Shown here: piece after piece, positions 1 to 64,000 of the stretch
Layout of the letters: each line of letters begins with the position of its first letter
Numbering within the stretch: the first letter of the stretch is position 1
From: an uncultured Treponema sp.
Lineage (GTDB): Bacteria > Spirochaetota > Spirochaetia > Treponematales > Treponemataceae
Reading direction: 5' to 3'
NCBI RefSeq assembly: GCF_945873775.1
Contig: NZ_CAMCEC010000009.1
Span: 1 to 64,000, forward strand
DNA length: 64,000 bases
The notes under the pieces: model-generated
What the model was told of the DNA's origin: nothing
Seen by the model: only the letters and a program-made list of their open reading frames with translations
The model's database searches: none
Program-made: the position numbers and the translations under genes

Positions 1-48
1 ATATTTGGTTTTTCTTGGTGAACTATCTGTGGTTAATTCAGGCGAACT

Positions 49-471
49 CTAATACCAGTCATAGTCTTCTGTGAATTTTTCGTATTTGACTTCTGCTTCT
101 ATTCCGTGTTTCTGGAAGATTTTTGTGAATATCTGCTGGTCGGATGGAAAAAGCGGTTTCTCGCATCTGTAAAACTGATAGTATTTTGTTCTTCCGTATT
201 TTATAAGGAGTTCCTTTTTTATTTCCGCGGCTTTTTTGTTAGGAATATCGTCAAGAATATTTTTTGTTCCCCAGGCAAGCTTTATTTTCTTGTCTGTCCT
301 AAAATAAGGACAGTCCTCATTTTTCTTTGGAAAAAGAAGCGGATTCAAAACATAAATGCCAATATCATTTTTTGTTAATTGCCTGTAGCAAATTTGCCTT
401 AGGCAATTCCCGGACTTTTTGCAAGCTGAATTCGCGCATAATTTATATTGTTCTGGTGGTGTAAGGTTCAT
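49..471 (-). CDS. DUF6078-like small cysteine-rich protein
   Basis: This encodes a 140-residue cytosolic protein of unknown function with no signal peptide or membrane segment. The N-terminal third has clustered cysteines (C-ANSA-C-KKSGN-C-LRQI-C around residues 12-28, and another near 54), which suggests a metal or Fe-S site. The overall look (N-terminal Cys cluster, then an FPKKNEDCPYF segment and a basic C-terminal half) recalls the DUF6078 family known mainly from Bacteroidetes; this is a recollection, not a search result. The ATG at 471 follows AT-rich DNA without a clear Shine-Dalgarno sequence. The gene is monocistronic here. Confidence 0.6.
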   Translation of the reverse strand: MNLTPPEQYKLCANSACKKSGNCLRQICYRQLTKNDIGIYVLNPLLFPKKNEDCPYFRTDKKIKLAWGTKNILDDIPNKKAAEIKKELLIKYGRTKYYQFYRCEKPLFPSDQQIFTKIFQKHGIEAEVKYEKFTEDYDWY

Positions 472-525
472 TCCTATTAATTATTATACAATAAAAAATC
501 ACATTTACTAAAGAGATTTTTTAGA

Positions 526-552
526 GATTATCGGGTCAATCCCGATAATGAC
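526..552. repeat. REP-like palindromic repeat, copy 1
   Basis: ATTATCGGG and CCCGATAAT form a perfect 9-bp inverted repeat around the loop TCAAT, followed by GAC. The same core plus downstream ACATTAAATTATA is found at 62034-62060, and related copies lie at 13038, 52613 and 54189. All copies are intergenic. Confidence 0.8.
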
Positions 553-589
553 ATTAAATTATAAAATTCGATATTCTGACTATTTAAGC

Positions 590-628
590 AAAAAAATACC
601 TCCCACGTTTTTTTACAAACCTGGGAGG
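590..628 (-). terminator. Rho-independent terminator of the TRAP operon
   Basis: Read on the minus strand, CCTCCCA (628-622) pairs with TGGGAGG (605-599) and is followed by TATTTTTTT. It lies 20 nt after the stop codon of the TRAP permease gene. Confidence 0.8.
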
Positions 629-647
629 CGGATAACTTTCAATGGCT

Positions 648-2702
648 TTATGCTATTGCTTTTGTGCTGTGTATTTTTTTTAGAATCAGCTGGTATGCAA
701 TGAGGATTGCAAGCAGGCTTACTCCTATGATGTCGGTTTTTGCCTCTGGAATTACACAGAGAAGTCCGGCAACGGCAAAGAGAATTCTTTCAGCTGTGTC
801 AAATGCAATTATTGTTGTCTTGCGTTTTCCTGAATTGTAGAAAAATCCAGTGTTGTTGAATCCGTAGCCTTCAAGAGCAACGCTGATTCCGAACATTCCG
901 AGAATTGCGGTTACAATTATCATAACGACAGAAAGAGCGGATGCATTTATCATAAGCATTTTGCTGTTGTAGACAAACATATAAGGAATTATAAATGCGC
1001 CTATGGCAAGTTTTGTCGCATTCAGGGCGGTTTTCATTGGCTTGGCTTTTGCTATTGCGGCACCGGCAATTGCGGCAAGTGCGACTGGAGGCGTAACATC
1101 GGCAATGATTCCAAAGTAGAATGCAAACATATGGGCTGCAAGCGGTTCTATTCCAAGGCTTATGATTGCTCCTGCTGTAATTGTGGAAGTGATAAGGTAG
1201 TTTGCAGTTGTAGGCGCGCCCATTCCGAGGATTATGGAAGCAACCATTGTAAAGACCAAAGTTAATAAGAGTTTTCCGTGCGCCAGCATAACAAGTCCGT
1301 TTCCAAGCCTTAGTCCCAAACCTGTCAGCGTTACAATTCCGATTATGATTCCCGCCATTCCACAGGCAATCGCTACGCTGATTATGTTTCTTGCGGCAGT
1401 GCACATGATTTCAACAATATCTTTTCCGCCGAAAGAAGGCTTGCGTCCATGCGCCAAATCAGAGACAGAAACTCCGAATCCGACCAGAACACAGGCAATG
1501 ATTCCCATTAACGCCGCAAAAACCGCAGTCTTTCCTGCGCAAAGAAAATAAATAATCACAACAAGCGGAAGAATCATATAGCCTTTTTTTAGAAGAAGAG
1601 GCATAAAGCGCGGAAGCTGTTCCTTTGGAAGTCCTTTAAGTCCGAGCTTTTTTGCTTCAAGATGAACGGTTATAAAAATTCCTGTAAAGTAAAGAATCGC
1701 CGGAACAATCGCTGCCTTTACAATCGTTATGTACGGAAGCCCGAGGCTTTCTGCCATAAGAAACGCTGCGGCTCCCATGATTGGCGGCATTATCTGTCCT
1801 CCTGTGGAAGCTGCTGCCTCAACTGCGCCTGCAAATTCGCCTTTGTAGCCTAGCTTTTTCATCATTGGAATTGTGAACGAGCCAGAACCTACAGTGTTTG
1901 AAACAGACGAGCCTGAAACAGTTCCCAAAAGCGCGGAAGACAAAACGGCAACCTTCGCAGGACCGCCGCTCGCTCCTCCTGCAAGCGCATTGCACACGTC
2001 AATAAAAAAGTGCCCGATTCCTGTTTTTTCAAGAAGCGCGCCAAACAGAATAAAAAGAAAAATAAATGTAGAGCATGCGCCGATTGGAGTTCCCATGATT
2101 CCTTCTGTGTTGTAAAAAAGATGGCATACGACACGCTGAAGCGAATATCCTCTGTGATGCAAAAATCCCGGAAGATATTTTCCCGCGAACGCAAACACGA
2201 TAAAAGAGCCTGCTATAATCATAATCGGAAGCCCTACGATTCTCCGGCAGCTTTCAAAAAGAACAAGAATTCCGACAATTCCTATTGCAACATCTAGCGG
2301 CGTGTTGTTTCCAGAGCGTCTTACAAGCGAATCAAAGTTCACGACAATGTAAAGCCAGCAGGCTGCTCCAATCAGTCCAAGCACAATGTCGTACCAAGGA
2401 AGCGTGTTCCGGGGACTGTGTTTTGTTGGAGGAAAAAGAAGAAATGCCAGAAGCTGCACAAAAGCTAAATGTGTTGCGCGAAGAACCTGCGCTGTGATTG
2501 CTCCAGACAAAGTTGCATACAACTGAAAAAGCACAAAAATAACAGAAATAAAAACTGTAATATACTGACGCCAGCATTTGTGTTCACGGTAAGACTGCTC
2601 GCGGTCCAGCTCTTTCATCATCCTCTTCATTTCTTCTTCGTTTGAAGTAGGAAGAAGCTGTTCGATGTAGTCATTAGAGCTTTTGTTTTTGTTGTTTGCC
2701 AT
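648..2702 (-). CDS. TRAP transporter fused permease (TAXI type, DctQM fusion)
   Basis: This is the inner-membrane permease of a tripartite ATP-independent periplasmic transporter. The 684 residues begin with a charged cytoplasmic N-terminus, then about four membrane segments matching the small DctQ-like subunit (roughly residues 45-190), then a large DctM-like bundle (200-600). Signature stretches of the large subunit are visible: GTVSGSSVSNTVGSGSF, GGQIMPPIMGAAAFLMAE and GMGAPTTANYLITS. Fused permeases of this layout pair with TAXI binding proteins, and such a gene lies two genes upstream. It is the last gene of a minus-strand operon, 16 nt after the DUF1850 gene, with an excellent AGGAGG site before ATG 2702. 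Substrate is unknown; characterised TAXI systems move carboxylates such as glutamate or 2-oxoglutarate. Confidence 0.93.
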   Translation of the reverse strand: MANNKNKSSNDYIEQLLPTSNEEEMKRMMKELDREQSYREHKCWRQYITVFISVIFVLFQLYATLSGAITAQVLRATHLAFVQLLAFLLFPPTKHSPRNTLPWYDIVLGLIGAACWLYIVVNFDSLVRRSGNNTPLDVAIGIVGILVLFESCRRIVGLPIMIIAGSFIVFAFAGKYLPGFLHHRGYSLQRVVCHLFYNTEGIMGTPIGACSTFIFLFILFGALLEKTGIGHFFIDVCNALAGGASGGPAKVAVLSSALLGTVSGSSVSNTVGSGSFTIPMMKKLGYKGEFAGAVEAAASTGGQIMPPIMGAAAFLMAESLGLPYITIVKAAIVPAILYFTGIFITVHLEAKKLGLKGLPKEQLPRFMPLLLKKGYMILPLVVIIYFLCAGKTAVFAALMGIIACVLVGFGVSVSDLAHGRKPSFGGKDIVEIMCTAARNIISVAIACGMAGIIIGIVTLTGLGLRLGNGLVMLAHGKLLLTLVFTMVASIILGMGAPTTANYLITSTITAGAIISLGIEPLAAHMFAFYFGIIADVTPPVALAAIAGAAIAKAKPMKTALNATKLAIGAFIIPYMFVYNSKMLMINASALSVVMIIVTAILGMFGISVALEGYGFNNTGFFYNSGKRKTTIIAFDTAERILFAVAGLLCVIPEAKTDIIGVSLLAILIAYQLILKKIHSTKAIA

Positions 2703-2718
2703 TCAAACCTCCTGTAAT

Positions 2719-3234
2719 TTATTTTATATGGTGAAAAATATAATCTGCAATTGAAACATTTTTTATCTGAAAGACTATGCTTGTCTGCGGCTCAAAAAAA
2801 TCAGCAAGAAAATAGTCTGTGCTTTTTCCATTTTTGTCTTGAATGGAAAAAGCGTGGTTTGCCACAATTCCTACAGCCATTACAAGTTTGTCAACAGTTC
2901 TGTTTATATTTGAAATTTCGTAGCCTTCGTCAGTTGACTTAAAAACTGCGCCTGGCATTTCCTGCGGTTCTGGAATTCCGGCTCCGTAAGAAACAAAAAC
3001 TGTTCTGCCGCACACAAGCTTGCGTCCTTTTGATTTGTAGAAATCTTTTACGCGCCCTTTGTTAACCGAATGTGTATAGGAAATTGCAAAGCCGTTCCTA
3101 AAGCCATTCATAGAATAAAATCTTTGCGACGTTTTTTTTCTATTGCTGACTGAAAGAACGGGAAGCGCAGGGAAAATAAAAATTCCCCCTGCCAAAAAAA
3201 TTAAAACAAGAACTGAAAAAAGTCTTTTAGACAA
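2719..3234 (-). CDS. DUF1850 domain protein of the TAXI-TRAP operon
   Basis: This 171-residue protein has one N-terminal membrane or signal segment (LFSVLVLIFLAGGIFIFPALPV) and an extracytoplasmic domain. DUF1850 proteins regularly sit between TAXI binding-protein and fused-permease genes, and this one occupies exactly that position. Its domain contains FAISYTHSVNKGRVKDFY, which fits the family's typical start. The reading frame opens with TTG at 3234 preceded by GGCGGAA; no ATG exists further upstream in frame, and the next ATG would remove the membrane segment. The spacing of 14 nt to the upstream gene supports one transcript. Its role in transport is unknown. Confidence 0.8.
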   Translation of the reverse strand: MSKRLFSVLVLIFLAGGIFIFPALPVLSVSNRKKTSQRFYSMNGFRNGFAISYTHSVNKGRVKDFYKSKGRKLVCGRTVFVSYGAGIPEPQEMPGAVFKSTDEGYEISNINRTVDKLVMAVGIVANHAFSIQDKNGKSTDYFLADFFEPQTSIVFQIKNVSIADYIFHHIK

Positions 3235-3248
3235 ATATTTCCGCCGGA

Positions 3249-4199
3249 TTAGTTTAAGCCAAGCTCGCTGAAATATTTTTTTGCGCCCGGATGAAGCGGA
3301 ACAGAAACGCCTGTTACAGCTGACTGCGCGGAAACTTCTTTTCCTTTTGCGTGGGCAGTTGCAAGGTCTGAAAGATTTTCAAACAAAGCCTTTGTCATTT
3401 CGTATACGATTTCTTCATCAAGCTTTGCATTTACTGCAAGTGTCGCTTTGATTGCAAGAGCCTGTGTGTCAGAATCTGTTCCTTTGTATGTTCCGCCTGG
3501 AATTGTTGTAAGCGTGTAGTATCCGTACTTTTCGCAGATTTTCTTTGCAGCTTCTCCTTCAACTGGAACAAGAGTAAGTCCTGCTGTGAATGCAAGTTCC
3601 TGCAATGCAGCGTTTGGAACACCAGCCGTGATAAAGCATCCGTCCAAAGTTCCGTTCTGAATTCCTTCTGCGGATTCCTTGAATGAAAGGTTGCTCTTCT
3701 TGATGTCGTCGAATGTGAGTCCGTAGCCTTCCATAATTTGCTTTGCATTGAATTCAACTCCAGAACCTGCGTCTCCTACAGAAATGCGCTTTCCTTTGAA
3801 ATCAGCAACAGATTTTATTCCGCTGTCTTTTGAAACTGCGATCTGGACAACTTCAGGATAAAGAGTTCCGATTGTCATAATATTTTCAAGCTTTTCGCCT
3901 TCAAAAAGATCTGTTCCGTTGTAAGCGTAGTCCATTACATCGTTCTGCACAATTGCGTATTCAGCTTCGCCCTTGTTTATAAGACGAAGATTCTCTGCGG
4001 AAGCTCCAGTTGCCTGAGCTGTAACGTTCATATTTTCAATTTTTGTATTCCAAATATTTGCAATTGCTCCGCCAAACGGATAGTATGTTCCGCCAGTTCC
4101 GCCGGTCGCAAGAATGTAGTCTTTTTTAGCATTTGAGCAGCCCGAAAGAAGCAGCCCCGCGCAAATCAACAGCGCGCCAAGTTTTACAATTTTCTTCAT
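3249..4199 (-). CDS. TAXI family TRAP transporter solute-binding lipoprotein
   Basis: This is the extracytoplasmic substrate-binding component of the TRAP system. The chosen ATG at 4199 follows GGAGG at a good distance; an in-frame TTG four codons upstream overlaps that ribosome site and is rejected. The 316-residue product starts with a lipoprotein signal ending in LLLSGC (Cys21), so it is probably tethered to the outer face of the inner membrane. The TAXI signature region ILATGGTGGTYYPFGGAIA follows at about residues 30-47, with the family's ISVGDAGSGVEFNAKQI stretch in the middle. It is the first gene of the operon with DUF1850 and the fused permease. Confidence 0.93.
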   Translation of the reverse strand: MKKIVKLGALLICAGLLLSGCSNAKKDYILATGGTGGTYYPFGGAIANIWNTKIENMNVTAQATGASAENLRLINKGEAEYAIVQNDVMDYAYNGTDLFEGEKLENIMTIGTLYPEVVQIAVSKDSGIKSVADFKGKRISVGDAGSGVEFNAKQIMEGYGLTFDDIKKSNLSFKESAEGIQNGTLDGCFITAGVPNAALQELAFTAGLTLVPVEGEAAKKICEKYGYYTLTTIPGGTYKGTDSDTQALAIKATLAVNAKLDEEIVYEMTKALFENLSDLATAHAKGKEVSAQSAVTGVSVPLHPGAKKYFSELGLN

Positions 4200-4368
4200 A
4201 GAAACCTCCAAAAAATCAACAAAAATACTCTAAACTTTACTATATAATTGCGTTTTTTTCAATTGGGGGACAGTAGAATATAGAAATGAATAGTGTCATT
4301 TTGCAACTTGGAAAGAAGAGAAAAAATAAAATGCTTACTAAAGATTTTTCAGTTTTTATGCTTTCATT

Positions 4369-5331
4369 CTACTTTGAAAATTTCATAAACAGTTTTGCAA
4401 TAGAATTGCAAAGATTAAAGAATTTTTTATTTTTCTCGTAAATTCTGCGGAGAAAAATATATGCTGGAGTTTTTGACATTTCAACTGAATAAAAATCTGT
4501 GTTTAAGTCATAGACATCATGGAACGCAGCTTTTGGATTTGCAAGAATCTTATCAAGTTCTGGATGTTCAGGCTCAAGAATGGATTTTATTATTTCGTTT
4601 TTTGCCATGTCATGAATATGCATTTTTGGGTTTGTGAAAAGATGAAGAACTTTTGCATCATGAATATAAGGCATACATCGGCAGTTTCTATTTATCTGAC
4701 AGTTCCAGATACCGTCAATTTCTGTGATTGCTCCGTTAAGCCTGTAATTTGCTTCGTTTAAAGAAGTCTGGTCAAAAACAGTTCCGTTTGATTTTTCCCG
4801 GCTTTCATTCCAAAGTTCATGCCAAAGAGTAAAAAGGGCATCGGATTTTTCTGAGCCATTAACACTCATAAAACCTCCGTTAAAATGCTTGTCATCATAG
4901 CCGTCATGCCAGCCAAATTCCTTTGCATTTTTTTCAAAGAAGTCTTTTACTGGACTTTCCGAAATTTTCATGTGGCGGTTTAAAACCATGCCAACAGCAG
5001 GTTCTTTAGGCAAGTCTTCAAGTGATTCATAAATAATTGTGTCGCAATCTATATAAACGAAATCTCTTGGCAAATATTTATTCATTGATGTTTTTATAAA
5101 TCTTGAACGGTCTCTGTTATTAAATTTTTCTGGAACATCAACTGTAATAATATTTACACTGTATTTTTCAAGAATTGTTCTTTTGTCTTTGAATGTAGAT
5201 TTTGTATCTTTATCAACTAAAATATATACATTTGCATCTGGCATTACTTTTCTTAATGTCATAATGCTTATTGCTGTCTGTTCATAAAATGTGTCGTTCG
5301 GTGTGCTTATTAAAATATATGCAATATTCAT
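4369..5331 (-). CDS. Putative glycosyltransferase (GT-A fold)
   Basis: This 320-residue cytosolic protein resembles nucleotide-diphospho-sugar transferases of the GT8-like group. The N-terminus MNIAYILISTPNDTFYEQT begins a Rossmann-like sugar-nucleotide fold, YIDCDTIIYES near residues 95-105 supplies the metal-binding D-x-D, and a HFNGGFMSVN stretch and a late VLHLFT histidine match conserved positions of the family. It lies at the edge of the polysaccharide locus but is transcribed alone. The donor and acceptor cannot be read from the sequence. Confidence 0.75.
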   Translation of the reverse strand: MNIAYILISTPNDTFYEQTAISIMTLRKVMPDANVYILVDKDTKSTFKDKRTILEKYSVNIITVDVPEKFNNRDRSRFIKTSMNKYLPRDFVYIDCDTIIYESLEDLPKEPAVGMVLNRHMKISESPVKDFFEKNAKEFGWHDGYDDKHFNGGFMSVNGSEKSDALFTLWHELWNESREKSNGTVFDQTSLNEANYRLNGAITEIDGIWNCQINRNCRCMPYIHDAKVLHLFTNPKMHIHDMAKNEIIKSILEPEHPELDKILANPKAAFHDVYDLNTDFYSVEMSKTPAYIFLRRIYEKNKKFFNLCNSIAKLFMKFSK

Positions 5332-5477
5332 TTTTATAGTATATTATTAAATAAATGTTTTTTCAATGAAAAAGTATTTTCAATAAATATGCAACAACAT
5401 TGCTTAGTGCTTAAAATATGCAATAATATGGCTCTTAGATGAATAAGTTTTTATTTTCTAGGCAATCTGCTTATTGG

Positions 5478-5903
5478 TCAAAAACATTCCTTTATATATT
5501 CTCGGTTTTGATAGTAAAAGTCTGTGTTGAATCTGCTTATGCTGTCGCTGACCCAGGAATTGTAAACTTTGAACAGGCTTTCAATTATGATGTCAACATT
5601 TTCATTCGGCTGGACATCCTCAATAAGGCGCTCATACACTTCACCTATTGTCCAGTAATCAGGAACTTCATATTTGCATTTTACAACATTGTCAAAATCG
5701 CCTGTTTTTATGGAGCACATATTTATAAATTCTTCCGCAACGCTGTCTATCACCTCGAAATGCAGAACATCTGAATGGGTATATATTCTTTTCACAACAC
5801 TCTTGCCCAATGTATTTACAATATATGCTCTCTTTTGTTTTTGTCTGCGGCCAATAAATTCGATTAAGCTGCAAGTATAAAACAGCGCGTTATCATTCTT
5901 CAT
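5478..5903 (-). CDS. Small protein partnered with DUF3990-type gene
   Basis: This 141-residue cytosolic protein of unknown function contains ALFYTCSLIEFIGRR, VPDYWTIGEVYERLI and YYQNREYI stretches that I associate with a small gene found directly after DUF3990 genes in Firmicutes and treponemes. Its ATG overlaps the stop codon of a truncated upstream reading frame by 11 nt (ATGAAGAATGA), which shows that the two were translationally coupled. The upstream gene is now only a fragment (5893-6051), so this partner is probably orphaned. DUF3990 is related, as I recall, to ADP-ribosyltransferase folds, so a toxin-antitoxin-like role is possible but unproven. Confidence 0.6.
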   Translation of the reverse strand: MKNDNALFYTCSLIEFIGRRQKQKRAYIVNTLGKSVVKRIYTHSDVLHFEVIDSVAEEFINMCSIKTGDFDNVVKCKYEVPDYWTIGEVYERLIEDVQPNENVDIIIESLFKVYNSWVSDSISRFNTDFYYQNREYIKECF

Positions 5904-6051
5904 CGGTAACCTCGTATGAATCTATGAATTTTAAGCATTTCAAGGCTTCTTCCGTATTGAAGCTTATTTGATGTGTCGGGTATTTGAATTCTACCAAGCT
6001 CCAAAAATTTTTCCTGCTGATTTTGCCGTCAATGAAGAAAACATTTTTTTT
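5893..6051 (-). pseudogene. Truncated DUF3990-like C-terminal fragment
   Basis: The minus-strand frame here has no start codon and encodes 52 residues. The tail HQISFNTEEALKCLKFID followed by SYEVTDEE and a stop resembles the C-terminus of DUF3990 proteins. The frame begins directly after the acyltransferase stop codon (6052-6054), so the 5' part was removed exactly where the acyltransferase gene now ends. It overlaps the start of the intact partner gene by 11 nt. A recombination that brought in the acyltransferase probably truncated it. Confidence 0.6.
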
Positions 6052-7110
6052 CTATTTAATCAATAAGTTTATTTTTTTGTTGTTGATTTTATAACCTATC
6101 ATACAAACAAAAAAACTTAAAAAGGTTGTGAGCAAGAATTTTGTGATTGGAGAATTTGCAAAAACAGGATATAAATGAATTAGCCCTATTGATATTATTT
6201 CAAGTATAAATCTATGCATAAAATACATTCCTGAGCTTAAATTTCGTAATATTGACATTTGTCTTTTTGGAAATGGAATATGCAAGGCTATAAGAAAAAT
6301 GCAGGCGATAAAATAAGGTAAAAATATAAATAATGAATGGTCATCCATCAGGAACTGTTTATTTTGCTCTGCAAAGTAAATCTCTGCACATAATAACAAA
6401 AATAAAATTGGAGAGATACAACAAACTATCTTGTTGTATTGTTTGTTCCATTTTTTGTTTATTTCATAGCATTTTATTCCTATTGCAAGATCAAAAAATC
6501 CCACAAAGAGACCATTCCGGGCAATTTTGAAAAATTTGGCATATAGTTCTATCATGCTGGAAAAAAACGGAATGTCTTTGATAATGTAATAGTAAGTGTT
6601 GCAAATCAAGGCGAACGAATATAAAAAGATTCCAATAGAAATTGCTAGATTTATTTTATTTCTTTTTAGAAATGGATATAAAAATATAATTCCAAATATG
6701 CAGGCAGAAAGAAACCACATTGCTCCAGGCGGATCAAATAAAATCCTCTGAATGGTTCTTACAAACCATTTTATTGAAAACTGATAATTGTTGATGATTT
6801 TTAGAAACACATCAAGCAATATATTCAGTGTAACATAAAATAAAAGTGGAACTAATATTCTTCGTATATATGATTTTATTGTCTGTTCAATTCCACCCCC
6901 CCCGGATTTTTCAAGCTTTGACATAAAGAAAAAACCGCTTGCAACAAAAAAGAAAGGAACTGCAAGTCGAAATATGCAGTGCAAAATATACCAGCCAGTT
7001 CTTCCAAATATAGACTCTATATTACAATGTATAGCAATAACACATAGCATGAAAAAGAATTTTAATACATCTACAAAATTATACTCTTTTTTATTAGTTC
7101 CGATTTTCAT
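6052..7110 (-). CDS. Membrane acyltransferase (Acyl_transf_3), phase-variable
   Basis: This 352-residue integral membrane protein has about ten helices and the hallmarks of acyltransferase family 3, which O-acetylates or acylates surface sugars. FFMLCVIAIHCNIES near residue 17 carries the catalytic-type histidine, and VPFFFVASGFFFMSK follows. Directly after the first helices a G8 run (plus-strand C8 at 6896-6903) encodes SGGGG in a cytoplasmic loop. The gene is in frame at eight bases; a gain or loss of one base would truncate the protein after about 70 residues. It is divergent from the glycosyltransferase at 7189. Confidence 0.88.
   Translation of the reverse strand: MKIGTNKKEYNFVDVLKFFFMLCVIAIHCNIESIFGRTGWYILHCIFRLAVPFFFVASGFFFMSKLEKSGGGGIEQTIKSYIRRILVPLLFYVTLNILLDVFLKIINNYQFSIKWFVRTIQRILFDPPGAMWFLSACIFGIIFLYPFLKRNKINLAISIGIFLYSFALICNTYYYIIKDIPFFSSMIELYAKFFKIARNGLFVGFFDLAIGIKCYEINKKWNKQYNKIVCCISPILFLLLCAEIYFAEQNKQFLMDDHSLFIFLPYFIACIFLIALHIPFPKRQMSILRNLSSGMYFMHRFILEIISIGLIHLYPVFANSPITKFLLTTFLSFFVCMIGYKINNKKINLLIK
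6896..6903 (-). repeat. Poly-G tract (G8) in acyltransferase
   Basis: Eight consecutive C on the plus strand read as G8 in the coding strand, within codons for Ser-Gly-Gly-Gly-Gly. It is in frame at this length. Confidence 0.9.
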
Positions 7111-7188
7111 AATGTTGTATAATTGTACAATGTTTTATAAAATTATAATAGTAAGTAAGGTTAATAAAAACACTAAAGATAGGTTTAT

Positions 7189-8202
7189 ATGAAATATTTA
7201 TTTTTATCTCCAAAAGATGACAATTATACATTTTATTATTCTGATTTATTAAAAAATAAAGATGTTTTGTGGGTAAATACCTCTTTGAATAAAAAAGGGC
7301 TCATTGGTTTTCTTTACGGAATTCATATATCTAAAAAACTTAATAAAATTATCAATATTCCGTTCAAAGATATTTGGATTCAGAATTATAAAACAAAAAA
7401 AATAAAGGACTTTATAAAAACTGATGAAAAATGCATCGTTTTGGTTTTTAGGCATTCCTTTTTCTTGTTTTATCGTCATTCTTATGAAAAATGGCTGAAA
7501 AAAATAAATCCTAATATAAAAATATGCTTCTTGTTTGCGGATATTGTTGATTCTTATAAAAAAGGTTTTGACATAAATATTGCAAAAAATAAATTTGATG
7601 CGCTGTTCTCATTTGATAAAGAAGATTCGCAAAAATACGGACTGGTTTATTATCCTCATATAGTGCCGTTTCCTGCCAATATAGAAATTCAGAATGTCCG
7701 GGGGGGGCAAAAGTATAGTATATATTTTATGGGAAGAGCAAAAAAACGATTGAATTTGCTTGTTGAAATATATAAAAAATTAAAACAGAATGGAATAAAA
7801 GTCTTATTCGAAATTGCAGGAGCAAAAGAAAGCGAGCGGACATTTTTTGATGAAAATTTTCAATATATAGATTTTATTACATATAAAGAATATTTAAGAA
7901 GATGTTCAAATGCAGATTGCTTGCTTGAAGTTATGCAGTCAACTTCCAATACTGGTTATACAACACGAGTTTTGGAAGCTATTTCTTTGAATAAAAAACT
8001 TATCTCAAATAATCAGGATTTAATAAATGCTCCGTTTTATGATAAAAAAATGCTGTCAACTTTCACATCAGAAAATGATTTTAATATAGAATTTTTAAAT
8101 AAAACAAATACTCCTTTGCATTGGAATTATGATAGCTATCAATACTCCGCGGACAAACTGCTGTCATTTTTGAGAGAATATTTGTATAAAAAAGACAAAT
8201 AG
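7189..8202 (+). CDS. Glycosyltransferase-like protein, phase-variable
   Basis: This 337-residue cytosolic protein resembles CgeB/capsular-type glycosyltransferases with a GT-B fold. The C-terminal half carries the recognisable donor-site region: YFMGRAKKRLNLLVEIY, CLLEVMQSTSNTGYTTR and VLEAISLNKKLISNN. A G8 run at 7700-7707 encodes Arg-Gly-Gly between the two lobes; the gene is in frame at this length and slippage would remove the donor-binding half. It is convergent with the GT4 gene at 8213 and divergent from the acyltransferase. DNA around it is very AT-rich, as elsewhere in this locus. Confidence 0.75.
   Translation: MKYLFLSPKDDNYTFYYSDLLKNKDVLWVNTSLNKKGLIGFLYGIHISKKLNKIINIPFKDIWIQNYKTKKIKDFIKTDEKCIVLVFRHSFFLFYRHSYEKWLKKINPNIKICFLFADIVDSYKKGFDINIAKNKFDALFSFDKEDSQKYGLVYYPHIVPFPANIEIQNVRGGQKYSIYFMGRAKKRLNLLVEIYKKLKQNGIKVLFEIAGAKESERTFFDENFQYIDFITYKEYLRRCSNADCLLEVMQSTSNTGYTTRVLEAISLNKKLISNNQDLINAPFYDKKMLSTFTSENDFNIEFLNKTNTPLHWNYDSYQYSADKLLSFLREYLYKKDK
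7700..7707 (+). repeat. Poly-G tract (G8) in glycosyltransferase
   Basis: GTCC is followed by eight G and then CAAAAG, encoding Val-Arg-Gly-Gly-Gln in frame. Confidence 0.9.
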
Positions 8203-8212
8203 AATATTATTT

Positions 8213-9415
8213 TTATTGCAATATTATTTGTGAAAGTCTTTGCAAATCTTTTTTCTGAAATTCACTTATATAGGCAAATCTTTCTAGCCCATTTTTTGAA
8301 CATTCATTATAAATTTCTTTGTCAGAAAGCTGCAGTATTCTATTCTTGATTTCATAAATAGAATATGGGTCGAAATAAATTGCCGCATTTCCACAAACTT
8401 CTGGAATGGAAGATGACCCGGAAGTTATGACAGGAACTCCATACTTCATTGCAGATAGTGGTGGATAACCAAAGCCTTCATTTAATGATGGATATATAAA
8501 AGCATAGGAATTCTCAAAAAGACATTCTAATTCATCTCGTTCTATATAATCTAATAATACAAAATTTTCTTTATGTTTTATTTCCTTTTTAAATATCTTC
8601 TTGTTTATGACACCTGTAAGCACTAATTTATAATCACAAAATTTTTTATCATCAAGTATTAGGTCGAAAGCTTGAATTGCCCTTATTGCATTTTTTATCC
8701 AGCGTTCAGCATTTGTAAGTAAAAAGTACTTTTTTGCTTCAATATTGATTTTTTCTTTTATTTTTGAAAATTCAATTGATTTTATTGAATTATTTTCTAG
8801 TTGATTGAAAGATGGTGAATAGCAAATTTTTATATTTTCTTCCTTGATTTGTGGATAAAAAGAAAGAATTGAAAATTTTGAATGATTTGAAACTGTGATA
8901 ATTTTTATATTTGGTCGGATTAAATTATTAATGCTGCTGTTTGATACGATTCTTTTTATTTCTTTTTCTTTGAAAAGAAATTGTTTTACAATCTTTTTTA
9001 TTATGTTGAATTTCTGTTTATTTGTTGAACAATATTTCAGTTCTATAGAATTTGCAGGCATTTCTATTTGTCTTAGTCCATGAATTGTTACTATTGTTTC
9101 ACAAAAGTCTAATTTCCATCCAAGACTTTGCTGTATTAATGGTGAATAGAAACGGTCTATTTTATATTTTTGTAAAATTTCAGTAGGTTTTACTTCTTTT
9201 ATATCAATAAGTATAACTCCAAGACTTTTTGCTTTTTCAATTAAATCTATATTTATATATCTTGAAGAATCGTATGCAGCATATAAGTTTATATCATCTT
9301 TATTATAACTATAAATAATTTTGTTAAATACAACTTCTGCGTAATCCCCCCCCCCGTGAAATTTAGAGCCTCTGATAGGTTGTGTGCTGGTAAGGTCAAA
9401 AAGAATATTTTTCAT
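8213..9415 (-). CDS. GT4-family glycosyltransferase, phase-variable
   Basis: This 400-residue cytosolic retaining glycosyltransferase is probably involved in assembling the surface polysaccharide. The C-terminal donor domain has the GT4 pattern AFIYPSLNEGFGYPPLSAM and then VPVITSGSSSIPEVCGNAA. The usual E-x7-E motif reads EGFGYPPLS, so the second Glu is replaced by Ser. A G10 run (9346-9355) lies about 20 codons from the start in KFHGGGDYAEV, in frame at ten. It starts 3 nt after the flippase stop and is the last gene of the Wzi-flippase-GT4 operon. Confidence 0.88.
   Translation of the reverse strand: MKNILFDLTSTQPIRGSKFHGGGDYAEVVFNKIIYSYNKDDINLYAAYDSSRYINIDLIEKAKSLGVILIDIKEVKPTEILQKYKIDRFYSPLIQQSLGWKLDFCETIVTIHGLRQIEMPANSIELKYCSTNKQKFNIIKKIVKQFLFKEKEIKRIVSNSSINNLIRPNIKIITVSNHSKFSILSFYPQIKEENIKICYSPSFNQLENNSIKSIEFSKIKEKINIEAKKYFLLTNAERWIKNAIRAIQAFDLILDDKKFCDYKLVLTGVINKKIFKKEIKHKENFVLLDYIERDELECLFENSYAFIYPSLNEGFGYPPLSAMKYGVPVITSGSSSIPEVCGNAAIYFDPYSIYEIKNRILQLSDKEIYNECSKNGLERFAYISEFQKKDLQRLSQIILQ
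9346..9355 (-). repeat. Poly-G tract (G10) in GT4 gene
   Basis: Ten C on the plus strand form the longest G run in the window. It encodes His-Gly-Gly-Gly-Asp close to the N-terminus, where slippage would abolish the protein. Confidence 0.92.
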
Positions 9416-9418
9416 TTT

Positions 9419-10981
9419 TTACTGTCCTTTTTGTGAATATTGTTTTTTTATTGGTAATTTAAGGTTTAACGCTTTAGACATATAAATATATGCAAAACTG
9501 AACAAAGTTGTTGCAATAACTCCAGTTATTATTAGTGTGAGAATAAAAGTTTTTGTTGCATCAGACTTTGGAATGAATTTTGTTGTTATAAATGTTATTA
9601 TACAAATAAAAATGCTTGTAGCTGCAATTATTCCTTCGAATAAAAAATATTTAACAGTCTTATTATTTTTATAGTAAAGCTTAAATAAAAATTGCCCGTT
9701 CCAAAAATGACCAACAGTTATTGATATTACGGTGGCAAGTATGACTCCGTATATTCCCATCAGTTTTACAAGTATAAAATTTCCAATTATATTCAACAAA
9801 GATTCTGCAATAGCCCTGTATTTTCCATCCCACCACATACCTGATGCGTTAAAATAAAGAGAATTCATGTCTCCAGATTTCATTATATAGAAATATGAAC
9901 ATATTAGAATAACTGCTCCAAATGGCAGAAGAAATTCTTCTCCTAACCAAAGTCGCATAAATGGCTGGTACATACATAACATACATGTTGTACACCAGCC
10001 GGAAAATAAGGTATAAAACAGATTGAATTTTTTTAGATTTTCATAATTTTTTTCTTTTGTTTCTGTTTGAAGAGTGTTACCAACTCCTGCTTGCAGGGAA
10101 TTAATAACTATATTTAAAATTCCTGTAATTGCAGAAATAACAAGAAGATAGTTTGAATAAATTGTTGTCATTGCAAGACCAAGAAAAGCGCTTATAAAAA
10201 TGCTGTCAAAACTGTTTCTTGAAGTTTGTGCAAGTTTACTTATCATCAATCCTGCAACTTTTTTTCTTATGTCTTTTTTTACTGATATATCGAGTTTTCC
10301 TTTGCATGAATATTCAGGGAACATTCTTTTTGTCTCAATTCCAACCATAACATTGTTAAGAACTGTAAAAATCGGCATCATTAAGACATATAAATAATAA
10401 TTTTTTATTGTAACGAGAATAAGCAGCTGGCAGATATTCATCAGTCCCTGGGTTATTGTAAGTATGTTGCTTATTACATCCCGTCTTTGGTGTGCATTTA
10501 ACAGTGAATTTTTATAGCCAAATAAAAGATAGCTCAAAGATGTGTTTACTAAATAAATACTGTAAAGTACATATATGTTTATATCCTGTGGAATATTTCC
10601 CTTTATAAGATGCGGCAGGAATGGCATTACCGCTGTTCCCAGTGCAAGAATGACAAGCCCGATTATAAAATAAACTCGTTTGTAAAAATTAAGAAGCGCG
10701 CAGATTGTGTCTTTGTCATCTTCTGCAATAGGTTTGTACATGGAGTAGACAACAGCACTTGCGAAACCTAATTCTGTAAGATTCAACACTTGCAGAATCG
10801 ATGAAAAAAGGCTGTTCAGACCAGCATACTCAATTCCGATTTTCTTAATAAGAACGGTTCGTATTAAAAATGGAAAAAATATAGTAAAAATTTTGTTGAA
10901 CATTCCGCTGTATATGTTTCTAACAGCATTTTTTGTACGAGAGAGTTTTATTTTGGGTTTTAATATTTCTTGTTCTGACAA
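9419..10981 (-). CDS. Polysaccharide flippase (Wzx/MOP superfamily)
   Basis: This 520-residue integral membrane protein with about 14 helices belongs to the MOP flippase superfamily that moves lipid-linked oligosaccharides across the inner membrane. The start of the domain, NAVRNIYSGMFNKIFTIFFPFLIRTVLIKKIG, and LTELGFASAVVYSMYKPIA are typical of polysaccharide biosynthesis flippases. Translation begins at a TTG (10981), 11 nt after the Wzi-like gene, with AGGAA upstream. It is the middle gene of the operon between the Wzi-like protein and the GT4 enzyme. Confidence 0.9.
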   Translation of the reverse strand: MSEQEILKPKIKLSRTKNAVRNIYSGMFNKIFTIFFPFLIRTVLIKKIGIEYAGLNSLFSSILQVLNLTELGFASAVVYSMYKPIAEDDKDTICALLNFYKRVYFIIGLVILALGTAVMPFLPHLIKGNIPQDINIYVLYSIYLVNTSLSYLLFGYKNSLLNAHQRRDVISNILTITQGLMNICQLLILVTIKNYYLYVLMMPIFTVLNNVMVGIETKRMFPEYSCKGKLDISVKKDIRKKVAGLMISKLAQTSRNSFDSIFISAFLGLAMTTIYSNYLLVISAITGILNIVINSLQAGVGNTLQTETKEKNYENLKKFNLFYTLFSGWCTTCMLCMYQPFMRLWLGEEFLLPFGAVILICSYFYIMKSGDMNSLYFNASGMWWDGKYRAIAESLLNIIGNFILVKLMGIYGVILATVISITVGHFWNGQFLFKLYYKNNKTVKYFLFEGIIAATSIFICIITFITTKFIPKSDATKTFILTLIITGVIATTLFSFAYIYMSKALNLKLPIKKQYSQKGQ

Positions 10982-10992
10982 TTAAATAATTC

Positions 10993-12690
10993 CTATAGCC
11001 TGTATTTTAAAGCAAGCTCAAAATGCCAGTTGTTAATCTGATCATTTCCTACAGTTTCTTTGTCTTCATTTCTTATGTTGTAAAGTGGATTTATTATTAA
11101 GTCGAATGCAGCTCCAGCTGTTGCAGAAAAGTTTTTGGTAATGAAATATGTGGTTGTTGCTCCAAAATAGTAATTTGCTTTGAATGCATGACTATATTTT
11201 ATCTCTGTTTCATTTGTATTTGAATTTATTGCCTTTGCATAGATATAGTTATTGTCTGGATTATTTCTGCCTATACACAAAAATGTAGAACCTTTTGGAT
11301 AATAGATCCTATATTCGAGGTGCTGGGAATTTCCTCCATATCCAATTCCTGAGCCTAGCCACTGACCTCTGTTTGTGTATCCCTGTGTGATTTGATAATG
11401 AAATCCAAAACTGTAACCACCGACAAGCTGGTAGTTCTGCGACATTTCTGTATTGTTCCATTCAAATATAAGTTCGCTGTATATCTTTTTTTCTTCTGAA
11501 ATTGTAATTGATTTTTTTGCGCCCACAGTGTATGTCATTGTATGCGTAAGATAACGCTGGTAGCCTTTGAATCCGCCTCCCGGAGCATAATCGTCAGTTC
11601 CGATTTCTCCGTAGATTTCAAAACCTACAGAAGGAAACAAGTAATCTGCTGTAAAAGAAAATTTCTGATCTTCTCCGGCTCCTTTTTCTCCTACATGGGT
11701 ATTGTTGCCAACAGGTATTATATATTTTAGATTTTCCTTTGAGGATTTTACAAGGCAAGTTCTGTTTAGGCCAATAGTAAGTCCAGGCAAAAATGATGGA
11801 GCGTAACTGAATGTAAATCCATGGATTAAGTTATGGTCGTTGCCAGAGTCATTGTCAAAATATTTTGATTCTGTTAAATATCCTGTCCAAATTCTTCCTT
11901 CGATGTGGCCAATATTCCATCCTGTATGAGGTATGTGAATTTCTGTTTTTCTTAAACCTATATCAAATTTTGGATATGTAGCGGCATTATTAGAATGAAG
12001 CATTGGATTTAAGAATGCAGGTCCTAGCCAAATTGCCTGTGTTCCAAATCCGGCTGTAAGGTTTTTCCAGGAGTATCTTGCTTCTGTGTCTCCCCAGTCA
12101 AATGTCCAGAAAGACGAATCTCCAAAACGCTGCGGAGCATCTGCTCCTGTGTCATTTCCATATCCCCAAATATATGCGTATTTGTTTGTATAATATGCGC
12201 TGTTGTCAAAAAGTTCAAATTCCTTGTTCTGGCTCCAGCTTATTTGCGGCTTGAATGTCAGTTCGAGTCCGTAGGCTTCTAGTCTTGCGCCGGCGGTCAG
12301 ACTTGTGTTGTAGCCTTTTCCTTGCCAGAGCGCGCCGTCGTTTTGTCCGTAAGGGGCTTTTGTGTTGTAGCTGTTGAACCATTCAGGACCATAGAGTTTG
12401 AGTTTTACACTGCGGTCGATTTCGGATGTGAACCAGTTTGTTTCTGTTGCGTCTAATTCATATAAGATGCGTTTTGTTCCAAGATTGTTACCTTTCCAAA
12501 TGTGGTCTTCATCTGTAATCTGCCATTCGCTGTCGCTTAACGTGCGATAGTTTAGTGTCGGGCGTTCTGCCGCTCCAGTAAGGCTTAAAAAGTCGTAGTA
12601 TTCTTCTTCTGTTGATTTTAAGGCTTCCTGAGCAAATACTGCTGAAAAGATAGAAAGCGCAATTGGCATTATAAAGTTGATTTTTTTCAT
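10993..12690 (-). CDS. Wzi-like capsule-assembly outer membrane protein
   Basis: This is a probable outer membrane beta-barrel that anchors or helps assemble surface polysaccharide. From ATG 12690 the product has 565 residues and a clean signal peptide (MKKINFIMPIALSIFSAVFA, cleavage before Gln). Wzi-family features include FGTQAIWLGPAFLNPMLHS, a strongly alternating aromatic pattern and a C-terminal strand ending KYRL. A TTG 14 codons upstream is in frame but would spoil the signal peptide. The ATG is only 6 nt after a TATAAT box, so the mRNA is probably leaderless. It heads the operon with the flippase and GT4 gene. Confidence 0.82.
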   Translation of the reverse strand: MKKINFIMPIALSIFSAVFAQEALKSTEEEYYDFLSLTGAAERPTLNYRTLSDSEWQITDEDHIWKGNNLGTKRILYELDATETNWFTSEIDRSVKLKLYGPEWFNSYNTKAPYGQNDGALWQGKGYNTSLTAGARLEAYGLELTFKPQISWSQNKEFELFDNSAYYTNKYAYIWGYGNDTGADAPQRFGDSSFWTFDWGDTEARYSWKNLTAGFGTQAIWLGPAFLNPMLHSNNAATYPKFDIGLRKTEIHIPHTGWNIGHIEGRIWTGYLTESKYFDNDSGNDHNLIHGFTFSYAPSFLPGLTIGLNRTCLVKSSKENLKYIIPVGNNTHVGEKGAGEDQKFSFTADYLFPSVGFEIYGEIGTDDYAPGGGFKGYQRYLTHTMTYTVGAKKSITISEEKKIYSELIFEWNNTEMSQNYQLVGGYSFGFHYQITQGYTNRGQWLGSGIGYGGNSQHLEYRIYYPKGSTFLCIGRNNPDNNYIYAKAINSNTNETEIKYSHAFKANYYFGATTTYFITKNFSATAGAAFDLIINPLYNIRNEDKETVGNDQINNWHFELALKYRL

Positions 12691-12696
12691 ACGTAG

Positions 12697-12726
12697 ATTA
12701 TAACTTTTTTGACATGATAGAATCAA
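12697..12726 (-). promoter_or_regulatory. Promoter of the Wzi-like operon (leaderless type)
   Basis: On the minus strand TTGATT, an 18-bp spacer and TATAAT are followed by CTACGT and the ATG. The predicted transcription start coincides with the start codon. Confidence 0.65.
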
Positions 12727-12769
12727 CTGCAAATTTCTTTTATAAATTGAAAAAAGTGAAGTTTTTCTA

Positions 12770-12798
12770 TTGACATAATTTATTCAAATTGATATAGT
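12770..12798 (+). promoter_or_regulatory. Promoter of tRNA-Leu
   Basis: TTGACA (12770-12775), a 17-bp spacer and TATAGT (12793-12798) lie about 25 nt upstream of the tRNA 5' end. Confidence 0.85.
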
Positions 12799-12823
12799 AT
12801 TATCACACTTTGCAAAAAGCAAT

Positions 12824-12905
12824 GCGGGGATGGTGGAATTGGTAGACACGCCAGCTTGAGGTGCTGGTGGCGCAAGCTGTGCCTGTTCAAGTCAGGTTCT
12901 CCGCA
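12824..12905 (+). tRNA. tRNA-Leu (anticodon GAG)
   Basis: The acceptor arms GCGGGGA and TCTCCGC pair (one G-U). The anticodon stem CCAGC/GCTGG encloses TTGAGGT, giving anticodon GAG at 12858-12860. The long variable arm (GGCGCAAGCTGTGCC region) fits a class II leucine tRNA, and GGTAGACAC and GTTCAAGTC mark the D and T arms. CCA is not encoded; the discriminator base is A. It reads CUC and CUU leucine codons. Confidence 0.95.
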
Positions 12906-12910
12906 CTTAA

Positions 12911-12937
12911 GGACTGCTAAATTGCAGTCCTTTTTTT
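12911..12937 (+). terminator. Terminator of tRNA-Leu
   Basis: GGACTGC and GCAGTCC form a perfect 7-bp stem with a 6-nt loop, followed by seven T. Confidence 0.92.
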
Positions 12938-13037
12938 ATAGTTGAATTGTATTATAATAAACTTGGGTAAGTATAAAAAAATCAAAATTTACTATAATGC
13001 CTAAATTGGGAGTTTTTATAAAATTAACTGATTAACT

Positions 13038-13076
13038 GTCATTATCAGGCTTGACCCGATAATCTGTTGTAAATTT
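13038..13076. repeat. REP-like palindromic repeat, copy 2 (degenerate)
   Basis: GTCATTATCAGGCTTGACCC is followed by GATAATCTGTTGTAAA. The two ATTATC/GATAAT arms pair with one mismatch around CTTGA. The flanking TGTTGTAAA also flanks the copy at 61986. Confidence 0.7.
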
Positions 13077-13145
13077 ATGGCGGTTTTTATCAGAACTCTA
13101 AATTGAACTTAGTATGTCTTTATGTGTTTTCCTGCAAATCATCAA

Positions 13146-13754
13146 TTATTTATCTTTTGTAATTTCTGAAATTTTTTTGAGTAAAAGTTCTGTTAAGATT
13201 TTGTCTGTGATAAAAATTGACAAAAGTGCGATTATTGCGATAAATGCTACTATTGCAAAAAAGAATCTTTCGTTGGTTTGATTTTCCCGCCAGTTGAATT
13301 TTCCAGAAACTATGACTTGATAATTTTTTCCGCTGATTTTTATTTTTGTGCCGTATATGCTCGCGCCTTCTGAATTTATGCTTCCTTTTCCGCCGAGCTC
13401 GTAAAGAAATTCTTTTAATTTTTGAGCTTCTGGAGTCTGGCTTCCGACTGAACGCGCTGTTTTTCCGTCTTCAGAAATTGCTTCAAGAAAAATTCCGTGG
13501 GTGTCCGCATAATCAAGCATGGAAAGAAAACTTTCGCTGTCGGTTTTTCCGTTTTTTATGTAGGATTTCATCTGGTGAATCATCATTACGTAAGCAAGTT
13601 TGAGCCTTGAGTCTTCAACAGATTCGTCCATGTACTGCCTGAAAAAAATGTTCCAGAATAAAAGTCCTGCCAAAACTGTTGCGGCTGTTCCTGCCAAAAA
13701 TGGAATTATAATCATAAGAATGTTGGAAAGAAAAATATGTTTTTTTATTGTCAT
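13146..13754 (-). pseudogene. N-terminal fragment of a sensor kinase-like protein
   Basis: The 202-residue product has a first membrane helix (ILMIIIPFLAGTAATVLAGLLF), an extracytoplasmic domain of about 130 residues and a second helix (AIVAFIAIIALLSIFITDKIL), then stops after only about 17 cytoplasmic residues (LLKKISEITKDK). This is the architecture of the sensing half of a membrane histidine kinase, but HAMP, HisKA and ATPase domains are absent and no continuation is visible downstream, where only a REP-like repeat and the tRNA lie. It may be a decayed kinase. A genuine small two-helix membrane protein cannot be excluded. Confidence 0.55.
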
Positions 13755-13835
13755 GGCTGTTATTTAAATTTTCTTTTTTAAGGCACGATTAAAAATCTGT
13801 TAGTTTTCTGTTAAAATGCAAAATTAAAAAACTTC

Positions 13836-13864
13836 TTGCTATTTTTTTTGCCGGGTTTTACAAT
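13836..13864 (+). promoter_or_regulatory. Promoter of ade (leaderless type)
   Basis: TTGCTA, a 17-bp spacer and TACAAT end 6 nt before the ATG at 13871. No Shine-Dalgarno sequence is present. Confidence 0.6.
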
Positions 13865-13870
13865 TTCAGC

Positions 13871-15601
13871 ATGAATGCAAAGAAACTTTCGCTCCTTATA
13901 AACGCTGCTTCTGGAAAATGCGAGGCGGAGCTTGTGATAAAAAATTGCCGTGTTGTAAATCCAATAACGCGGACTGTAAAAAATGCAGACATTGCTGTGG
14001 AGCAGGGATTGATTGCCGGCGTTGGCTCGTACCACGGAAAAACTGAAATTGATGCGCATGGGCTTTTTGCGGTTGCGGGGCTTATTGACGCTCATGTTCA
14101 TATTGAATCTTCAATGTGCACGCCGGAATCTTTTGCTCAGCTTGTAGTTCCAAAAGGCACAACAACAGTAATTGCCGATCCTCACGAAATTGCGAATGTC
14201 AGCGGTTCTGAAGGAATTCACTTTATGATTAATTCCGCACGTCGGGTTCCGTTAAAAGTTCATTTTATGATTCCGTCTTGCGTTCCTGCCACTGGCTTTG
14301 AAGATTCCGGGGCTGCCCTTGATTCAGAGGCTGTTGAAGAGCTTTTGAAAAAGCCTGAAATTTTGGGACTTGGAGAATTGATGAACGCTCCCGGTGTTTC
14401 GTCCTGCGATTCTGAAGTTCTGGAAAAAATTTGTGCGGCAAAAAATGCTCAGAAAATTATAGACGGACATGCGCCTGGCTTGAATGGTTTTTCTTTGAAT
14501 GCTTATTCCGCGGCAGGAATAAAAACTGACCATGAATGCAGTTCTCCACAGGAAGTTTTGGAGCGACTTGAAAACGGAATGTATGTTCTTTTGCGCCAAG
14601 GTTCTGCTGCCCAAAATCTTGCGGAAATTCTTCCTTCTGTAACAAGAGAAAATTCCAGAAGATGCGCAATGTGCACTGACGACAAGCATCCTCAGGATAT
14701 AATTGAATTCGGGCATATAAACGCAAACCTTAAGCTTGCTGTAAAAAACGGGCTTGACTGTTTTACTGCAATTGCAATGGCGACCGTGAACGCTGCGGAA
14801 TGCTACGGCTTGAATGATGTCGGGCTGATTGCGCCAGGATATTCTGCGGACATTGTTCTTTTTAATAATCTTGAGGATTTTGAGGCTGAAAAAGTTTTTA
14901 TAGACGGAAAACTCGCTGCGGAAAATGGAAAGGCTGTTTTTGAAATCCGCAATAGGGTAGACAAGGCTGTAACTCATTCTGTTCATATAAAGCCATTTAT
15001 AATAGAAGATTTAGAAATAAAATTGAATTCTGAAAACGCAAAAGTCATAAGTTTAAAAAATCATGAGCTTGTAACAAAATGCGAAATTCGGAAAGTGAAT
15101 TTGACAAACGGAATTTTTGACTGCAAAAAAAATCCGCAGATTCAAAAACTTATTGTAATGGAGCGGCACAAGAAAAGTGGAAAAATCGGAAAAGGCCTTA
15201 TAGAAAACTATGGAATTCACGGCGGAGCGATTGCCACTACAATTGCCCATGATTCCCACAATATTATTGCCGCAGGAGACAACGACAGCGATATTTTTAT
15301 TGCGGTAAATGAACTTAACAAAATGGGCGGCGGGATTATTCTTGTAAAGCGCGGAACTGTCATTGGCTCTTTGTCTCTTCCGATTGCGGGCTTGATGTCT
15401 GATAAGAATTTTGCGGAAGTAAGCAAAACTCTGAAAAATCTTTTGGAGCTTGCTTGGAATGAGCTTGGAATCAGCCGCGAAATTGAGCCTTTTATGACAC
15501 TTTCATTTTTAAGCCTGCCTGTGATTCCTGAAATAAAACTTACTCCGCGCGGACTTTTTGATGTCAATGAATTCAAATTCACGCCGATTGAAGCTGACTG
15601 A
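13871..15601 (+). CDS. ade: Adenine deaminase
   Basis: This cytosolic amidohydrolase converts adenine to hypoxanthine and ammonia in purine salvage. The 576 residues match the usual family length. Metal-binding and catalytic segments are visible: GLIDAHVHIESSMCTPESFA, IADPHEIANVSG, IIDGHAPGLNG, TDHECSS and MCTDDKHPQDI with the catalytic-type Asp. The C-terminal domain has GIHGGAIATTIAHDSHNIIA and ELNKMGGGIILV. The ATG at 13871 follows a TACAAT box by 6 nt, which implies a leaderless or very short leader. It is monocistronic. Confidence 0.95.
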   Translation: MNAKKLSLLINAASGKCEAELVIKNCRVVNPITRTVKNADIAVEQGLIAGVGSYHGKTEIDAHGLFAVAGLIDAHVHIESSMCTPESFAQLVVPKGTTTVIADPHEIANVSGSEGIHFMINSARRVPLKVHFMIPSCVPATGFEDSGAALDSEAVEELLKKPEILGLGELMNAPGVSSCDSEVLEKICAAKNAQKIIDGHAPGLNGFSLNAYSAAGIKTDHECSSPQEVLERLENGMYVLLRQGSAAQNLAEILPSVTRENSRRCAMCTDDKHPQDIIEFGHINANLKLAVKNGLDCFTAIAMATVNAAECYGLNDVGLIAPGYSADIVLFNNLEDFEAEKVFIDGKLAAENGKAVFEIRNRVDKAVTHSVHIKPFIIEDLEIKLNSENAKVISLKNHELVTKCEIRKVNLTNGIFDCKKNPQIQKLIVMERHKKSGKIGKGLIENYGIHGGAIATTIAHDSHNIIAAGDNDSDIFIAVNELNKMGGGIILVKRGTVIGSLSLPIAGLMSDKNFAEVSKTLKNLLELAWNELGISREIEPFMTLSFLSLPVIPEIKLTPRGLFDVNEFKFTPIEAD

Positions 15602-15652
15602 TATTTTTTTTGTCATTTGTATTTTTCTAAATTTTTGATTATATTATAGTCT

Positions 15653-18058
15653 ATGAAAAAACAACCAAACGAAAAAGAAATTTTAGGACTTCCAGCTGAA
15701 ACTCAGCTTCCTTTAAAACTTAATATTCTTCCTATTGGCGGCCGCCCGATTTTTCCGGGAATTTTTACGCCGCTTATGATAAATAATTCCGAGGACATAA
15801 AAGTTATTGAAGATTCTTTGGCAGGCGACGGTTTTATTGGAATTGTCATGTTAAAAGAAGACAAGGAAAATCCTACTGTTGTTGATCTTCATAAAGTTGG
15901 AACTGTTGCCCGCATTATAAAAAAAATAAATTTGCCGGATGGCGGCGTTAATGTTTTTGTTTCGACTTTGCAGCGTTTTAAAATCCGCAAGGTCTTGAAT
16001 AGTTCAAATCCTATTGCCGCGGCTGTTGAATATATTGAGGATGAAGAGGACAACACTTTTGAAGTAAAGGCTCTTACGCGCGCTCTTATAAGTGAAATGA
16101 AGGAAATCAGCGAAAACAATCCGATGTTCAGCGAGGAAATGCGTCTTAACATGGTGAACATTGATCATCCTGGAAAAATCGCGGACTTCATTGTTTCGAT
16201 TTTAAATATCGACAAGGAAGAGCAGCAGAAAGTTCTTGAAATGACAAATGTTCACAAAAGAATGGAGCAAGTTCTTGTCTTTATAAAAAAAGAGCAGGAA
16301 ATTTTCCGTGTTCAGAAAAAGATTCAGACTGAGCTGAATGAAAAAGTCGAAAAAAATCAGCGTGAATATTTCTTGCGCGAGGAAATGAAAAGCATTCAGG
16401 AAGAACTTGGAATTGCTGGAGACTCAAAGACAAGCGACTACCAAAAGTTCAAATCGAAAATCGAATCATTTAATTTTAAAGGCGAAGTGAAAGAAGCGTT
16501 GGACAGCGAGCTTGAAAAATTTCATTTGCTTGATCCGCACGACCCGGACTACAACATGAGCCGCAATTATCTTGAGACTGTTTGTTCTCTTCCGTGGAAT
16601 GACGAGCCGCTTGAAAACTACAATATTGAAAAAGCCTCAAAAATTCTTGAAAATGACCATTACGGTCTTGAAGATGTAAAAAAACGCATCATTGAATATC
16701 TTGCTGTGCGTATGCTTAAAAACGACGGAAAAGGTTCTGTGCTGATTTTAGTTGGACCTCCGGGAGTTGGAAAAACAAGCGTTGGACGTTCAATTGCAAA
16801 TGCGATGAACAAAAAATTTTTTAGATTCAGTGTGGGCGGCGAGCATGACGAGTCTAAGATAAAAGGTTTTAGGCGGACTTACATTGGCTCTATGCCAGGA
16901 CAAATTATTGAGGGCTTGAAAATTACAAAGTCAAAAGCTCCTGTTTTTATGATTGATGAAGTTGACAAGATGAATGCAAGCGCGCAGGGAGATCCTTCAG
17001 CTGCATTGCTTGAAGTTCTTGATCCTGAACAGAATTCAACTTTCCGCGACAGCTATTTGAATTTGCCGTTTGATTTGAGCAAGGTTTTCTTCATTCTTAC
17101 TGCGAACACTTTGGACACAATTCCTCGGCCTTTGCTTGACCGCGCTGAAATAATTGAGCTTTCAGGCTACATAGATCAGGAAAAAATTGAAATTGCGCGG
17201 AAATATTTGCTTCCGAAAAATCTTGTTAAAAACGGATTCAAGAAAAATCAGGTGAAATATTCAAAGCAGGCTCTATCTTTAATTGCGACAGAATATGCAA
17301 GGGAAGCCGGAGTCCGCAATTTTGAAAAGTGCATTGATAAAATAAACAGAAAACTTGTCGCTGCGGAAGTAAGCCAGCTTGAAAAAAATGGAGCGACTGA
17401 TTCTGCAAAGATTGGCGAAGCTGTTGCAAAGAAAAATTTCAGCATTGATATTCCAGAAGTCAGAAAATATCTTGGCAAGGCAGTTTTTGATGAAAGCCAG
17501 ATAAAGACAGCTTCTGTGCCCGGAACTGCGATTGGCCTTGCTTGGACGAGCATGGGCGGCGACACTTTGCTTTTGGAATCAATTGCGATAAAGTCTTCAA
17601 AAGGCGGACTTCAGCTTACAGGACAAATGGGCGATGTTATGAAGGAAAGCGCGCAGATTGCCATGAACTGGAGCCGTCAGTTTGCAATAGAAAATAAAAT
17701 CAAGGACAGCAAATGGTTTGAAGAAAACACAGTTCATCTTCATATTCCGGAAGGCGCAACTCCAAAAGACGGACCTAGCGCGGGAATTACAATGGCGGTA
17801 ACTTTTACTTCGCTTTTAAAGGGAAAAAAAATAAAGCCGAACCTTGCAATGACTGGAGAACTTAGCCTTACAGGGCAGGTGCTCCCAATTGGTGGTCTTA
17901 GAGAAAAAACTGTCGCTGCAAAACGCAACAAGATAAAGACGATTATAATTCCAAAGGCAAATGTCCGTGACCTTGACGAAATTCCAGAGCACGTAAAAAG
18001 CGGAATAAAATTTATTCCAGTGTCAAATGTTCAGGAAGTGATTGATATTGTCTTTTAG
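15653..18058 (+). CDS. lon: ATP-dependent protease Lon
   Basis: This cytosolic AAA+ serine protease degrades misfolded and regulatory proteins. The 801 residues contain an N-terminal substrate-binding domain (about 15-210), a coiled-coil linker, an ATPase with Walker A GPPGVGKTS and Walker B VFMIDEVDKM, and a C-terminal protease with the catalytic serine in PKDGPSAGITMA and the catalytic lysine in LPIGGLREKTVAAKR. The DNA before ATG 15653 has TATTAT five bases upstream and no ribosome site, again suggesting a leaderless message. A small exported-protein gene follows after 3 nt. Confidence 0.97.
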   Translation: MKKQPNEKEILGLPAETQLPLKLNILPIGGRPIFPGIFTPLMINNSEDIKVIEDSLAGDGFIGIVMLKEDKENPTVVDLHKVGTVARIIKKINLPDGGVNVFVSTLQRFKIRKVLNSSNPIAAAVEYIEDEEDNTFEVKALTRALISEMKEISENNPMFSEEMRLNMVNIDHPGKIADFIVSILNIDKEEQQKVLEMTNVHKRMEQVLVFIKKEQEIFRVQKKIQTELNEKVEKNQREYFLREEMKSIQEELGIAGDSKTSDYQKFKSKIESFNFKGEVKEALDSELEKFHLLDPHDPDYNMSRNYLETVCSLPWNDEPLENYNIEKASKILENDHYGLEDVKKRIIEYLAVRMLKNDGKGSVLILVGPPGVGKTSVGRSIANAMNKKFFRFSVGGEHDESKIKGFRRTYIGSMPGQIIEGLKITKSKAPVFMIDEVDKMNASAQGDPSAALLEVLDPEQNSTFRDSYLNLPFDLSKVFFILTANTLDTIPRPLLDRAEIIELSGYIDQEKIEIARKYLLPKNLVKNGFKKNQVKYSKQALSLIATEYAREAGVRNFEKCIDKINRKLVAAEVSQLEKNGATDSAKIGEAVAKKNFSIDIPEVRKYLGKAVFDESQIKTASVPGTAIGLAWTSMGGDTLLLESIAIKSSKGGLQLTGQMGDVMKESAQIAMNWSRQFAIENKIKDSKWFEENTVHLHIPEGATPKDGPSAGITMAVTFTSLLKGKKIKPNLAMTGELSLTGQVLPIGGLREKTVAAKRNKIKTIIIPKANVRDLDEIPEHVKSGIKFIPVSNVQEVIDIVF

Positions 18059-18061
18059 CGT

Positions 18062-18784
18062 ATGAAATTTGCTTTTACTTTTTTTGCCGGATTTTTTGTA
18101 CTTGTTTCTGCTTCTTTTGCATTTCCGTTTAATTCGAAACTTTCGGAGCAGGAGCTTGATTCTGCTTTAAATGGTGAAATTCTTATTCGAAATATCAGCT
18201 CGTACAAAAATATTTGCCTTGACGTGGAAAATGCGGAAGTAAATTCCTGCCTTGATGAATTGAGAGAACTGAATCCGCGTTATTTTGTGGAAGTTCTTCA
18301 GATTAGAAAAGCAAGTGATGGCGATGGAGTTATAAAAAAACTTTCTGAGCTTCTTTCAAATGTTGAGTCTTATACAAAAATTCCTTATTATTCGGAACGC
18401 CACAAGACGACAACTCCGCTTTATTCATACTGCAAAATTCTTTCTGATTCGCAGGCTGATGAAATGCGCAATTTTACTGTTGATATGGAAATGCCTCCTT
18501 TTGAAGTTTACACTGCGGATATTTCTATAAAAACAGATTATGAAAATTTTCTGCTTTACAAATCAAAAAATTTAAATGACATGGCTTGCATTTCTTTTGT
18601 GCGTGTAAAAGAAAATAATCTTAGGTCGATTGTGGTTGCTTTTAAGCATGATGAATATTGGATTATTTATGGAATTGGAGCGGCAAAAGCTCCCAAAATA
18701 AAATTTTTGACACACAGAATTGAAGTTGCCTTTATTTCGCGGGTAAAAGCATTTTGTTCTTTTGCAACATCTTTTTTAGATTGA
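18062..18784 (+). CDS. Exported protein of unknown function, lon operon
   Basis: This 240-residue protein has a typical signal peptide (FTFFAGFFVLVSASFAFPF) and is probably periplasmic. It starts 3 nt after the lon stop codon and must share its transcript. I do not recognise the family with confidence; it looks like a treponeme-restricted family (possibly DUF6675). The sequence has four cysteines and a mixed alpha/beta appearance with no enzyme motif. A strong terminator follows. Confidence 0.7.
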   Translation: MKFAFTFFAGFFVLVSASFAFPFNSKLSEQELDSALNGEILIRNISSYKNICLDVENAEVNSCLDELRELNPRYFVEVLQIRKASDGDGVIKKLSELLSNVESYTKIPYYSERHKTTTPLYSYCKILSDSQADEMRNFTVDMEMPPFEVYTADISIKTDYENFLLYKSKNLNDMACISFVRVKENNLRSIVVAFKHDEYWIIYGIGAAKAPKIKFLTHRIEVAFISRVKAFCSFATSFLD

Positions 18785-18808
18785 AACAATAAGGTTCAGA
18801 AATATAAG

Positions 18809-18847
18809 AAAAGCCGTTTGGAATGTTCCAAACGGCTTTTGTGTTTT
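18809..18847 (+). terminator. Terminator of the lon operon
   Basis: AAAAGCCGTTTGGAA and TTCCAAACGGCTTTT form a perfect 15-bp stem with a 2-nt centre, followed by GTGTTTTT. Being symmetrical it may also act on the minus strand. Confidence 0.9.
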
Positions 18848-18871
18848 TACACTAAAAAAAGTACTTTCAGG

Positions 18872-18928
18872 TTATTTCTTGAAAGCTTCAGCTACAGCAA
18901 CGGCACATGCTACTGTACAAGTATTCAT
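18872..18928 (-). pseudogene. Duplicated C-terminal fragment of the GGGtGRT gene
   Basis: This minus-strand frame reads MNTCTVACAVAVAEAFKK and stops. The last 16 residues equal the end of the GGGtGRT protein encoded just upstream (CTVACAVAVAEAFKK). The DNA differs at several positions from the intact copy at about 19052-19107, so the duplication is not recent. It is a remnant of a lost paralogue or of a partial tandem duplication. Confidence 0.7.
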
Positions 18929-18952
18929 CCGTCGTTTCCTCCGGATGAAACT

Positions 18953-19010
18953 CGAGTTTTTATTTGCTCGCAATGCTCGCATTTTTGCTGTGCAAAAAAC
19001 ATAAAAACTC
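18953..19010. repeat. Inverted repeat between the two GGGtGRT 3' ends
   Basis: GAGTTTTTAT (18953-18962) and ATAAAAACTC (19001-19010) are perfect 10-bp inverted arms. The interior holds a short direct repeat (TGCTCGCAATGCTCGCA). It lies between the duplicated and intact gene ends; its role is unknown. Confidence 0.6.
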
Positions 19011-19051
19011 GCACGGCTGCCATCAGCTGCCTCTACGGAACTGCTTTCAGT

Positions 19052-20098
19052 TTATTTCTTGAAAGCCTCAGCAACTGCAACGGCGCAGGCTACTGTGCAG
19101 CCGACCATCGGGTTGTTGCCCATTCCCATGAAGCCCATCATCTCGACGTGTGCCGGAACTGATGAGGATCCTGCGAACTGAGCGTCTGAGTGCATGCGGC
19201 CCAATGTGTCTGTAAATCCGTAGGAAGCCGGACCTGCTGCCATGTTGTCTGGGTGCAGTGTGCGTCCTGTTCCGCCGCCTGAAGCTACGGAGAAGTAGTT
19301 CTTTCCTGCAAGGAGGCGTTCCTTTTTGTATGTTCCTGCGACAGGGTGCTGGAATCTTGTCGGGTTCGTTGAGTTTCCTGTGATTGAGACATCGACATTC
19401 TCGTGCCACATGATTGCGACGCCCTCGCGTACATCGTCAGCGCCGTAGCATTTTACGATGAGACGGTCAGGATTGTTTCCGTAAGGAACTTCCTTTACGA
19501 CTGTAAGAGCCTTGTCAGTTCCGTTTCCGTTGAAGTAGTCGAATTTTGTCTGAACGTAAGTGAATCCGTTGATGCGGCTGATAATCTGAGCAGCGTCCTT
19601 TCCAAGACCGTTCAGGATAACGCGGAGCTTGTTCTTGCGGACTTTGTTCGCGTTCGCGGCGATCTTGATTGCGCCTTCAGCTGCCGCGAAAGACTCGTGT
19701 CCTGCGAGGAATGCGAAGCACTGTGTCTCCTCGGAAAGAAGACGTGCGCCGAGGTTTCCGTGTCCGAGACCAACCTTGCGGTCATCAGCTACTGAGCCCG
19801 GAAGACAGAATGCCTGAAGTCCCTCACCGATTGCGGCGGCGGCTTCGCTTCCTGTCATTCCGCCTGCCTTCTCTCCCTTCTTGAGGGCGATTGCAGAGCC
19901 GAGAACATAAGCCCATTTTGCATCTTCAAAGCAGATCTGCTGTGTTGACTGGCAGATTTCATAAGGATCAAAGCCCTTTGACTTGCACAGATCGCGCGCA
20001 GCCTGAAGTCCGGTCTCGCCTTCAGCGAATCCGTATTCCTTGAGAGCCTTGTTTACCTGAGGAATGCGACCTTCAAAATCTTCAAATAATGTTGCCAT
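19052..20098 (-). CDS. GGGtGRT protein
   Basis: This 348-residue cytosolic protein belongs to a family named for its motif; here it reads ASGGGTGRTLHPDNMAAGP. The function is not established. The gene almost always neighbours a NifU-like Fe-S scaffold gene, as here, where the scaffold gene lies 11 nt upstream in the same operon. The region after the motif is rich in Gly and Met and ends with CTVACAVAVAEAFKK. Codon use is more GC-rich than in most neighbours, consistent with high expression. A partial second copy of its 3' end lies downstream. Confidence 0.88.
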   Translation of the reverse strand: MATLFEDFEGRIPQVNKALKEYGFAEGETGLQAARDLCKSKGFDPYEICQSTQQICFEDAKWAYVLGSAIALKKGEKAGGMTGSEAAAAIGEGLQAFCLPGSVADDRKVGLGHGNLGARLLSEETQCFAFLAGHESFAAAEGAIKIAANANKVRKNKLRVILNGLGKDAAQIISRINGFTYVQTKFDYFNGNGTDKALTVVKEVPYGNNPDRLIVKCYGADDVREGVAIMWHENVDVSITGNSTNPTRFQHPVAGTYKKERLLAGKNYFSVASGGGTGRTLHPDNMAAGPASYGFTDTLGRMHSDAQFAGSSSVPAHVEMMGFMGMGNNPMVGCTVACAVAVAEAFKK

Positions 20099-20109
20099 TG
20101 TATTCCTCC

Positions 20110-20811
20110 TTATTCCTTTCTAGGGTCGATGAGCTTGACCATGCCCTGATCTTCTGTAACGCGTCCGTAGTGTGTGCGTGCCTTTTCAATCGCTTCTTTA
20201 GGATCTGTTCCGGCTTTGAGAGCGTCCATGAGTTTTCCGAAGTTGATGCAGTTGTAGCCGATAATCTGGTTGTCCTTGTCAACCGCGCAGCTCTCGACGT
20301 AGCCTTCTGTCATCTCAAGATAGCGCGGACCTGTCTTGCGTGTCGCGAACATTGTTCCGACCTGTGAGCGGAGGTTCTTTCCGAGATCCTCAAGAGATGC
20401 TCCGACTTTAAGACCGTCCTTTGAATATGCGGACTGTGTGCGTCCGTACACAATCTGAAGGAAAAGCTCGCGCATCGCGGTGTTGATAGCGTCGCATACA
20501 AGGTCTGTGTTGAGGGCTTCGATGATTGTCTTTCCGATGAGAATTTCAGAAGCCATAGCTGCCGAGTGTGTCATTCCTGAGCATCCGATTGTCTCGACAA
20601 GAGCTTCCTCGATGACTCCGTTCTTGACGTTGAGAGTCAGCTTGCAGGCGCCCTGCTGAGGTGCGCACCAGCCGATTCCGTGTGTGAAACCGGAAATATC
20701 TTCCTGAGTCTTTGCCTGAACCCATGCGCCTTCCTCAGGGATGGGAGCAGGTCCGTGATAAGCACCTTTTGCCAACGGGCACATGTGCTCCACTTCTGCA
20801 GTGTACTTCAT
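20110..20811 (-). CDS. NifU-like iron-sulfur scaffold protein
   Basis: This 233-residue cytosolic protein is annotated in related genomes as an iron-sulfur cluster assembly scaffold. Conserved cysteines appear in HMCPLAKGAYHG, GWCAPQQGACKLTL and ETIGCSGMTHSAAMASEIL, the last resembling the IscU/NifU ligand region. It is the first gene of the operon with the GGGtGRT gene, preceded by a good GAGGT ribosome site. Codon use is GC-rich like that of its partner. Cluster binding and the client are inferred only. Confidence 0.8.
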   Translation of the reverse strand: MKYTAEVEHMCPLAKGAYHGPAPIPEEGAWVQAKTQEDISGFTHGIGWCAPQQGACKLTLNVKNGVIEEALVETIGCSGMTHSAAMASEILIGKTIIEALNTDLVCDAINTAMRELFLQIVYGRTQSAYSKDGLKVGASLEDLGKNLRSQVGTMFATRKTGPRYLEMTEGYVESCAVDKDNQIIGYNCINFGKLMDALKAGTDPKEAIEKARTHYGRVTEDQGMVKLIDPRKE

Positions 20812-20882
20812 ACCGTTTACCTCGAGATATGTAGAAATATTAATCCGGCTAAAAATGTAAGCCTGCCGGAATCTTGGCGGAA

Positions 20883-20911
20883 ATTATATCACTTTGAAAA
20901 CGGAAATTCAA
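20883..20911 (-). promoter_or_regulatory. Promoter of the NifU-like/GGGtGRT operon
   Basis: On the minus strand TTGAAT, a 17-bp spacer and TATAAT precede a leader of about 65 nt. The leader contains a TCCGGC/GCCGGA inverted repeat (about 20840-20870). The -35 box overlaps the 3' end of the CotH gene. Confidence 0.75.
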
Positions 20912-22143
20912 TTGCCGGAATATTCATTGCTCATCCATTGCGCGCGTTTTTTTAGGAAGTCAGTCATATAGTCAACCTCACTTTCGTAAGTTTTGCGGTT
21001 TTTCCATCCGGGAGCATGAGGCCATTGCCGTCTTCCAAGATTGTGCCATACTGAATCATTTAGCATTACAAACGGCTTTACATTTTTTGACTCGTTTTCA
21101 AGCCAGTCGAAAGAGGAAATAAGCTTTTGTTTTGTTTCATTCCATCGTTCTGCGACTTTTTCTGCAAAATATTCATCTTCAAAAAGCCGTTTGTACCATT
21201 GGTCTTTGTTTACCCAAAATCCTTCTGGGTCTTGACAGCCGTCGTAGTTTATGTTTCCGCATGAAATATCCATGTCCCAGAGCGGTCCCATGAAAATTTT
21301 CTTTGCCTGTGAGTCATAATAAAAATAGCAGGAAGCTTGAAATTTTGCATCGTGGTTTTTGGTAAATTCGTTTATAAGGTACCAGTCAACAAATGAATCT
21401 TCGTCAATTACACTTTGCCAGCCTTTTTCCGCGGATTTGAAATCAGGTGAAAAAATCACATCTTCGGCATTTTGAATTATCTGCTCCATTTTCTTGTATT
21501 CTGCCTCGGATTTTTGTTCCATTCGTATGCTGATTTTTGTTCCACGTTGTGTGCGGAAATTCCATTCCTTGTTTAGCCTTGAATTTACGGTTGCGAGAAA
21601 TGAGCCTTCCGGGAGCGAAAGTTTTTCGTGTTCAACTTTTTCTGTAACTTGATAAAGTCCGTTGAATTTTCCATTTATAAAAACTGCGGCGAATCTTGCA
21701 TCTGGAGTCCATTTCATTCTGTTCCAGACATTTTTTGCAAGAAAATAAGCGTATTCATTTCTGAGCGAAGTTTTGTCCGCAGTATTCGCCATTAAAATCC
21801 ATTTTTTTGACTGTTTCATTCCAAAAAGCGGAGCGGACTTGTTTAGTTTTAGAAGGTACGGTCTTTTGTAAAGTTCCCTTGTCTGCCATGTTGTGTTTCC
21901 GTGTCCGCGGATTTTGCATGAACCTGAAAACTCTTCGGCTTCGTACATTGCCGTTACATAGTTTGTTTTTGAATTTATTTTTTTGCCTGCCATTGTGTCA
22001 ATGTGCATGACAGAAAGTCCTATTTCTTCGCATTTTTCAGGCGAGATCTGATTTTTTGATGAATTTGAAAACATCATAATCAAAAATAAAGAAAGAATTG
22101 CTAGAATTGCCAAGTGCAAAAAAGAGTTTGTTTTTAATTGCAT
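20908..22143 (-). CDS. CotH kinase family protein (copy 1)
   Basis: This 411-residue protein has an N-terminal signal or anchor helix (LHLAILAILSLFLIMMFSN) and an extracytoplasmic CotH domain, a family of atypical protein kinases first known from Bacillus spore coats. Visible motifs are KIRGHGNTTWQTRELYKRPY, FGMKQSKKWILMANTADKTSLRNE, VFINGKFNGLYQVTEKVE and the catalytic-type GPLWDMDISCGN. It is divergent from the VTC-DUF4956-CotH operon and paralogous to the CotH gene at 23775. The start codon is 5 nt from a TATAAA box. Confidence 0.88.
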   Translation of the reverse strand: MQLKTNSFLHLAILAILSLFLIMMFSNSSKNQISPEKCEEIGLSVMHIDTMAGKKINSKTNYVTAMYEAEEFSGSCKIRGHGNTTWQTRELYKRPYLLKLNKSAPLFGMKQSKKWILMANTADKTSLRNEYAYFLAKNVWNRMKWTPDARFAAVFINGKFNGLYQVTEKVEHEKLSLPEGSFLATVNSRLNKEWNFRTQRGTKISIRMEQKSEAEYKKMEQIIQNAEDVIFSPDFKSAEKGWQSVIDEDSFVDWYLINEFTKNHDAKFQASCYFYYDSQAKKIFMGPLWDMDISCGNINYDGCQDPEGFWVNKDQWYKRLFEDEYFAEKVAERWNETKQKLISSFDWLENESKNVKPFVMLNDSVWHNLGRRQWPHAPGWKNRKTYESEVDYMTDFLKKRAQWMSNEYSGN

Positions 22144-22148
22144 ACTTT

Positions 22149-22177
22149 TTTATAGCATTATTTGCATTTTTCTTCAA
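22149..22177 (-). promoter_or_regulatory. Promoter of CotH copy 1 (leaderless type)
   Basis: On the minus strand TTGAAG, a 17-bp spacer and TATAAA end 5 nt before the ATG. Confidence 0.6.
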
Positions 22178-22194
22178 CTTTTTTGCGGTTTTTA

Positions 22195-22201
22195 CCCCCC
22201 C
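22195..22201. repeat. C7 tract between divergent CotH and VTC promoters
   Basis: Seven C lie 6 nt upstream of the -35 box of the VTC operon and about 17 nt upstream of the -35 box of the divergent CotH gene. It could change with slippage and alter the promoter region. Confidence 0.6.
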
Positions 22202-22207
22202 GTACTC

Positions 22208-22236
22208 TTGACAATGAAGTATAATAGTTGTAATAT
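22208..22236 (+). promoter_or_regulatory. Promoter of the VTC-DUF4956-CotH operon
   Basis: TTGACA (22208-22213), a 17-bp spacer and TAATAT (22231-22236) precede a palindrome that begins 4 nt downstream. Confidence 0.8.
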
Positions 22237-22240
22237 CAGA

Positions 22241-22268
22241 TTTAGTTACCGTTTATTCGGTAACTAAA
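22241..22268 (+). promoter_or_regulatory. 5'-end hairpin or operator of the VTC operon
   Basis: TTTAGTTACCG and CGGTAACTAAA form a perfect 11-bp inverted repeat with loop TTTATT. It begins at the predicted transcription start and ends 18 nt before the ATG, whose ribosome site AAGGAG remains free. It would be either an mRNA 5'-terminal stem-loop or a repressor site. Confidence 0.75.
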
Positions 22269-22286
22269 GGTTTTACAAGGAGTTTT

Positions 22287-23000
22287 ATGAAAGGAAAATA
22301 TCGCCACGAGTTCAAATATCTTTCTCCTGAAATCACGCTTTCTGCGATTGAGCAGCGTATGGATGCGATTCTTTTGCGCGACAGGAACACCGGCGAGAAA
22401 GGTGAGTACGCAATCAGAAGCATCTATTTCGACGACATCTTCAACACGTGCTATCTTGAAAACGAGAACGGCACTGACCCGCGCGAGAAATTCAGAATCA
22501 GAATCTACAACTGTTCGAAAGAGAGAATTTCCCTTGAGTTAAAAAGGAAGGAAAGAGGGATGTGCCTAAAGACTTCCTGCCCGGTTAAGCTTGAGACGCT
22601 CGAGGAGATTATGGCAGGGAAAATCCCGGATTTTACGAGCGAGACTCCTTATCTTCTGAAAAAGCTGATTTGCCAGATGCAGTTCCGCGCGCTTCGCCCG
22701 GTTGAGATTGTCGCCTACGAGCGTGTTCCTTTCACTTATGACGACGGAAACGTGAGAATCACTTTTGACAGGAATCTGCGCTCTTCAAGCAATATCGGGG
22801 ACTTTTTCAACGAGGATGCGGCTTTCCGCTCAATTTTTCCGTTCGGGACAAATATGATTGAGGTGAAGTACGACGAGCTTCTGCCGGACTTTATAAACGA
22901 GACGCTCCAGACAAGCGCGCTGCAGTGGACTTCGTTCTCGAAATATTATCTGTGCAGGAAGTTTGATATTCAGGGAGTTCGCTGCGGATTTAGAGCATAA
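22287..23000 (+). CDS. VTC-domain (polyphosphate polymerase-like) protein
   Basis: This 237-residue cytosolic protein is a bacterial VTC-domain protein, related to the catalytic tunnel domain of yeast polyphosphate polymerase. Basic residues that line the tunnel are visible in KYRHEFKYLS, AIRSIYFDDIFNTCYLENE, EKFRIRIYN, SLELKRKERGMCLKTSC and VAYERVPF, with an acidic NMIEVKYDELLP near the end. It heads the operon with DUF4956 and CotH, a recurrent neighbourhood whose function is not established. Codon use is distinctly more GC-rich than in the flanking CotH genes. Confidence 0.88.
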   Translation: MKGKYRHEFKYLSPEITLSAIEQRMDAILLRDRNTGEKGEYAIRSIYFDDIFNTCYLENENGTDPREKFRIRIYNCSKERISLELKRKERGMCLKTSCPVKLETLEEIMAGKIPDFTSETPYLLKKLICQMQFRALRPVEIVAYERVPFTYDDGNVRITFDRNLRSSSNIGDFFNEDAAFRSIFPFGTNMIEVKYDELLPDFINETLQTSALQWTSFSKYYLCRKFDIQGVRCGFRA

Positions 23001-23051
23001 GATTCAGCAATTTATTTGGTTATTTTATAGAAAGCAAAAAGTGAGGTTTTT

Positions 23052-23726
23052 ATGGGATTCAAGGATATTTTCAAGAAGTCGTTTATTCAGGGATTCACGA
23101 GATACGACGCGACGCCTGAGAACATTATCGTTGTGTTTTTGATTGCGGGATTTTTCGCGCTTTACATTTTCTTTGCTTACAGGCTTTTGACGAGAAGGAC
23201 TTTTTACTCAAAGTCGTTCAACATTGCGCTTCCGGCTTTGGTTATGATTACGGCGGGCGTTATTCTTACGATTCAGTCGAGCGTTGTGATTTCGCTTGGT
23301 ATGGTCGGCGCGCTTTCTATCGTGCGTTTCAGGACTGCGATTAAAGACCCGATGGACTTGGTTTTTCTTTTCTGGGCGATTTCAACCGGAATTATCTGCG
23401 GAGCGGGGCTTGCCCAGATTTCTTGTGTTCTGGCGTTTATCCTGACTGTCGCTCTTTTTGTGTTTGACCGGATTCCTGTGGCGAAAGCTCCGAAAATCCT
23501 TATGGTGAGCGGAAGCGGATACGAGCTTGAAGAGAAAATCATGGCGATTGTAAAAGAATTCTGTAAGTATTACACAGTGAAAAGCCGCGCGCTTTCAAAC
23601 GGAAAAGTGAATCTCGTTGTTGAAATCCGCTCGAAAGACGATTCCGCGCTCTTGCAGAAAGTTGCGAACACGGAAAATGTCGTCTCTTCGACAATCCTCG
23701 CGCACGACGGCGAAGTTACATACTAA
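23052..23726 (+). CDS. DUF4956 membrane protein
   Basis: This 224-residue inner-membrane protein has about four helices in the first 140 residues and a soluble C-terminal domain. GMVGALSIVRFRTAIKDPMDLVFLFWAISTG is the DUF4956 hallmark. It follows the VTC gene by 51 nt. These two families co-occur widely and the pair may form a membrane-associated polymer-synthesis unit, which is inference. The GC-rich codon use matches that of the VTC gene. Confidence 0.88.
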   Translation: MGFKDIFKKSFIQGFTRYDATPENIIVVFLIAGFFALYIFFAYRLLTRRTFYSKSFNIALPALVMITAGVILTIQSSVVISLGMVGALSIVRFRTAIKDPMDLVFLFWAISTGIICGAGLAQISCVLAFILTVALFVFDRIPVAKAPKILMVSGSGYELEEKIMAIVKEFCKYYTVKSRALSNGKVNLVVEIRSKDDSALLQKVANTENVVSSTILAHDGEVTY

Positions 23727-23774
23727 ATTCACTTTTGTGTTTTTATTGCGCATTTTGACAAGGAAGAGCGGGAA

Positions 23775-25130
23775 ATGAAAATTATTCACGGAATAAGAAG
23801 ATATTCGTATGTTTTTGGTCTTTCGCTCTTCTTGCTTGCATTTGGAGCTCTTTTTGCATTTCTTATTTCTTCTGACAGAAAAATTACAGTTGCTGAATGC
23901 AAAAAGCTAGGTCTTCCGATTCTTGAAATTTCTACGGACAAACTTAAGGAAATAAAAAGCAAGGAAAAATATGTAAAAGCTTCATTCACGCTTGGAAATT
24001 CCTCTGAGTATGAAAAGATTTCAGGCGGTTGCAAAATCCGTGGACACGGAAATTCCACTTGGAAAACAACTTTTACACAGAAAAAGCCTTACCTTTTAAA
24101 ACTTGAAAGTCCCGCAAGTCTTCTTGGAATGAAAGGCGCGCGTAAATGGATTTTGATGGCAAACGCCTGTGACCGCTCAATGCTCCGAAATTACTACGCC
24201 GAATATCTTACACACAATGTTTGGAACAGAATGAGGTGGAATCCTGAGTCTCGCTATGTAACGCTTTTTATAAACGGAAAATACCGTGGGCTTTATGGAA
24301 TAACAGAAAAGGTTGAGGTTGCGGAAAATCGCATTGAGTTTGCAGGCGAAGGCTTCCTTGCTGAAATCGACAGCCACGATGGACGACCGTACAGTTTTTC
24401 TACGGATTCAAGGCTACGCTTTAATATCCGCTCGCCAAAGTCAACTTTAGAAAACTACAAGAAATGGGCGGAAAAAATAGAGTCGATTGAAAAACTTCTT
24501 TATTCTGATGAATGGAATGGCGCGGACGGCTACAAGAAATATTTTGACATGGACTCGTTCGTTGACTGGTATTTGCTTGCGGAATTCTCCAAAAACTACG
24601 ATGCGAATTTCTACAACTCTGTCTTTATGAACTATGACTATTCGACGGAGAAGCTTTACATGGGACCTGCATGGGATCACGACATCGGATTTGGGAACAC
24701 TTCAAAAAGTTCGACTACTCCAGGAAGCTATGGTTCGCTCTTAAGCAACAATGCTTGGATTCAGATGTTCAACTTTTTTGATCCAGTGAAGAATTCATCT
24801 GCGGCAAAAGACTATGAAGGATTTTTAATCAACCAAAGCAGCTGGTACAACAGAATGTTTGGTGATGATGAATTTGTTACCCTTGTAAAAAAACGCTGGG
24901 CGGAAACAAGAGAGCCGTTAAAGAAATCTATTGAATGGATTCGCAACCAGGGCAGGACTTTGGATGATTCTGCAAAGCTCAACGATTCTGTCTGGCACAT
25001 AATTGGAAGCGCAAACTGGCCACGTGCGCCGGGCTACCGTTCAAGAAAAAACTACAAGAGTGAAGTTGACTTTCTCGTGGACTGGTGCGAAAAAAGATTT
25101 GAATGGCTTGACAGGATTTTTATGGAATAA
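23775..25130 (+). CDS. CotH kinase family protein (copy 2)
   Basis: This 451-residue protein has an N-terminal membrane anchor (YVFGLSLFLLAFGALFAFLIS) and an extracytoplasmic CotH kinase domain. Motifs parallel those of the first CotH: KIRGHGNSTWKTTF, LLGMKGARKWILMANACDRS, LFINGKYRGLYGITEKVE and GPAWDHDIGFGN. An insertion of about 40 residues follows the last motif (around NTSKSSTTPGSYGSLLSNN). It ends the VTC-DUF4956-CotH operon. The two flanking CotH genes are clear paralogues, so the cluster has duplicated its putative kinase. Confidence 0.88.
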   Translation: MKIIHGIRRYSYVFGLSLFLLAFGALFAFLISSDRKITVAECKKLGLPILEISTDKLKEIKSKEKYVKASFTLGNSSEYEKISGGCKIRGHGNSTWKTTFTQKKPYLLKLESPASLLGMKGARKWILMANACDRSMLRNYYAEYLTHNVWNRMRWNPESRYVTLFINGKYRGLYGITEKVEVAENRIEFAGEGFLAEIDSHDGRPYSFSTDSRLRFNIRSPKSTLENYKKWAEKIESIEKLLYSDEWNGADGYKKYFDMDSFVDWYLLAEFSKNYDANFYNSVFMNYDYSTEKLYMGPAWDHDIGFGNTSKSSTTPGSYGSLLSNNAWIQMFNFFDPVKNSSAAKDYEGFLINQSSWYNRMFGDDEFVTLVKKRWAETREPLKKSIEWIRNQGRTLDDSAKLNDSVWHIIGSANWPRAPGYRSRKNYKSEVDFLVDWCEKRFEWLDRIFME

Positions 25131-25164
25131 AAAAATAGACTGCCATTAAACACGGCAGTCTATT
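25127..25164 (-). terminator. Terminator of the phosphopolymer operon
   Basis: AATAGACTGCC and GGCAGTCTATT form a perfect 11-bp stem. On the minus strand it is followed by a run of seven T. It separates the convergent CotH and LicC-aminotransferase genes. Confidence 0.9.
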
Positions 25165-25188
25165 GAAAATTAAACTTCTTACTCAAAA

Positions 25189-27159
25189 TTATTTTTCTAA
25201 AAACTCTTTCATAAGAGCGACAACTTTTTCCATTGTTTCCTTTCTGTCCAAAGTTACTCTCATTGCGAGTCTGCTTCCTTCTGTCCAAAGTCTTACAAGA
25301 TAGCCTTTCTGGGCAAGATAGTCTTTCAATGCCTGAACATCTGTGTTTTCGGAGAAATGTATAAATACAAAGTTCGCGGCGGAATCAAAAGCTTTTACAC
25401 CAGAAATGCTGTTCATTTCATTTATAAAGAAATTGCGGCTTTCTGTAATGTCTTTTAGAAGCCCTTTATAATATTTTTCGTCTCTTAAGGCTGCTACCGC
25501 CATTTTGCGGCTTATGTTGTTTACCCTAAATGGATTCACATCAAGCCTGAAAACCTGTTTCGCCATTGGTGCGCAAAGTCCGTAGCCAACACGGATTCCT
25601 GCAAGTCCATACAATTTGCTGAAAGTTCTGCTGAATACGACATTTGAATAAGCCGCCAGAAGATGTCTTACATCAAACTTCTGCTCAGAAAAACCAAGAT
25701 AGGCTTCATCAACAATAACAAGCGAAGAAGGGTTTTCCTTTATTATAGTTTCAAGGTCAGAAGCTGAAATTACCGCTCCAGTCGGATTGTGCGGAGTTGT
25801 AATGATGATGATTCTTGGCGAAACAGTGCGGGCTTTTGACATCAACCCTGAAACATCGAATTCATAGGAAGTTTTTCCAGGCACAACATCGTAGTATTCA
25901 GCCTTTGCCATTTTTAGCTCAACAATGGATTTGTAGTAATTCCAAGACGGAGCGGAAATAAGAACTGTGTCGCCTTTATTAAGAACAAGCGACATTACAG
26001 TTTTTATAACATCAGAAGAACCAGAATGAATCAAAATATGGTCAGTTGAAATTTCCTCGCGTTTGCTGATTTCAACGGCAAGCTCATCTTCGCGTGTAAG
26101 GTCATAAAGATATACATCTTCATAAGTCGCATTGTGAAGAACTTCCATTACCTTTGGGCTTGGCTTGAAAAGATTTTCATTTACATGAAGACGGCCTGTA
26201 AGCTGTTCTGTAGCGACAACTGAATATGTTTTTGTGTCAGCGTAGTTTGAAAGGTAGTTAAGTCTTGTTGAGGAATTTACAAGTTCTTCTTCCGCAAAAA
26301 ACTGTTCTATAAAGTCTTTAAAATTCGGGTAGAACTGAAGAATATCTTCTGTTGTGTCAAACTCCTTGCATTCATCATCGCTATAGCCTTTTACCTTGAG
26401 CTTAAGGTCATCGATGTGGCGGATCTGGAAATCGTCCCAAAGCATATATTTTACTTCCGGGTCGTAATATTCCTTTACCATGTAGTCAACAAACTTTGCA
26501 GAAAAATCCTTGTTGAAGAAGGCTTCTCCGATTGTGTACCAGCATTTTTCTCCGCCTTTTTTTACAGAAGTCATGTATCCTTCTTTGTCTGTGGATTTTA
26601 CACAATATTCATCAAGGAATTCATCTGTGTATTTGCAGGCGTAGTATGAATCGTAAACATAGTCGCAGTAAACGTTGTGCGCAAACCAGTTGTCGCTGCA
26701 GCAAATATAGGAATTCTTTAAGTAATCTTTTGCCGCATAAAGAGATGAAATGTTGTTTTTCTCTTCCCATTCAGTGTTGTCTATAACAATGAGATCCTTG
26801 TACTTTTTTGCCATCTCATAGTATTTCTCTTTTAGATAGCCTACAACAAGGATAATCTGCTTTATTCCTGCATCGTGCAGCTGTTTTATCTGGCGTTCAA
26901 CCATTGTGTCGCCTTTTATTTCAAAAAGTCCTTTTGGAAGATAGTTTGAAAGAGGCATACAACGGCGGCTTCTTCCGGCTGCCATTATAATTGCATTGTC
27001 AACTTTGTAAGGGGAGAGCACTTCGTATCCAGAGTCTGTTACTTTTCCAGATTTAAGCCATCCATTTTTTTCACACATAAAAACTGTGTCTTTTGAAAAT
27101 TGTCCTAATTCTTTTCCTTTATGTGCTGCATAAAGCAAGTCAAATTCTTTTTCTGTCAT
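25189..27159 (-). CDS. LicC/PntC-like cytidylyltransferase-aminotransferase fusion
   Basis: This 656-residue cytosolic fusion protein has three parts. Residues 1-50 resemble a winged-helix lead-in. A nucleotidyltransferase of the LicC type (about 55-290) shows NAIIMAAGRSRRCMPLSNYLPKG and NNISSLYAAKDYL. A class I/II aminotransferase (about 310-656) has NPTGA, IVDEAYLGF and the PLP lysine in SRTFSKLYGLAGIRVGYG. LicC activates phosphocholine; to my knowledge a fused homologue of Treponema denticola (PntC) prefers 2-aminoethylphosphonate. It is the third gene of an operon with a CDP-glycerol-type transferase, so a CMP-activated aminophosphonate or amino-alcohol phosphate for surface decoration is likely. 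Confidence 0.88.
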   Translation of the reverse strand: MTEKEFDLLYAAHKGKELGQFSKDTVFMCEKNGWLKSGKVTDSGYEVLSPYKVDNAIIMAAGRSRRCMPLSNYLPKGLFEIKGDTMVERQIKQLHDAGIKQIILVVGYLKEKYYEMAKKYKDLIVIDNTEWEEKNNISSLYAAKDYLKNSYICCSDNWFAHNVYCDYVYDSYYACKYTDEFLDEYCVKSTDKEGYMTSVKKGGEKCWYTIGEAFFNKDFSAKFVDYMVKEYYDPEVKYMLWDDFQIRHIDDLKLKVKGYSDDECKEFDTTEDILQFYPNFKDFIEQFFAEEELVNSSTRLNYLSNYADTKTYSVVATEQLTGRLHVNENLFKPSPKVMEVLHNATYEDVYLYDLTREDELAVEISKREEISTDHILIHSGSSDVIKTVMSLVLNKGDTVLISAPSWNYYKSIVELKMAKAEYYDVVPGKTSYEFDVSGLMSKARTVSPRIIIITTPHNPTGAVISASDLETIIKENPSSLVIVDEAYLGFSEQKFDVRHLLAAYSNVVFSRTFSKLYGLAGIRVGYGLCAPMAKQVFRLDVNPFRVNNISRKMAVAALRDEKYYKGLLKDITESRNFFINEMNSISGVKAFDSAANFVFIHFSENTDVQALKDYLAQKGYLVRLWTEGSRLAMRVTLDRKETMEKVVALMKEFLEK

Positions 27160-27189
27160 TTTTTTTCTCCTGTTGAATATCTGTAAATA

Positions 27190-28431
27190 TTAGAGTTTTT
27201 CCGCTTCGAGTTCTTTGTCTTTTTTTACCATAAAATCGTAGACTTCTTCGCCTGCGTTTCCCTGATGTTCCCAAGCTTTCGCCTTTGCTTCTGCGCGGAG
27301 TTTTTTCAGTTCCTCGGAATCGCTTGCATTCTGGATTACTTGGGCTATGTTTTTGAACTGCTCTTCCTTAAGTTCAATTCCAAAACTGTGGACTGCATTT
27401 ACCTGCCACGGACTTCTTCCCGGAACATCGTATGCGTCATAAGGGCCTAAATCCATATCTGAATTTACATACATAACGGGCTTGTCGCAAAGGAAAGTGT
27501 AGTCGTAAATAATTCCTGAAAAGTCTGAAATCATAATATCAGCTTTTTTCATTGAGTAGATATTTTCGCTGTTATAATCCCAAATCAGATTTTTATTATC
27601 TTTGTATTTTTCTGTGAGTTTATCAAGCATTTCTTTTTCAGAAATCTTTGACTGAGGATGAGGACGGATTATGACATTCCAGCCGGTCTGCAAAAGCGGA
27701 TCCAAGAGTTTTTCTCCATAGCGGCTTAATATTGCGCTCGGTCCCCATGAAGGTGAAAGAAGAACAGTAAATTTGTGGTTTTCTTCAGCTGGAATTTTTT
27801 CCATTTTTTCTTTATAGACATCAAGGTATGTACAGCCTACGCTTACAATTTCCTTATGCTTTATGCCTCTATGTTCTTCAAGCCAGCGCACGTCCTTTTC
27901 TTTGTACATTCCTGTAACAAGAACAGAATCAAAGTAATCAATTCCAAAAAGACGGTACATTGTGGCATCTCCAGTTGAATGCTCCAAATGCGCATAATGC
28001 TTTACATTTTTACTGCGTTTCATCTGGTAAACATCAAGTCCAGGAGTTGTCATAAGAACAATGTCTGCGGAAAGAAGATTCAGCTTTGCAAAGGCTGTGT
28101 TTCCTTCTCCGATATATTCGGCTTTTACAAATTTATAATCAGATGAAAAAACTTCATCATTTTTATTGGACGTAAAATAAGTTACTTCTGTCTGATGTTT
28201 TTCAAATGCATCAAGAACTGGTTTAAATACGTTCCAATATCTTTTGTCTTCATTATATATTACATATTTATGCGCAGAAGCATCTACAGTCCCTTTTTTT
28301 CCAGTAAAAAGAAATTTTAGCTTTAGTACTGCTGCTCTTGCCAGAAAGTATAATGTTGCAGTTGCTCCTATGAGAATGGAAAACAACATGCTTCCTGTGC
28401 CAGGATCTATGTACAATAAACTGCTTGTCAT
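27190..28431 (-). CDS. CDP-glycerol glycerophosphotransferase family protein
   Basis: This 413-residue protein has one N-terminal membrane segment (SLLYIDPGTGSMLFSILIGATA) and a cytosolic GT-B domain of the TagB/TagF type, which transfers polyol phosphate from a CDP-activated donor. Conserved pieces are VLLSPSWGPSAILSRYG, WNVIIRPHPQSKISEKE and DIMISDFSGIIYDYTFLCD. Its ATG overlaps the stop codon of the preceding gene (ATGA), showing translational coupling, and the cytidylyltransferase fusion follows after 30 nt. Together they suggest synthesis of a teichoic-acid-like or phosphodiester-linked surface polymer, unusual for a spirochaete. Confidence 0.88.
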   Translation of the reverse strand: MTSSLLYIDPGTGSMLFSILIGATATLYFLARAAVLKLKFLFTGKKGTVDASAHKYVIYNEDKRYWNVFKPVLDAFEKHQTEVTYFTSNKNDEVFSSDYKFVKAEYIGEGNTAFAKLNLLSADIVLMTTPGLDVYQMKRSKNVKHYAHLEHSTGDATMYRLFGIDYFDSVLVTGMYKEKDVRWLEEHRGIKHKEIVSVGCTYLDVYKEKMEKIPAEENHKFTVLLSPSWGPSAILSRYGEKLLDPLLQTGWNVIIRPHPQSKISEKEMLDKLTEKYKDNKNLIWDYNSENIYSMKKADIMISDFSGIIYDYTFLCDKPVMYVNSDMDLGPYDAYDVPGRSPWQVNAVHSFGIELKEEQFKNIAQVIQNASDSEELKKLRAEAKAKAWEHQGNAGEEVYDFMVKKDKELEAEKL

Positions 28432-31145
28432 TTTTTAGATTCCTCCATTGTTTCCTGCTTCCAGTTTTTTGATTCAAATATGTTATCGCTGACTCTATAC
28501 CAATCATCAGGTTTTACAGTGAAAATATTTTTGCTTGAAAAATGATGCGGCATATATAGATTGCTTATTGTTACAAGCGCGCCGTCTTCCTTTAATTTGG
28601 AATTTACAGGATTTCCTGTAAAAGGATTCACTGCATTTTCAATAATTCCAGACAAAAGAATTGATGGAGAATCTGCGTTTGTCATAAAATCATTATTTGT
28701 TTTTAATTCTCCAGATTCATTGAAATCCTTGAACATAAATATAGGATGATATTTTCCTGGTGAAATCTTGCTGAATTTTTCGTCCCATTTATATGGCTTT
28801 TCTTTTGATGAGCAGCTGTGGTCAGAGACTATCAAAATCCTTGAGTTGTCATAGACTTCATTTTGCTTTAAATATTCAAGCCATTCTCCAAGCCTGTGCA
28901 TTACACCTGCCATTGAAGAGTAAGAATTGTCGCCTGCATATTCCGAAGTTCCCCTGTCTGTGATTTTTGCGGAAGGAACATAGTCTGGAGCTTGCAACGC
29001 AAATGAAGTATGGCAGGCATTGTTTGTGAAACTTAAAAAATAATTTTCTGTCTTTGAAGAAAAGTCTGTAAGATCTTTCAGGTAATCCATTGCAGCATAG
29101 TTTCCAAGATATTTGTTCAAGTCTTCATTCTGCGTGTTTGTTGACCAGTATCTTCCGCCTTCATATATAACATGGCGCAAAATTAACGGAGAAGTTCTAA
29201 AGAAACTGTACCAAAGCGTATTTCTTTTAAGAGTGTCGCTTGTGATTGTAAAGTTTCCGACTCCCTGATGATCTTTGTACCATTGCGCAAGATACGCATT
29301 TTCTGTTACGAATGATTCAATTTTTGGATAAGGCTTGAAAATAGAAATATCAGGAATCCAGCTGTAGTTTGCCCAGGAAGCATCGCTTGAGGCCGCGGAA
29401 AAATTTTCTCCTTGTTCTGTAAAAATCCGCGGAAGCATTAAGATTGCTTCATTGTGTTTTTCAACTAGAGGCTTGTCTGCTCTTTTGTTTATTTCAGCAG
29501 GAGTATATTCATAGCCGCCGTGCACTGGAGGCGCGCCAATCAATGTATGCGAGTTAAACGAAACTGTATTTTTGTAAAGAGTGAAGCCGGAAAACTGTTC
29601 CTTTAGCTTTGGAGACTCTTCAAGCATCGGCTCTACAAAATTATTTTGCGCTCTGTCAAGGAAAATCAGAATTACATTTTTTCCAGTTTTTGAAAGATGA
29701 AAAATCGGCTTTACACTTCCAGAAATTCCGCCTTCCGCAGAAACTCTAAGATATTCTTTATATCCTGCTTTTACTTTTCCAATCTGAATAAAAGAAAGAA
29801 GCAATAGGGAAACAAGTGAAAATGTTCCTATTACGCAGACTGGTCTTGCAAGCCTTAATTTTATAACTGCAATACAGGCGAGTGCTATAGCAGCAAGAAC
29901 TGATAAGTTTATAAGTATGTGGATTGCCGATGACTGCACGATTGGAACTTCTGTAAAAAGCAGCATTCTTGAAAGGTATCCATATTTTTCCTGAAACAAA
30001 AATGCGTTTACAATTGCCGCAGAAAACAAGAATAAAAATCCCACGGAAAGAAGTGTCTGGATTCGCTCTTTGAATAAGAAGAAAATCAGTGAAGGCCACA
30101 AAAGGCACAGACCTATGCTTTGCCAGAATGTGTTTCTTATAAAGAACATTGGATTAGGGTAGTTGTCTATTCCTGAAAACTCTACAGGTGAAGATGCGAT
30201 TAAAAGTGTAGGTATTACAAGACCAACTAGAGCTGTGAGACTTGCCGCTGTTACTAAAAATAGAAATGTCCTTTGTTTTTTGTTGTCTCTTAATGAAACA
30301 AAAAGCTTGTCAACAGCAAGATTTAAAGCCTTTACAATAACAGGTGAACACAAAATAAGCACGCATAGAAAAATAAAAAATCCTTTTTGCTCAAGATTGA
30401 ATCTTTTTGTAATCAGCGTGAATATTATTGCTGTTGCAGAACCTATTGCGCAGACAATGTAGAAAGACTTTATAGGATTCTTAAGCTTATAAAATATGTT
30501 CTTTACAAGTGAAAAAATGTTGTTCATTGTCCAGTATATAACTAGCCCAGACGGACTGTTGTATAAAAGCACAACGAACAAAAGCGCAAGAAGGTAAACT
30601 TGCAATTTGTCTTTTAAAGGAAGTCCTTTTGTATATATTGCTCCTGAAATGCAGTTTATCGCTGTCATCAAAATAGGAAGAATATTTACAGAAAATGAGC
30701 CTATAGAAAAAAGCGCATCTGGCTTCCCAAGATCAGCAATAAAAAAAAGATGATGGTTTTGAAGCGCAGGCATGTGGGAAAGGCAAGTATATGCTGCTGT
30801 AAAAAATGGAATTTGTATAAGGATTCCGAATGCGGAACGAAGCGACATAATCGGGTGGTAGTGATTCTGTCTATAATAGGTTGAAAGAATCATGTATTGC
30901 TCGTCGCCCTTGAATACTTTTTTGATTCTGTCAACTTGAGGCTTCATTTTTGTCTGAATATTGCGTTCTATTTCCTGCCAGTGTTCTGCAACAGCATAAA
31001 GCGGAAGTGTAAGAAGGCTTACCGCAAGGCTTACACCTACTAGGGAAAATCCCGTATTTTTCAGGAGCTTGTTGCTAAATGTAAATGCCAGTTCTATAAT
31101 CTGGGTCAGTGGATAAATTACAACCGTGAAAAAAAATGTGCCCAT
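28428..31145 (-). CDS. YidC/Oxa1 domain fused to alkaline phosphatase-superfamily domain
   Basis: This 905-residue integral membrane protein begins with a YidC/Oxa1 insertase domain (about 1-230). SLVGVSLAVSLLTLPLYAVA, MKPQVDRIKKVFKGDEQ, RQNHYHPIMSLRSAFGI and YNSPSGLVIYWTMNNIFS mark the core helices. More membrane helices follow (about 230-470), then a large extracytoplasmic domain of the sulfatase/phosphoethanolamine-transferase type (490-890). There VILIFLDRAQNNF, the putative nucleophile region SFNSHTLIGAPP, IVSDHSCSS and PGKYHPIFMF supply metal and catalytic residues. It heads the phosphopolymer operon. The protein is far longer than any YidC needed for general insertion, so a dedicated surface role is likely. 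Confidence 0.85.
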   Translation of the reverse strand: MGTFFFTVVIYPLTQIIELAFTFSNKLLKNTGFSLVGVSLAVSLLTLPLYAVAEHWQEIERNIQTKMKPQVDRIKKVFKGDEQYMILSTYYRQNHYHPIMSLRSAFGILIQIPFFTAAYTCLSHMPALQNHHLFFIADLGKPDALFSIGSFSVNILPILMTAINCISGAIYTKGLPLKDKLQVYLLALLFVVLLYNSPSGLVIYWTMNNIFSLVKNIFYKLKNPIKSFYIVCAIGSATAIIFTLITKRFNLEQKGFFIFLCVLILCSPVIVKALNLAVDKLFVSLRDNKKQRTFLFLVTAASLTALVGLVIPTLLIASSPVEFSGIDNYPNPMFFIRNTFWQSIGLCLLWPSLIFFLFKERIQTLLSVGFLFLFSAAIVNAFLFQEKYGYLSRMLLFTEVPIVQSSAIHILINLSVLAAIALACIAVIKLRLARPVCVIGTFSLVSLLLLSFIQIGKVKAGYKEYLRVSAEGGISGSVKPIFHLSKTGKNVILIFLDRAQNNFVEPMLEESPKLKEQFSGFTLYKNTVSFNSHTLIGAPPVHGGYEYTPAEINKRADKPLVEKHNEAILMLPRIFTEQGENFSAASSDASWANYSWIPDISIFKPYPKIESFVTENAYLAQWYKDHQGVGNFTITSDTLKRNTLWYSFFRTSPLILRHVIYEGGRYWSTNTQNEDLNKYLGNYAAMDYLKDLTDFSSKTENYFLSFTNNACHTSFALQAPDYVPSAKITDRGTSEYAGDNSYSSMAGVMHRLGEWLEYLKQNEVYDNSRILIVSDHSCSSKEKPYKWDEKFSKISPGKYHPIFMFKDFNESGELKTNNDFMTNADSPSILLSGIIENAVNPFTGNPVNSKLKEDGALVTISNLYMPHHFSSKNIFTVKPDDWYRVSDNIFESKNWKQETMEESKK

Positions 31146-31154
31146 AGCCTTTTT

Positions 31155-31183
31155 ATTTTACCATATAAAACTAAATGTATCAA
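31155..31183 (-). promoter_or_regulatory. Promoter of the phosphopolymer operon
   Basis: On the minus strand TTGATA, a 17-bp spacer and TAAAAT are followed by AAAAAGGCT and the ATG. The leader would be only about 2-3 nt. Confidence 0.65.
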
Positions 31184-31232
31184 TTAATAACATAAAGCAA
31201 CTAAAATTTTACTTTTTGCAGCCTGAATTCCT

Positions 31233-32825
31233 TTATTTCTTTTTGCTGAAAATTCTGTAGTTTAGCCATGGAAATATTTTGTTTTTTCTTTCGCATGAAG
31301 TAAGCCATTCTGTGCTTACAGTGTTGCTTGCTAATGAGTCAAACACACGTGTGAATGAAAGAATTTCATCTTTGAAAAGCTCTTCTATATAGTCTGGTGT
31401 TTTTCCATCGTGAATCATTGCCGGCCAGTCTCCGCTTTGAGCTAAAAGCACTTGTTTCGCTGCCATGTTCAAAAGACGTTCTTTCAATGAAGTTTCAGAA
31501 GGAAATCTTTCTGCAAGATCTATTATGCGCTGGGTCGCTTTTCTTGTGTAGCGTATCATCCAGCTGTTTGAGTTGTCCAAAAGGTCTTCCCCGTAGCCAA
31601 GACCATTTGCCGAGCATTGATAAAGTTCAATTTTAGGTAAAGAAAACTGCTTGTCTAAAAGATTCTTGCAAACTTCGAACTCAAAGCCTCTTCTGCTTGC
31701 TCTGCATCTGATTACATTTTCAAGCCATTCAACGCCTTCATGCCATTTCTGCCCAAGAAATTCAGCTGGAATTGTACAGACTAAAACTGCGTCTTTTTCT
31801 TGCATTATGTTTGCCGCTTGCTCAAGTTTTTCAGCCTTGGAAGTATAGAAGTTAAGCGCATCCTTTATAATTTGCTTTTTTGCTTCTGCGGAATTATAAG
31901 GAACAAGATCGTCATCTTCGCTTTCGTTGCTCCAATATTTGAAGCCAGTTGGAATTCTTGCATCGGTTTTTTTTCCAAAGAAATCACCAAGTCTTTCCTG
32001 TTCAAGGTCGAATCCTATGTCTCGGATTTGAGAGCGGTAGGCTTCGTTTGTGAAAAATCCGTCTTCTCCTGCTATGTCCTGCGGAGTGTCCGGGTCGCTT
32101 CCGAAAATTACGAGTGAACTTTTTGTTCTGACAGGTGAAAATATTCCTTCTTGCGGGCATTGCTCAGAAAACAAGATTGACCTTGCGTCAAGAACTGTAT
32201 AGTTTATTCCGTAAGAGCGCAGCGGCTTTTCAAGGTTTTTGTCCCATCCCATATATGGAAGCCAGAATCCGTCTCCATTGTCGCCAAAAAAATTTCTCTG
32301 TGAATAAAGCCCTGTTTCAATTTGAGCGTTAATGGCTTCTGGATAGTCGCTGTAGTGCGGAATATACGAAAAAGTTGCGGCGGTTGGAATAAGTTCAAGA
32401 ATGCCGAGCTTTTCAAAGTATCTTATTTTTCCAAGAAGATTCTTTCCGTAAGTTTCTATAAAGTCCGCTTTTGTTCTTTCTATTGATTCAAGGCAGCTTT
32501 TTGCTTGTTCAAGGCAGTTTGAGTTTTTGCATCTTGAAATTTCTGCATTTCCAAGTTTAATCAGTTCATCAAGGTATTCTATATATTTGTCTTGAATGCT
32601 GGAATCTGAAAGAAGCGCGCAAATTGATGGTGAAATTACAAGTCCAAGCTTGAACGGAATATTCTCTTTTTCAAGCTGGCAGAACATATTCAAAAGCGGA
32701 ATGTAAGTTTCTGTCATAGCGGAAAAAAGAATGCTGTTTTGAACTTGAAAGCCTTCTTTGCCTTCGGTCTGCGGAATGTAGCCTTGGTTTGCTTCTATTA
32801 TTAAAACAAGTTTTTTTTCAGACAT
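31233..32825 (-). CDS. GH57/DUF1957-like protein, probably catalytically inactive
   Basis: This 530-residue cytosolic protein has the fold layout of GH57 alpha-glucan branching enzymes: an N-terminal barrel, then a DUF1957-like helical C-terminus (MIRYTRKATQRIIDLAERF, KQVLLAQSGDWPAMI). The segment that normally reads like WLPECAY with the nucleophile Glu is GFWLPYMGWD (186-195), and the segment normally like DAELFGHWW with the catalytic Asp is IPAEFLGQKW (352-361). Both catalytic residues seem replaced. The DUF4912 gene lies 11 nt upstream, a known pairing. A binding or regulatory role in glycogen metabolism is inferred. Confidence 0.78.
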   Translation of the reverse strand: MSEKKLVLIIEANQGYIPQTEGKEGFQVQNSILFSAMTETYIPLLNMFCQLEKENIPFKLGLVISPSICALLSDSSIQDKYIEYLDELIKLGNAEISRCKNSNCLEQAKSCLESIERTKADFIETYGKNLLGKIRYFEKLGILELIPTAATFSYIPHYSDYPEAINAQIETGLYSQRNFFGDNGDGFWLPYMGWDKNLEKPLRSYGINYTVLDARSILFSEQCPQEGIFSPVRTKSSLVIFGSDPDTPQDIAGEDGFFTNEAYRSQIRDIGFDLEQERLGDFFGKKTDARIPTGFKYWSNESEDDDLVPYNSAEAKKQIIKDALNFYTSKAEKLEQAANIMQEKDAVLVCTIPAEFLGQKWHEGVEWLENVIRCRASRRGFEFEVCKNLLDKQFSLPKIELYQCSANGLGYGEDLLDNSNSWMIRYTRKATQRIIDLAERFPSETSLKERLLNMAAKQVLLAQSGDWPAMIHDGKTPDYIEELFKDEILSFTRVFDSLASNTVSTEWLTSCERKNKIFPWLNYRIFSKKK

Positions 32826-32836
32826 TGTTGATTCCT

Positions 32837-33502
32837 TTAGTTTGAAAATGACTGTCTATGGTTCAGGAAATTATCATGCAGAATTTTCTTTATTCCAGAA
32901 AGCTGTACTAGCGGTGAAAACTCAAGTTTTTTTCCTGGCTGCATTTCAAGAATTTTTTTGCTTTCCTCTGGAATTTCAATCATTCTGGTTGACGCAAGAA
33001 TTTCCGCGCTTTTTCCATTGAAAGAGGCCGCCAAGTCTATTCTTGCGAATTTTTTTCCGCCAGGAATCATAATATACTGCTCGTTAGGCTCAAGCGGAAT
33101 TTTTACATCAAATGAATCATCTGATTTTTCTGATTCTGCAGAGTCAAAAAATGAAATATGAAGAAATGCGCTTTCAAATGAAAAATCCTGCGACAGCGTA
33201 GAAATATCAGATTCCTTTATATCCCAGAACACAAAAAGCCATGCTGGGTTTCTAATAACAGCGTCTATGCAAGTGTTGTTGTATGTTTTGGGAAGTGAGT
33301 CTGGAACTGGCTCGTCATCGTCTGAAATTTGAACTTCCGGCTTTTTTTCTGCCGATTCAAACTCTTCTTCCGCCTCTAAAAGCTCTCCAATTATAAAACG
33401 GCGGTCAAGATCGCCTGGAATATCTATTCCATATTTATCAGCAAAGGCTATAAGCTGTGATGTTGACATTGCCTCTAGCTGCTGTCGGGATGCAAATTTC
33501 AT
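32837..33502 (-). CDS. DUF4912 domain protein
   Basis: This 221-residue cytosolic protein starts with a SAP/Rho-N-like segment (SRQQLEAMSTSQLIAFADKYG), then an acidic linker, then the DUF4912 domain recognisable by NPAWLFVFWDI and IDLAASFNG. DUF4912 genes often precede GH57/DUF1957 genes, as here with 11 nt between them. The domain resembles carbohydrate-binding Ig-like modules, so the pair may bind alpha-glucan. Function is not established. Confidence 0.82.
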   Translation of the reverse strand: MKFASRQQLEAMSTSQLIAFADKYGIDIPGDLDRRFIIGELLEAEEEFESAEKKPEVQISDDDEPVPDSLPKTYNNTCIDAVIRNPAWLFVFWDIKESDISTLSQDFSFESAFLHISFFDSAESEKSDDSFDVKIPLEPNEQYIMIPGGKKFARIDLAASFNGKSAEILASTRMIEIPEESKKILEMQPGKKLEFSPLVQLSGIKKILHDNFLNHRQSFSN

Positions 33503-33547
33503 AACTTGCTAATAATCGCTAAAAAAAAAACTTTTGTCAATGTAGAT

Positions 33548-33567
33548 TCCAATGTTCATCCATTGGA
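33548..33567. promoter_or_regulatory. Short palindrome between DUF4912 and ilvB genes
   Basis: TCCAATG and CATTGGA form a perfect 7-bp inverted repeat around TTCATC. It is upstream of a candidate ilvB promoter (TTGTTG, 18 bp, TATAGA ending 8 nt before the ATG at 33625). It may be an operator, but one 7-bp palindrome is weak evidence. Confidence 0.35.
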
Positions 33568-33624
33568 TAATGGCAATAAAAGTTTGTTGTTGAAAACAGA
33601 TGTCTTTTTTTATAGAATGACGGA

Positions 33625-35361
33625 ATGATAAAAGCTACAGGTTCACAGATTATTTTAAAGCTTCTTGAAATGGAAGGTGTTAAGTATGTCGCTGGAATTC
33701 CAGGCGGTCAGATTCTTCCTTTATATGATGAATTGAATAAATCTTCTATAAAGCATATTTTAGTGCGCCATGAGCAGGCGGCCGGCTTTATTGCTCAGGG
33801 AATGTCGCGTTCAACAGGAATTCCTGCTGTTTGCATGGCGACTTCTGGACCTGGCGCAATGAATCTGCTTACTGCCATTGCAGATGCAAGGTGCGATTCA
33901 ATTCCGATTGTTGCGATTACGGGGCAGGTTAACACATCTTTGATTGGAACAGATGCTTTTCAGGAAGCCGATACATTCGGACTTTCTTTTCCTATTACAA
34001 AACACAGCATGATGGTAAAGTCAGTTTCTGAGCTTCTGACTGCAATTCCTCTTGCGTTTGAGATTGCCTCTAGCGGCCGTCCGGGACCGGTTCTTGTTGA
34101 TGTTCCTCGCGATGTTCAGACTGGATTTGCAGAATTTGAAGAATGGCCTAAAATCCGTTCCGCTGAAGAAGTAAAGAAATCTGTTTTTGCAAGAAAGTTT
34201 TCTACTCCGGAAGATAAAATTCCTTGTGTTGTTGACAAAATGTCGCAGTTTCTTTTGTCTAGTGAACGCCCGGTGCTTTATATTGGAGGCGGCTGCAATT
34301 CTCCTGTGGCTTCATCTGCTATAAAAAGCCTTCTTGAGTCTTTTGACGCTGTGGCTGTAACAAGTCTTATGGGCATAGGCTCATTGCCGAAGAACTTAAA
34401 AAACAATCTTGGCATGGTTGGAATGCATGGCTCTTATGCGGCGAACAAGGCAATGCATGATGCTGATGTGGTTCTTGCAATGGGAGTCCGCTTTGATGAC
34501 AGGGCGACTGGTGCGATTGCAAAATTCTGTCCGGAAGCAAAAATTCTCCATATAGATATTGACGCTGCTGAAATAAACAAAATACTTCCTTCAAGTTGCT
34601 CTTTAGTCTGCGATGTGGAAGCAGCTCTTCCGCTTCTTGTTTCAAAAATAAAAGAATCTGGTGATAAGAAATTTGCCGCTCAAAGAAAGGCTTGGCTGGA
34701 ATCTCTTTGTTCTGTTTTTGAGCAGACAGAAAGTTTTGAGCTTGGTCGTGGAAAGAAATCAGATTCAGTAAATCCGCGTAAATTTATAAATGAAATTCCT
34801 TTGAATGCAAAAAAAGCGGGCCTTTCTTCAAAAGATATAATTGTTACAACAGATGTTGGACAGCATCAGATGTGGGCGGCGCAGTATTATCCTGTGGAGT
34901 ATCCTCGTCAGTTCTTAACTAGCGGCTCTTTGGGAACCATGGGCTTTGGTTTGCCTGCCGCAATTGGAGCAGCCATTGCAAATCCCTCAAAAAAGGTTGT
35001 GTGCATATCTGGAGACGGAAGCATTCTTATGAACCTTCAGGAACTTGCGACTTTGAGCGAGCTTAATTTAAACGTTACAGTTATTGTTCTTGAAAACGGC
35101 GTGCTTGGAATGGTTCATCAGCAGCAAGAATATCTTTTTGAAAAAAACTACAGCGCAAGTGAGTTTATAAAGAATCCTAATTTATTGAAAATTGCAGAAG
35201 GATTTGGGATTGAATCTATTGACGCAAATACAGAACCTTCCTGGGCAGAAAAAGCATTTTCAGAAGGTCCTAGGTTTGTGCGCCTTAAGATAGAAAGAGA
35301 TGAAAATGTTCTTCCGTTTGTAAAGGCAGGAAGCGCTAATATTGATGCAATCAGGAACTAA
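33625..35361 (+). CDS. ilvB: Acetolactate synthase large (catalytic) subunit
   Basis: This thiamine-diphosphate enzyme condenses pyruvate with pyruvate or 2-oxobutyrate in branched-chain amino acid synthesis. The 578 residues show the catalytic Glu in LVRHEQAAGFIAQGMSR, GRPGPVLVDVPRDVQ, and the ThDP-binding GDGSILMNLQELATL near the C-terminus. No regulatory small-subunit gene (ilvN/ilvH) lies next to it, which is unusual for the biosynthetic enzyme; the subunit may be elsewhere or the enzyme may be catabolic. The gene is monocistronic. Confidence 0.9.
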   Translation: MIKATGSQIILKLLEMEGVKYVAGIPGGQILPLYDELNKSSIKHILVRHEQAAGFIAQGMSRSTGIPAVCMATSGPGAMNLLTAIADARCDSIPIVAITGQVNTSLIGTDAFQEADTFGLSFPITKHSMMVKSVSELLTAIPLAFEIASSGRPGPVLVDVPRDVQTGFAEFEEWPKIRSAEEVKKSVFARKFSTPEDKIPCVVDKMSQFLLSSERPVLYIGGGCNSPVASSAIKSLLESFDAVAVTSLMGIGSLPKNLKNNLGMVGMHGSYAANKAMHDADVVLAMGVRFDDRATGAIAKFCPEAKILHIDIDAAEINKILPSSCSLVCDVEAALPLLVSKIKESGDKKFAAQRKAWLESLCSVFEQTESFELGRGKKSDSVNPRKFINEIPLNAKKAGLSSKDIIVTTDVGQHQMWAAQYYPVEYPRQFLTSGSLGTMGFGLPAAIGAAIANPSKKVVCISGDGSILMNLQELATLSELNLNVTVIVLENGVLGMVHQQQEYLFEKNYSASEFIKNPNLLKIAEGFGIESIDANTEPSWAEKAFSEGPRFVRLKIERDENVLPFVKAGSANIDAIRN

Positions 35362-35454
35362 AAAACTAAAACATTCCCCATGCACTAAGTTCACCTTGCT
35401 GTGCGCTTGTTGCATTAGGAATGTAAAATTGATATTTTGCGTGAGCAGAACACA

Positions 35455-35980
35455 TTAAAGTTCTGCTGTCGTTTCTGAAAGTTCTTTTCTCATAAAGTGC
35501 CTTTCGCTTGGGGAAGAGTCTTCCGCTGGGTAGCCAATATCTAGCAAACATATAAGCTCAAGGTCTTTTATCTGCGGAAAAGCGTCATAGATTTTCTGGC
35601 TGTCGTATCCTCTTGCCCATAAAGTTCCTAATCCAAGCTCTGTAGCTTCCATCATCATTGCTGTTGTTACAATGGCTGCGTCAGCTTCTCCTCCGTCATA
35701 ATCTGGATAATGAGTGTCCGCAGTGTTTTTGTAGCTTATTTTTTTGTCATAGCAAACCATAAGCACAACAGGCGCATGGTAAGACATTGGAGTTGCTCCG
35801 TAAATCTTTTCTAGCGCATTCTTGCTTTTTATGATGAATATTTTGTGAGACTGGCTGTTTTTTGCTGTTGGAGCTAGTCGTCCTGCCTCAAGAATTTTTG
35901 CAAGTTTTTCATCTTCAACCTTCTGGCTTGAAAATTTTCTTACTGAATACCTTTTTTTTTGAAAGCTCAATGAAATCCAT
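35455..35980 (-). pseudogene. Nitroreductase family protein, frameshifted at A9
   Basis: The body encodes an FMN-dependent nitroreductase-like protein of about 175 residues (RYSVRKFSSQ, GRLAPTAKNSQSHKIFI, GLGTLWARGYDS, LDIGYPAE). A perfect AGGAGG site precedes ATG 35980, which reads MDFIELSKKK and then runs into a stop after 22 codons because the coding strand has nine A (35952-35960). With eight A the frame would be MDFIELSKKRYSVRKF, the usual family start. A TTG at 35970 is in frame with the body but has no good ribosome site. This is a frameshift, a switchable run, a slippage-rescued gene or a sequencing error. Confidence 0.75.
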
Positions 35981-36085
35981 TTTTCCTCCTATTCTATTAT
36001 AAAATATATTAAACTTATTGCTTATTATTTTCAATTTTTTTTCTAAAATCTTTTTATTTATGCGAAAAAGTATTAGTATTGTAGC

Positions 36086-37606
36086 ATGGGATTTTCAAGA
36101 GAAGAATTGGCTGAAAAATTTTTGAGGACTTATGTAAAGCCTTTTACTGCAAAGGATATGAAAAAAGTCTTGAACACCCTTGGCTTTTCTGCCTCGCTGG
36201 AAGATGCGGAGGATTTTCTTTGTTCAAGCCCTAATGTTCTTGAGCTTGAAGACGGCAGGTTTGTTACACATGCTGGAGCTTTTACTGGTGAGATTTTCAG
36301 CATAGTTCCTACAGCCAAAGAAGCAGAGCAGGGCGTTTTTGTTCCTGGCGATAGGTGTATGCCTTTTGTGGAAACAGATAGAATTTCTTCAACGCTTCGT
36401 TTTTATGTAAAGGGAAAAAAAGTTCCGTCAAAGGTTGGTGTTTTTGACAGCGATGATGCCATAGATATGTTTATGCTTTATGGTGAAGAATATGCTCCTC
36501 AGTATATAGCGGCAGATCCTGCGAACAAAGATTTAGATCTGGTTTCACGGGACTTTGAGCTGTCAAACACTGTTAAGCTTACGGGGCTTGACTTGGACTA
36601 TCTTTCAGAAAAATACGGATATAAAAAAGGCGATAGAATCCTGTGCTGTGTTACTGACTGGAATGCCGGCAAGCTTAATATGATGATTCTGCATAGCGAT
36701 GAAACTAGATTCGACAAGGGTGAAGTTGGAGAGAAGCGCATTGAGTGGTTTGCGGAGCTTGAAAAAAGGCTTCTTGACTGCTTTGAAAAGCGCGGACCGA
36801 TGACTTCTATAGAAGAGCAGCTTGTTACAGTTTTTTTTGAAAACAGAAGAACACTGTGTGTTCCTTATTGCGGCTCAACAGAAGAACTTTTATTTAAGCA
36901 TACAAACAAGATTAGCTTTGAACATTACGGAGTGGAAACAAGGCTATGGCGGAAAGGAGAGGAGGTTCCAGCATTTGGAAAATGGAATTCTACGCTTGCG
37001 GTGTTAAACAACGAGCTAAAAAAGAACATTACATTTGCGGAGTACACCCTTAATTCTATTCCAGAGTTTGTGTATGACCAGATTATACTAGACGCTCTTT
37101 ACCAGAAGAAAACAGATTATATAAAATTTGCGCTGGATTTTATCTGCCGTGATGATTTTTCTCTTGATGATATTCAGCTTCAAAAAATTATCTTGTCGCT
37201 TAAAGAAAGATATGCTATTCTTCAAAAAGATTACAACTGGTTTGCGGATCAGACCCTTGGAACAGTCAGAAAAAAAACACTGGAACTTTATGGAAATGTT
37301 TCTTCCCTAGTAAGGAAAATCGATTTTCTTGGTGAATTGATTCTGAATCTGCCTAGCCAGGAAGTTGTGGTTCTTGCCCAGCTTCATGGTCATATCCTTC
37401 GTATGATTGAAACCATAGCTTCTGATCCAACTGCGGAAGAAACTGCGGATGCGCTGCTTCTTTCATTGGACGGAATGGAATGGAACTTTGAGGATATAAA
37501 GGGAACTCTTGAGTCTTCTCTTGCAAAGGAAAAGCAAAGCCAGTTTAAGGTTATAAAGGGCGGTTCATGCGTCGCTGGCAGAATCAGTTCTTTCAAGAAA
37601 AAGTAA
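36086..37606 (+). CDS. Conserved spirochaetal hypothetical protein
   Basis: This 506-residue cytosolic protein has no signal peptide and no motif I can name. The first 100 residues look like a winged-helix or helical domain (EELAEKFLRTYVKPFTAKDM), and the C-terminal 130 residues are helical with coiled-coil potential (LSLKERYAILQKDYNWFADQ). It lies 26 nt upstream of a nitrogen-type PTS IIA gene, an arrangement I recall from other treponemes. A regulatory partnership with the IIA protein is possible but unproven. Confidence 0.75.
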   Translation: MGFSREELAEKFLRTYVKPFTAKDMKKVLNTLGFSASLEDAEDFLCSSPNVLELEDGRFVTHAGAFTGEIFSIVPTAKEAEQGVFVPGDRCMPFVETDRISSTLRFYVKGKKVPSKVGVFDSDDAIDMFMLYGEEYAPQYIAADPANKDLDLVSRDFELSNTVKLTGLDLDYLSEKYGYKKGDRILCCVTDWNAGKLNMMILHSDETRFDKGEVGEKRIEWFAELEKRLLDCFEKRGPMTSIEEQLVTVFFENRRTLCVPYCGSTEELLFKHTNKISFEHYGVETRLWRKGEEVPAFGKWNSTLAVLNNELKKNITFAEYTLNSIPEFVYDQIILDALYQKKTDYIKFALDFICRDDFSLDDIQLQKIILSLKERYAILQKDYNWFADQTLGTVRKKTLELYGNVSSLVRKIDFLGELILNLPSQEVVVLAQLHGHILRMIETIASDPTAEETADALLLSLDGMEWNFEDIKGTLESSLAKEKQSQFKVIKGGSCVAGRISSFKKK

Positions 37607-37632
37607 AAGCGGGTTACGAGGAGTGTTCTATT

Positions 37633-38109
37633 ATGGAAGATTTTGATATTGGTCTTCTTTTTGAGCGTGGAGAAGTTTTAGAGAATGTGCCTGGAAATTC
37701 CTGTGCAAAAATCTTTGAGTATATATGCGACAGAATCGTTGTTCCTTCTGGCCTTACTGCGCACCAGCTTCAAAAAGAGCTTGTTGAGCGGGAAAAAGTT
37801 CTTAGCACAGCTGTTGGAAATGGAATTGCAATTCCTCATCCACGTTATCCCCTTGTGAAAAACAGTGCTGAAAGCAAAATTGTTGTTGCGTATTTACGTG
37901 AGCCTCTTGATATGCAGGCTCCTGATGTAAAGAAAGTTTACGTAATGTTTATTATTCTTTCTGATTCTGCACAGTTCCATATAAAAGTTCTTTCTGCCTT
38001 GGCGACTTTGTTTAAGAATGAAAAATTCCGCAAGGGAATACAAACTTGTCCTTCAAAAGGCGAGCTTTTGGATTTGCTGCGAAGAATTTCACGTCCAGAA
38101 CTCTTATAG
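37633..38109 (+). CDS. ptsN: PTS nitrogen-regulatory type IIA protein
   Basis: This 158-residue cytosolic IIA domain of the fructose/nitrogen class contains the phospho-accepting histidine in GNGIAIPHPRYPL and the flanking ELVEREKVLSTAV and FIILSDSAQFHIKVLSALA signatures. In spirochaetes such proteins act in regulation rather than sugar uptake. I place the start at ATG 37633, preceded by GAGGAG; an upstream in-frame ATG at 37567 would overlap the previous gene by 40 nt and add basic residues absent from the family. Confidence 0.85.
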   Translation: MEDFDIGLLFERGEVLENVPGNSCAKIFEYICDRIVVPSGLTAHQLQKELVEREKVLSTAVGNGIAIPHPRYPLVKNSAESKIVVAYLREPLDMQAPDVKKVYVMFIILSDSAQFHIKVLSALATLFKNEKFRKGIQTCPSKGELLDLLRRISRPELL

Positions 38110-38140
38110 AAGAAGCCTTTATTTTTAAGCTTTTAGATGA

Positions 38141-38169
38141 TTGAAAAAACAGGCGCTTAGTTGTAGAAT
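38141..38169 (+). promoter_or_regulatory. Promoter of tkt
   Basis: TTGAAA (38141-38146), a 17-bp spacer and TAGAAT (38164-38169). A palindrome starts 2 nt downstream. Confidence 0.75.
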
Positions 38170-38170
38170 A

Positions 38171-38198
38171 CCACTAAAATTTTCCTTAATTTTAGTGG
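38171..38198 (+). promoter_or_regulatory. 5'-end hairpin or operator of tkt
   Basis: CCACTAAAAT and ATTTTAGTGG form a perfect 10-bp inverted repeat with loop TTTCCTTA, overlapping the predicted transcription start. The distal arm ends 12 nt before ATG and overlaps the GGAG that could serve ribosome binding. Confidence 0.75.
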
Positions 38199-38210
38199 AG
38201 TGTAACAACT

Positions 38211-40181
38211 ATGGACACAAAAGCTATCGAAGCTGTCGCTTTGTCAATCAGAAGCCTTTCTATGGATGCAATCCAGAAGGCAAATTCAGGTCATCCGGGA
38301 CTTCCTCTTGGCGCTGCGGAAGTCGCTGCTGTTCTTTACGGTGAGCTTTTAAAACACAATCCAGCTGATTCAAAATGGGCGGACAGAGACCGTTTTGTTC
38401 TTTCCGCCGGACATGGCTCGATGCTGCTTTATTCAATTCTTCACCTTTCAGGATATAAAGTTTCACTTGACGATATAAAGTCATTCCGTCAGATTGGCTC
38501 AAAATGCCCGGGACATCCTGAATACGGTGAAACAGATGGCGTTGAATGCACCTCTGGACCTCTTGGACAGGGAATTGCAGCCGCAGTTGGAATGGCAATT
38601 GCAGAAAATATGCTTGCTGCTCGCTTTAACACTCCAAAGCACACAATTGTTGACCATTATACTTATACTCTCGTTGGTGAAGGCTGTCTTGAAGAAGGTG
38701 TTTCATCAGAAGCCAGTTCTCTTGCTGGAAATCTTGGTCTTGGAAAACTCATTGTATTCTATGATGAAAATAAAATCTCAATTGATGGAAACACAGATAT
38801 AACATTCACAGACGACATTGAAAAACGCTATCTTTCTTATGGCTGGCAGGTTTTGCGCGGCTCTATGTATAACGTTGGTGAAATTGCAGATCTTGTTGAG
38901 ATTGCAAAACGTGATACTTCAAAACCTTCTTTGATTATCCTTAAATCTGTAATTGGAAAAGGCGCTCCAAAGCAGGGTACTGCTGATGTTCATGGTGCTC
39001 CTCTTGGAGAGGAAGGCTGCAAGGCTGCAAAGTCTGCTCTTGGAATTCCAACTGATGAGCAGTTCTGGGTTGCTCCTGAAGCATATAAATACTTTGAAGA
39101 AAAAAGAATTGAATGGGCAAAAGCGGAAGAAAACTGGAATAAGACATTTGCTGAATGGGCAAAAGAAAATCCAGAGCTTGCAAAGAAATGGGACGCTTAC
39201 TGGAATCATAAGGCAACAGGCGACTGTGAATCTCCTTCTTATAAGGCTGGAGACAAGCTTGCTACTCGTGATGCCAGTGGAAAAAGCCTTAACTGCATGG
39301 CTAAACGCTATGAATGGCTTGTTGGAGGTTCTGCTGACTTGCAGGGACCTAATAAGACAAAAGTTGCAGACGATGACGGTGTTTATAGCAAGTCAAACAG
39401 AAAAGGCCGCACAATTGAATATGGAATCCGTGAGTTCGCGATGAGCCAGGTTATGAGCGGAATCAATTTGCATGGAGGTCTTAGAGCTTTCGGGGCTACA
39501 TTCCTTGTATTCAGCGATTATCTGCGTCCATCTTTGCGTGTCGCTGCTTTGAGCAAGCTTCCAAATATCTATATCTTTACACATGATTCAATTTATGTAG
39601 GAGAAGATGGCCCAACACATCAGCCCGTTGAAACAAATGCGGCGTTGCGCTGTATTCCTAATGTGCAGTTCTTGCGTCCGGGTGATGCAGAAGAATCTGC
39701 TGTTGCATGGGAAATGGCGCTTGAAAGCACAGATCATCCGGTTTGCATGGCATTTACAAGACAGGCAATCACTGTATATGAAAAAGCTGATAAAGATTGG
39801 AAGAATACTGTAAGAAAAGGCGCATATATAGTTCAAGAAGGAACAAAAAATCCTGATATTACAATTCTTGCTACAGGCTCTGAAGTTGAAATGTCTTTGA
39901 ATGCTGCAAAACTTGTTTCTGGCAAAAATATCCGTGTTGTTTCTGTTATGGACAAGACTTTGTTTGAAAAACAGGATGAATCCTTCCAGAAAGAAATAAT
40001 TGGAAATGCAAAGCGTGTTGTTGTTGCAGAAGCCGGTGTAAGTTTTGGCTGGGAAAAATATGTTTCAAGCAAAAAGGACTTGTTTACAATTGACCGCTTT
40101 GGTGAGTCTGGTCCTGCTGCAAAAGTAGCGGAAGATCTAAAGTTTACTTCTGCTGACTTGGCAAAAGTTTTGGAAAGCTAA
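38211..40181 (+). CDS. tkt: Transketolase
   Basis: This cytosolic thiamine-diphosphate enzyme of the pentose phosphate pathway moves two-carbon units between sugar phosphates. The 656 residues are full length, with ANSGHPGLPLGAAEVAAVLY, LSAGHGSMLLYS, CTSGPLGQGIAAAVGMAIAE, GEGCLEEGVSSEASSLAG, and the second-domain motif HDSIYVGEDGPTHQPVE. The gene has its own promoter with a palindrome at the transcript start and a strong terminator, so it is monocistronic. Confidence 0.97.
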   Translation: MDTKAIEAVALSIRSLSMDAIQKANSGHPGLPLGAAEVAAVLYGELLKHNPADSKWADRDRFVLSAGHGSMLLYSILHLSGYKVSLDDIKSFRQIGSKCPGHPEYGETDGVECTSGPLGQGIAAAVGMAIAENMLAARFNTPKHTIVDHYTYTLVGEGCLEEGVSSEASSLAGNLGLGKLIVFYDENKISIDGNTDITFTDDIEKRYLSYGWQVLRGSMYNVGEIADLVEIAKRDTSKPSLIILKSVIGKGAPKQGTADVHGAPLGEEGCKAAKSALGIPTDEQFWVAPEAYKYFEEKRIEWAKAEENWNKTFAEWAKENPELAKKWDAYWNHKATGDCESPSYKAGDKLATRDASGKSLNCMAKRYEWLVGGSADLQGPNKTKVADDDGVYSKSNRKGRTIEYGIREFAMSQVMSGINLHGGLRAFGATFLVFSDYLRPSLRVAALSKLPNIYIFTHDSIYVGEDGPTHQPVETNAALRCIPNVQFLRPGDAEESAVAWEMALESTDHPVCMAFTRQAITVYEKADKDWKNTVRKGAYIVQEGTKNPDITILATGSEVEMSLNAAKLVSGKNIRVVSVMDKTLFEKQDESFQKEIIGNAKRVVVAEAGVSFGWEKYVSSKKDLFTIDRFGESGPAAKVAEDLKFTSADLAKVLES

Positions 40182-40208
40182 TTTTTTATTGGGTTAAACT
40201 GTTAAACG

Positions 40209-40262
40209 AAACTCCCGGAGCATACTGCGGCAGTACCGCGCTATGCTTCGGGAGTTTTTATT
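40209..40262. terminator. Bidirectional terminator between tkt and the HU/DUF4469 gene
   Basis: AAACTCCCGGAGCATA pairs with TATGCTTCGGGAGTTT around a loop containing a smaller GCGG/CCGC helix, followed by TTTTATTTT on the plus strand. A-rich DNA on the other side allows minus-strand use. Confidence 0.88.
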
Positions 40263-41021
40263 TTATTCTTCTATTGTAATAGGAATTTTACTTATTCCTG
40301 TTAGTGGAGTCTTTAGCTCATATCCATTTCTTTCTGATGTACAGATTTTGATAAAATATTTCTTTCCAGCTGTAAGCAAACGAGGAAGATGAAATTCAAG
40401 CATTTTAGATGTATTCTTTGTTATAAAATCTTCTGGAACTTTTATCCATTCATTTTCATCTATGCTTGGCTCGCAATTCTCTGTTTCTGGAATAAACCAT
40501 ATTCCGCTTTCTGCTCCGCCGACCTTTAGCTTTTTGCCAATAATACGAGCACTGAATGTGGCTTTTAGTGTCTTGTCTTTTGTTCCGTCTACAGGATTTT
40601 CAATTTGCGAAATTTGAGGAACTGGAGTTGTTACAGATGTTACCGATGCACTTATGGTTTTTAGTTTTTCATTTAACTGCTCATTTGCACAAAACCTCGC
40701 TTCAAAGCCTGTTATGATTTCTGCTTCTGGTGTAAGTGTTTTTATTCCATTGCAAGGGGCAATGTAAAGTTTGCAGATTTCCATAATATCTACTGCGAAG
40801 CCAAGTTCTGCCTGCTCAAGAATTTCCTTTTTTAGAAGTTCCATAGCATGGCCTACTTGATAACGGTCGATTCCCTGATTATGAGTAGCTACTAAATCCA
40901 AAATTTGATCTGTTGTTATTGTCTTTCTTGGAACACGTGCAATGTATGTGTGCTCTTTTAAATAGCAAGGTGTTAATGTTACAGCGAAATTTGGTTTTCG
41001 CTTTGTGTCGATATTTATCAT
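40263..41021 (-). CDS. HU-like DNA-binding domain with DUF4469
   Basis: This 252-residue protein combines an N-terminal HU/IHF-like fold (about 1-130; TLTPCYLKEHTYIARVPRK, RYQVGHAMELLKKEILEQAELG) with a C-terminal Ig-like DUF4469 domain (about 145-250; ARIIGKKLKVGGAESGIWF). This pairing is known from Bacteroidetes and treponemes and its role is not established. The prolines and basic arm residues of a DNA-bending HU are not clearly present, so nucleoid binding is uncertain. The ATG has a good GGAG site. The upstream minus-strand region (about 41100-41148) can form a TGCGGAA/TTCCGCA stem. Confidence 0.75.
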   Translation of the reverse strand: MINIDTKRKPNFAVTLTPCYLKEHTYIARVPRKTITTDQILDLVATHNQGIDRYQVGHAMELLKKEILEQAELGFAVDIMEICKLYIAPCNGIKTLTPEAEIITGFEARFCANEQLNEKLKTISASVTSVTTPVPQISQIENPVDGTKDKTLKATFSARIIGKKLKVGGAESGIWFIPETENCEPSIDENEWIKVPEDFITKNTSKMLEFHLPRLLTAGKKYFIKICTSERNGYELKTPLTGISKIPITIEE

Positions 41022-41737
41022 AATAGTGACTCCTTTGTATTGTTTTTTACCACTAAAGTTTTAGACAATGTCTTTTTTCTTTTTGTGGTTTGAAAAATCT
41101 GCGGAAGTTCTTTGCTTTGCCTATAATTCTTTTAGCGTGTTTTCCGCAACCTGATTTTTAGACTTTTTTACTGCATAATGTTAGCTAAAAAGTCTAGTTT
41201 TTTATTTTCATTTTCTTTTCCTCCTTTTTTTACATTTTCAATAAAAATTTGAAAATATTATCTGCGTGTTTATTTTTTTTCTATAACTATTTTATTGCCT
41301 TAAATTAAAAAAAATTGTCAGTTTTTTAGATAAAATATATAAGTTTTTATTTTCCATTTTTTCTAATTTGCAGATGAAATAATTCATAAGCTATTGAGCA
41401 AGTTTGCTTTAGGTTATGGTCGTTTTTATTGCTAGTCTATCCACAGTGTTTATCGCTTGCTGTATATAAATTGTTGGATAACTTATCTATGAGGATGAAT
41501 ATAAGCTATATCCATTCTTATTAATACGCTGTAATGCTTTTCATGAATACTCTGACAAAGAGCTATGAGAATAGAGTGATGAACTGTATTGCATACAACT
41601 TAGTTGAGAGTTATGCTGGTAAGCTGTATAAGTGTGTGTATTATAAGTTGAGAAAAAGATATGCCTATAAGCTATGGAGCATATACTCTATTGGCAATGA
41701 AGATAATATGTCGATAAGTCTACATTAAAATTTGTCT
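41022..41737. other. Long AT-rich non-coding region
   Basis: No convincing gene is visible. A plus-strand hairpin AGACTTTTT/AAAAAGTCT followed by TTTTTT (41160-41203) resembles a terminator although no plus-strand gene precedes it. From about 41380 to 41700 the phrase AAGCTAT or GAGCTATGAG recurs irregularly (about 41383, 41500, 41560, 41621, 41672), giving a degenerate repetitive look. A 64-codon reading frame at 41534-41728 lacks a ribosome site and reads low-complexity Tyr/Lys-rich sequence, so I do not call it a gene. Confidence 0.6.
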
Positions 41738-42055
41738 TTATTCCGCACGCCAGTTTTCCCTGATAGCCTTGTAAAGCTCTTTTCTCATGCTTTCTATAAC
41801 TTTGTCTGTGATTATGCGGATTTTCTGCTCATCTTTTTTTTCGACTTCTGATTTTTTGAAAAGGATTTCAGGTTCAACGTTCAATGCGGCGGCGATTTTT
41901 TCAATTGTGGAAAGCTTGGGCACATTCTTGTAGGTTTCCATAAGCCCGATGTAGCTTGTCGCTGTGTTGCACGCTTCTGCCAGCTGTTCCTGCGTGATAT
42001 GTTTTTCCTTGCGAATTCTTTTTATGTTGTCGATTACTGTCTTTTCTAAATCCAT
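41738..42055 (-). CDS. Xre-family transcriptional regulator
   Basis: This 105-residue protein has an N-terminal helix-turn-helix of the Xre/Cro type (about 5-62: NIKRIRKEKHITQEQLAEAC, SYIGLMETYKNVPKLSTIEK, IAAALNVEP) and a short charged C-terminal tail that may dimerise. It is divergent from the five-gene exported caspase operon; the shared 115-bp region carries three TTGATATA words and an 18-bp palindrome. It is therefore the obvious candidate regulator of itself and of that operon. Confidence 0.88.
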   Translation of the reverse strand: MDLEKTVIDNIKRIRKEKHITQEQLAEACNTATSYIGLMETYKNVPKLSTIEKIAAALNVEPEILFKKSEVEKKDEQKIRIITDKVIESMRKELYKAIRENWRAE

Positions 42056-42057
42056 TT

Positions 42058-42131
42058 TATATCAAGATAGATATATTTATATATAATTTTAATTGATTAA
42101 TTTGATATAGTAGTATATTATTTTTGATATA
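42058..42131. promoter_or_regulatory. Three TTGATATA words between Xre and caspase operon
   Basis: TTGATATA occurs on the plus strand at 42102-42109 and 42124-42131 (22 bp apart) and inverted at 42058-42065, directly next to the Xre start codon. The last plus copy overlaps a TATAAT box (42128-42133). This fits autoregulation and control by the Xre protein. Confidence 0.55.
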
Positions 42132-42138
42132 ATTTTAT

Positions 42139-42156
42139 ATTGGGAAATTTCCCAAT
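42139..42156 (+). promoter_or_regulatory. 18-bp perfect palindrome at the caspase operon 5' end
   Basis: ATTGGGAAATTTCCCAAT is fully self-complementary. It begins 6 nt after the TATAAT box and ends 4 nt before GGAGGAA, so it lies at the predicted transcription start. It could be an operator or a 5'-terminal RNA structure. Confidence 0.75.
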
Positions 42157-42170
42157 TGTTGGAGGAAGAA

Positions 42171-43253
42171 ATGAAAAAACTTGGATGCGTGGCACTTGCC
42201 GCTATGCTTGGATTGATGGTTGTCGGATGTGCGAGTTCACAACAAAAGTTAGCAACGAAAGATATGAAAAATCTTTCATATGAGAATCAGTCTAATGGCG
42301 ATTTGGAGTTAATAAATCAAACACCTTATGATCTTGTTATTTTTGCAGGTTCAATACATCGTAACAATATTTTGGGAGGAATACGCAAAGATGGAGTTGG
42401 AAGTACTAGATTTTTCGATTTTAGTCCTTTTGTCTCTTCAAAGATTGGTGCATTTTTGTGTAGAGCTGTGAAAGCTGATGTTTATGCAGCAAAAGGTGGA
42501 TATGTATCGGAGGAAGATGTAATTTTTGCAAAACTTGTTACTTATGGCGATAATATAAAGTCGTCTTTTAGGATAACAGGTGAAGTTGGAGGAATGTCAA
42601 AGTTGCTTTTTGAAAACGCATCGCCTTATCCTGTAGAACTTCGTCTTAATGGAACTGATGGAGCTGTGCTTACAACTCTGCCACCTAATGCAAAAGAAAA
42701 ATATGTTTATGTAGATTATAATTCAAGAGGATATGTTTACTTTCCTACATATCTTATGTATGACAAAAGCAGCGGAAAAATGAGCAGTATTTCTGCAAAA
42801 GAAGAAGATGGCTTAGTTTCAAGACCAGCAAGAGAAAATGAAACTCCACAGACTGTAATAGTTCCTATGCCGAACAGCAAAATGTATGGGTCAAGAGTTG
42901 CATATCTTACAGTCAGAAATGAAAGTGGACGTGCTTTTATAATGAGAAATGATAATACAGAAATTTTCTCTCAAACCGGAAATACTATGATTAATTCTGG
43001 AGAAACGCTTACATTTGAAGTTGATTCAAAAGAAGAAGGACGTGTTTTCCGTGCTATAAATGCAGATTTCCGTGTCGGAGATGTTTCTAAACGTTATGTG
43101 AAATTTTTTGAAGGTGAGCCAACCGTTTTGAAAGCTGGTGTCGAATATGAAATTTCCGTATTCAATCAAAATGGTCTTGTAAAAGCGATAATTGATAATT
43201 CATCTGAACGTGTAGTCGAGTATAACTTGAATTCTCAACTTGAACTTGAGTAG
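42171..43253 (+). CDS. Exported lipoprotein with repeated Ig/PEGA-like units
   Basis: This is the first gene of the caspase operon. From ATG 42171 (after GGAGGAA) the 360-residue product has a lipoprotein signal ending VVGC (Cys20). An in-frame TTG at 42156 is rejected because it lies upstream of the ribosome site. Three similar units follow: LELINQTPYDLVIFAG, LLFENASPYPVELRLNG and LTVRNESGRAFIMRND, each leading to a beta-rich stretch, which resembles small Ig-like or PEGA-like modules. No enzyme motif is visible. A 13-bp hairpin separates it from the next gene. Confidence 0.75.
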   Translation: MKKLGCVALAAMLGLMVVGCASSQQKLATKDMKNLSYENQSNGDLELINQTPYDLVIFAGSIHRNNILGGIRKDGVGSTRFFDFSPFVSSKIGAFLCRAVKADVYAAKGGYVSEEDVIFAKLVTYGDNIKSSFRITGEVGGMSKLLFENASPYPVELRLNGTDGAVLTTLPPNAKEKYVYVDYNSRGYVYFPTYLMYDKSSGKMSSISAKEEDGLVSRPARENETPQTVIVPMPNSKMYGSRVAYLTVRNESGRAFIMRNDNTEIFSQTGNTMINSGETLTFEVDSKEEGRVFRAINADFRVGDVSKRYVKFFEGEPTVLKAGVEYEISVFNQNGLVKAIIDNSSERVVEYNLNSQLELE

Positions 43254-43260
43254 TTTTTTG

Positions 43261-43292
43261 AAAACTGGATGTTATTTTCAACATCCAGTTTT
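43261..43292 (+). terminator. Intra-operon hairpin (attenuating terminator candidate)
   Basis: AAAACTGGATGTT and AACATCCAGTTTT form a perfect 13-bp stem with loop ATTTTC, followed by GCCTATTTTTG. It may partially terminate after the first lipoprotein gene or stabilise its 3' end. Confidence 0.65.
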
Positions 43293-43315
43293 GCCTATTT
43301 TTGAGTTATTGAAAA

Positions 43316-45109
43316 ATGAAAAGAAATTTTATTCTTTTTATAAGTTTATTCATATTTTTTATCTCATGTAAATCATCAAATTTTCAATTTGGAAAAGAAG
43401 AAATTTCAAAAACTATTCGCATAGAAATTTTTAATAAAAGTGATTTCTCTGTTGAAATTGTTGAGAATAATCCAGATTCCATTTATTCAGTAGCAAAAGT
43501 AGATAAAAATGAATTGCATGTTATTGAGAAAAAACTTTTTGTATTGGACGAGATTACCTATTTTATTTATCCAAGATTCTTGATACCAATTGAAAACATT
43601 GTTATTCCAATAACTCAATACAATGGATTCAGAATAGAAACAAAAAATGGACTCAATCAAAGAATAGAAATTTCATTGATGGATAGTAGTTTTAAAAATC
43701 TTCCATATTATGTTGTTACGAAGAATAATTCAAATAAAGAAATTTCCGTAATGAACTCAAGTTCAAGAACTCCATATATAACAGAGAAAAATACAAAGTC
43801 TATAGTATCTGGTGAGAGTGGAGTTTATTCATCATTAAATAGAGAATTGTATTTAAACAAAAATATTTCAATGCTTGTAGAGCAAAATGGAAAATATTTT
43901 GACGTTCCATTTTATAAACCTGATTCGAGTTTTGTTTACACTTATAGTTTTAACGGAGATAAAATTGTTTTTGAAGACGCTCGTCCGATTGTAAAAATAA
44001 GTGAGCCTCTGTGGAATAAAGATTATTCTGATATGGCGCTTTTAAAGGCCTTTGGCTCAAAAAATGAAGATACTATATTTTGCATTGGAAACAAAATAGA
44101 AGAGGATAAAAATAGAAATAAGTTTTGGAGCGCATATCTTTGTGGCTTTGAAAATACTGGAACAAAAAAATGGGAGTCTAGTTTTTCTGAAAAAAATACT
44201 GATAACAGAATTTATGACGGAATTTTGCTTGAAAACAAGATAATCTGCGTGGGGCAGAGCATGAATGAAAAATCGAATTCTGGTCTTGTGCTTGCTGTAG
44301 ATTCTAAAAATGGTCATATTGATTCGTTTAAGATTCCCGAACTTTCAGGACTTTTTTCTGTAAGTTCATTCGGAGCAAATATTCTAGCAGCTGGATTTGA
44401 CCGTGGTGGTAGTCTTGCTGTTCTGAAGATTTCTTTTGAAACTGAAAATCCGATTTTTTCTTTAGTGTCATTAGAACTTCCTATAGCAGAATCAAATCTT
44501 GTGTATCATGCGTTATGTTTGTATAGCACTGAATCTGATAAATTCTTTTTATTCTGTAACAGACAAAATGAAAATGGGGAACTTCTTTCTTCTATACTAT
44601 GTCAATTTTCTTATGATGGAAAGCTTGTTGCAAAAGAAGATTTTGCAGGAAGTATAAAGTCTGTGTCATGCATGGTTCAGAATAGTAGTGGAGAAATTTT
44701 TGCAGGAGCAGAAACTTTCGGAACTGAAAAACCATCTGCTGTTGTAATAAAGGTTCTGGCTAATGGAAATTGGACTTACTTTTACAGTAATGAAAATCTG
44801 CCATCGTTTATAACATCAGTTTGCCTTTCTGAAAATGAAGATTTTATTGCATTTTCAGGTGTTCAAAATGCATCGGATTTTTACGGACATAATGGAAATT
44901 CATTTTTCGCTGGTATGGATTCTAATTCTACTGAGCAGCTTTGGTTTACTGAATATGAAAAAAAGCAAGATATGCTTCTTACAAATTTTTCTTTAGTACC
45001 TGAATATGGCTTTGCAGGAATTTTCTGTTATACGGATGAGAATGGAGTTATTAAACCTCCGTCTGCCTTAAAAAGAATGACATTAAACGGAAGTGTTCTA
45101 AAAAAATAA
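43316..45109 (+). CDS. Exported lipoprotein with propeller-like domain
   Basis: This is the second gene of the operon. The 597-residue product has a lipoprotein signal (FILFISLFIFFISCKSS, Cys18). Residues 30-230 contain beta-rich units like those of the preceding lipoprotein (IRIEIFNKSDFSVEIVENN). From about 240 onward repeated blades such as LCGFENTGTKKWESSFSEK, GLVLAVDSKNGHIDSFKI and FFAGMDSNSTEQLWFTEYEK suggest a beta-propeller. No catalytic motif is seen. The gene ends directly before the TTG-GAG-GAT segment that supplies the ribosome site of the next gene. Confidence 0.7.
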   Translation: MKRNFILFISLFIFFISCKSSNFQFGKEEISKTIRIEIFNKSDFSVEIVENNPDSIYSVAKVDKNELHVIEKKLFVLDEITYFIYPRFLIPIENIVIPITQYNGFRIETKNGLNQRIEISLMDSSFKNLPYYVVTKNNSNKEISVMNSSSRTPYITEKNTKSIVSGESGVYSSLNRELYLNKNISMLVEQNGKYFDVPFYKPDSSFVYTYSFNGDKIVFEDARPIVKISEPLWNKDYSDMALLKAFGSKNEDTIFCIGNKIEEDKNRNKFWSAYLCGFENTGTKKWESSFSEKNTDNRIYDGILLENKIICVGQSMNEKSNSGLVLAVDSKNGHIDSFKIPELSGLFSVSSFGANILAAGFDRGGSLAVLKISFETENPIFSLVSLELPIAESNLVYHALCLYSTESDKFFLFCNRQNENGELLSSILCQFSYDGKLVAKEDFAGSIKSVSCMVQNSSGEIFAGAETFGTEKPSAVVIKVLANGNWTYFYSNENLPSFITSVCLSENEDFIAFSGVQNASDFYGHNGNSFFAGMDSNSTEQLWFTEYEKKQDMLLTNFSLVPEYGFAGIFCYTDENGVIKPPSALKRMTLNGSVLKK

Positions 45110-45121
45110 TTGGAGGATTTT

Positions 45122-46162
45122 ATGAAAAAATATTTTAGCCTTATTTTGGTTGCGGTTTTGGCAGTTTCAACTTTTGCGCAGAATTCTATTTCTGACGGAA
45201 TACGCCGGTTTGACAATGTGCTTTTTGAAAAACAAATTCAGCGTGCAGAAACTGCAATCGGTTTTATCTATTATTCTGATTCTGAAACCTGTGGCTCTTT
45301 TGTTCCATGGATTAAAAATGAAATAAAACGAGCGGCTGCAAGAACAATGCGTATAAAGATTGTAGATACATCTTCGCTTTCTTCTGAAGGGCAGATTGTT
45401 GCAACTCGCGGTGTTTCTTTTGGGCAGTTGAAAAAGACTTCAGAGCAGAAAAAATATATTATATCGGGAACTTATTTTCCAAATGCAGAAAATGTTGAAC
45501 TGTTTTTGGATTTGAAGGATTCTACAGGTGAGCTTATTGCTTCTGAAAAGATTCTTGTTCCAATGGCGGAAATAAAATCCTTGAATTTGACTTTATTCCC
45601 AAAGAATTCCATGCAGGCAAATCAAATTCTTAAGGATTTCGAAGAGGCAAAAATTGCTTCTGCAAGTGAAATAAAAGTAAGTGTTTCTTCCTTAAAAAAG
45701 AACTCATTTGAAAAACTAAATATTCCCAAACCCGATTACCTTATTACAGCGGCTATGCTCGACAGCGAGGATAATCTTGTGAATATGCTTTATCCGAATG
45801 ACATTGTGAAGTTCATGATTTCTGTGGAGAAGGATTCTTACATTGCGATTCTGTGTATTGACGCTAACGGCGACAAGAACTGGCTTCCTATTGAGAACAA
45901 TTTCATCCGTGCAGGCGAAGTCCGCACTTTTCCTGATTTGAAAAACACAGTTTTTAAAGTTGTTGACGGTGTTTACGGAGCGGAGCAGATTTTGATTTAC
46001 GCTTCAACTTCGGAGAAAGGTATTCCAGAGCAGACTTCTACCGGGAAATATGCAAGAAACGACATTCAGAAAATCACACGCGGAATTATGGCTGTAAAAC
46101 AAAGTTCCGTTGAAAACTACGAAACCAGTGTTTTTAAGATTACGTATACTGTGATGGAGTAA
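45122..46162 (+). CDS. Exported DUF4384 domain protein
   Basis: This is the third gene of the operon, 346 residues from ATG 45122, preceded by GGAGG. A clean signal peptide (YFSLILVAVLAVSTFAQ) directs export. The N-terminal half (about 20-190) resembles proteins that assemble a periplasmic domain before DUF4384. The C-terminal DUF4384 domain shows LYPNDIVKFMISVEKDSYIA and LPIENNFIRAGEVRTFPD. DUF4384 is often coupled to caspase-like or kinase signalling proteins. Its DNA becomes noticeably less AT-rich from about 45725. Confidence 0.8.
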   Translation: MKKYFSLILVAVLAVSTFAQNSISDGIRRFDNVLFEKQIQRAETAIGFIYYSDSETCGSFVPWIKNEIKRAAARTMRIKIVDTSSLSSEGQIVATRGVSFGQLKKTSEQKKYIISGTYFPNAENVELFLDLKDSTGELIASEKILVPMAEIKSLNLTLFPKNSMQANQILKDFEEAKIASASEIKVSVSSLKKNSFEKLNIPKPDYLITAAMLDSEDNLVNMLYPNDIVKFMISVEKDSYIAILCIDANGDKNWLPIENNFIRAGEVRTFPDLKNTVFKVVDGVYGAEQILIYASTSEKGIPEQTSTGKYARNDIQKITRGIMAVKQSSVENYETSVFKITYTVME

Positions 46163-46166
46163 AATC

Positions 46167-48149
46167 ATGTTAAGAATCAAAAAACTTTTTAGCATATTTG
46201 TTATTGCAGGTGTTCTTTCATCTGCTTTCTCTCAGGAAGCCAAAAATGCCTTGCTAATTGCAAATGGTGATTACAGTGAGATAAAATCCTTGAGCCAGCC
46301 TGTGCCGGAAGGCGAGGAGCTAAAATCCGCCCTTGAAAGCATCGGTTTTTCCGTAATGTTTGTGAAAAATGCAAATCGCGATGAAATGTTTGATTCCCTT
46401 TTGGAATTTAAAAACAAGACAAAAAATGCAGGTGGAATTGCGTTCTTTCATTATGGCGGTCATGCAGTTCAGATTGACGGAAAAAACTATCTTATTCCTG
46501 TAAATTCAAAAATCGATGATGAAGGGCAAATTCGCTACAGATGTGTTGAACTTGACGAGGTTATGGACAGTATGACAGGGGAAGCCAATGTGGTTGTTCT
46601 GGATTCATGCCGTAATGATCCATTTCCGAATGGTAAGCATCGCGGCGGAGATACCCGTGGACTTGCAGCTGTAAGCCTCAAACCTAAAAATTCGATTATC
46701 GTTTATTCCGCGGAAGCCGGTGAAACCGCACAGGACGGAGTTTATACTCCCGCGCTCACAAAAAGAATTACGGAAAAAGGCAAGTCTATTGAAGAAGTTT
46801 TAAAGGAAGTCAGAAATGATGTTCTTCGGACTACTGCAGGTCAGCAGCTTCCCGGAGAATACCGTCAGCTTGTAAGCGATGTTTATCTTGCAGGGCGTTC
46901 AAGTTCTTTAGTGAAACAGACAGGCAGCATAATTGTTACTAGCGACATAGAAGGGGATTTGTACCTTGACAGCGATTTTAAATGCCATATAAGGGAAAAT
47001 GGTCCTCAAAAAATAGAAGATTTGCAGTCTGGAAAATATTATCTTGAAATCCGCTCTGGTGAAAAAAAGTTTTTTGAAAATATTTTAGTTGAAGCTAACA
47101 AGACTTTGGATGTTTTTGTAAAGTCGGGTGGAATTAATCTTTCAAGCAATGTTTCTGGTGAAGTTTACTTGAACGGAAAACGTTTTGGATACGTAGAGGC
47201 AGAAAAGGAACTGGAAATTTTAAAACTTGGCAGTGGAATTTATAAGATAGAGATAAAATCGGCAGATGGATTTATCTTTACAAAAAACGTAGAGGTAAAA
47301 ACTGGGGAGAAAACTTCTGTACAGATTCAGGCAACAAAAGTTATGTGCCAGGTAAACAGTCTTGGAAAACTGACTATAAATGGCAAGGATTTTGGAGAAA
47401 TAAAAAAGGATAAAGTTCTTCTTTTGCCTAATGGTGAATATAAATTTTCCTTTGCCATTGGAAAACAAAAACCTAAAGAAGAGAAAATTTCTACTGCTAG
47501 TAAAAGTTCATTTGAAATAAATTTTAAGACTACAAAACTTGCTGTTGAAAGTCTTATTGATGGAAGACTTTATATCGATGGTATTTACTATGGCTATGTA
47601 ACTAAAAATAGAACTTTTAATGTTGATTCTCCTCTTTTTGAGGGAACGTATGATATAGAAGTTGTGTCTGGAAAAACAAGAAACTGGAGCAATTCATATA
47701 TAAGCGAAAAGTCATATTCTGTTAAGTTAAATAATTATAAAAATGATTCATTCTTCAATGTAGATTCTTATTCTTGGGCAAACGCCTCTATAGGATTTGG
47801 ACTATTCGGTGGATATAGAACTGTTCTTGATAATGATAATGTAGGTTTCAATGCAGGTATTAATTTTGAATTGTTTAATTTTGGTAAAATGAAATTAATG
47901 TTTAATTATTATATAAATGATAATGCAGAGAGTTCGTTTGAATTTCCTTTCTTGGAATTGGGAATTTACTTGTTTAATAATAAACGTATTGCTTTTTCTG
48001 TTGGTGCAGGTACAGATTATAGCTCAATGTATTTTCCGTTGAATTTGGAATTACGAATAAATAATAAATTTTTACTCTATGGAGATTATTGTTTAAAATC
48101 AAATGCTGTAAATGTTGGTGTTCAGTATAATATTTTCCGTTTTCTTTAG
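46167..48149 (+). CDS. Exported caspase-like (C14) protein with PEGA repeats
   Basis: This is the fourth gene, starting 4 nt after the DUF4384 stop with GGAG upstream. The 660 residues begin with a signal peptide (LFSIFVIAGVLSSAFSQ). A C14 caspase domain (about 25-235) has the His-Cys dyad: His99 in FFHYGGHAVQ and Cys148 in VVVLDSCRNDPF. About four PEGA-type units follow (255-530; e.g. GSIIVTSDIEGDLYLDSDFK, VSGEVYLNGKRFGYVEAEK, GRLYIDGIYYGYVTKN). The last 130 residues (SYSWANASIGFGLFGGYRTV onward) alternate like an outer membrane barrel. It is probably a surface- or periplasm-located protease or receptor. Confidence 0.82.
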   Translation: MLRIKKLFSIFVIAGVLSSAFSQEAKNALLIANGDYSEIKSLSQPVPEGEELKSALESIGFSVMFVKNANRDEMFDSLLEFKNKTKNAGGIAFFHYGGHAVQIDGKNYLIPVNSKIDDEGQIRYRCVELDEVMDSMTGEANVVVLDSCRNDPFPNGKHRGGDTRGLAAVSLKPKNSIIVYSAEAGETAQDGVYTPALTKRITEKGKSIEEVLKEVRNDVLRTTAGQQLPGEYRQLVSDVYLAGRSSSLVKQTGSIIVTSDIEGDLYLDSDFKCHIRENGPQKIEDLQSGKYYLEIRSGEKKFFENILVEANKTLDVFVKSGGINLSSNVSGEVYLNGKRFGYVEAEKELEILKLGSGIYKIEIKSADGFIFTKNVEVKTGEKTSVQIQATKVMCQVNSLGKLTINGKDFGEIKKDKVLLLPNGEYKFSFAIGKQKPKEEKISTASKSSFEINFKTTKLAVESLIDGRLYIDGIYYGYVTKNRTFNVDSPLFEGTYDIEVVSGKTRNWSNSYISEKSYSVKLNNYKNDSFFNVDSYSWANASIGFGLFGGYRTVLDNDNVGFNAGINFELFNFGKMKLMFNYYINDNAESSFEFPFLELGIYLFNNKRIAFSVGAGTDYSSMYFPLNLELRINNKFLLYGDYCLKSNAVNVGVQYNIFRFL

Positions 48150-48233
48150 TTTTAGATTTTTTTTTATGAAGTAAGTCTACCTTGGTTGTTTTTTTTGCAG
48201 AACTAAGTTTGGAATTCAAATTGGAGTAGAAAA

Positions 48234-51200
48234 ATGAAGAGAAAGATTTCTAAAGTATTGCTGTCGTTGTTTTCCTTTATATCAATAGTAAGCGTTTGTT
48301 CTGCCCAAAATACAGCGAGAGGAATTGTTGCGGAAAAGTCTTTGAGCTTTAAGAATTTTGATGAACCTGAAATTTGGGTTGAAAATATATTGGGTATTAA
48401 TTGCGAGCCAGTAGCTTTTACAAGTGATTTTTCTTGTGTAGTTTTAAAATCTCTTATTGATAGGAAAATTTTTTATATTGCCAATTTTCAAACTGGGGAA
48501 TACTTTTGCATTGGAAAAAAAACAGCTAAGATTTCTAAAGATGAAAAATATCTATGTATTTTTTATTCAAATGAGGATTGTATTGTTTATGATTTAAAAT
48601 CAAAGAAAAAAACTGATATAACTATTGATGATTTCTTGGAAATAGAAGATGTTTCGTATGATGATGAAAAAAGTATTGAAAAGCAGTTAGGTATTGAAGA
48701 TTGGATTAGTGACTGGTATAGCATAAAAGAAAAGGGCAATAGCAAAGTGTATTTAGGCATTGGTGAAGAAAAATTGTATGGAGCTGATTTGACAAATAAA
48801 AAACAATTAGTATTTAATACTAAGTTTTTTTCAAATTATAGACAAGCATATATTTATAATAATAAAAAAGATAAAGAAAATATGAGAAACCCTGACTCTA
48901 TAATTGTTACTACAAAAAATAATGAATTAACCCGTTTTAATCTAAAAGGAAGACAACTGAATGTGTATAAAAATAGTAGTGAATGTTATATTGAAGATTT
49001 TTATCAAGATGACAATTACTTGATAGTTTTTTACACTAATCAACTTCGTGTATACGATATTTTTTCAAGTAAATTAATAGAAAGTTTTATATTGCCAGAT
49101 GATTTTCCATTTTGTTGTGAGTATAAATTTTATTTAGATTTAAGTAATAAAGTTATTTTTGTTTATAATAGTCGTTTTATTATTTGTAAGTATAGCTTTG
49201 ATGTTGAAAAGAACGTATGGAACTATGACGATATGTATTTATCTGACATAGATGGTGATGATCGTTTGCTTTTATGTTATAATGATGAATACGAAGATAA
49301 TCGATATGAGAATATATTATTCTACTCGGCTTATGATGATTTAAATAAACAAGAAAAAATAATAGCTTTTAATCTTGATAATATAAATATTGAATTTGAA
49401 TTTCGATTGAATTTTGATTTAGATAAAACTTTAAAAAAATGTTTCAAAGAAAAATCTATAGGTGAATATTATGGAGTTATTATTTTTAATGAAACTGATA
49501 ATTCTATATTTTTTTTACTTTGTTATAAAGATGAGGATAAAGATAGTTACTATATTGCTTATGTTGAAAAATGTTTTTCTGATGGAAGAAATTCTATAGT
49601 AATTAATTTAGAGAAAGAGAGCTGTAAAGTTATTATTGAAGACTATATTTTTTTATTTACAGAAAATGGTAGTTTTGAACTATATAATATAGAGAATCTA
49701 GCTAAAATTTATTCATATAAAGGTAACGGTAAGTATGTTAAATATACGGTAAATAAAAATAAAATATATCGTTTTGAAGATGAAAAGTTGAAAATTATTT
49801 CTGCATCTGGAAAATTGGAAAAGGTTATATCTAGCTATGAGGAATATTTTAATTCTGAATATTTTCAAGAATTTATTTTTATATCTGCACAAGGTTGTTC
49901 TGTTCGCAATCCTTTTAAATATGATACAAAATATCCAGCTGATAGTTTTTATTTCTTTTCAGAGCTATATCATTTTAATTTTTTCTCCAACGGCGACTAC
50001 CTCACATACACGCCCGAAGGTTTCTTTACTGGCACGGAATGGGCTATGAAGAATCTTGTGCATATTGTTGACAGCATGGATGTAATTGGCATTGATCAGG
50101 TTTATGACAAGTTGTATCGTCCGGATTTGGTTGCGGCTAAAATGCGCGGCGAGGATATTTCAGAATATGCAAAGAAAGTGAATCTTGCTTCGATTGTGCG
50201 CAGTGGAAATGCGCCTACTGTTGCTATAAAAAATCTGCCGGAACTGTCTGACAGCCGAGATGTTACTTTTGATGTGTGTGTGCAGAATACTGGCGGCGGA
50301 ATAGGGAATGTCAGCATTGTCTTGAACGGAAAAACAATCCGGCTTTCAGAAGGCGTTGCGTCGAGCAAGGGCGAGTAGAAAATATTCAGGCATACAGTTA
50401 CCTTGCAAAACGGACAGAATAAAATTGAAGCATTTGCAATGAATTCCGCTGGAATGATAGAGAGCCGTAGGGCTAGTGCAGATGTAAACTGGCAAGGAAA
50501 AACTTCCAAGCCGAATCTGTATGTTCTTACAGTTGCCGTGAACAAGTATCGCGACAAAGATTTGTGGCTTAATTATTGCGTGCCGGATGCAGTTTCAATT
50601 GAAGAATCATTCAAAAAACAGCAGAACGGACTTTACGAGAATGTTTGCGTTTATTCGCTAAAAGATTCCGAGGTCACAAAAGATGGCTTGGAGCAAAAGT
50701 TTAAGGAGCTTTCTTCAATAGTAACTGCTGATGATGTTTTTGTTTTCTTTGTTTCAGGACATGGAACGGCTTACGATGACGGCGACTATTATTTTATTCC
50801 TGTGAATTTCCGCTACACGAATAAGACTGATATTCCGCTTAAGGCAATTTCAAAAAGCGATTTGACGAAAAACCTTTCGCTTATAAAAGCTGGAAAAACT
50901 TTGATGATGCTTGACACTTGCAATTCTGGCGCGTTCTTTGCGGATTCAAATAAGCGTGTAATGGGTGATAAGGGAATATTCGAGCGTCTTTCAAGGGCAA
51001 CAGGTCATGCAGTTCTTGCGGCGGCTTCGGACAGTCAGTCTGCAATGGAAGGCTACAACGGTCATGGTATTTTTACTTATGTACTTTTGGACGGACTTGC
51101 GGGAAAGGCGGATTCAAATGATGATGGCTTTGTATCTTTGACAGAACTTTCAAGCTATGTAGAAAATCAAGTGCCTGAACTAAGCTATGAAAAATGGGGA

Positions 51201-51269
51201 TATGAGCAGGTTCCACAGAAAGAGCTGCGCAGGCAGGATTTCCCTATTGCAGAAAAACTATCAGAGTAG
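48234..51269 (+). pseudogene. Exported propeller-caspase protein interrupted by in-frame TAG
   Basis: This is the fifth gene of the operon. One reading frame of 1,011 codons is broken only by TAG at 50376-50378 (codon 715). The first part (714 residues) has a signal peptide (LLSLFSFISIVSVCSAQ) and an Asp/Tyr/Asn-rich propeller-like region. After the stop the same frame continues with an Ig-like end (NGQNKIEAFAMNSAG) and a C14 caspase domain with His843 (FFVSGHGTAYDDGD) and Cys896 (MMLDTCNSGAFF). From about 49985 the DNA is much less AT-rich, so the gene looks mosaic. It is a nonsense pseudogene, unless the stop is read through or the C-terminal part is restarted at TTG 50403. Confidence 0.82.
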
Positions 51270-51275
51270 CGATGT

Positions 51276-51303
51276 AAAAAAAATGCCGGATTTCAGTCCG
51301 GCA
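51276..51303 (-). terminator. Terminator of the galactan operon
   Basis: On the minus strand TGCCGGA and TCCGGCA form a 7-bp stem with loop CTGAAA, followed by eight T. It lies 12 nt after the GH53 stop codon. Confidence 0.9.
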
Positions 51304-51315
51304 ATAACAAGTGAT

Positions 51316-52551
51316 TTATTCTGTCAAAAATACATTCAGGCTTTCGAGGGCTTTTCCTTCAAGATCGAAGAGTGTCTGGTTTTCCCAGGTATCTTCAATT
51401 TTTGAATTTGGAATCCAGTCTCCGCCCCAATAGAAGATTCCGCAGCCTCCTGCATTGGATGTAGCTTCCATTATTGCTTTTATAACTGTTGCTTGGTTTT
51501 GTACTGAAGCCTGAACACATTTACTTCCTTTATAAGTCTGTGTCTTTAAATTTTTGAGCTGTGTACTTTTGTTGTCTACAAGATTCTTTGCGGCTTGTGT
51601 TCCGGCTGGAGTGTACCAAACTATGTTGTTTGTGTTGTCTCCGTATGCATCCATTGACCATGCCCAGGAAGTTTCTGCAACTAGAACTTGCTTTTTGTAA
51701 GTCTTTTTTAGGTATGCTATGTTTTCGCGCAGCTGCTTTAATGTTCCGTGTTCTTCAAAATGGTAGTAGCTTAAACCGATGTAGTCGTAATCTACGCCTT
51801 TTAGATTTTGAAGATTTCTGAACCACCAGTCAAAATTGTCGCCTTTGCTGCTTGCAAGGTGAATCATTTTCTTTATGCTGGAGTCAATTTCAGAAACTGC
51901 GCTAGATGCGGACTGTAAAACTTTTAGGAGATTTTTGTTTCCTCCTGTATGCCCTGTCCAAGAGTAGCAGTCAATGCTGGCAGGAGTTGTTCCGTCTGAT
52001 TTTGTAAGAAACATTCCAGAATTAATTTCGTTTCCGAGCTGAACTATGTCTGGAGCGCATCCTTCACTTTTTAAGTCTACAAGAATTTTCTTTGTATATT
52101 CACTGACTTTGCCGCAAAGTTCTTCTATGCTAGAAACATTGTCCCATTCAGCAGGGATGCTTTGTTTTGCAGGATCTGCCCAGCTGTCTGAATAATGAAA
52201 GTCAAGGAGAAAGTTTAAGCCGTTTTGTTTTATGCGCTTTGCCATTGCAAGTGTGCGCTCGTAGTTGTTTTGACCCGGAGTTGAAGCTTGTGGCGCATTC
52301 CAAATTCTAAGGCGAATCCAGTTTACTCCGTGTGCTTTTAGAATTTTAAATATGTCCTCTTTTGTTCCGTTTTCATTATAGAAACTGCTTCCGTATTCTT
52401 CGAGCTGCGAAACCATTGACGCATCGAATCCGCGCATGAAGTCTGAGCCAAAATTTAGTTCTTCATCTGAACTTTCTGAAGGGGAAGCGCAGGCTGATGA
52501 TAAAAACAAAAGCAGTACTAAGAAAACTGAAAAAATGCTTTTGAACTTCAT
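51316..52551 (-). CDS. Endo-beta-1,4-galactanase (GH53) lipoprotein
   Basis: This enzyme cleaves beta-1,4-galactan side chains of plant pectin. The 411 residues begin with a lipoprotein signal (VLLLFLSSACASP), so it is surface- or periplasm-anchored. GH53 motifs are visible: FMRGFDASMVSQLEEYG, HGVNWIRLRIWN, FLLDFHYSDSWADPAKQ, acid/base Glu in IVQLGNEINSGM and nucleophile Glu in VLVAETSWAWS. It is the last gene of the operon behind two carbohydrate-binding-type proteins. This fits a gut treponeme feeding on pectin. Confidence 0.95.
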   Translation of the reverse strand: MKFKSIFSVFLVLLLFLSSACASPSESSDEELNFGSDFMRGFDASMVSQLEEYGSSFYNENGTKEDIFKILKAHGVNWIRLRIWNAPQASTPGQNNYERTLAMAKRIKQNGLNFLLDFHYSDSWADPAKQSIPAEWDNVSSIEELCGKVSEYTKKILVDLKSEGCAPDIVQLGNEINSGMFLTKSDGTTPASIDCYSWTGHTGGNKNLLKVLQSASSAVSEIDSSIKKMIHLASSKGDNFDWWFRNLQNLKGVDYDYIGLSYYHFEEHGTLKQLRENIAYLKKTYKKQVLVAETSWAWSMDAYGDNTNNIVWYTPAGTQAAKNLVDNKSTQLKNLKTQTYKGSKCVQASVQNQATVIKAIMEATSNAGGCGIFYWGGDWIPNSKIEDTWENQTLFDLEGKALESLNVFLTE

Positions 52552-52612
52552 TCTTTTACCTCTAAAGTATTTGTGATTATAGATTCAAATTGAAGTTGCT
52601 TAAATAGATTCC

Positions 52613-52678
52613 GATTCCCCGGTCAAGCCGGGGAATGACAGAAATTTTAGTTTTACAATTTTATGCCATTATCGGGCT
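52613..52678. repeat. REP-like palindromic repeat, copy 3, plus partial copy
   Basis: ATTCCCCGG and CCGGGGAAT form a perfect 9-bp inverted repeat around TCAAG (52614-52636), followed by GACAG. A partial copy, CATTATCGGGCTT, abuts the stop codon of the lipoprotein gene at 52679. Confidence 0.75.
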
Positions 52679-53498
52679 TTACTCGTAGGAAACTGTTACT
52701 GTTCCTGTTAAGCCTTCAAGGCCACCCAGATAAATTCCTTTGGAATATTCAGAAATGTCAGAAATTTCTAATTTATAACCACTGCTGGTGTCATCATATT
52801 CAATATTTGCTTTCCATGTAGAAGAATCTGTACCTATGGCGAACCACCAATCTCCATTTGAAGTTCCTGTTTGAACATCTGAGATTGTAATTGTTACTTT
52901 ACTAGCAGAATTTACAGTTTCATATTTCACTAAAAGTTGATATTGGCTAGAAATTGTAAAACTTGCGCTTCCTGTATTTGAAGTGAATGATTTAATCAAG
53001 GCTTCTTCACCAGTATCACCTGATTCTTCTGCTTCGCCTTCAATATAGAATACTGAAACGCTGGCTGTTGCGCTATCTGTACCTGCGATGTAGATTCCGT
53101 TTGCTTTGTATGCGGCGATTGCTGTTGCATCTGTGATTGTTGCAAGGTAAAGCGAGCTTGTTCCTTCGCCTGACTGCCATTCAAGTTTTACCTCATTGCT
53201 CCATGAGCTGTCAGAACAAGCTGTGAACCACCAGTCATCGCTTCCTGAATAGTTTACATTTATTACTTTTATTGTAAGCGATTTTATGCTCAGGTCTGCA
53301 AGTGTTTCCGCTGAAACTATTTGTTCTGGTGTTTCTGAGAATGTTACGCTGTCGCTGTATATTTTTGTTCCGTAGTCGTCATCATCGTCATCGCTGCTTG
53401 AGCTTCCGTTGCTGCAAGAAATGAGTGCCCCCCCCCAGAAGAATTGCAAAGGCTGAAAAGAATACCGCAGTTAAAATGTTTTTCTTTATAAATTTCAT
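52679..53498 (-). pseudogene. Carbohydrate-binding lipoprotein, phase-OFF at G9
   Basis: ATG 53498, preceded by AAGGAAAC, opens MKFIKKNILTAVFFSAFAIL and reaches a G run at 53428-53436. With the nine G present here the frame ends after 36 codons. With eight (or eleven) it would continue LGGALISCSNGSSS, a proper lipobox with acylated Cys, into about 250 residues. The body has two related modules (SGSDDWWFTACSDSSWSNEV and NGDWWFAIGTDSSTWKANI), probably sugar-binding. It lies between the GH53 galactanase gene and a secreted binding protein gene. It is probably a phase-variable surface galactan-binding protein, caught in the OFF state. Confidence 0.8.
53428..53436 (-). repeat. Poly-G tract (G9) in lipoprotein signal peptide
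   Basis: Nine C on the plus strand. The count puts the signal peptide out of frame with the mature protein; eight G would restore the reading frame through the lipobox LISC. Confidence 0.9.
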
Positions 53499-53523
53499 AG
53501 TCTGTTTCCTTATTAAAAAAAAA

Positions 53524-54024
53524 TTAGTTAAGCTTTACAAGCTCTATGTCGTCAAGATTTCCCCAGTTTTCTTTGTTTGCGTCAACGAAAATTCCAATTT
53601 CAACTTCTCCGTTTTGAACTGGAATTTCTATTGAATACTGCTTCCACTTTTTCCAGCCGGTGTTTTTTATCTGCGCTGAAATTTCTTTTCCAGAATTGTC
53701 GAATCCTTTGGCAAAAAGCTTGATTGCGTTTTCGCCGCCTCCGCCCATTGACCATACAGAAAGTTTGTAAGTTCCGTTGGAAAGTCCTGTGATTTTTTTG
53801 TCGAGTGAAGCCGTGAATGCAGTTTTTTTCCAGTAGTGGTAGCTCCATTCTCCTGAATGCGCATTGCCTTTGTTTTTTTCAGCATAGCAGTCTGCGCTGT
53901 CTCCAGTTAAGTTCCAAGAGCTTAGGTTTCCGCTTTCAAAGGAACTGTCGTTTAAAAGATTCTGGCCAAAAGAAAGCCCCGCTGCAAAAAAGAGCGTCAG
54001 AATGGCAGTTAGTGTTTTTTTCAT
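53524..54024 (-). CDS. Secreted carbohydrate-binding protein (CBM61/CBM4_9-like)
   Basis: This 166-residue protein has a signal peptide (LTAILTLFFAAGLSFGQ) and consists of one galactose-binding-like jelly roll: NLLNDSSFESGNLSSWNLTG at the start, GEWSYHYWKKTAF, ITGLSNGTYKLSVWSMGG and GNLDDIELVKLN at the end. Stand-alone modules of this kind bind beta-galactan or related glycans, and CBM61 is known joined to GH53 enzymes. It heads the galactan operon with an AGGAGG site. It may capture galactan for the galactanase. Confidence 0.8.
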   Translation of the reverse strand: MKKTLTAILTLFFAAGLSFGQNLLNDSSFESGNLSSWNLTGDSADCYAEKNKGNAHSGEWSYHYWKKTAFTASLDKKITGLSNGTYKLSVWSMGGGGENAIKLFAKGFDNSGKEISAQIKNTGWKKWKQYSIEIPVQNGEVEIGIFVDANKENWGNLDDIELVKLN

Positions 54025-54104
54025 TTTTTCCTCCTATAAAAAAATGAAGTTAAGTTTGTGGAGTGCGCTATGAACAGCTAGATTGAATTATTACGCACGG
54101 TTTG

Positions 54105-54124
54105 TTTACACGTGTTGATGTAAA
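54105..54124 (-). promoter_or_regulatory. Operator of the galactan operon
   Basis: TTTACA and TGTAAA are perfect inverted arms around CGTGTTGA. The site starts 2 nt downstream of the -10 box, covering the transcription start, as a repressor site would. A LacI/GalR-type regulator is a reasonable guess; none is encoded in the window. Confidence 0.65.
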
Positions 54125-54126
54125 AA

Positions 54127-54155
54127 ATTGTAAATCCACTTTTTTGTGATGTCAA
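54127..54155 (-). promoter_or_regulatory. Promoter of the galactan operon
   Basis: On the minus strand TTGACA (54155-54150), a 17-bp spacer and TACAAT (54132-54127). Confidence 0.85.
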
Positions 54156-54188
54156 GAAAAATTTTCACGCTTTTTGCAAATTTTTTAT

Positions 54189-54216
54189 AGATTGTTGGGC
54201 AAGTACGGCAATGACA
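54189..54216. repeat. REP-like repeat, copy 4 (degenerate)
   Basis: GATTGTTGGGCAAGTACGGC followed by AATGACAG matches the layout of the other copies with several mismatches in the arms. Confidence 0.5.
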
Positions 54217-54240
54217 GTAAAATGGGCTAGAACTTGTTGC

Positions 54241-54681
54241 TTAAATTGTAATCAGCTGCTTTTTATTTTCTTCGTATAGTTTTAACTGGGCGCATGCTTC
54301 TTCTTGTGGAATTTCATTTTCTTCATTTATTCCCGGGCAGAATGTTTTTTCAGTTTCCCAAGAAGATTTTGATTCTAGTATTTTTGTCCAAAAAGGGTAG
54401 GTTCTGCATTGGACTGGACGCGCATTGTATGCTTCACATCCTTTTTCTTTGTTCCAGAAAATACATTCGGTTTGGTTTTTGTCTTTTAGGCACAAATATA
54501 TTTTTCCATCGGCATTTTCGAGCTTGCGGCAGTAGACTTTTGTGAATTGCTCTTCTGTGAGTTCAGCCCATTCGCAAAGTTTTTTAAGATCTGTTTTGCT
54601 TAATAGGACAACTCCGCCTTCAAGACAGCAGCAGTTTTTGCATTGCGCGCATTTAAATTTTAAGTTTTTAGTGTATGCCAT
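54241..54681 (-). CDS. YkgJ-like cysteine-cluster protein
   Basis: This 146-residue cytosolic protein is of the CxxCxxCC type (YkgJ family, proposed zinc- or iron-binding). Cysteines appear in FKCAQCKNCCCLEGG, VYCRKLENADGKIYLCLKD, TECIFWNKEKGCEAYNARPV and QCRTYPFW, the usual spacing of the family. Function is not established. It follows the dgt gene by 14 nt on the same strand and is probably co-transcribed. Confidence 0.85.
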   Translation of the reverse strand: MAYTKNLKFKCAQCKNCCCLEGGVVLLSKTDLKKLCEWAELTEEQFTKVYCRKLENADGKIYLCLKDKNQTECIFWNKEKGCEAYNARPVQCRTYPFWTKILESKSSWETEKTFCPGINEENEIPQEEACAQLKLYEENKKQLITI

Positions 54682-54695
54682 TTTGCCTTTGAATT

Positions 54696-55979
54696 TTAAA
54701 ATGAAATTATTTCTTCGTAAACTTTAATTGCGTACTGGTCGGTCATTCCGCTTATGTATTCAACAATGCACTTTTCCCAGCTTTCGTTGTCGTTCACATC
54801 GAAAACTTCTTTTGTCTTATATCGCATGATTTCTTTTTTCTGCGGATTGTAGTTTGTGTATTTTACAAGCCAGTCTGAAAAAGTTTTTTGAAGCTCTGGA
54901 GAATAACGCAGGACATTTTCAACTCGTCCGTTTTGGGCGTAAACTTGAATTTTCATAAGCGTTCTGTAAATGCATGAAAGAACGTTTTCCGCATAACGTT
55001 GAAATTCCAAAAGCCGCCAGTTGTTGTAAATGTTTGCAAGGCTGAATCTTTTTAGTTCGTGTATGAATTTAAAATACGGCTCGCTGAAGCAGATTCCTTT
55101 TTCTGGAGAGCTTTGCGCGCACAAGTCTACAATCATATCGTTTATTAATACTGTTGTGTTTACTGCTCTGCCGGATCTAAATGCTCCGTTTGTTGTGTGC
55201 AGGGAATATTTTTTGTTTGGTCCAAGTCCGAGAGTTGCGCCTACAATTTCGCGCAGTTGTCTGTATGCCGCCATGTCCAAAATGTGATAGGATCTTGCGT
55301 CTTCTATATCTCTGCCAAGGAATGCAATTTTATCGCTTGTTTTTACAATGCATCCTTCCCAAGTGAATGGCTGGACAATTCCCGGCCGCTTTATTGAATA
55401 CAAGTCAATTGCTTCTTCACGAGGCTTGAGTCCTTGCTGGTCAATTTCTCCGCAGTGGCAAATCAGTCCGTCGCGAACTGCATAAGTCAAGTCAAGGTTC
55501 TTTGAAATTCCGTCCGGGTCTTGAAGTGTTTCTATAAAGTCTGCAAAGAAAAGGCTGTTGCGTTCATGCCAGAATTTCTTTGGAGCGTTTTTTCCTTCCT
55601 TCTGATTTTTAATGAGTGAATTTAAAATGTCTTCTCCTGTGTGCCCAAACGGAGCATGTCCAATGTCGTGGCCAATTGCAATTGCTTCTGTCAGTTCTTG
55701 ATTCAGTCCTAAATATTTTGCGATTGTTGCGCTTACACTGGCAACGTGATTTACGTGCTCAATTCTTGTGCAGATGTGGTCGTTTTGCGGAGCGTAAAAA
55801 ACTTGAGTCTTGTGCTTTAGGCGGCGGTATGCTTCGCAGTGAAGAAGCCTTGTGTAGTCGCGCTCAAATTCTGACCTTATGTCGTTTCCGCGGTTGTAAA
55901 GAGTGTTTTCGCGTTTAATGCACTGTTGCCACTTTGGATTTTTTTCATCGGTTTTTACAGAAGCAAAAGAATCTTTCAT
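54696..55979 (-). CDS. dgt: Deoxyguanosinetriphosphate triphosphohydrolase-like protein
   Basis: This cytosolic HD-domain hydrolase cleaves dGTP (or other dNTPs) to the nucleoside and triphosphate. The 427 residues include EFERDYTRLLHCEAYRRLKH, KTQVFYAPQNDHICTRIEHV, the metal site in IAIGHDIGHAPFGHTGEDIL and FTWEGCIVKTSDKIAFLGRD. It is the first gene of a two-gene unit with the YkgJ-like gene, divergent from the cyclo-ligase gene. TATAAA lies 8 nt before the ATG, again allowing only a minimal leader. Confidence 0.93.
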   Translation of the reverse strand: MKDSFASVKTDEKNPKWQQCIKRENTLYNRGNDIRSEFERDYTRLLHCEAYRRLKHKTQVFYAPQNDHICTRIEHVNHVASVSATIAKYLGLNQELTEAIAIGHDIGHAPFGHTGEDILNSLIKNQKEGKNAPKKFWHERNSLFFADFIETLQDPDGISKNLDLTYAVRDGLICHCGEIDQQGLKPREEAIDLYSIKRPGIVQPFTWEGCIVKTSDKIAFLGRDIEDARSYHILDMAAYRQLREIVGATLGLGPNKKYSLHTTNGAFRSGRAVNTTVLINDMIVDLCAQSSPEKGICFSEPYFKFIHELKRFSLANIYNNWRLLEFQRYAENVLSCIYRTLMKIQVYAQNGRVENVLRYSPELQKTFSDWLVKYTNYNPQKKEIMRYKTKEVFDVNDNESWEKCIVEYISGMTDQYAIKVYEEIISF

Positions 55980-56020
55980 AAAAAAAGTTTATATTTTATT
56001 TTGGATTTTTACAAGAAAAC

Positions 56021-56050
56021 TGGACTTTTTCTATTTAAATAGTTTAATAT
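56021..56050 (+). promoter_or_regulatory. Promoter of the cyclo-ligase gene (leaderless type)
   Basis: TGGACT, an 18-bp spacer and TAATAT end 6 nt before the ATG at 56057; no ribosome site is present. Confidence 0.5.
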
Positions 56051-56056
56051 TTTCGC

Positions 56057-56680
56057 ATGACAAAAAATGAACTTAGAAAATTGTTAAAGTCTGAATTGTC
56101 CGCAGTAAGCGCAGATGAAAAAGTTGATGCATCAAAAAAAGCATGCAGTTTGTTTTTTGAATTTGTCATGAAGAATGATTTTGACATTGTGCTTTCTTAT
56201 ATAGATTTGAAAAATGAAATTTCTCCGCTGGAAATGAATCGCGCGCTTATGATGCAAAATAAAATTGTTGCAGTTCCAAAAGTTGTGCCTAAAACTCAAA
56301 ATATGAACTTTTATATTCTTGATAATTCAATAGAAATTTCTGAACAGGTAAAAACCGGTTCGTTTGGAATTAACGAGCCAGTCGCTAAAAAAGAAAATTT
56401 GTTTAACGCTGAAAATTTCATGCAAAAGAAAATATGCGTTGTTGTTCCTGGCGTGGCTTTTGGAAGAAAAGGACAGAGGCTTGGACACGGAATGGGATTT
56501 TACGATATTTATCTTTCAGATTTGAAAAAGAAATGCGCTCAAAATAATTGCAGTCTTTTTTTAGCAGGACTTTGTTTTGATTTTCAGATTAAGGAAAATA
56601 TTCCTGTTGATGAAAATGATATTTTTATGGATTCAGTTTTTTCAGATAAAAAATACTATTTCTTTGAGTCTGCTGAATAA
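56057..56680 (+). CDS. 5-formyltetrahydrofolate cyclo-ligase
   Basis: This cytosolic enzyme converts 5-formyl-THF to 5,10-methenyl-THF using ATP. The 207 residues fit the family: the basic start KNELRKLLKSELSAVS, FDIVLSYIDLKNEISP, VPKVVPKTQNMNFY, and the ATP-site stretch VPGVAFGRKGQRLGHGMGFYD. The 3' end overlaps the convergent M16-like gene by 25 nt. Confidence 0.92.
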   Translation: MTKNELRKLLKSELSAVSADEKVDASKKACSLFFEFVMKNDFDIVLSYIDLKNEISPLEMNRALMMQNKIVAVPKVVPKTQNMNFYILDNSIEISEQVKTGSFGINEPVAKKENLFNAENFMQKKICVVVPGVAFGRKGQRLGHGMGFYDIYLSDLKKKCAQNNCSLFLAGLCFDFQIKENIPVDENDIFMDSVFSDKKYYFFESAE

Positions 56681-59421
56681 ACTTTCATCAATGGTTCTGT
56701 TGGAAAATATTTTTCTATTGCATTTAAAAAATCTTGCGGTGTAGAGTTTTCAATGTAAAGATAATTTGTCAAATACTGTTCTTTTTTCTGAAATGAAGCC
56801 ATGAGTTTTGCTGTTCCGCTGTTGCTTTGTGTTTCAAAAAGATTTCTTTGTTTCCACTGAATTTTTATTTTTTCGCAAGTCCAGTTTTTGGTTTCTTCTT
56901 CCAAAAGTTCTTTAATAAGTTTTTCTCTTGCAATTTTGTAAGCATCAAAAAATATTCCAGTTCTTTTTAATTCGTTTGCCTGAATTATTCCAACTGGAAT
57001 TTTTACTGAAGCTTCTTCTGTCTTGCATGAAATTTCGTTTCCAAGAATTGATTGAATTTCTGTGCATAAAATATAAAGCAGCGAGTTGAAAATTTCCAAG
57101 TCTTCATCTGTGCTGTCTGGTGCTCTAAAATAAATCTGCGCCGGGTCGTAAAAATTTTTTGTTGGAACAAGTCTTGGCGAATCTTTGGGTGCAAGTTTTG
57201 CAGGAAGGTTTGTTGTGTAAATGTGTTTTAGCTGAACTTTTCTTTCTTTGTTTTTGAATGATGGTTTTGGAAACTCAAGTTCTTTTCGTGCGGACTGCTC
57301 CTTTAAAACTTCAAATGTGTCTTGGCAATATTTTATTGCTTTGTCAAATTCAATGTCGCCGCAAATCGCAATTGAATATAATGAAGCATCCAAAAGTTTT
57401 GTGTATTCTAAAAGCAATGCTTGATATGACGATGAGTTGCGTTCTTTTTCTTCAGCTTTAAAAATTTTACTAAGTGGACTTGAACGGTAAAGATATGCAA
57501 GTGCGCTCGATTTCATTTGAAATCCCAAGTCTGCATTTTTCATCCTCTGTTCATATCCTTCTTCTCTAAAAAGCAAGTCTGCCTGCACTGGAGAAACTGT
57601 TCCATAGATTAATGCGTCTGAAATTTTTTTAAGCGCATTTTCCAGTTCTTCTTTGAAGACTTCAAATGAAATGTACGAAACTGTTTCATCAGTTTTATTT
57701 GTTATGTTTTCTATTTTAGAATTTTTTGCAACTGCTGAAATTAAAACGGATCTTAAATTTGTCTCTGATTCAGGAGAAGCAAATTTTCCTCCTGAAATTG
57801 AAATACAGACTGCAACAGTTTTTGAATTTGGATTTTCTTTTACTGAAACAGGAATTCCATTTTTCAATTCTTGATATTTTATGGATTCCATGCTGTTAAA
57901 GTAAAAGTAATCTGCTGGTCTTATTTCTATCGTTGGGTTTTTGCTCTGTTTGGGCTTTTCAAGTGCTGCTTGCATTTCTTGCTTTGCGCTTTTTGCAAGA
58001 AGCTCATTTGTGTACCAAGAAGCGTTTTCTTGTGTTATAAGTTCATATCCATATTCATCAAAAGATTTTTTATTTTTCTTATAAATTGAATTGTTTACAA
58101 GCAAAAAAATATAAGGCTCTTCATTTAAAATTGCTTTTGAAATATTTTCTGATGTTTCATTTTCTACTTGAGAAATAGATTTTTCAAATTCCTTATAAAA
58201 AATTTCCGGTGTTTCAAATTTGTTCATTGCCCAGAATTCTGCGAGTTTGGAACTTAAATTGCTTGGGTTTCCTGTAAGCTCTCTATATTTTTTTTCTATT
58301 TCATTTTGCGCAAATTTTATTTCATCTTCATTAAGATTTGTGCATTCTGTTGCTGCGGCTAAAAAAGTCTGCGCTTGATCTGCAATGCTTTTTCCTTTTG
58401 GAGGCTCTTCAATTAATGCCTGCAAAATAAATCTTGTGTTTCCATTTTTTATTGCAGATGCTGCGGTTATAAAATCTGCGCTTCTTATATTCAGTTCTGG
58501 AATTTGTGGAAGTGTTGTTTTGTATTTTGATTTTTCATTATTGAATACGCATGATAAAATATCCGTCTGGCTTTGAGAAAGAGAAGTGTATTGAACAACA
58601 ATCTGTGTGAGTTCGGGCGAGAATTCTTTTGCGGCAAGAACAAATTTTTTGCCTTTGCTTTGCTGCAAATTTTCAGTTTTGAATTTTTTAAAAGAAGAAT
58701 CTGTAGTTTTTGAATTCCAGTCTTTAAATGCTTCCTGAGAAATTTCCAGCGCTTTTTTTTCTGCAATATTTCCCGTGATAAAAAGTGCGCTGTTGTATGG
58801 TGTGTAAAATTCTTTTGAAACAAAATTGTATAAAACTGCCCTTGCTTGTTTTGTATTGTAGCCAGAAAAAATTGCCGGGTAAATTCCAGAATCATGTTTC
58901 CACGGTTCTTTATAAAAAATGCGGGAATCAATTGCGCTGTTTATAAATCCAGTTGTGCTTTTTGAATATGCAAGGCTTTCTGTTTTCATTTGCGCCAGTT
59001 CGTCTTCAATATCTTTGTCGCTGAAGTTTGGTGAGGATTCGCATTGTGCAATTTGTTCAAGATAAAGCTTTAAATTTTCAGGCGGAACTTTTGCTTTGAA
59101 AATAGAAGAATCTGCGTTGCATTCTGAGTGTATTGAAAATGCTTTTAAGATTTCTTTTGCTTCTCCTGATTTTGAAAAAAGTCTTGTATATAATGGAAAG
59201 AATCCTGCGGTGGAAGAAGTTTGGCTTGAAAAACCTGCTTTTACAACAAGCTCAACATTTAAAAGCGCGTTTGTTTCGTCTGGAAGTATAAAAACTGTTA
59301 GTCCGTTTTGAAGTGTTGAAATGCTGAGTTCCAGCTTGTTTTCTTGTGCTGATTCAGCTTGAGAAAATCCGAATGCAATGCAGAAAGAAAATGCTGTGCA
59401 TAAAAAAAACTTTTTTGCCAT
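56656..59421 (-). CDS. M16 (insulinase)-like exported protein without zinc motif
   Basis: This 921-residue protein has a signal peptide (FFLCTAFSFCIAFGFSQ) and two M16-type halves, probably periplasmic. The N-terminal half begins like a peptidase (LQNGLTVFILPDETNALLNV, then VKAGFSSQTSS), but where HxxEH is expected it reads TAGFFPLYTRLF (71-82), so all three key residues are absent. A middle peptide-binding-like unit (FVSKEFYTPYNSALFITGNI) and a second half (LKNGIPVSVKENPNSKTVAV, ISISGGKFASPESETN) are retained. It is probably a non-catalytic homologue with a scaffolding or partner role. Confidence 0.82.
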   Translation of the reverse strand: MAKKFFLCTAFSFCIAFGFSQAESAQENKLELSISTLQNGLTVFILPDETNALLNVELVVKAGFSSQTSSTAGFFPLYTRLFSKSGEAKEILKAFSIHSECNADSSIFKAKVPPENLKLYLEQIAQCESSPNFSDKDIEDELAQMKTESLAYSKSTTGFINSAIDSRIFYKEPWKHDSGIYPAIFSGYNTKQARAVLYNFVSKEFYTPYNSALFITGNIAEKKALEISQEAFKDWNSKTTDSSFKKFKTENLQQSKGKKFVLAAKEFSPELTQIVVQYTSLSQSQTDILSCVFNNEKSKYKTTLPQIPELNIRSADFITAASAIKNGNTRFILQALIEEPPKGKSIADQAQTFLAAATECTNLNEDEIKFAQNEIEKKYRELTGNPSNLSSKLAEFWAMNKFETPEIFYKEFEKSISQVENETSENISKAILNEEPYIFLLVNNSIYKKNKKSFDEYGYELITQENASWYTNELLAKSAKQEMQAALEKPKQSKNPTIEIRPADYFYFNSMESIKYQELKNGIPVSVKENPNSKTVAVCISISGGKFASPESETNLRSVLISAVAKNSKIENITNKTDETVSYISFEVFKEELENALKKISDALIYGTVSPVQADLLFREEGYEQRMKNADLGFQMKSSALAYLYRSSPLSKIFKAEEKERNSSSYQALLLEYTKLLDASLYSIAICGDIEFDKAIKYCQDTFEVLKEQSARKELEFPKPSFKNKERKVQLKHIYTTNLPAKLAPKDSPRLVPTKNFYDPAQIYFRAPDSTDEDLEIFNSLLYILCTEIQSILGNEISCKTEEASVKIPVGIIQANELKRTGIFFDAYKIAREKLIKELLEEETKNWTCEKIKIQWKQRNLFETQSNSGTAKLMASFQKKEQYLTNYLYIENSTPQDFLNAIEKYFPTEPLMKVYSADSKK

Positions 59422-59468
59422 GGTTTCATTATAACATTCATGCTTGCTTTTTCCAATTGAAATATTTC

Positions 59469-59497
59469 TTGGCTTTTCTCAAGTTGTCGTATATAAT
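59469..59497 (+). promoter_or_regulatory. Promoter of the DUF4954 gene (leaderless type)
   Basis: TTGGCT, a 17-bp spacer and TATAAT end 7 nt before ATG 59505. Confidence 0.6.
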
Positions 59498-59504
59498 GGA
59501 AATT

Positions 59505-61733
59505 ATGCTAAAAATAACTCCGGCTTCTAAAATAAATAATTTAAAAAAAATAAATCCTGATTTTATAAAAGGAAAGCGAAATCCCACTTCTGAAGAAATT
59601 GCAATTCTTGAAAAAAATGGAAACTCTTCGTCCGACCCTGAATGGAAAAATTTTTTTGTAAGTTCTGAAGAAGGAAAATTCAATCCGTCGCAAATCCGGC
59701 AGAGCGATTTTTCTGGAATTGTTATTATTGGAGAACTTTTCGATTCTGAAATTTCCTTCCATGATTTAAAGTTGCGGACAGGAATTTACAGTTCAAATTT
59801 AAAGAATGTTTGCATCGGCGATAATTGCGCTATTCAAAATGTAAGGTATCTTGAGAATTACAAAATAGGCTCACGTGTAATTCTTTTCAATATAATGGAA
59901 ATGTCTTGCACGGAACATTCAAAGTTTGGAGAGGGACTTTTAAAGAAAGGCGAGCCAGAGTCAAATAGAATTTGGATTGGCGTTGGAAACGAAAATAACC
60001 GCCGCGCAGTTCTTCCTTTTGCTGATATGATTCCGGCTGATGCTTTTTTGTGGTCAAGATTCCGTGAAGACAAAGAGCTTATGCAGCGTTTTGTTGAGCT
60101 TACTGAATTTGGAAAATCAAAAGAGCTTGAAACTTATGGAATTGTAGAAGATGATGTTGTCATAAAAAATTCAACGCTTTTAAAAGATGTGAAAGTCTGT
60201 TCATGCGCTTACATAAAAGGCGCTCTCAAGCTTAAAAATATTACAATTCTTTCTTCGGAAGATGAGCCTAGCCAGATTGGAGAAGGCGTTGAAATGGTCA
60301 ATGGAATAATGGGCTTTGGAAGCCATGTTTTTTATCAGGCCATTGCAGTCCGCTTTGTCATTGGAAGAAACTGCCACTTGAAATATGGCGCGCGTCTTTT
60401 AAACTCTGTGCTTGGAGATAATTCTACGGTTTCATGCTGCGAGCTTTTAAATAACTTGATCTTTCCATTTCATGAGCAGCATCACAATTCTTCGTTCTTA
60501 ATTGCTTCAACTGTGATGGGGCAGAGCAATATAGCTTCGGCTGCGACAATCGGATCTAACCACAATTCAAGAAGTCCTGACTGCGAGATGATTGCTGGAC
60601 GCGGATTCTGGCCGGGGCTTTGCTCTGATTTTAAGTTTGATTCAAAATTCGCTTCATTTGTTCTTGCTTCAAAAGGCAGCTACGTAAATGAGCTGAATAT
60701 AACTTACCCATTTTCTTTGGTTGCTCCAAGCTATGAAGACTGCACAGTTCACATTATTCCTGCTTACTGGTTTTTGCATAACATGTTTGCAATTGTGCGC
60801 AATAAATATAAATTTCAGGCGCGCGACAAAAGATTTATAAAAGTTCAGCATATTGAAACGAATCCGATTGCTCCGGATACTGTGCAGGAAATTATTTTTT
60901 CTATTAATAGGATTGTTGAGCTTACTTCAAGATATTTAAAGCTTCCGTCTGATGATTGCCGGAAAATGACAAAGGAAAATTCAAATCCTGAGCTTCTTGA
61001 AAAATTCCGGGAGCTGGCAAAGTCTGCAAAAGATTCCGAGTCGCTTCTTCAGATTGCAAAAGATTATCTTCATCAAAATCCAGACTCAAAGTTTCTTCTT
61101 ATCGATGACCGCTGCCAGAAAAAATTCGGAGCGATTATTTATAAGCCCGCGCAAGGATACAAGGAATATCGCCGTGTTTTAAAATATTTTGCGGCTGAAA
61201 GTTTGATGGAATATGTTCTAAAAAACAACCGCGAAAGTCTTTGCCAATCTGATTTTTCCGAGATTGAAAAAATTCCGCTTTATAAAAAATGGTTCAATGT
61301 TGGCGGGCAGTTGATTCCGGAAGAAAAAGTTGAAGAGCTTTTTGCAAAAATAAAATCGCATTGCATAAATAACTGGCAGCAGGTTCATACTTATTACGAT
61401 GACTGCCAGAAAAACTATACAGACTATAAGGTACGCTATTCTGTTTACATAATTGAATTTCTTTATTCCAAGAAAATCACAGAATTTAATGCGGCCGACT
61501 TTGAAGATATTTTGCAGGACGTTGCTTTTGTTGCAATGAATATGCTTGAGTCTTCAATTTCTATACGCGAAAAAGATTTCACAGATTATTTCCGTTCTAT
61601 AACATTCAGAAATGAAGAGGAAAAAAACGCTGTGCTTGGAACTTTGAGCGATGATGAGTTCCTGAAAAAACTAAAGGAGTCAACTGAAGACTTTATAAAT
61701 TCTCTGAACAAGCTTTTTGTGCTTATGCATTGA
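59505..61733 (+). CDS. DUF4954 protein (left-handed beta-helix type)
   Basis: This 742-residue cytosolic protein belongs to DUF4954, conserved in spirochaetes and Bacteroidetes and of unknown function. The middle shows a hexapeptide-repeat, sugar-phosphate-transferase-like beta-helix: VCIGDNCAIQNVRYLENYKI, FGSHVFYQAIAVRFVIGRNC and ASAATIGSNHNSRSPDCEMI. The C-terminal 200 residues are helical. I choose ATG 59505 (MLKITPASKINNL); ATG 59496 lies inside the TATAAT box, and more upstream starts overlap the divergent M16-like gene. Sugar-nucleotide binding is an inference from the fold. Confidence 0.85.
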   Translation: MLKITPASKINNLKKINPDFIKGKRNPTSEEIAILEKNGNSSSDPEWKNFFVSSEEGKFNPSQIRQSDFSGIVIIGELFDSEISFHDLKLRTGIYSSNLKNVCIGDNCAIQNVRYLENYKIGSRVILFNIMEMSCTEHSKFGEGLLKKGEPESNRIWIGVGNENNRRAVLPFADMIPADAFLWSRFREDKELMQRFVELTEFGKSKELETYGIVEDDVVIKNSTLLKDVKVCSCAYIKGALKLKNITILSSEDEPSQIGEGVEMVNGIMGFGSHVFYQAIAVRFVIGRNCHLKYGARLLNSVLGDNSTVSCCELLNNLIFPFHEQHHNSSFLIASTVMGQSNIASAATIGSNHNSRSPDCEMIAGRGFWPGLCSDFKFDSKFASFVLASKGSYVNELNITYPFSLVAPSYEDCTVHIIPAYWFLHNMFAIVRNKYKFQARDKRFIKVQHIETNPIAPDTVQEIIFSINRIVELTSRYLKLPSDDCRKMTKENSNPELLEKFRELAKSAKDSESLLQIAKDYLHQNPDSKFLLIDDRCQKKFGAIIYKPAQGYKEYRRVLKYFAAESLMEYVLKNNRESLCQSDFSEIEKIPLYKKWFNVGGQLIPEEKVEELFAKIKSHCINNWQQVHTYYDDCQKNYTDYKVRYSVYIIEFLYSKKITEFNAADFEDILQDVAFVAMNMLESSISIREKDFTDYFRSITFRNEEEKNAVLGTLSDDEFLKKLKESTEDFINSLNKLFVLMH

Positions 61734-61781
61734 ATTTTGTTTTGGGAATTTTTGAAAATCTTTGAAAACATTTTCATTCTC

Positions 61782-61811
61782 TTGACATCATTATGCGGTT
61801 TGCTGTAAAGT
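61782..61811 (+). promoter_or_regulatory. Promoter of the leu leader
   Basis: TTGACA (61782-61787), an 18-bp spacer and TAAAGT with an upstream TG. The predicted start lies 1-2 nt before the leader peptide ATG. Confidence 0.75.
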
Positions 61812-61819
61812 TTATCTAT

Positions 61820-61885
61820 ATGAAAAAAGCACTTCTTCTACTAGCACTAGATTTCTCTTTTGTTTGCCGAACTGACGGTTGCTAG
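61820..61885 (+). CDS. Leucine leader peptide
   Basis: This 21-residue peptide (MKKALLLLALDFSFVCRTDG plus C) is encoded with five leucine codons in seven, including CTT-CTT-CTA-CTA in a row. It ends at TAG 61883-61885, 24 nt before an intrinsic terminator, and leuA lies downstream. This is the classic layout of ribosome-mediated attenuation: slow translation at Leu codons should favour an antiterminator. TTTGCCGAAC inside the leader can pair with GTTTGGCGGCA in the terminator loop and arm. No ribosome site exists; the start codon is at the mRNA 5' end. Confidence 0.8.
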   Translation: MKKALLLLALDFSFVCRTDGC

Positions 61886-61909
61886 TAAGTTGCTTATATT
61901 GTAAATTAC

Positions 61910-61940
61910 AGACCTGTCGTTTGGCGGCAGGTCTTTTTTT
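61910..61940 (+). terminator. Leucine attenuator terminator
   Basis: AGACCTGTCG pairs with CGGCAGGTCT (one G-U) around TTTGG, followed by seven T. It lies between the leader peptide and leuA. Confidence 0.88.
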
Positions 61941-61985
61941 ATAACTTGAATATTGGATTTTGGTAAAAAAATAACCATAATTAAG

Positions 61986-62060
61986 TGTCATTCCCGTGCT
62001 ACGGACACGGGAATCCGTTGTAAACTTTCAGTGGATTATCGGGTCAACCCCGATAATGAC
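61986..62060. repeat. REP-like repeats, copies 5a and 5b
   Basis: Copy 5a pairs ATTCCCGTG (61990-61998) with CACGGGAAT (62006-62014). Copy 5b pairs ATTATCGGG (62035-62043) with CCCGATAAT (62049-62057) around TCAAC. They are joined by CCGTTGTAAACTTTCAGTGG. They sit between the leucine attenuator and leuA. Confidence 0.82.
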
Positions 62061-62126
62061 ATTAAATTATAGAATTCAAATTTCAAGCTAATATTAAAAC
62101 GTATTTTTATAAAACAAGGGGTATTT

Positions 62127-63809
62127 ATGAATGCAAGTATGAATCCGAACGGAAAATATGCGCGTGTTGGCGACATTGAGCTTCCGAACAGAAAATGGCC
62201 TTCAAACAAAATAACAAAGGCTCCAGTTTGGTGTTCTGTTGATTTAAGAGATGGAAATCAGGCTCTTGTGAATCCAATGGGAATTGATACAAAGCTTGCG
62301 TTTTTTGACCTGCTTGTAAAACTTGGATTTAAAGAAATTGAAGTTGGATTTCCTGCTTCAAGCGACACCGAATACGAATTTATCCGCCGTCTTATTGAAG
62401 AAAATCATATTCCTGATGATGTTACGATTCAGGTTTTGTGCCAGGCGCGCGAGGCTCTTGTAAAGAAAACAATGGAATCTCTCAAAGGCTGCAAGCAGGC
62501 GATTTTCCACATTTACAATTCGACTTCCCCGGCGCAAAGAAAATATACTTTTAATAAATCCAAAGAGGAAATCAAGCAGATTGCAGTTGACGGCGTAAAG
62601 TGCATAAAGTCCTGCCTTTCAGATGAAGACAGAAAAAGAATCCGCCTTGAATATTCTCCTGAAAGTTTTTCGCACACTGAAATTGACTATGCTGTTGAAG
62701 TCTGCGAGGCTGTAAAAAATGAATGGGGCTGTTCTGCGGACAACAAAATTATTATGAATCTTCCGACAACTGTTGAATGCTATACGCCGAATGTTTATGC
62801 AGATGCGATTGAATATTTTTCAGAACATATTTCAGACCGCGAGAATATAATTATAAGCACGCATTGCCACAACGACCGTGGAAGTGGTGTTGCTTCTTGC
62901 GAGCTTGCTTTGCTTGCCGGAGCAGACAGAGTTGAAGGCTGCCTTTTTGGAAATGGAGAGCGGACTGGAAATCTTGACATTGTAAATGTCGCATTGAATA
63001 TGTACAGCCAAGGAATAGATCCTCAGCTTGATTTCCATGACATTCAGAATGTGGGCGAGCTTTATACAAAGTTTACGGAAATGGAAATAAATCCGCGCAC
63101 TCCTTATGTTGGCGAGCTTGTGTTTACTGCGTTCAGCGGAAGCCATCAGGACGCAATCAGAAAAGGAATGGCTGCGCGCACAAAAATGCCTAAAAACGCG
63201 CTTTGGGATGTTCCTTACATTCTCATTGATCCGCACGACATTGGAAGACAGTACGAAGGAATCATCAGAATCAACAGCCAGTCTGGAAAAGGCGGAGCGG
63301 CTTATATTCTTGAGCAGGAATACGGAATTTGTCTTCCAAAGGCAATGCATCCTGCTCTTGGCGAGCTGATAAAGAAAGCTGCCGATGAATCCCAGCGTGA
63401 GCTTGACAAGTCTGAAATATACAATCTTTTTGTTAAGCACTGGCTTGAAGCAAAAGGAAATCTTTCAATTGTTGATTTGGCGGAAACTCATCTTGAAGGT
63501 AAGGAAAACTCAGAGTCTACTTCTTGCCGCGCTGTTGTTGAATGGAAAGGAAAACGCTATTCAATTGGAAAAACTGGAAACGGACCTCTTGACGCATTTG
63601 CAGGCGCGCTTTCTGAAATTCCTGCGCCTAAGTTCAGCATAACGGCATTCCATGAGCATAGTATTGGAACAGGAAACGATACTTCCGCAGTTGCCTATGT
63701 ACAGATTACGTGCGAAGACGGAAACCAGTACTGGGGAGCTGGAAAATCGACTAACGTTGGCCGCGCCGGTGTTGACGCTGTTGTAAGCGCATTGAACCAG
63801 ATAAAATAG
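62127..63809 (+). CDS. leuA: 2-Isopropylmalate synthase
   Basis: This cytosolic enzyme performs the first committed step of leucine synthesis, condensing acetyl-CoA with 2-oxoisovalerate. The 560 residues match the long LeuA type (as in yeast and actinobacteria). Motifs: VWCSVDLRDGNQALVNPM, the metal-binding IISTHCHNDRGSGVASCELA, RVEGCLFGNGERTGNLDIV, and a C-terminal regulatory domain beginning about residue 430 (GNLSIVDLAETHLEGKE) that normally senses leucine. The ribosome site AAGGGG precedes ATG 62127. A leucine leader and attenuator lie upstream, giving a second layer of leucine control. Confidence 0.95.
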   Translation: MNASMNPNGKYARVGDIELPNRKWPSNKITKAPVWCSVDLRDGNQALVNPMGIDTKLAFFDLLVKLGFKEIEVGFPASSDTEYEFIRRLIEENHIPDDVTIQVLCQAREALVKKTMESLKGCKQAIFHIYNSTSPAQRKYTFNKSKEEIKQIAVDGVKCIKSCLSDEDRKRIRLEYSPESFSHTEIDYAVEVCEAVKNEWGCSADNKIIMNLPTTVECYTPNVYADAIEYFSEHISDRENIIISTHCHNDRGSGVASCELALLAGADRVEGCLFGNGERTGNLDIVNVALNMYSQGIDPQLDFHDIQNVGELYTKFTEMEINPRTPYVGELVFTAFSGSHQDAIRKGMAARTKMPKNALWDVPYILIDPHDIGRQYEGIIRINSQSGKGGAAYILEQEYGICLPKAMHPALGELIKKAADESQRELDKSEIYNLFVKHWLEAKGNLSIVDLAETHLEGKENSESTSCRAVVEWKGKRYSIGKTGNGPLDAFAGALSEIPAPKFSITAFHEHSIGTGNDTSAVAYVQITCEDGNQYWGAGKSTNVGRAGVDAVVSALNQIK

Positions 63810-63872
63810 ATTTTATAGAACTCAAAAAGCAGGGCAAACGCATTATAAATAATTTAAGTAAAGTTTGCGCGA

Positions 63873-63974
63873 AGGAACGGTTCCTGGGGCAAAAACACTC
63901 TGATTGTTGCGACCGCGTGAGCGGGCAATTCTATAGTTACTTTGCAACAATCAGCGTGTAGCGCATTATTGCGC
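63873..63974. other. Multi-hairpin structured region after leuA
   Basis: Three nested or adjacent stems are visible. ACACTCTGATTGTTGC (63895-63910) pairs with GCAACAATCAGCGTGT (63944-63959) at 15 of 16 positions. Within it CCGC-GTGA-GCGG (63913-63924) forms a GNRA-type tetraloop hairpin. GCGC-ATTATT-GCGC (63961-63974) and AGGAA-CGG-TTCCT (63873-63885) flank it. It could be a structured RNA, a 3' UTR element or a repeat; no gene is seen from 63810 to the window end. Confidence 0.55.
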
Positions 63975-64000
63975 GATTTTGAACCAGAAAACCGTGTCTG

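Follow-up and report, generated by a model that had tools for sequence, protein, structure and literature searches.

Why three long runs of G should lie within the enzyme genes of a single surface polysaccharide locus of an uncultured Treponema, and whether they serve as switches, is the question raised by the 64,000-nucleotide stretch of DNA analysed in this study (hereafter, the window). We regarded the locus as one for a surface polysaccharide because genes for a GT4 glycosyltransferase, a WaaS/CpsH-family glycosyltransferase, an acyltransferase and a Wzi-like protein occur together in it, with a flippase recognized by a weak match. Its genes are the following.

4369..5331, minus strand, GT8-like glycosyltransferase (PF01501, E 4e-5, just under the cut-off and marginal)
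6052..7110, minus strand, acyltransferase family 3 (PF01757, E 7e-26), intact
7189..8202, plus strand, WaaS/CpsH-family glycosyltransferase (NF053598, 108 bits against a cut-off of 60), intact
8213..9415, minus strand, GT4 glycosyltransferase (PF00534), intact
9419..10981, minus strand, Wzx/flippase-like membrane protein (NF041503, E 0.002, below the cut-off and weak)
10993..12732, minus strand, Wzi-like capsule assembly outer-membrane protein (PF14052, E 4e-12)

The acyltransferase showed no homologue at E<=1e-15 among 145 congeners, and the homologues of the WaaS/CpsH-family enzyme are just 25-32% identical, with no tract at the equivalent site in the single one that was aligned. GT4 homologues from rumen Treponema are 47% identical, and since the named relatives by this enzyme include T. 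ruminis, T. zioleckii and treponemes of rumen or gut metagenomes, a commensal life of this Treponema appears likely. The GT8-like and flippase-like genes are both conserved in a sister species described below, and an Rfam search of the window gave no match.

The original prediction, which was made from the letters of the window, had named three poly-G tracts in this locus as independent switches. Their positions and lengths proved exact, and all three genes are open across the tract.

6896-6903, minus strand, G8 tract in the acyltransferase (codons 70-73 of 352, residues SGGGG), in frame
7700-7707, plus strand, G8 tract in the WaaS/CpsH-family glycosyltransferase (codon 171 of 337, residues RGGQ), in frame
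9346-9355, minus strand, G10 tract in the GT4 glycosyltransferase (codons 21-23 of 400, HGGG motif), in frame

Runs of G or C are rarely long in the window: 50 reach four bases or more, seven reach five or more and four reach eight or more, the complete set of the latter being C8 at 6896-6903, G8 at 7700-7707, C10 at 9346-9355 and C9 at 53428-53436. The distribution of run lengths is bimodal, with almost none at 5-7 and a rise again at 8-10. Judging by the numbers of runs of 2-4, one would expect 0.009 runs of at least eight in the window against the four observed; under Markov models of order 1-3 the expectation is 0.009-0.09 per 64 kb. It had also been claimed that a one-base slip would destroy each protein, and this was borne out by stop codons 3-19 codons past the tract in both other frames of all three genes. 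Each tract therefore combines two of the marks of a contingency locus, as it is a G/C homopolymer of at least eight within a reading frame, beyond chance, and a one-base change in its length truncates the protein. All three are coding, and none is of the promoter-spacer type that is found elsewhere in this genome. The spacing of the three tracts, within 2.46 kb, was also considered as evidence by clustering and was dropped, as its genome-wide P is 0.09.

The fourth run of eight or more had been placed in a surface lipoprotein. It does lie in a lipoprotein gene, but the gene is not intact, because the lipobox and body (ALISCSNGSSSS) are out of register with the signal peptide, which ends in SAFAIL. 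A G9 likewise stands at this tract in the sister species.

53428..53436, minus strand, G9 tract within the signal peptide of the lipoprotein, the gene being out of frame here
52679..53449, minus strand, lipoprotein body, open frame from a weak internal TTG

The three tract genes of the polysaccharide locus share a segment of distinct base composition, with 27% GC against 33-41% around it.

6038..9484, no strand, cassette with all three tract genes, 27% GC, its flanks syntenic with the sister species

When 200 congeners were searched with DNA of the cassette, no copy carrying the tracts turned up in them, and the search led to the genome of the sister species (G168), a single 2.73-Mb contig. 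This genome matches the window at 55-6037 and 9484-18782 with 90-95% identity and the order kept, and lacks segment 6038-9484, in place of which stands an unrelated 3.7-kb cassette of 29% GC with an IS1595-type transposase and another acyltransferase. The latter is out of frame, its N-terminal part lying in one frame and the remainder, which is acyltransferase family 3 by Pfam, in another. It harbors a G10 tract that aligns with the tract of the window acyltransferase, just past the second membrane helix, the residues at the two aligned tracts being GGGIEQ and GGGREY. One slot thus holds two different poly-G acyltransferases, ON here and OFF in the sister species. At the cassette edge (5900-6037), 138 bases match the sister species at 100%, the rest of the block at 92%, and weaker copies of this element occur elsewhere; it is possibly a recombination site or a small conserved element.

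In the whole genome (2.59 Mb, 49 contigs) we observed 60 tracts of G8-G11. Approximately 29 of them lie inside genes, about 15 of these in frame and about 14 with the frame broken there, according to a partly manual annotation, and the assignment to genes or promoters leaves out nine tracts (numbers 3, 15, 16, 21, 24, 38, 47, 50 and 54). Lipoproteins, outer-membrane proteins, chemoreceptors and glycan genes make up most of the targets; the coding ones include BspA-type leucine-rich repeat lipoproteins and a solute-binding lipoprotein, and an EcoRI-type restriction endonuclease (PF02963, E 6e-132) has its tract in frame. Glycan targets comprise a GT2 (broken), a fusion of YidC-like and sulfatase domains, a tandem cytidylyltransferase (broken) and the three window genes. 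The remark that no housekeeping gene carries such a run, which had been made for the window, broadly holds across all 60 tracts.

At least 13 of the 60 tracts occupy the spacer of near-consensus TTGACA/TATAAT promoters, with spacers of 14 to 19. On the G strand, at least ten of the 12 consensus positions were matched at 11 of the 60 tracts, as compared with one among 433 runs of G4 and 0.9% of sites taken at random, and two further spacer promoters (tracts 37 and 40) were found on the opposite strand. Most of the genes driven by these promoters encode lipoproteins; an outer-membrane barrel protein and one chemoreceptor are also among their products. An FdtA and a YfhO gene have tracts in weaker promoter-like sites. 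At promoter tracts 48 and 53 the spacing differs by one in the sister species. In two other promoter-like sequences, L052 (tract 2) and L068 (tract 22), poly-G lies about 15 bases upstream of the -35 box, ahead of genes for a chemoreceptor and a GGDEF-EAL protein, respectively; these two tracts may alter the spacing to an upstream regulator site.

Variation in length was observed at other tracts of this genome, as the segment orthologous to the three window tracts is absent from the sister species. Within the genome, seven DELEPGTY-type lipoprotein paralogues carry a tract at the same place, and the gene is open in all four with G8 and broken in all three with G9; a near-identical pair of BspA-type genes differs by one base, the C9 copy being in frame and the C8 copy broken. 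In comparison with the sister species, an indel was found in the windows of ten of the 19 tracts that fell within longer alignments, against 32 of 604 control windows of the same width in the same alignments (P 4e-8). Where the flanks are at least 95% identical, eight of ten tracts differ in length, such as G8 against G10 in 99.8% identical DNA. The reading frame changes with them, tracts 14 and 32 being intact here and broken there, and tract 8 broken here and intact there. As regards other congeners, the tracts of the YidC-like/sulfatase fusion stand at different positions in G018 and G066, a further tract lies in an acyltransferase of G015 (broken), and another in a sugar nucleotidyltransferase of G066. 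Among 59 congeners, 56 have tracts of G9 or longer, and so do 57 of 58 genomes in a sample spanning the order.

Whether these tracts are selected switches has to be weighed against simpler accounts. They might be passive, if glycines that the proteins require happen to be written with GGG and no switching is selected. The GT4 tract lends itself to such an account, as it encodes a conserved Gly-Gly-Gly loop found in homologues from Treponema, Fibrobacter, Bacteroidales and others, so that its glycines are needed for another reason and the oddity is one of codon choice alone. However, none of 21 homologues has a G run of more than five at this motif, which they encode with mixed Gly codons. The glycines are old, and it is their encoding by one repeated codon that sets this genome apart. 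GGG makes up only 5.5% of the glycine codons, and if codons are sampled according to usage while the protein is kept unchanged, the probability of at least eight G in a row is 0.01 in the acyltransferase, 0.0009 in the WaaS/CpsH-family gene and 0.006 in the GT4 gene. Tracts of the same length class moreover stand at sites that encode no glycine, namely within promoter spacers and ahead of signal peptides, and we consider passive tracts very unlikely.

It could also be argued that the tracts are real, while the differences in length and the broken frames are sequencing or assembly errors, to which homopolymers are prone. Such errors could account for single length differences in some individual cases, and they do not explain the whole pattern, as they can neither create tracts nor place them in promoter spacers. 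In the same alignments, A/T runs of seven or more had indels around them in just four of 36 cases (P 0.002 against the poly-G tracts); length fits frame consistently in the seven paralogues; and some differences between orthologous tracts are base substitutions or lost flanking bases. We therefore judge error as the general source of the differences to be highly improbable. A third account would have the tracts tune the output of full-length protein through ribosomal or transcriptional slippage, giving mixed frames rather than a heritable change of DNA. Homopolymers of this kind can indeed make polymerase slip, and some broken genes, among them the window lipoprotein, have G9 in both species, which would fit a tolerated frame break. 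Yet DNA length does differ at orthologous sites and tracts in promoter spacers cannot act in this manner, which makes this account unlikely as well.

Slipped-strand phase variation, on the other hand, is well supported by the sibling tracts and the sister species, given the length differences and the flips between intact and broken genes, and we are highly confident that the three glycan-gene tracts are contingency loci within a genome-wide poly-G set of about 60 switches. As a reading of that set, phase variation is backed by the placement of the tracts, by the roughly half of the coding tracts that are out of frame, by the flips in the sister species and by the replaced cassette; length change at the three tracts themselves was not observed, and we infer their slippage, the loss of enzyme activity and the altered surface glycan from the rest. 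In the mechanism we propose, a G run would slip by one base during replication through slipped-strand mispairing, putting the gene out of frame and leaving a truncated, inactive enzyme, and a second slip would restore the frame, so that the loss would be both heritable and reversible. All three glycan genes are ON in this assembly. The poly-G set would work in two ways, through the reading frame where tracts are coding and through the distance between -35 and -10 where they lie in promoters. A change in the sugar decoration or acylation of the surface polysaccharide would be expected upon switching, because the tract genes form a swappable cassette between the conserved flippase, Wzi and GT8-like genes, and such switching may be of benefit under immune, phage or competitor pressure. 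The eight glycan states that had been proposed are a formal upper bound, since the enzymes may act in sequence, in which case several tract combinations could look alike and yield fewer distinct structures.

The control of glycosyltransferases and acyltransferases by frame switching is a classical theme in Neisseria and Campylobacter. Together with Helicobacter, these genera harbor simple-sequence contingency loci with phase-variable LOS or capsule glycosyltransferases and acetyltransferases (PMC5953494, PMC11868660). Our data resemble these systems in the G/C homopolymers within glycosyltransferase and acyltransferase genes, the ON/OFF control by frame and the multi-locus repertoire that includes restriction enzymes. 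They differ in that the genes here are unrelated, the host is a spirochaete, length variation was seen at other tracts of the genome and the phenotype is a predicted one. In T. pallidum, poly-G between the -35 and -10 elements of tp0126 sets promoter spacing and transcription with an optimum of 17 nt, and the promoters of tpr genes (tprE/G/J, tprL), which are controlled in like manner, and of tp0126 have poly-G of 8-10 whose length varies within isolates (PMC7864442). The same promoter layout recurs at no fewer than 13 sites of this genome, whereas the three tracts of the window lie in the coding sequence of glycan enzymes, and in a Treponema of gut/rumen type. A survey of cultivable treponemes, in the portion accessible, counts G and C tracts of at least seven, ties tracts to pseudogenes in T. 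pedis and finds the fewest in T. ruminis, these being counts given there without assignment to glycan loci or promoters (PMC8049484). In a literature search of limited coverage, we came across no account of phase-variable glycans in treponemes.

The mechanism is thus already known from T. pallidum, Neisseria and Campylobacter, and novelty lies in the lineage of the host, in glycan genes as targets and in the exchange of the cassette. We think it fairly likely that these probably commensal gut/rumen-type treponemes maintain a phasome of about 60 loci, in which one poly-G module serves both frame and promoter spacing and extends to lipoproteins, chemoreceptors, an EcoRI-type restriction enzyme and glycan cassettes that pass horizontally between genomes, the enzymes brought in by them acquiring tracts time and again. 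Whether multi-locus phase variation is confined to pathogens has been raised as a question (PMC11868660), and a phasome of this size in commensal treponemes would, if true, be a counter-example. Poly-G phase variation would also be extended from the membrane-protein promoters of T. pallidum to enzymes of glycan synthesis in a relative of rumen treponemes that can be cultivated, where direct tests of slippage, of surface sugar and of phage or host responses might be feasible. As a warning for annotation, about 14 'pseudogenes' of this assembly are probably switched-off genes.

Several other loci were noticed. The EcoRI-family endonuclease (L084:3255-4115; G000:C23, tract 12025-12033) has its G9 near codon 26 with a likely DNA methyltransferase downstream, and is a candidate phase-variable restriction enzyme. 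The YidC-like domain fused to a sulfatase-type (phosphoglycerol-transferase-like) domain is encoded at 28458-31154 of the window (minus strand) and again at G000:C9:85112-87823, and this fusion family is present in 88 of 118 genomes of the genus, with poly-G at differing positions in some copies. Two tandem cytidylyltransferase domains (L074:12306-13201; G000:C15:12735) are separated by a frame-breaking G8, at which a slip would fuse or separate them. In the BspA-type family (L058, L061, L085, L087, L088, L091, L055), a poly-C tract lies between the start codon and the signal peptide; its members have leucine-rich, Listeria-Bacteroides or FGE-sulfatase domains, and most copies are broken in this assembly. 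A TagO/WecA-like initiating glycan transferase (L064; G000:C5:118825-118835) carries G11 at its N-terminal/start region, with G10 in the sister species, and this tract could switch all downstream glycan built on that carrier.

Follow-up and report, generated by a model that had tools for sequence, protein, structure and literature searches.

Caspases of the C14 family are lysine/arginine-specific, and work on those of bacteria has centred on cytosolic enzymes of defence or cell death. Exported orthocaspases are already known. A 2012 survey (PMC3501461) described 46 metacaspases with an N-terminal helix, maybe a signal peptide, and considered action outside the cell. Exported WD40-caspases like the product of gene E below occur in many phyla, with E-type proteins in Delongbacteria, Geobacter, Sulfurimonas, Nitrospirae and others. 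The view of an earlier note on this DNA that export in itself is unusual for bacterial caspases is not supported. Exported orthocaspases and metacaspases of the WD40-caspase and Sel1-caspase kinds (PMC3501461) have in common with the proteins described here a His/Cys dyad, WD40, Sel1 or TPR partners and, in part of the family, export signals. The locus studied here differs from them in that exported caspases, DUF4384 and variable lipoproteins are assembled in one regulated mosaic island, and no such locus is described in the literature searched.

Three other groups of systems are similar in part. DUF4384 is recurrently fused to cyanobacterial orthocaspases, in 23 cases (PMC8283722). DUF4384 and C14 are coupled in those proteins (PMC7475262, PMC8283722) as they are here, but there the two are fused in cis, whereas here they are separate exported proteins. 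The closest named design is the EACC1-caspase system, a membrane conflict system of two genes described by Kaur et al. (2020; PMC7159879). It likewise combines a constant partner gene with a caspase that carries variable domains; in our locus, by contrast, the whole set is exported. Its caspase model, NF047832, is the nearest named NCBIfam caspase model. The E caspase piece scores 66.9 bits and D 35 bits against a cut-off of 140, which places both outside the EACC1-type caspases. No match to the EACC1 single-transmembrane protein was reported among the island proteins scanned, in libraries that may lack an EACC1 model. TPR-CHAT proteases and DGR-diversified or ternary conflict systems (PMC10907252, PMC7159879) share with our locus a caspase-like output and diversified sensor modules. 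Unlike in the DGR-diversified systems, diversity here arises by module replacement and not by point hypermutation, and the island has no reverse transcriptase. A local diversity-generating retroelement was rejected on the location of the reverse transcriptases: RVT_1 matches are found only on contigs C17 and C36, and the island is on C9. The two reverse-transcriptase-like genes (RVT_1) elsewhere in the genome are at G000:C17:42443-43021 and C36:8923-9531.

The window is the whole stretch of treponeme DNA analysed, 64,000 nucleotides long. Its island comprises five genes, A to E, and a divergent regulator gene, with the following features.

41738..42055, minus strand: xre, a 105-aa Xre/Cro-CI type HTH regulator, divergent from the island (HTH_3, E=4.7e-13).
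42056..42155, no strand: control region shared by xre and A, a candidate Xre operator; its three TTGATATA-type sites are at 42058 (inverted), 42102 and 42124.
42171..43253, plus strand: gene A, lipoprotein, lipobox VVGC.
43261..43292, plus strand: hairpin between A and B, terminator-like or attenuator-like, 13 pairs with a T-rich tail.
43316..45109, plus strand: gene B, lipoprotein of 597 aa with a lipobox, no Pfam match.
45110..46162, plus strand: gene C, exported, C-terminal DUF4384 (E=4.4e-11).
46167..48149, plus strand: gene D, exported C14 caspase (Peptidase_C14, E=2.9e-29); it also has a PEGA-like region and a C-terminal part whose fold is unproven.
48234..50378, plus strand: first part of gene E, with signal peptide, propeller-type region and linker, closed by an in-frame TAG at 50376-50378.
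50379..51269, plus strand: second part of gene E in the same frame, with the end of the linker domain and a C14 caspase domain (E=1.7e-16), dyad intact.
51284..51303, minus strand: terminator-like hairpin between E and a convergent GH53 gene, at the island end.

This set, put forward in the earlier note as a candidate undescribed system, has no counterpart among the systems described in PADLOC or NCBIfam, and we found no paper on such a locus among the non-subscription papers searched. PADLOC gave only its generic 'caspase' model, weakly, among its system proteins, plus generic HTH matches for xre, and no full named system. A known defence system was rejected, since the generic caspase stands alone and no other defence gene lies in the island.

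The divergent Xre gene, also proposed earlier, is borne out by the HTH_3 match. The shared operator region proposed with it stands as a candidate, with three TTGATATA-type sites in intergenic DNA that is nearly identical in the window and in two close relatives, G084 and G145. The xre product is 97-98% identical in both relatives. For gene A, the ATG at 42171 behind GGAGG is more plausibly the start than a TTG. The N-termini of C, D and E are signal-peptidase-I-like, and A and B carry lipoboxes; these calls are heuristic. The claim that all five genes are exported thus stands for the N-termini of A to E, but the caspase half of E is cut off from its signal peptide. The operon layout fares similarly: the genes are consecutive and rightward, but a single transcript is not assured, given the hairpin at 43261-43292. 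Hairpins were called from a consensus scan only, which found 9 such sites where 5.9 were expected.

Comparison with the close relatives revealed a mosaic of fixed and variable modules. In G145, where the locus is on one large contig, the window aligned from 18.8 to 64 kb (~45 kb) outside the island. Flanking ORFs were 99-100% covered with 88-96% DNA identity, apart from one small overlapping edge ORF (88% covered). Coverage within the island was 8% for A (signal peptide only), 0% for B, 42% for C (the DUF4384 end), 33% for D (the caspase), 18% for the first part of E and 100% for the E caspase part. In G084 the aligned blocks are different. C, D and B beyond its 5' part match at 88-91%, no alignment was obtained for mature A, the beginning of B or the greater part of E, and an ARMT1-like gene is inserted relative to the window. 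The fixed modules are xre with the operator and the first-gene signal peptide, the DUF4384 end of C, and the catalytic domains of D and E. Mature A, the B 5' part, the C N-terminus, the D C-terminus and the E propeller are exchanged wholesale between close relatives. The dN/dS ratio is 0.05 for xre, does not exceed the range 0.05-0.06 for DUF4384 or the E C-terminal region, and is 0.19 for the D caspase, indicating that these fixed parts are under strong purifying selection.

The lipoproteins illustrate the exchange. In A, the signal peptide and lipobox are fixed and the mature protein is replaced between relatives, with the breakpoint just after the lipobox. The DNA from xre to the signal peptide in G084 is ~95% identical to that in the window. 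The A protein of G084 is 72% identical to that of L072 and 70% to that of L075 but only 32% to window A. Being closer to A of two other species, one of them in another genus, it is read as the product of allele exchange between species. Some of the sensor-type modules are in this way replaced by alleles that distant species also have. In B, the stretch up to 43930 is divergent and the remainder has ~91% DNA identity in G084. In G145 and G137 the A-B pair is swapped for two LPP20/FlgT-like proteins (weak matches). A and B had been thought to share small Ig-like units; none is detectable by BLASTP (best E=2.1), and we dropped the reading of the two as paralogues.

Gene C carries the DUF4384 domain that the sequence had suggested. 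Its homologues are 37/74, 42/70 and 24/67% identical in their N-terminal/C-terminal parts, and the variable N-terminal domain gave weak LpoB-like matches in 2 of 12 homologues. The C protein, used as a DUF4384 query, has matches in 19 of the 146 genomes of the genus, and PF00656 is present in 35. Across these 146 genomes, DUF4384 is a constant genomic partner of C14 caspases: 23 of the 24 domains above the curated cut-off have a C14 caspase no more than 6 kb away (chance ~1% each), and the single one without such a neighbour is at a contig end. DUF4384 lies within 6 kb for 39 of the 58 C14 matches listed, and C14 within the same distance for 10 of 22 DUF4384 matches below the cut-off. Three kinds of DUF4384 carrier are found beside caspases: C itself, a transglutaminase-like protein, which adjoins D-type caspases in G044 and G110, and an anti-sigma-like transmembrane protein (below cut-off). 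The last belongs to a separate operon type (L121, L122, L123, L124), in which an ECF sigma gene is followed by the anti-sigma-like protein, beside an exported C14 caspase of ~730-800 aa. The anti-sigma-like proteins have one hydrophobic transmembrane-type stretch with the DUF4384-like domain beyond the membrane; their DUF4384 matches fall below the Pfam cut-off in G099, G042 and G129, and the protein of G143 is similar by sequence only. We infer that DUF4384 serves the caspases as docking partner, gate or substrate. Its pairing with caspases and the hypervariable mosaic are the more telling features of the locus, which the earlier note could not see.

Gene D is predicted to encode the sole intact exported caspase of the window island. 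Its C14 domain scores 102.9 bits against a cut-off of 21.4, which makes it an orthocaspase by domain content, and the dyad was correctly given earlier as His99/Cys148. The PEGA repeats named there are present as a weak match. The nearest solved structures are of MALT1 paracaspase (E=4e-24, residues 23-227). The two share the caspase fold and only that domain, MALT1 being eukaryotic and cytosolic. Searches of solved structures with B, C and the E C-terminal region gave no match. The structure model of D is of insufficient quality for fold searches, with a mean pLDDT of 49, and ~32 or less in the barrel region, so that the C-terminal barrel is unconfirmed.

The earlier note had tied the idea of a conserved set to its gene order in relatives and to the catalytic residues of its homologues, and both are retained. 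The order recurs in other species and in a second genus: xre-A-B-C-ARMT1-like-E in L072 (a goat-caecum MAG of another genus, the same locus as G517/L141), A-B-C-D-E-E' in G143 / L075, where one additional small lipoprotein gene separates B from C, and A-B-C-ARMT-D-E in G084. The dyad is kept in 12/12 aligned E-type and 12/13 aligned D-type relatives. The D-type exception (L055:6643-7437, in G022) keeps the His, has lost the catalytic Cys and lies beside an intact paralogue; it is possibly a pseudo-enzyme regulator. Export-type N-termini were found in 30/30 homologues of C, 16/16 of D, 6/6 of B and 52/64 of E. These counts are heuristic, with some genomes counted twice, and that for E takes in contig-cut or truncated copies.

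Accessory genes vary between islands. ARMT1-like (PF01937) proteins with hydrophobic membrane-type mid-stretches are encoded directly before E or D in several islands. These island-linked proteins are 790-930 aa long (L052:6618-8990, L053:3207-5999, L059:5558-8281, L062, L064, L072:5604-7964), and their nearest solved relatives are eukaryotic damage-control phosphatases. The family also has shorter, standalone ARMT1 genes at other places (L150, L151). One related island, in G044, resembles the TPR-CHAT systems in encoding, directly after a D-type caspase gene, an exported 1807-aa protein with TPR, a CHAT protease domain and 14 Sel1 repeats (L060:9363-14786). CHAT is another caspase-superfamily protease.

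Gene E is split by its TAG into a 714-aa N-terminal part and a second part in which the same frame reopens; a genome search shows the same TAG. The caspase half has its first possible start at a TTG (50403), has no signal peptide and scores 61.1 bits for C14 against the cut-off of 21.4. Of the two intact-looking caspases claimed earlier, D stands; E is interrupted, and its His843/Cys896 had been counted through the TAG, although the dyad itself is present. Intact E copies in relatives have a sense codon at the TAG position. The E caspase part is 95% identical in G145, and dN/dS relative to G145 is 0.06 on either side of the stop, suggesting that the lesion is very recent, is a sequencing or assembly error, or is tolerated because the pieces still act. 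The signal peptide is missing from the E of G145, as is most of its propeller. What was found of E in G084 is the final 89 bp, on an adjoining contig and preceded by unrelated sequence with stops. The catalytic domain was not found in the G084 assembly, whose contig gaps make it the weakest case. Since E is broken or cut in the window, in G145 and apparently in G084, it is likely dispensable. Clear WD40 propellers are present in E homologues; that of the window E is unconfirmed, the model of its N-terminal part, with a mean pLDDT of 51, being likewise of insufficient quality. In L073 the WD40 units are near-identical in tandem, with a 217 bp exact repeat, and L072 has an array of 126-bp units; these repeats suggest propeller turnover.

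The state of E raises the question whether the window island is a decaying remnant. The TAG and the lack of an ARMT1-like match in the window's own genome could both be taken as loss of function, as could the damaged E genes of G145 and G084 and the 5'-truncated ARMT1-like gene of G145. However, there is no lesion in genes A to D, in xre or in the operator, C and D are conserved, and the equal dN/dS on both sides of the stop points to a very recent lesion or a sequencing error, so we regard decay as rather unlikely. A missing ARMT1-like gene was also rejected as the driver of E loss, because no clear rule emerged: G143 has an intact E without ARMT1, and G084 has ARMT1 with an apparently broken E.

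We propose, with a probability of about 45%, that the hypervariable island is an Xre-controlled, exported caspase surveillance system of the cell envelope, with exchangeable sensors, a DUF4384 partner and a caspase output. The exchangeable lipoproteins (A/B or the LPP20 pair), the C N-terminus and the propeller would be sensors for a changing outside partner. This partner might be a protein of a phage, a rival or a predator, or else a signal from the host or from envelope damage; nothing in the data points to phage in particular. DUF4384 would dock with or gate the caspases. Upon sensor binding, the caspases would cleave envelope proteins, thereby killing or remodelling the cell itself or disabling the intruder, and Xre would hold the island low until it is triggered. 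As E is interrupted, only D could deliver the predicted exported caspase activity in the window genome. If so, caspase signalling would also operate in the bacterial envelope, through a conserved set of exported proteins that has a constant partner and hypervariable sensors. DUF4384 would gain a testable function in caspase docking, in gating or as a substrate, and the role of exported bacterial caspases would become directly testable in treponemes.

Fast sequence change can also fit surface antigens without an immune role. The lipoproteins and propellers could be variable surface structures of a kin-recognition locus, and the caspases could process or shed them, with no death or defence output. 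The lipoproteins do lead the island, and the diversity lies in exported binding-type modules while the catalytic domains are constant. However, other operons repeatedly pair an exported caspase with a DUF4384 anti-sigma-like protein, which points to signalling, and the replacement of A/B by the quite different LPP20/FlgT-like pair in G145 and G137 argues against a constant caspase substrate among them. We therefore consider this explanation improbable, on a par with decay.

An exported analogue of the cytosolic caspase defence loci, in which envelope attack by phages or rivals leads to caspase self-killing, is somewhat less likely still. The patchy presence of the DUF4384 query among the genomes, the allele exchange, the E lesions in close relatives, the occurrence of TPR-CHAT and the turnover of WD40 repeats would all be in keeping with abortive death. 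On the other hand, the island proteins scanned include no NTPase, nucleic-acid sensor, SAVED, gasdermin or CRISPR part, and the PADLOC match is generic and weak. Cargo of a mobile element or phage was rejected: there are no relatives of the E C-terminal region or of D in viral contigs and no E in phages, and plasmids have only distant generic caspases. Together with the lack of another defence gene in the island, this leaves anti-phage defence without direct support. A polymorphic toxin system was rejected as well. Such a system has a constant N-terminal trafficking part, a variable C-terminal toxin and an immunity gene downstream. C and E have the opposite layout, with a constant C-terminus and a variable N-terminus, and no immunity-like gene was seen. 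In A and D the N-terminus is constant and the remainder varies, but no toxin domain can be recognised there. About as improbable as abortive death is a protease module for envelope stress or housekeeping, regulated by Xre or ECF sigma and serving the quality control of lipoproteins and the outer membrane, for although DUF4384 occurs on transmembrane anti-sigma-like proteins beside exported caspases and the LpoB, LPP20 and FlgT-like domains (all weak matches) belong to envelope-assembly families, the island is hypervariable and confined to a minority of genomes, unlike housekeeping genes.

Returning to envelope surveillance, a wider and more doubtful proposal is that spirochaetes, and perhaps didermes of other groups, have an undescribed class of innate surveillance in the periplasm or outer membrane, which the island represents. 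A dedicated DUF4384 partner would gate the exported caspases, and the sensors would be exchanged between species by recombination at fixed anchors (operator with signal peptide, DUF4384, catalytic domain). A parallel branch would be wired to ECF sigma/anti-sigma through DUF4384. We offer this only tentatively.

Other observations concern the DNA around the island. Window positions 1-18857 are without a match in the G145 stretch that continues the aligned region, suggesting a rearrangement or insertion boundary near 18.8 kb. About 170 bp at 63830-64000 also match a second place in G145 (~window 33.5 kb) and represent a dispersed repeat. A cluster of genes for a CotH kinase, a VTC domain and DUF4956, with a second CotH gene, is located at 20908-25130.
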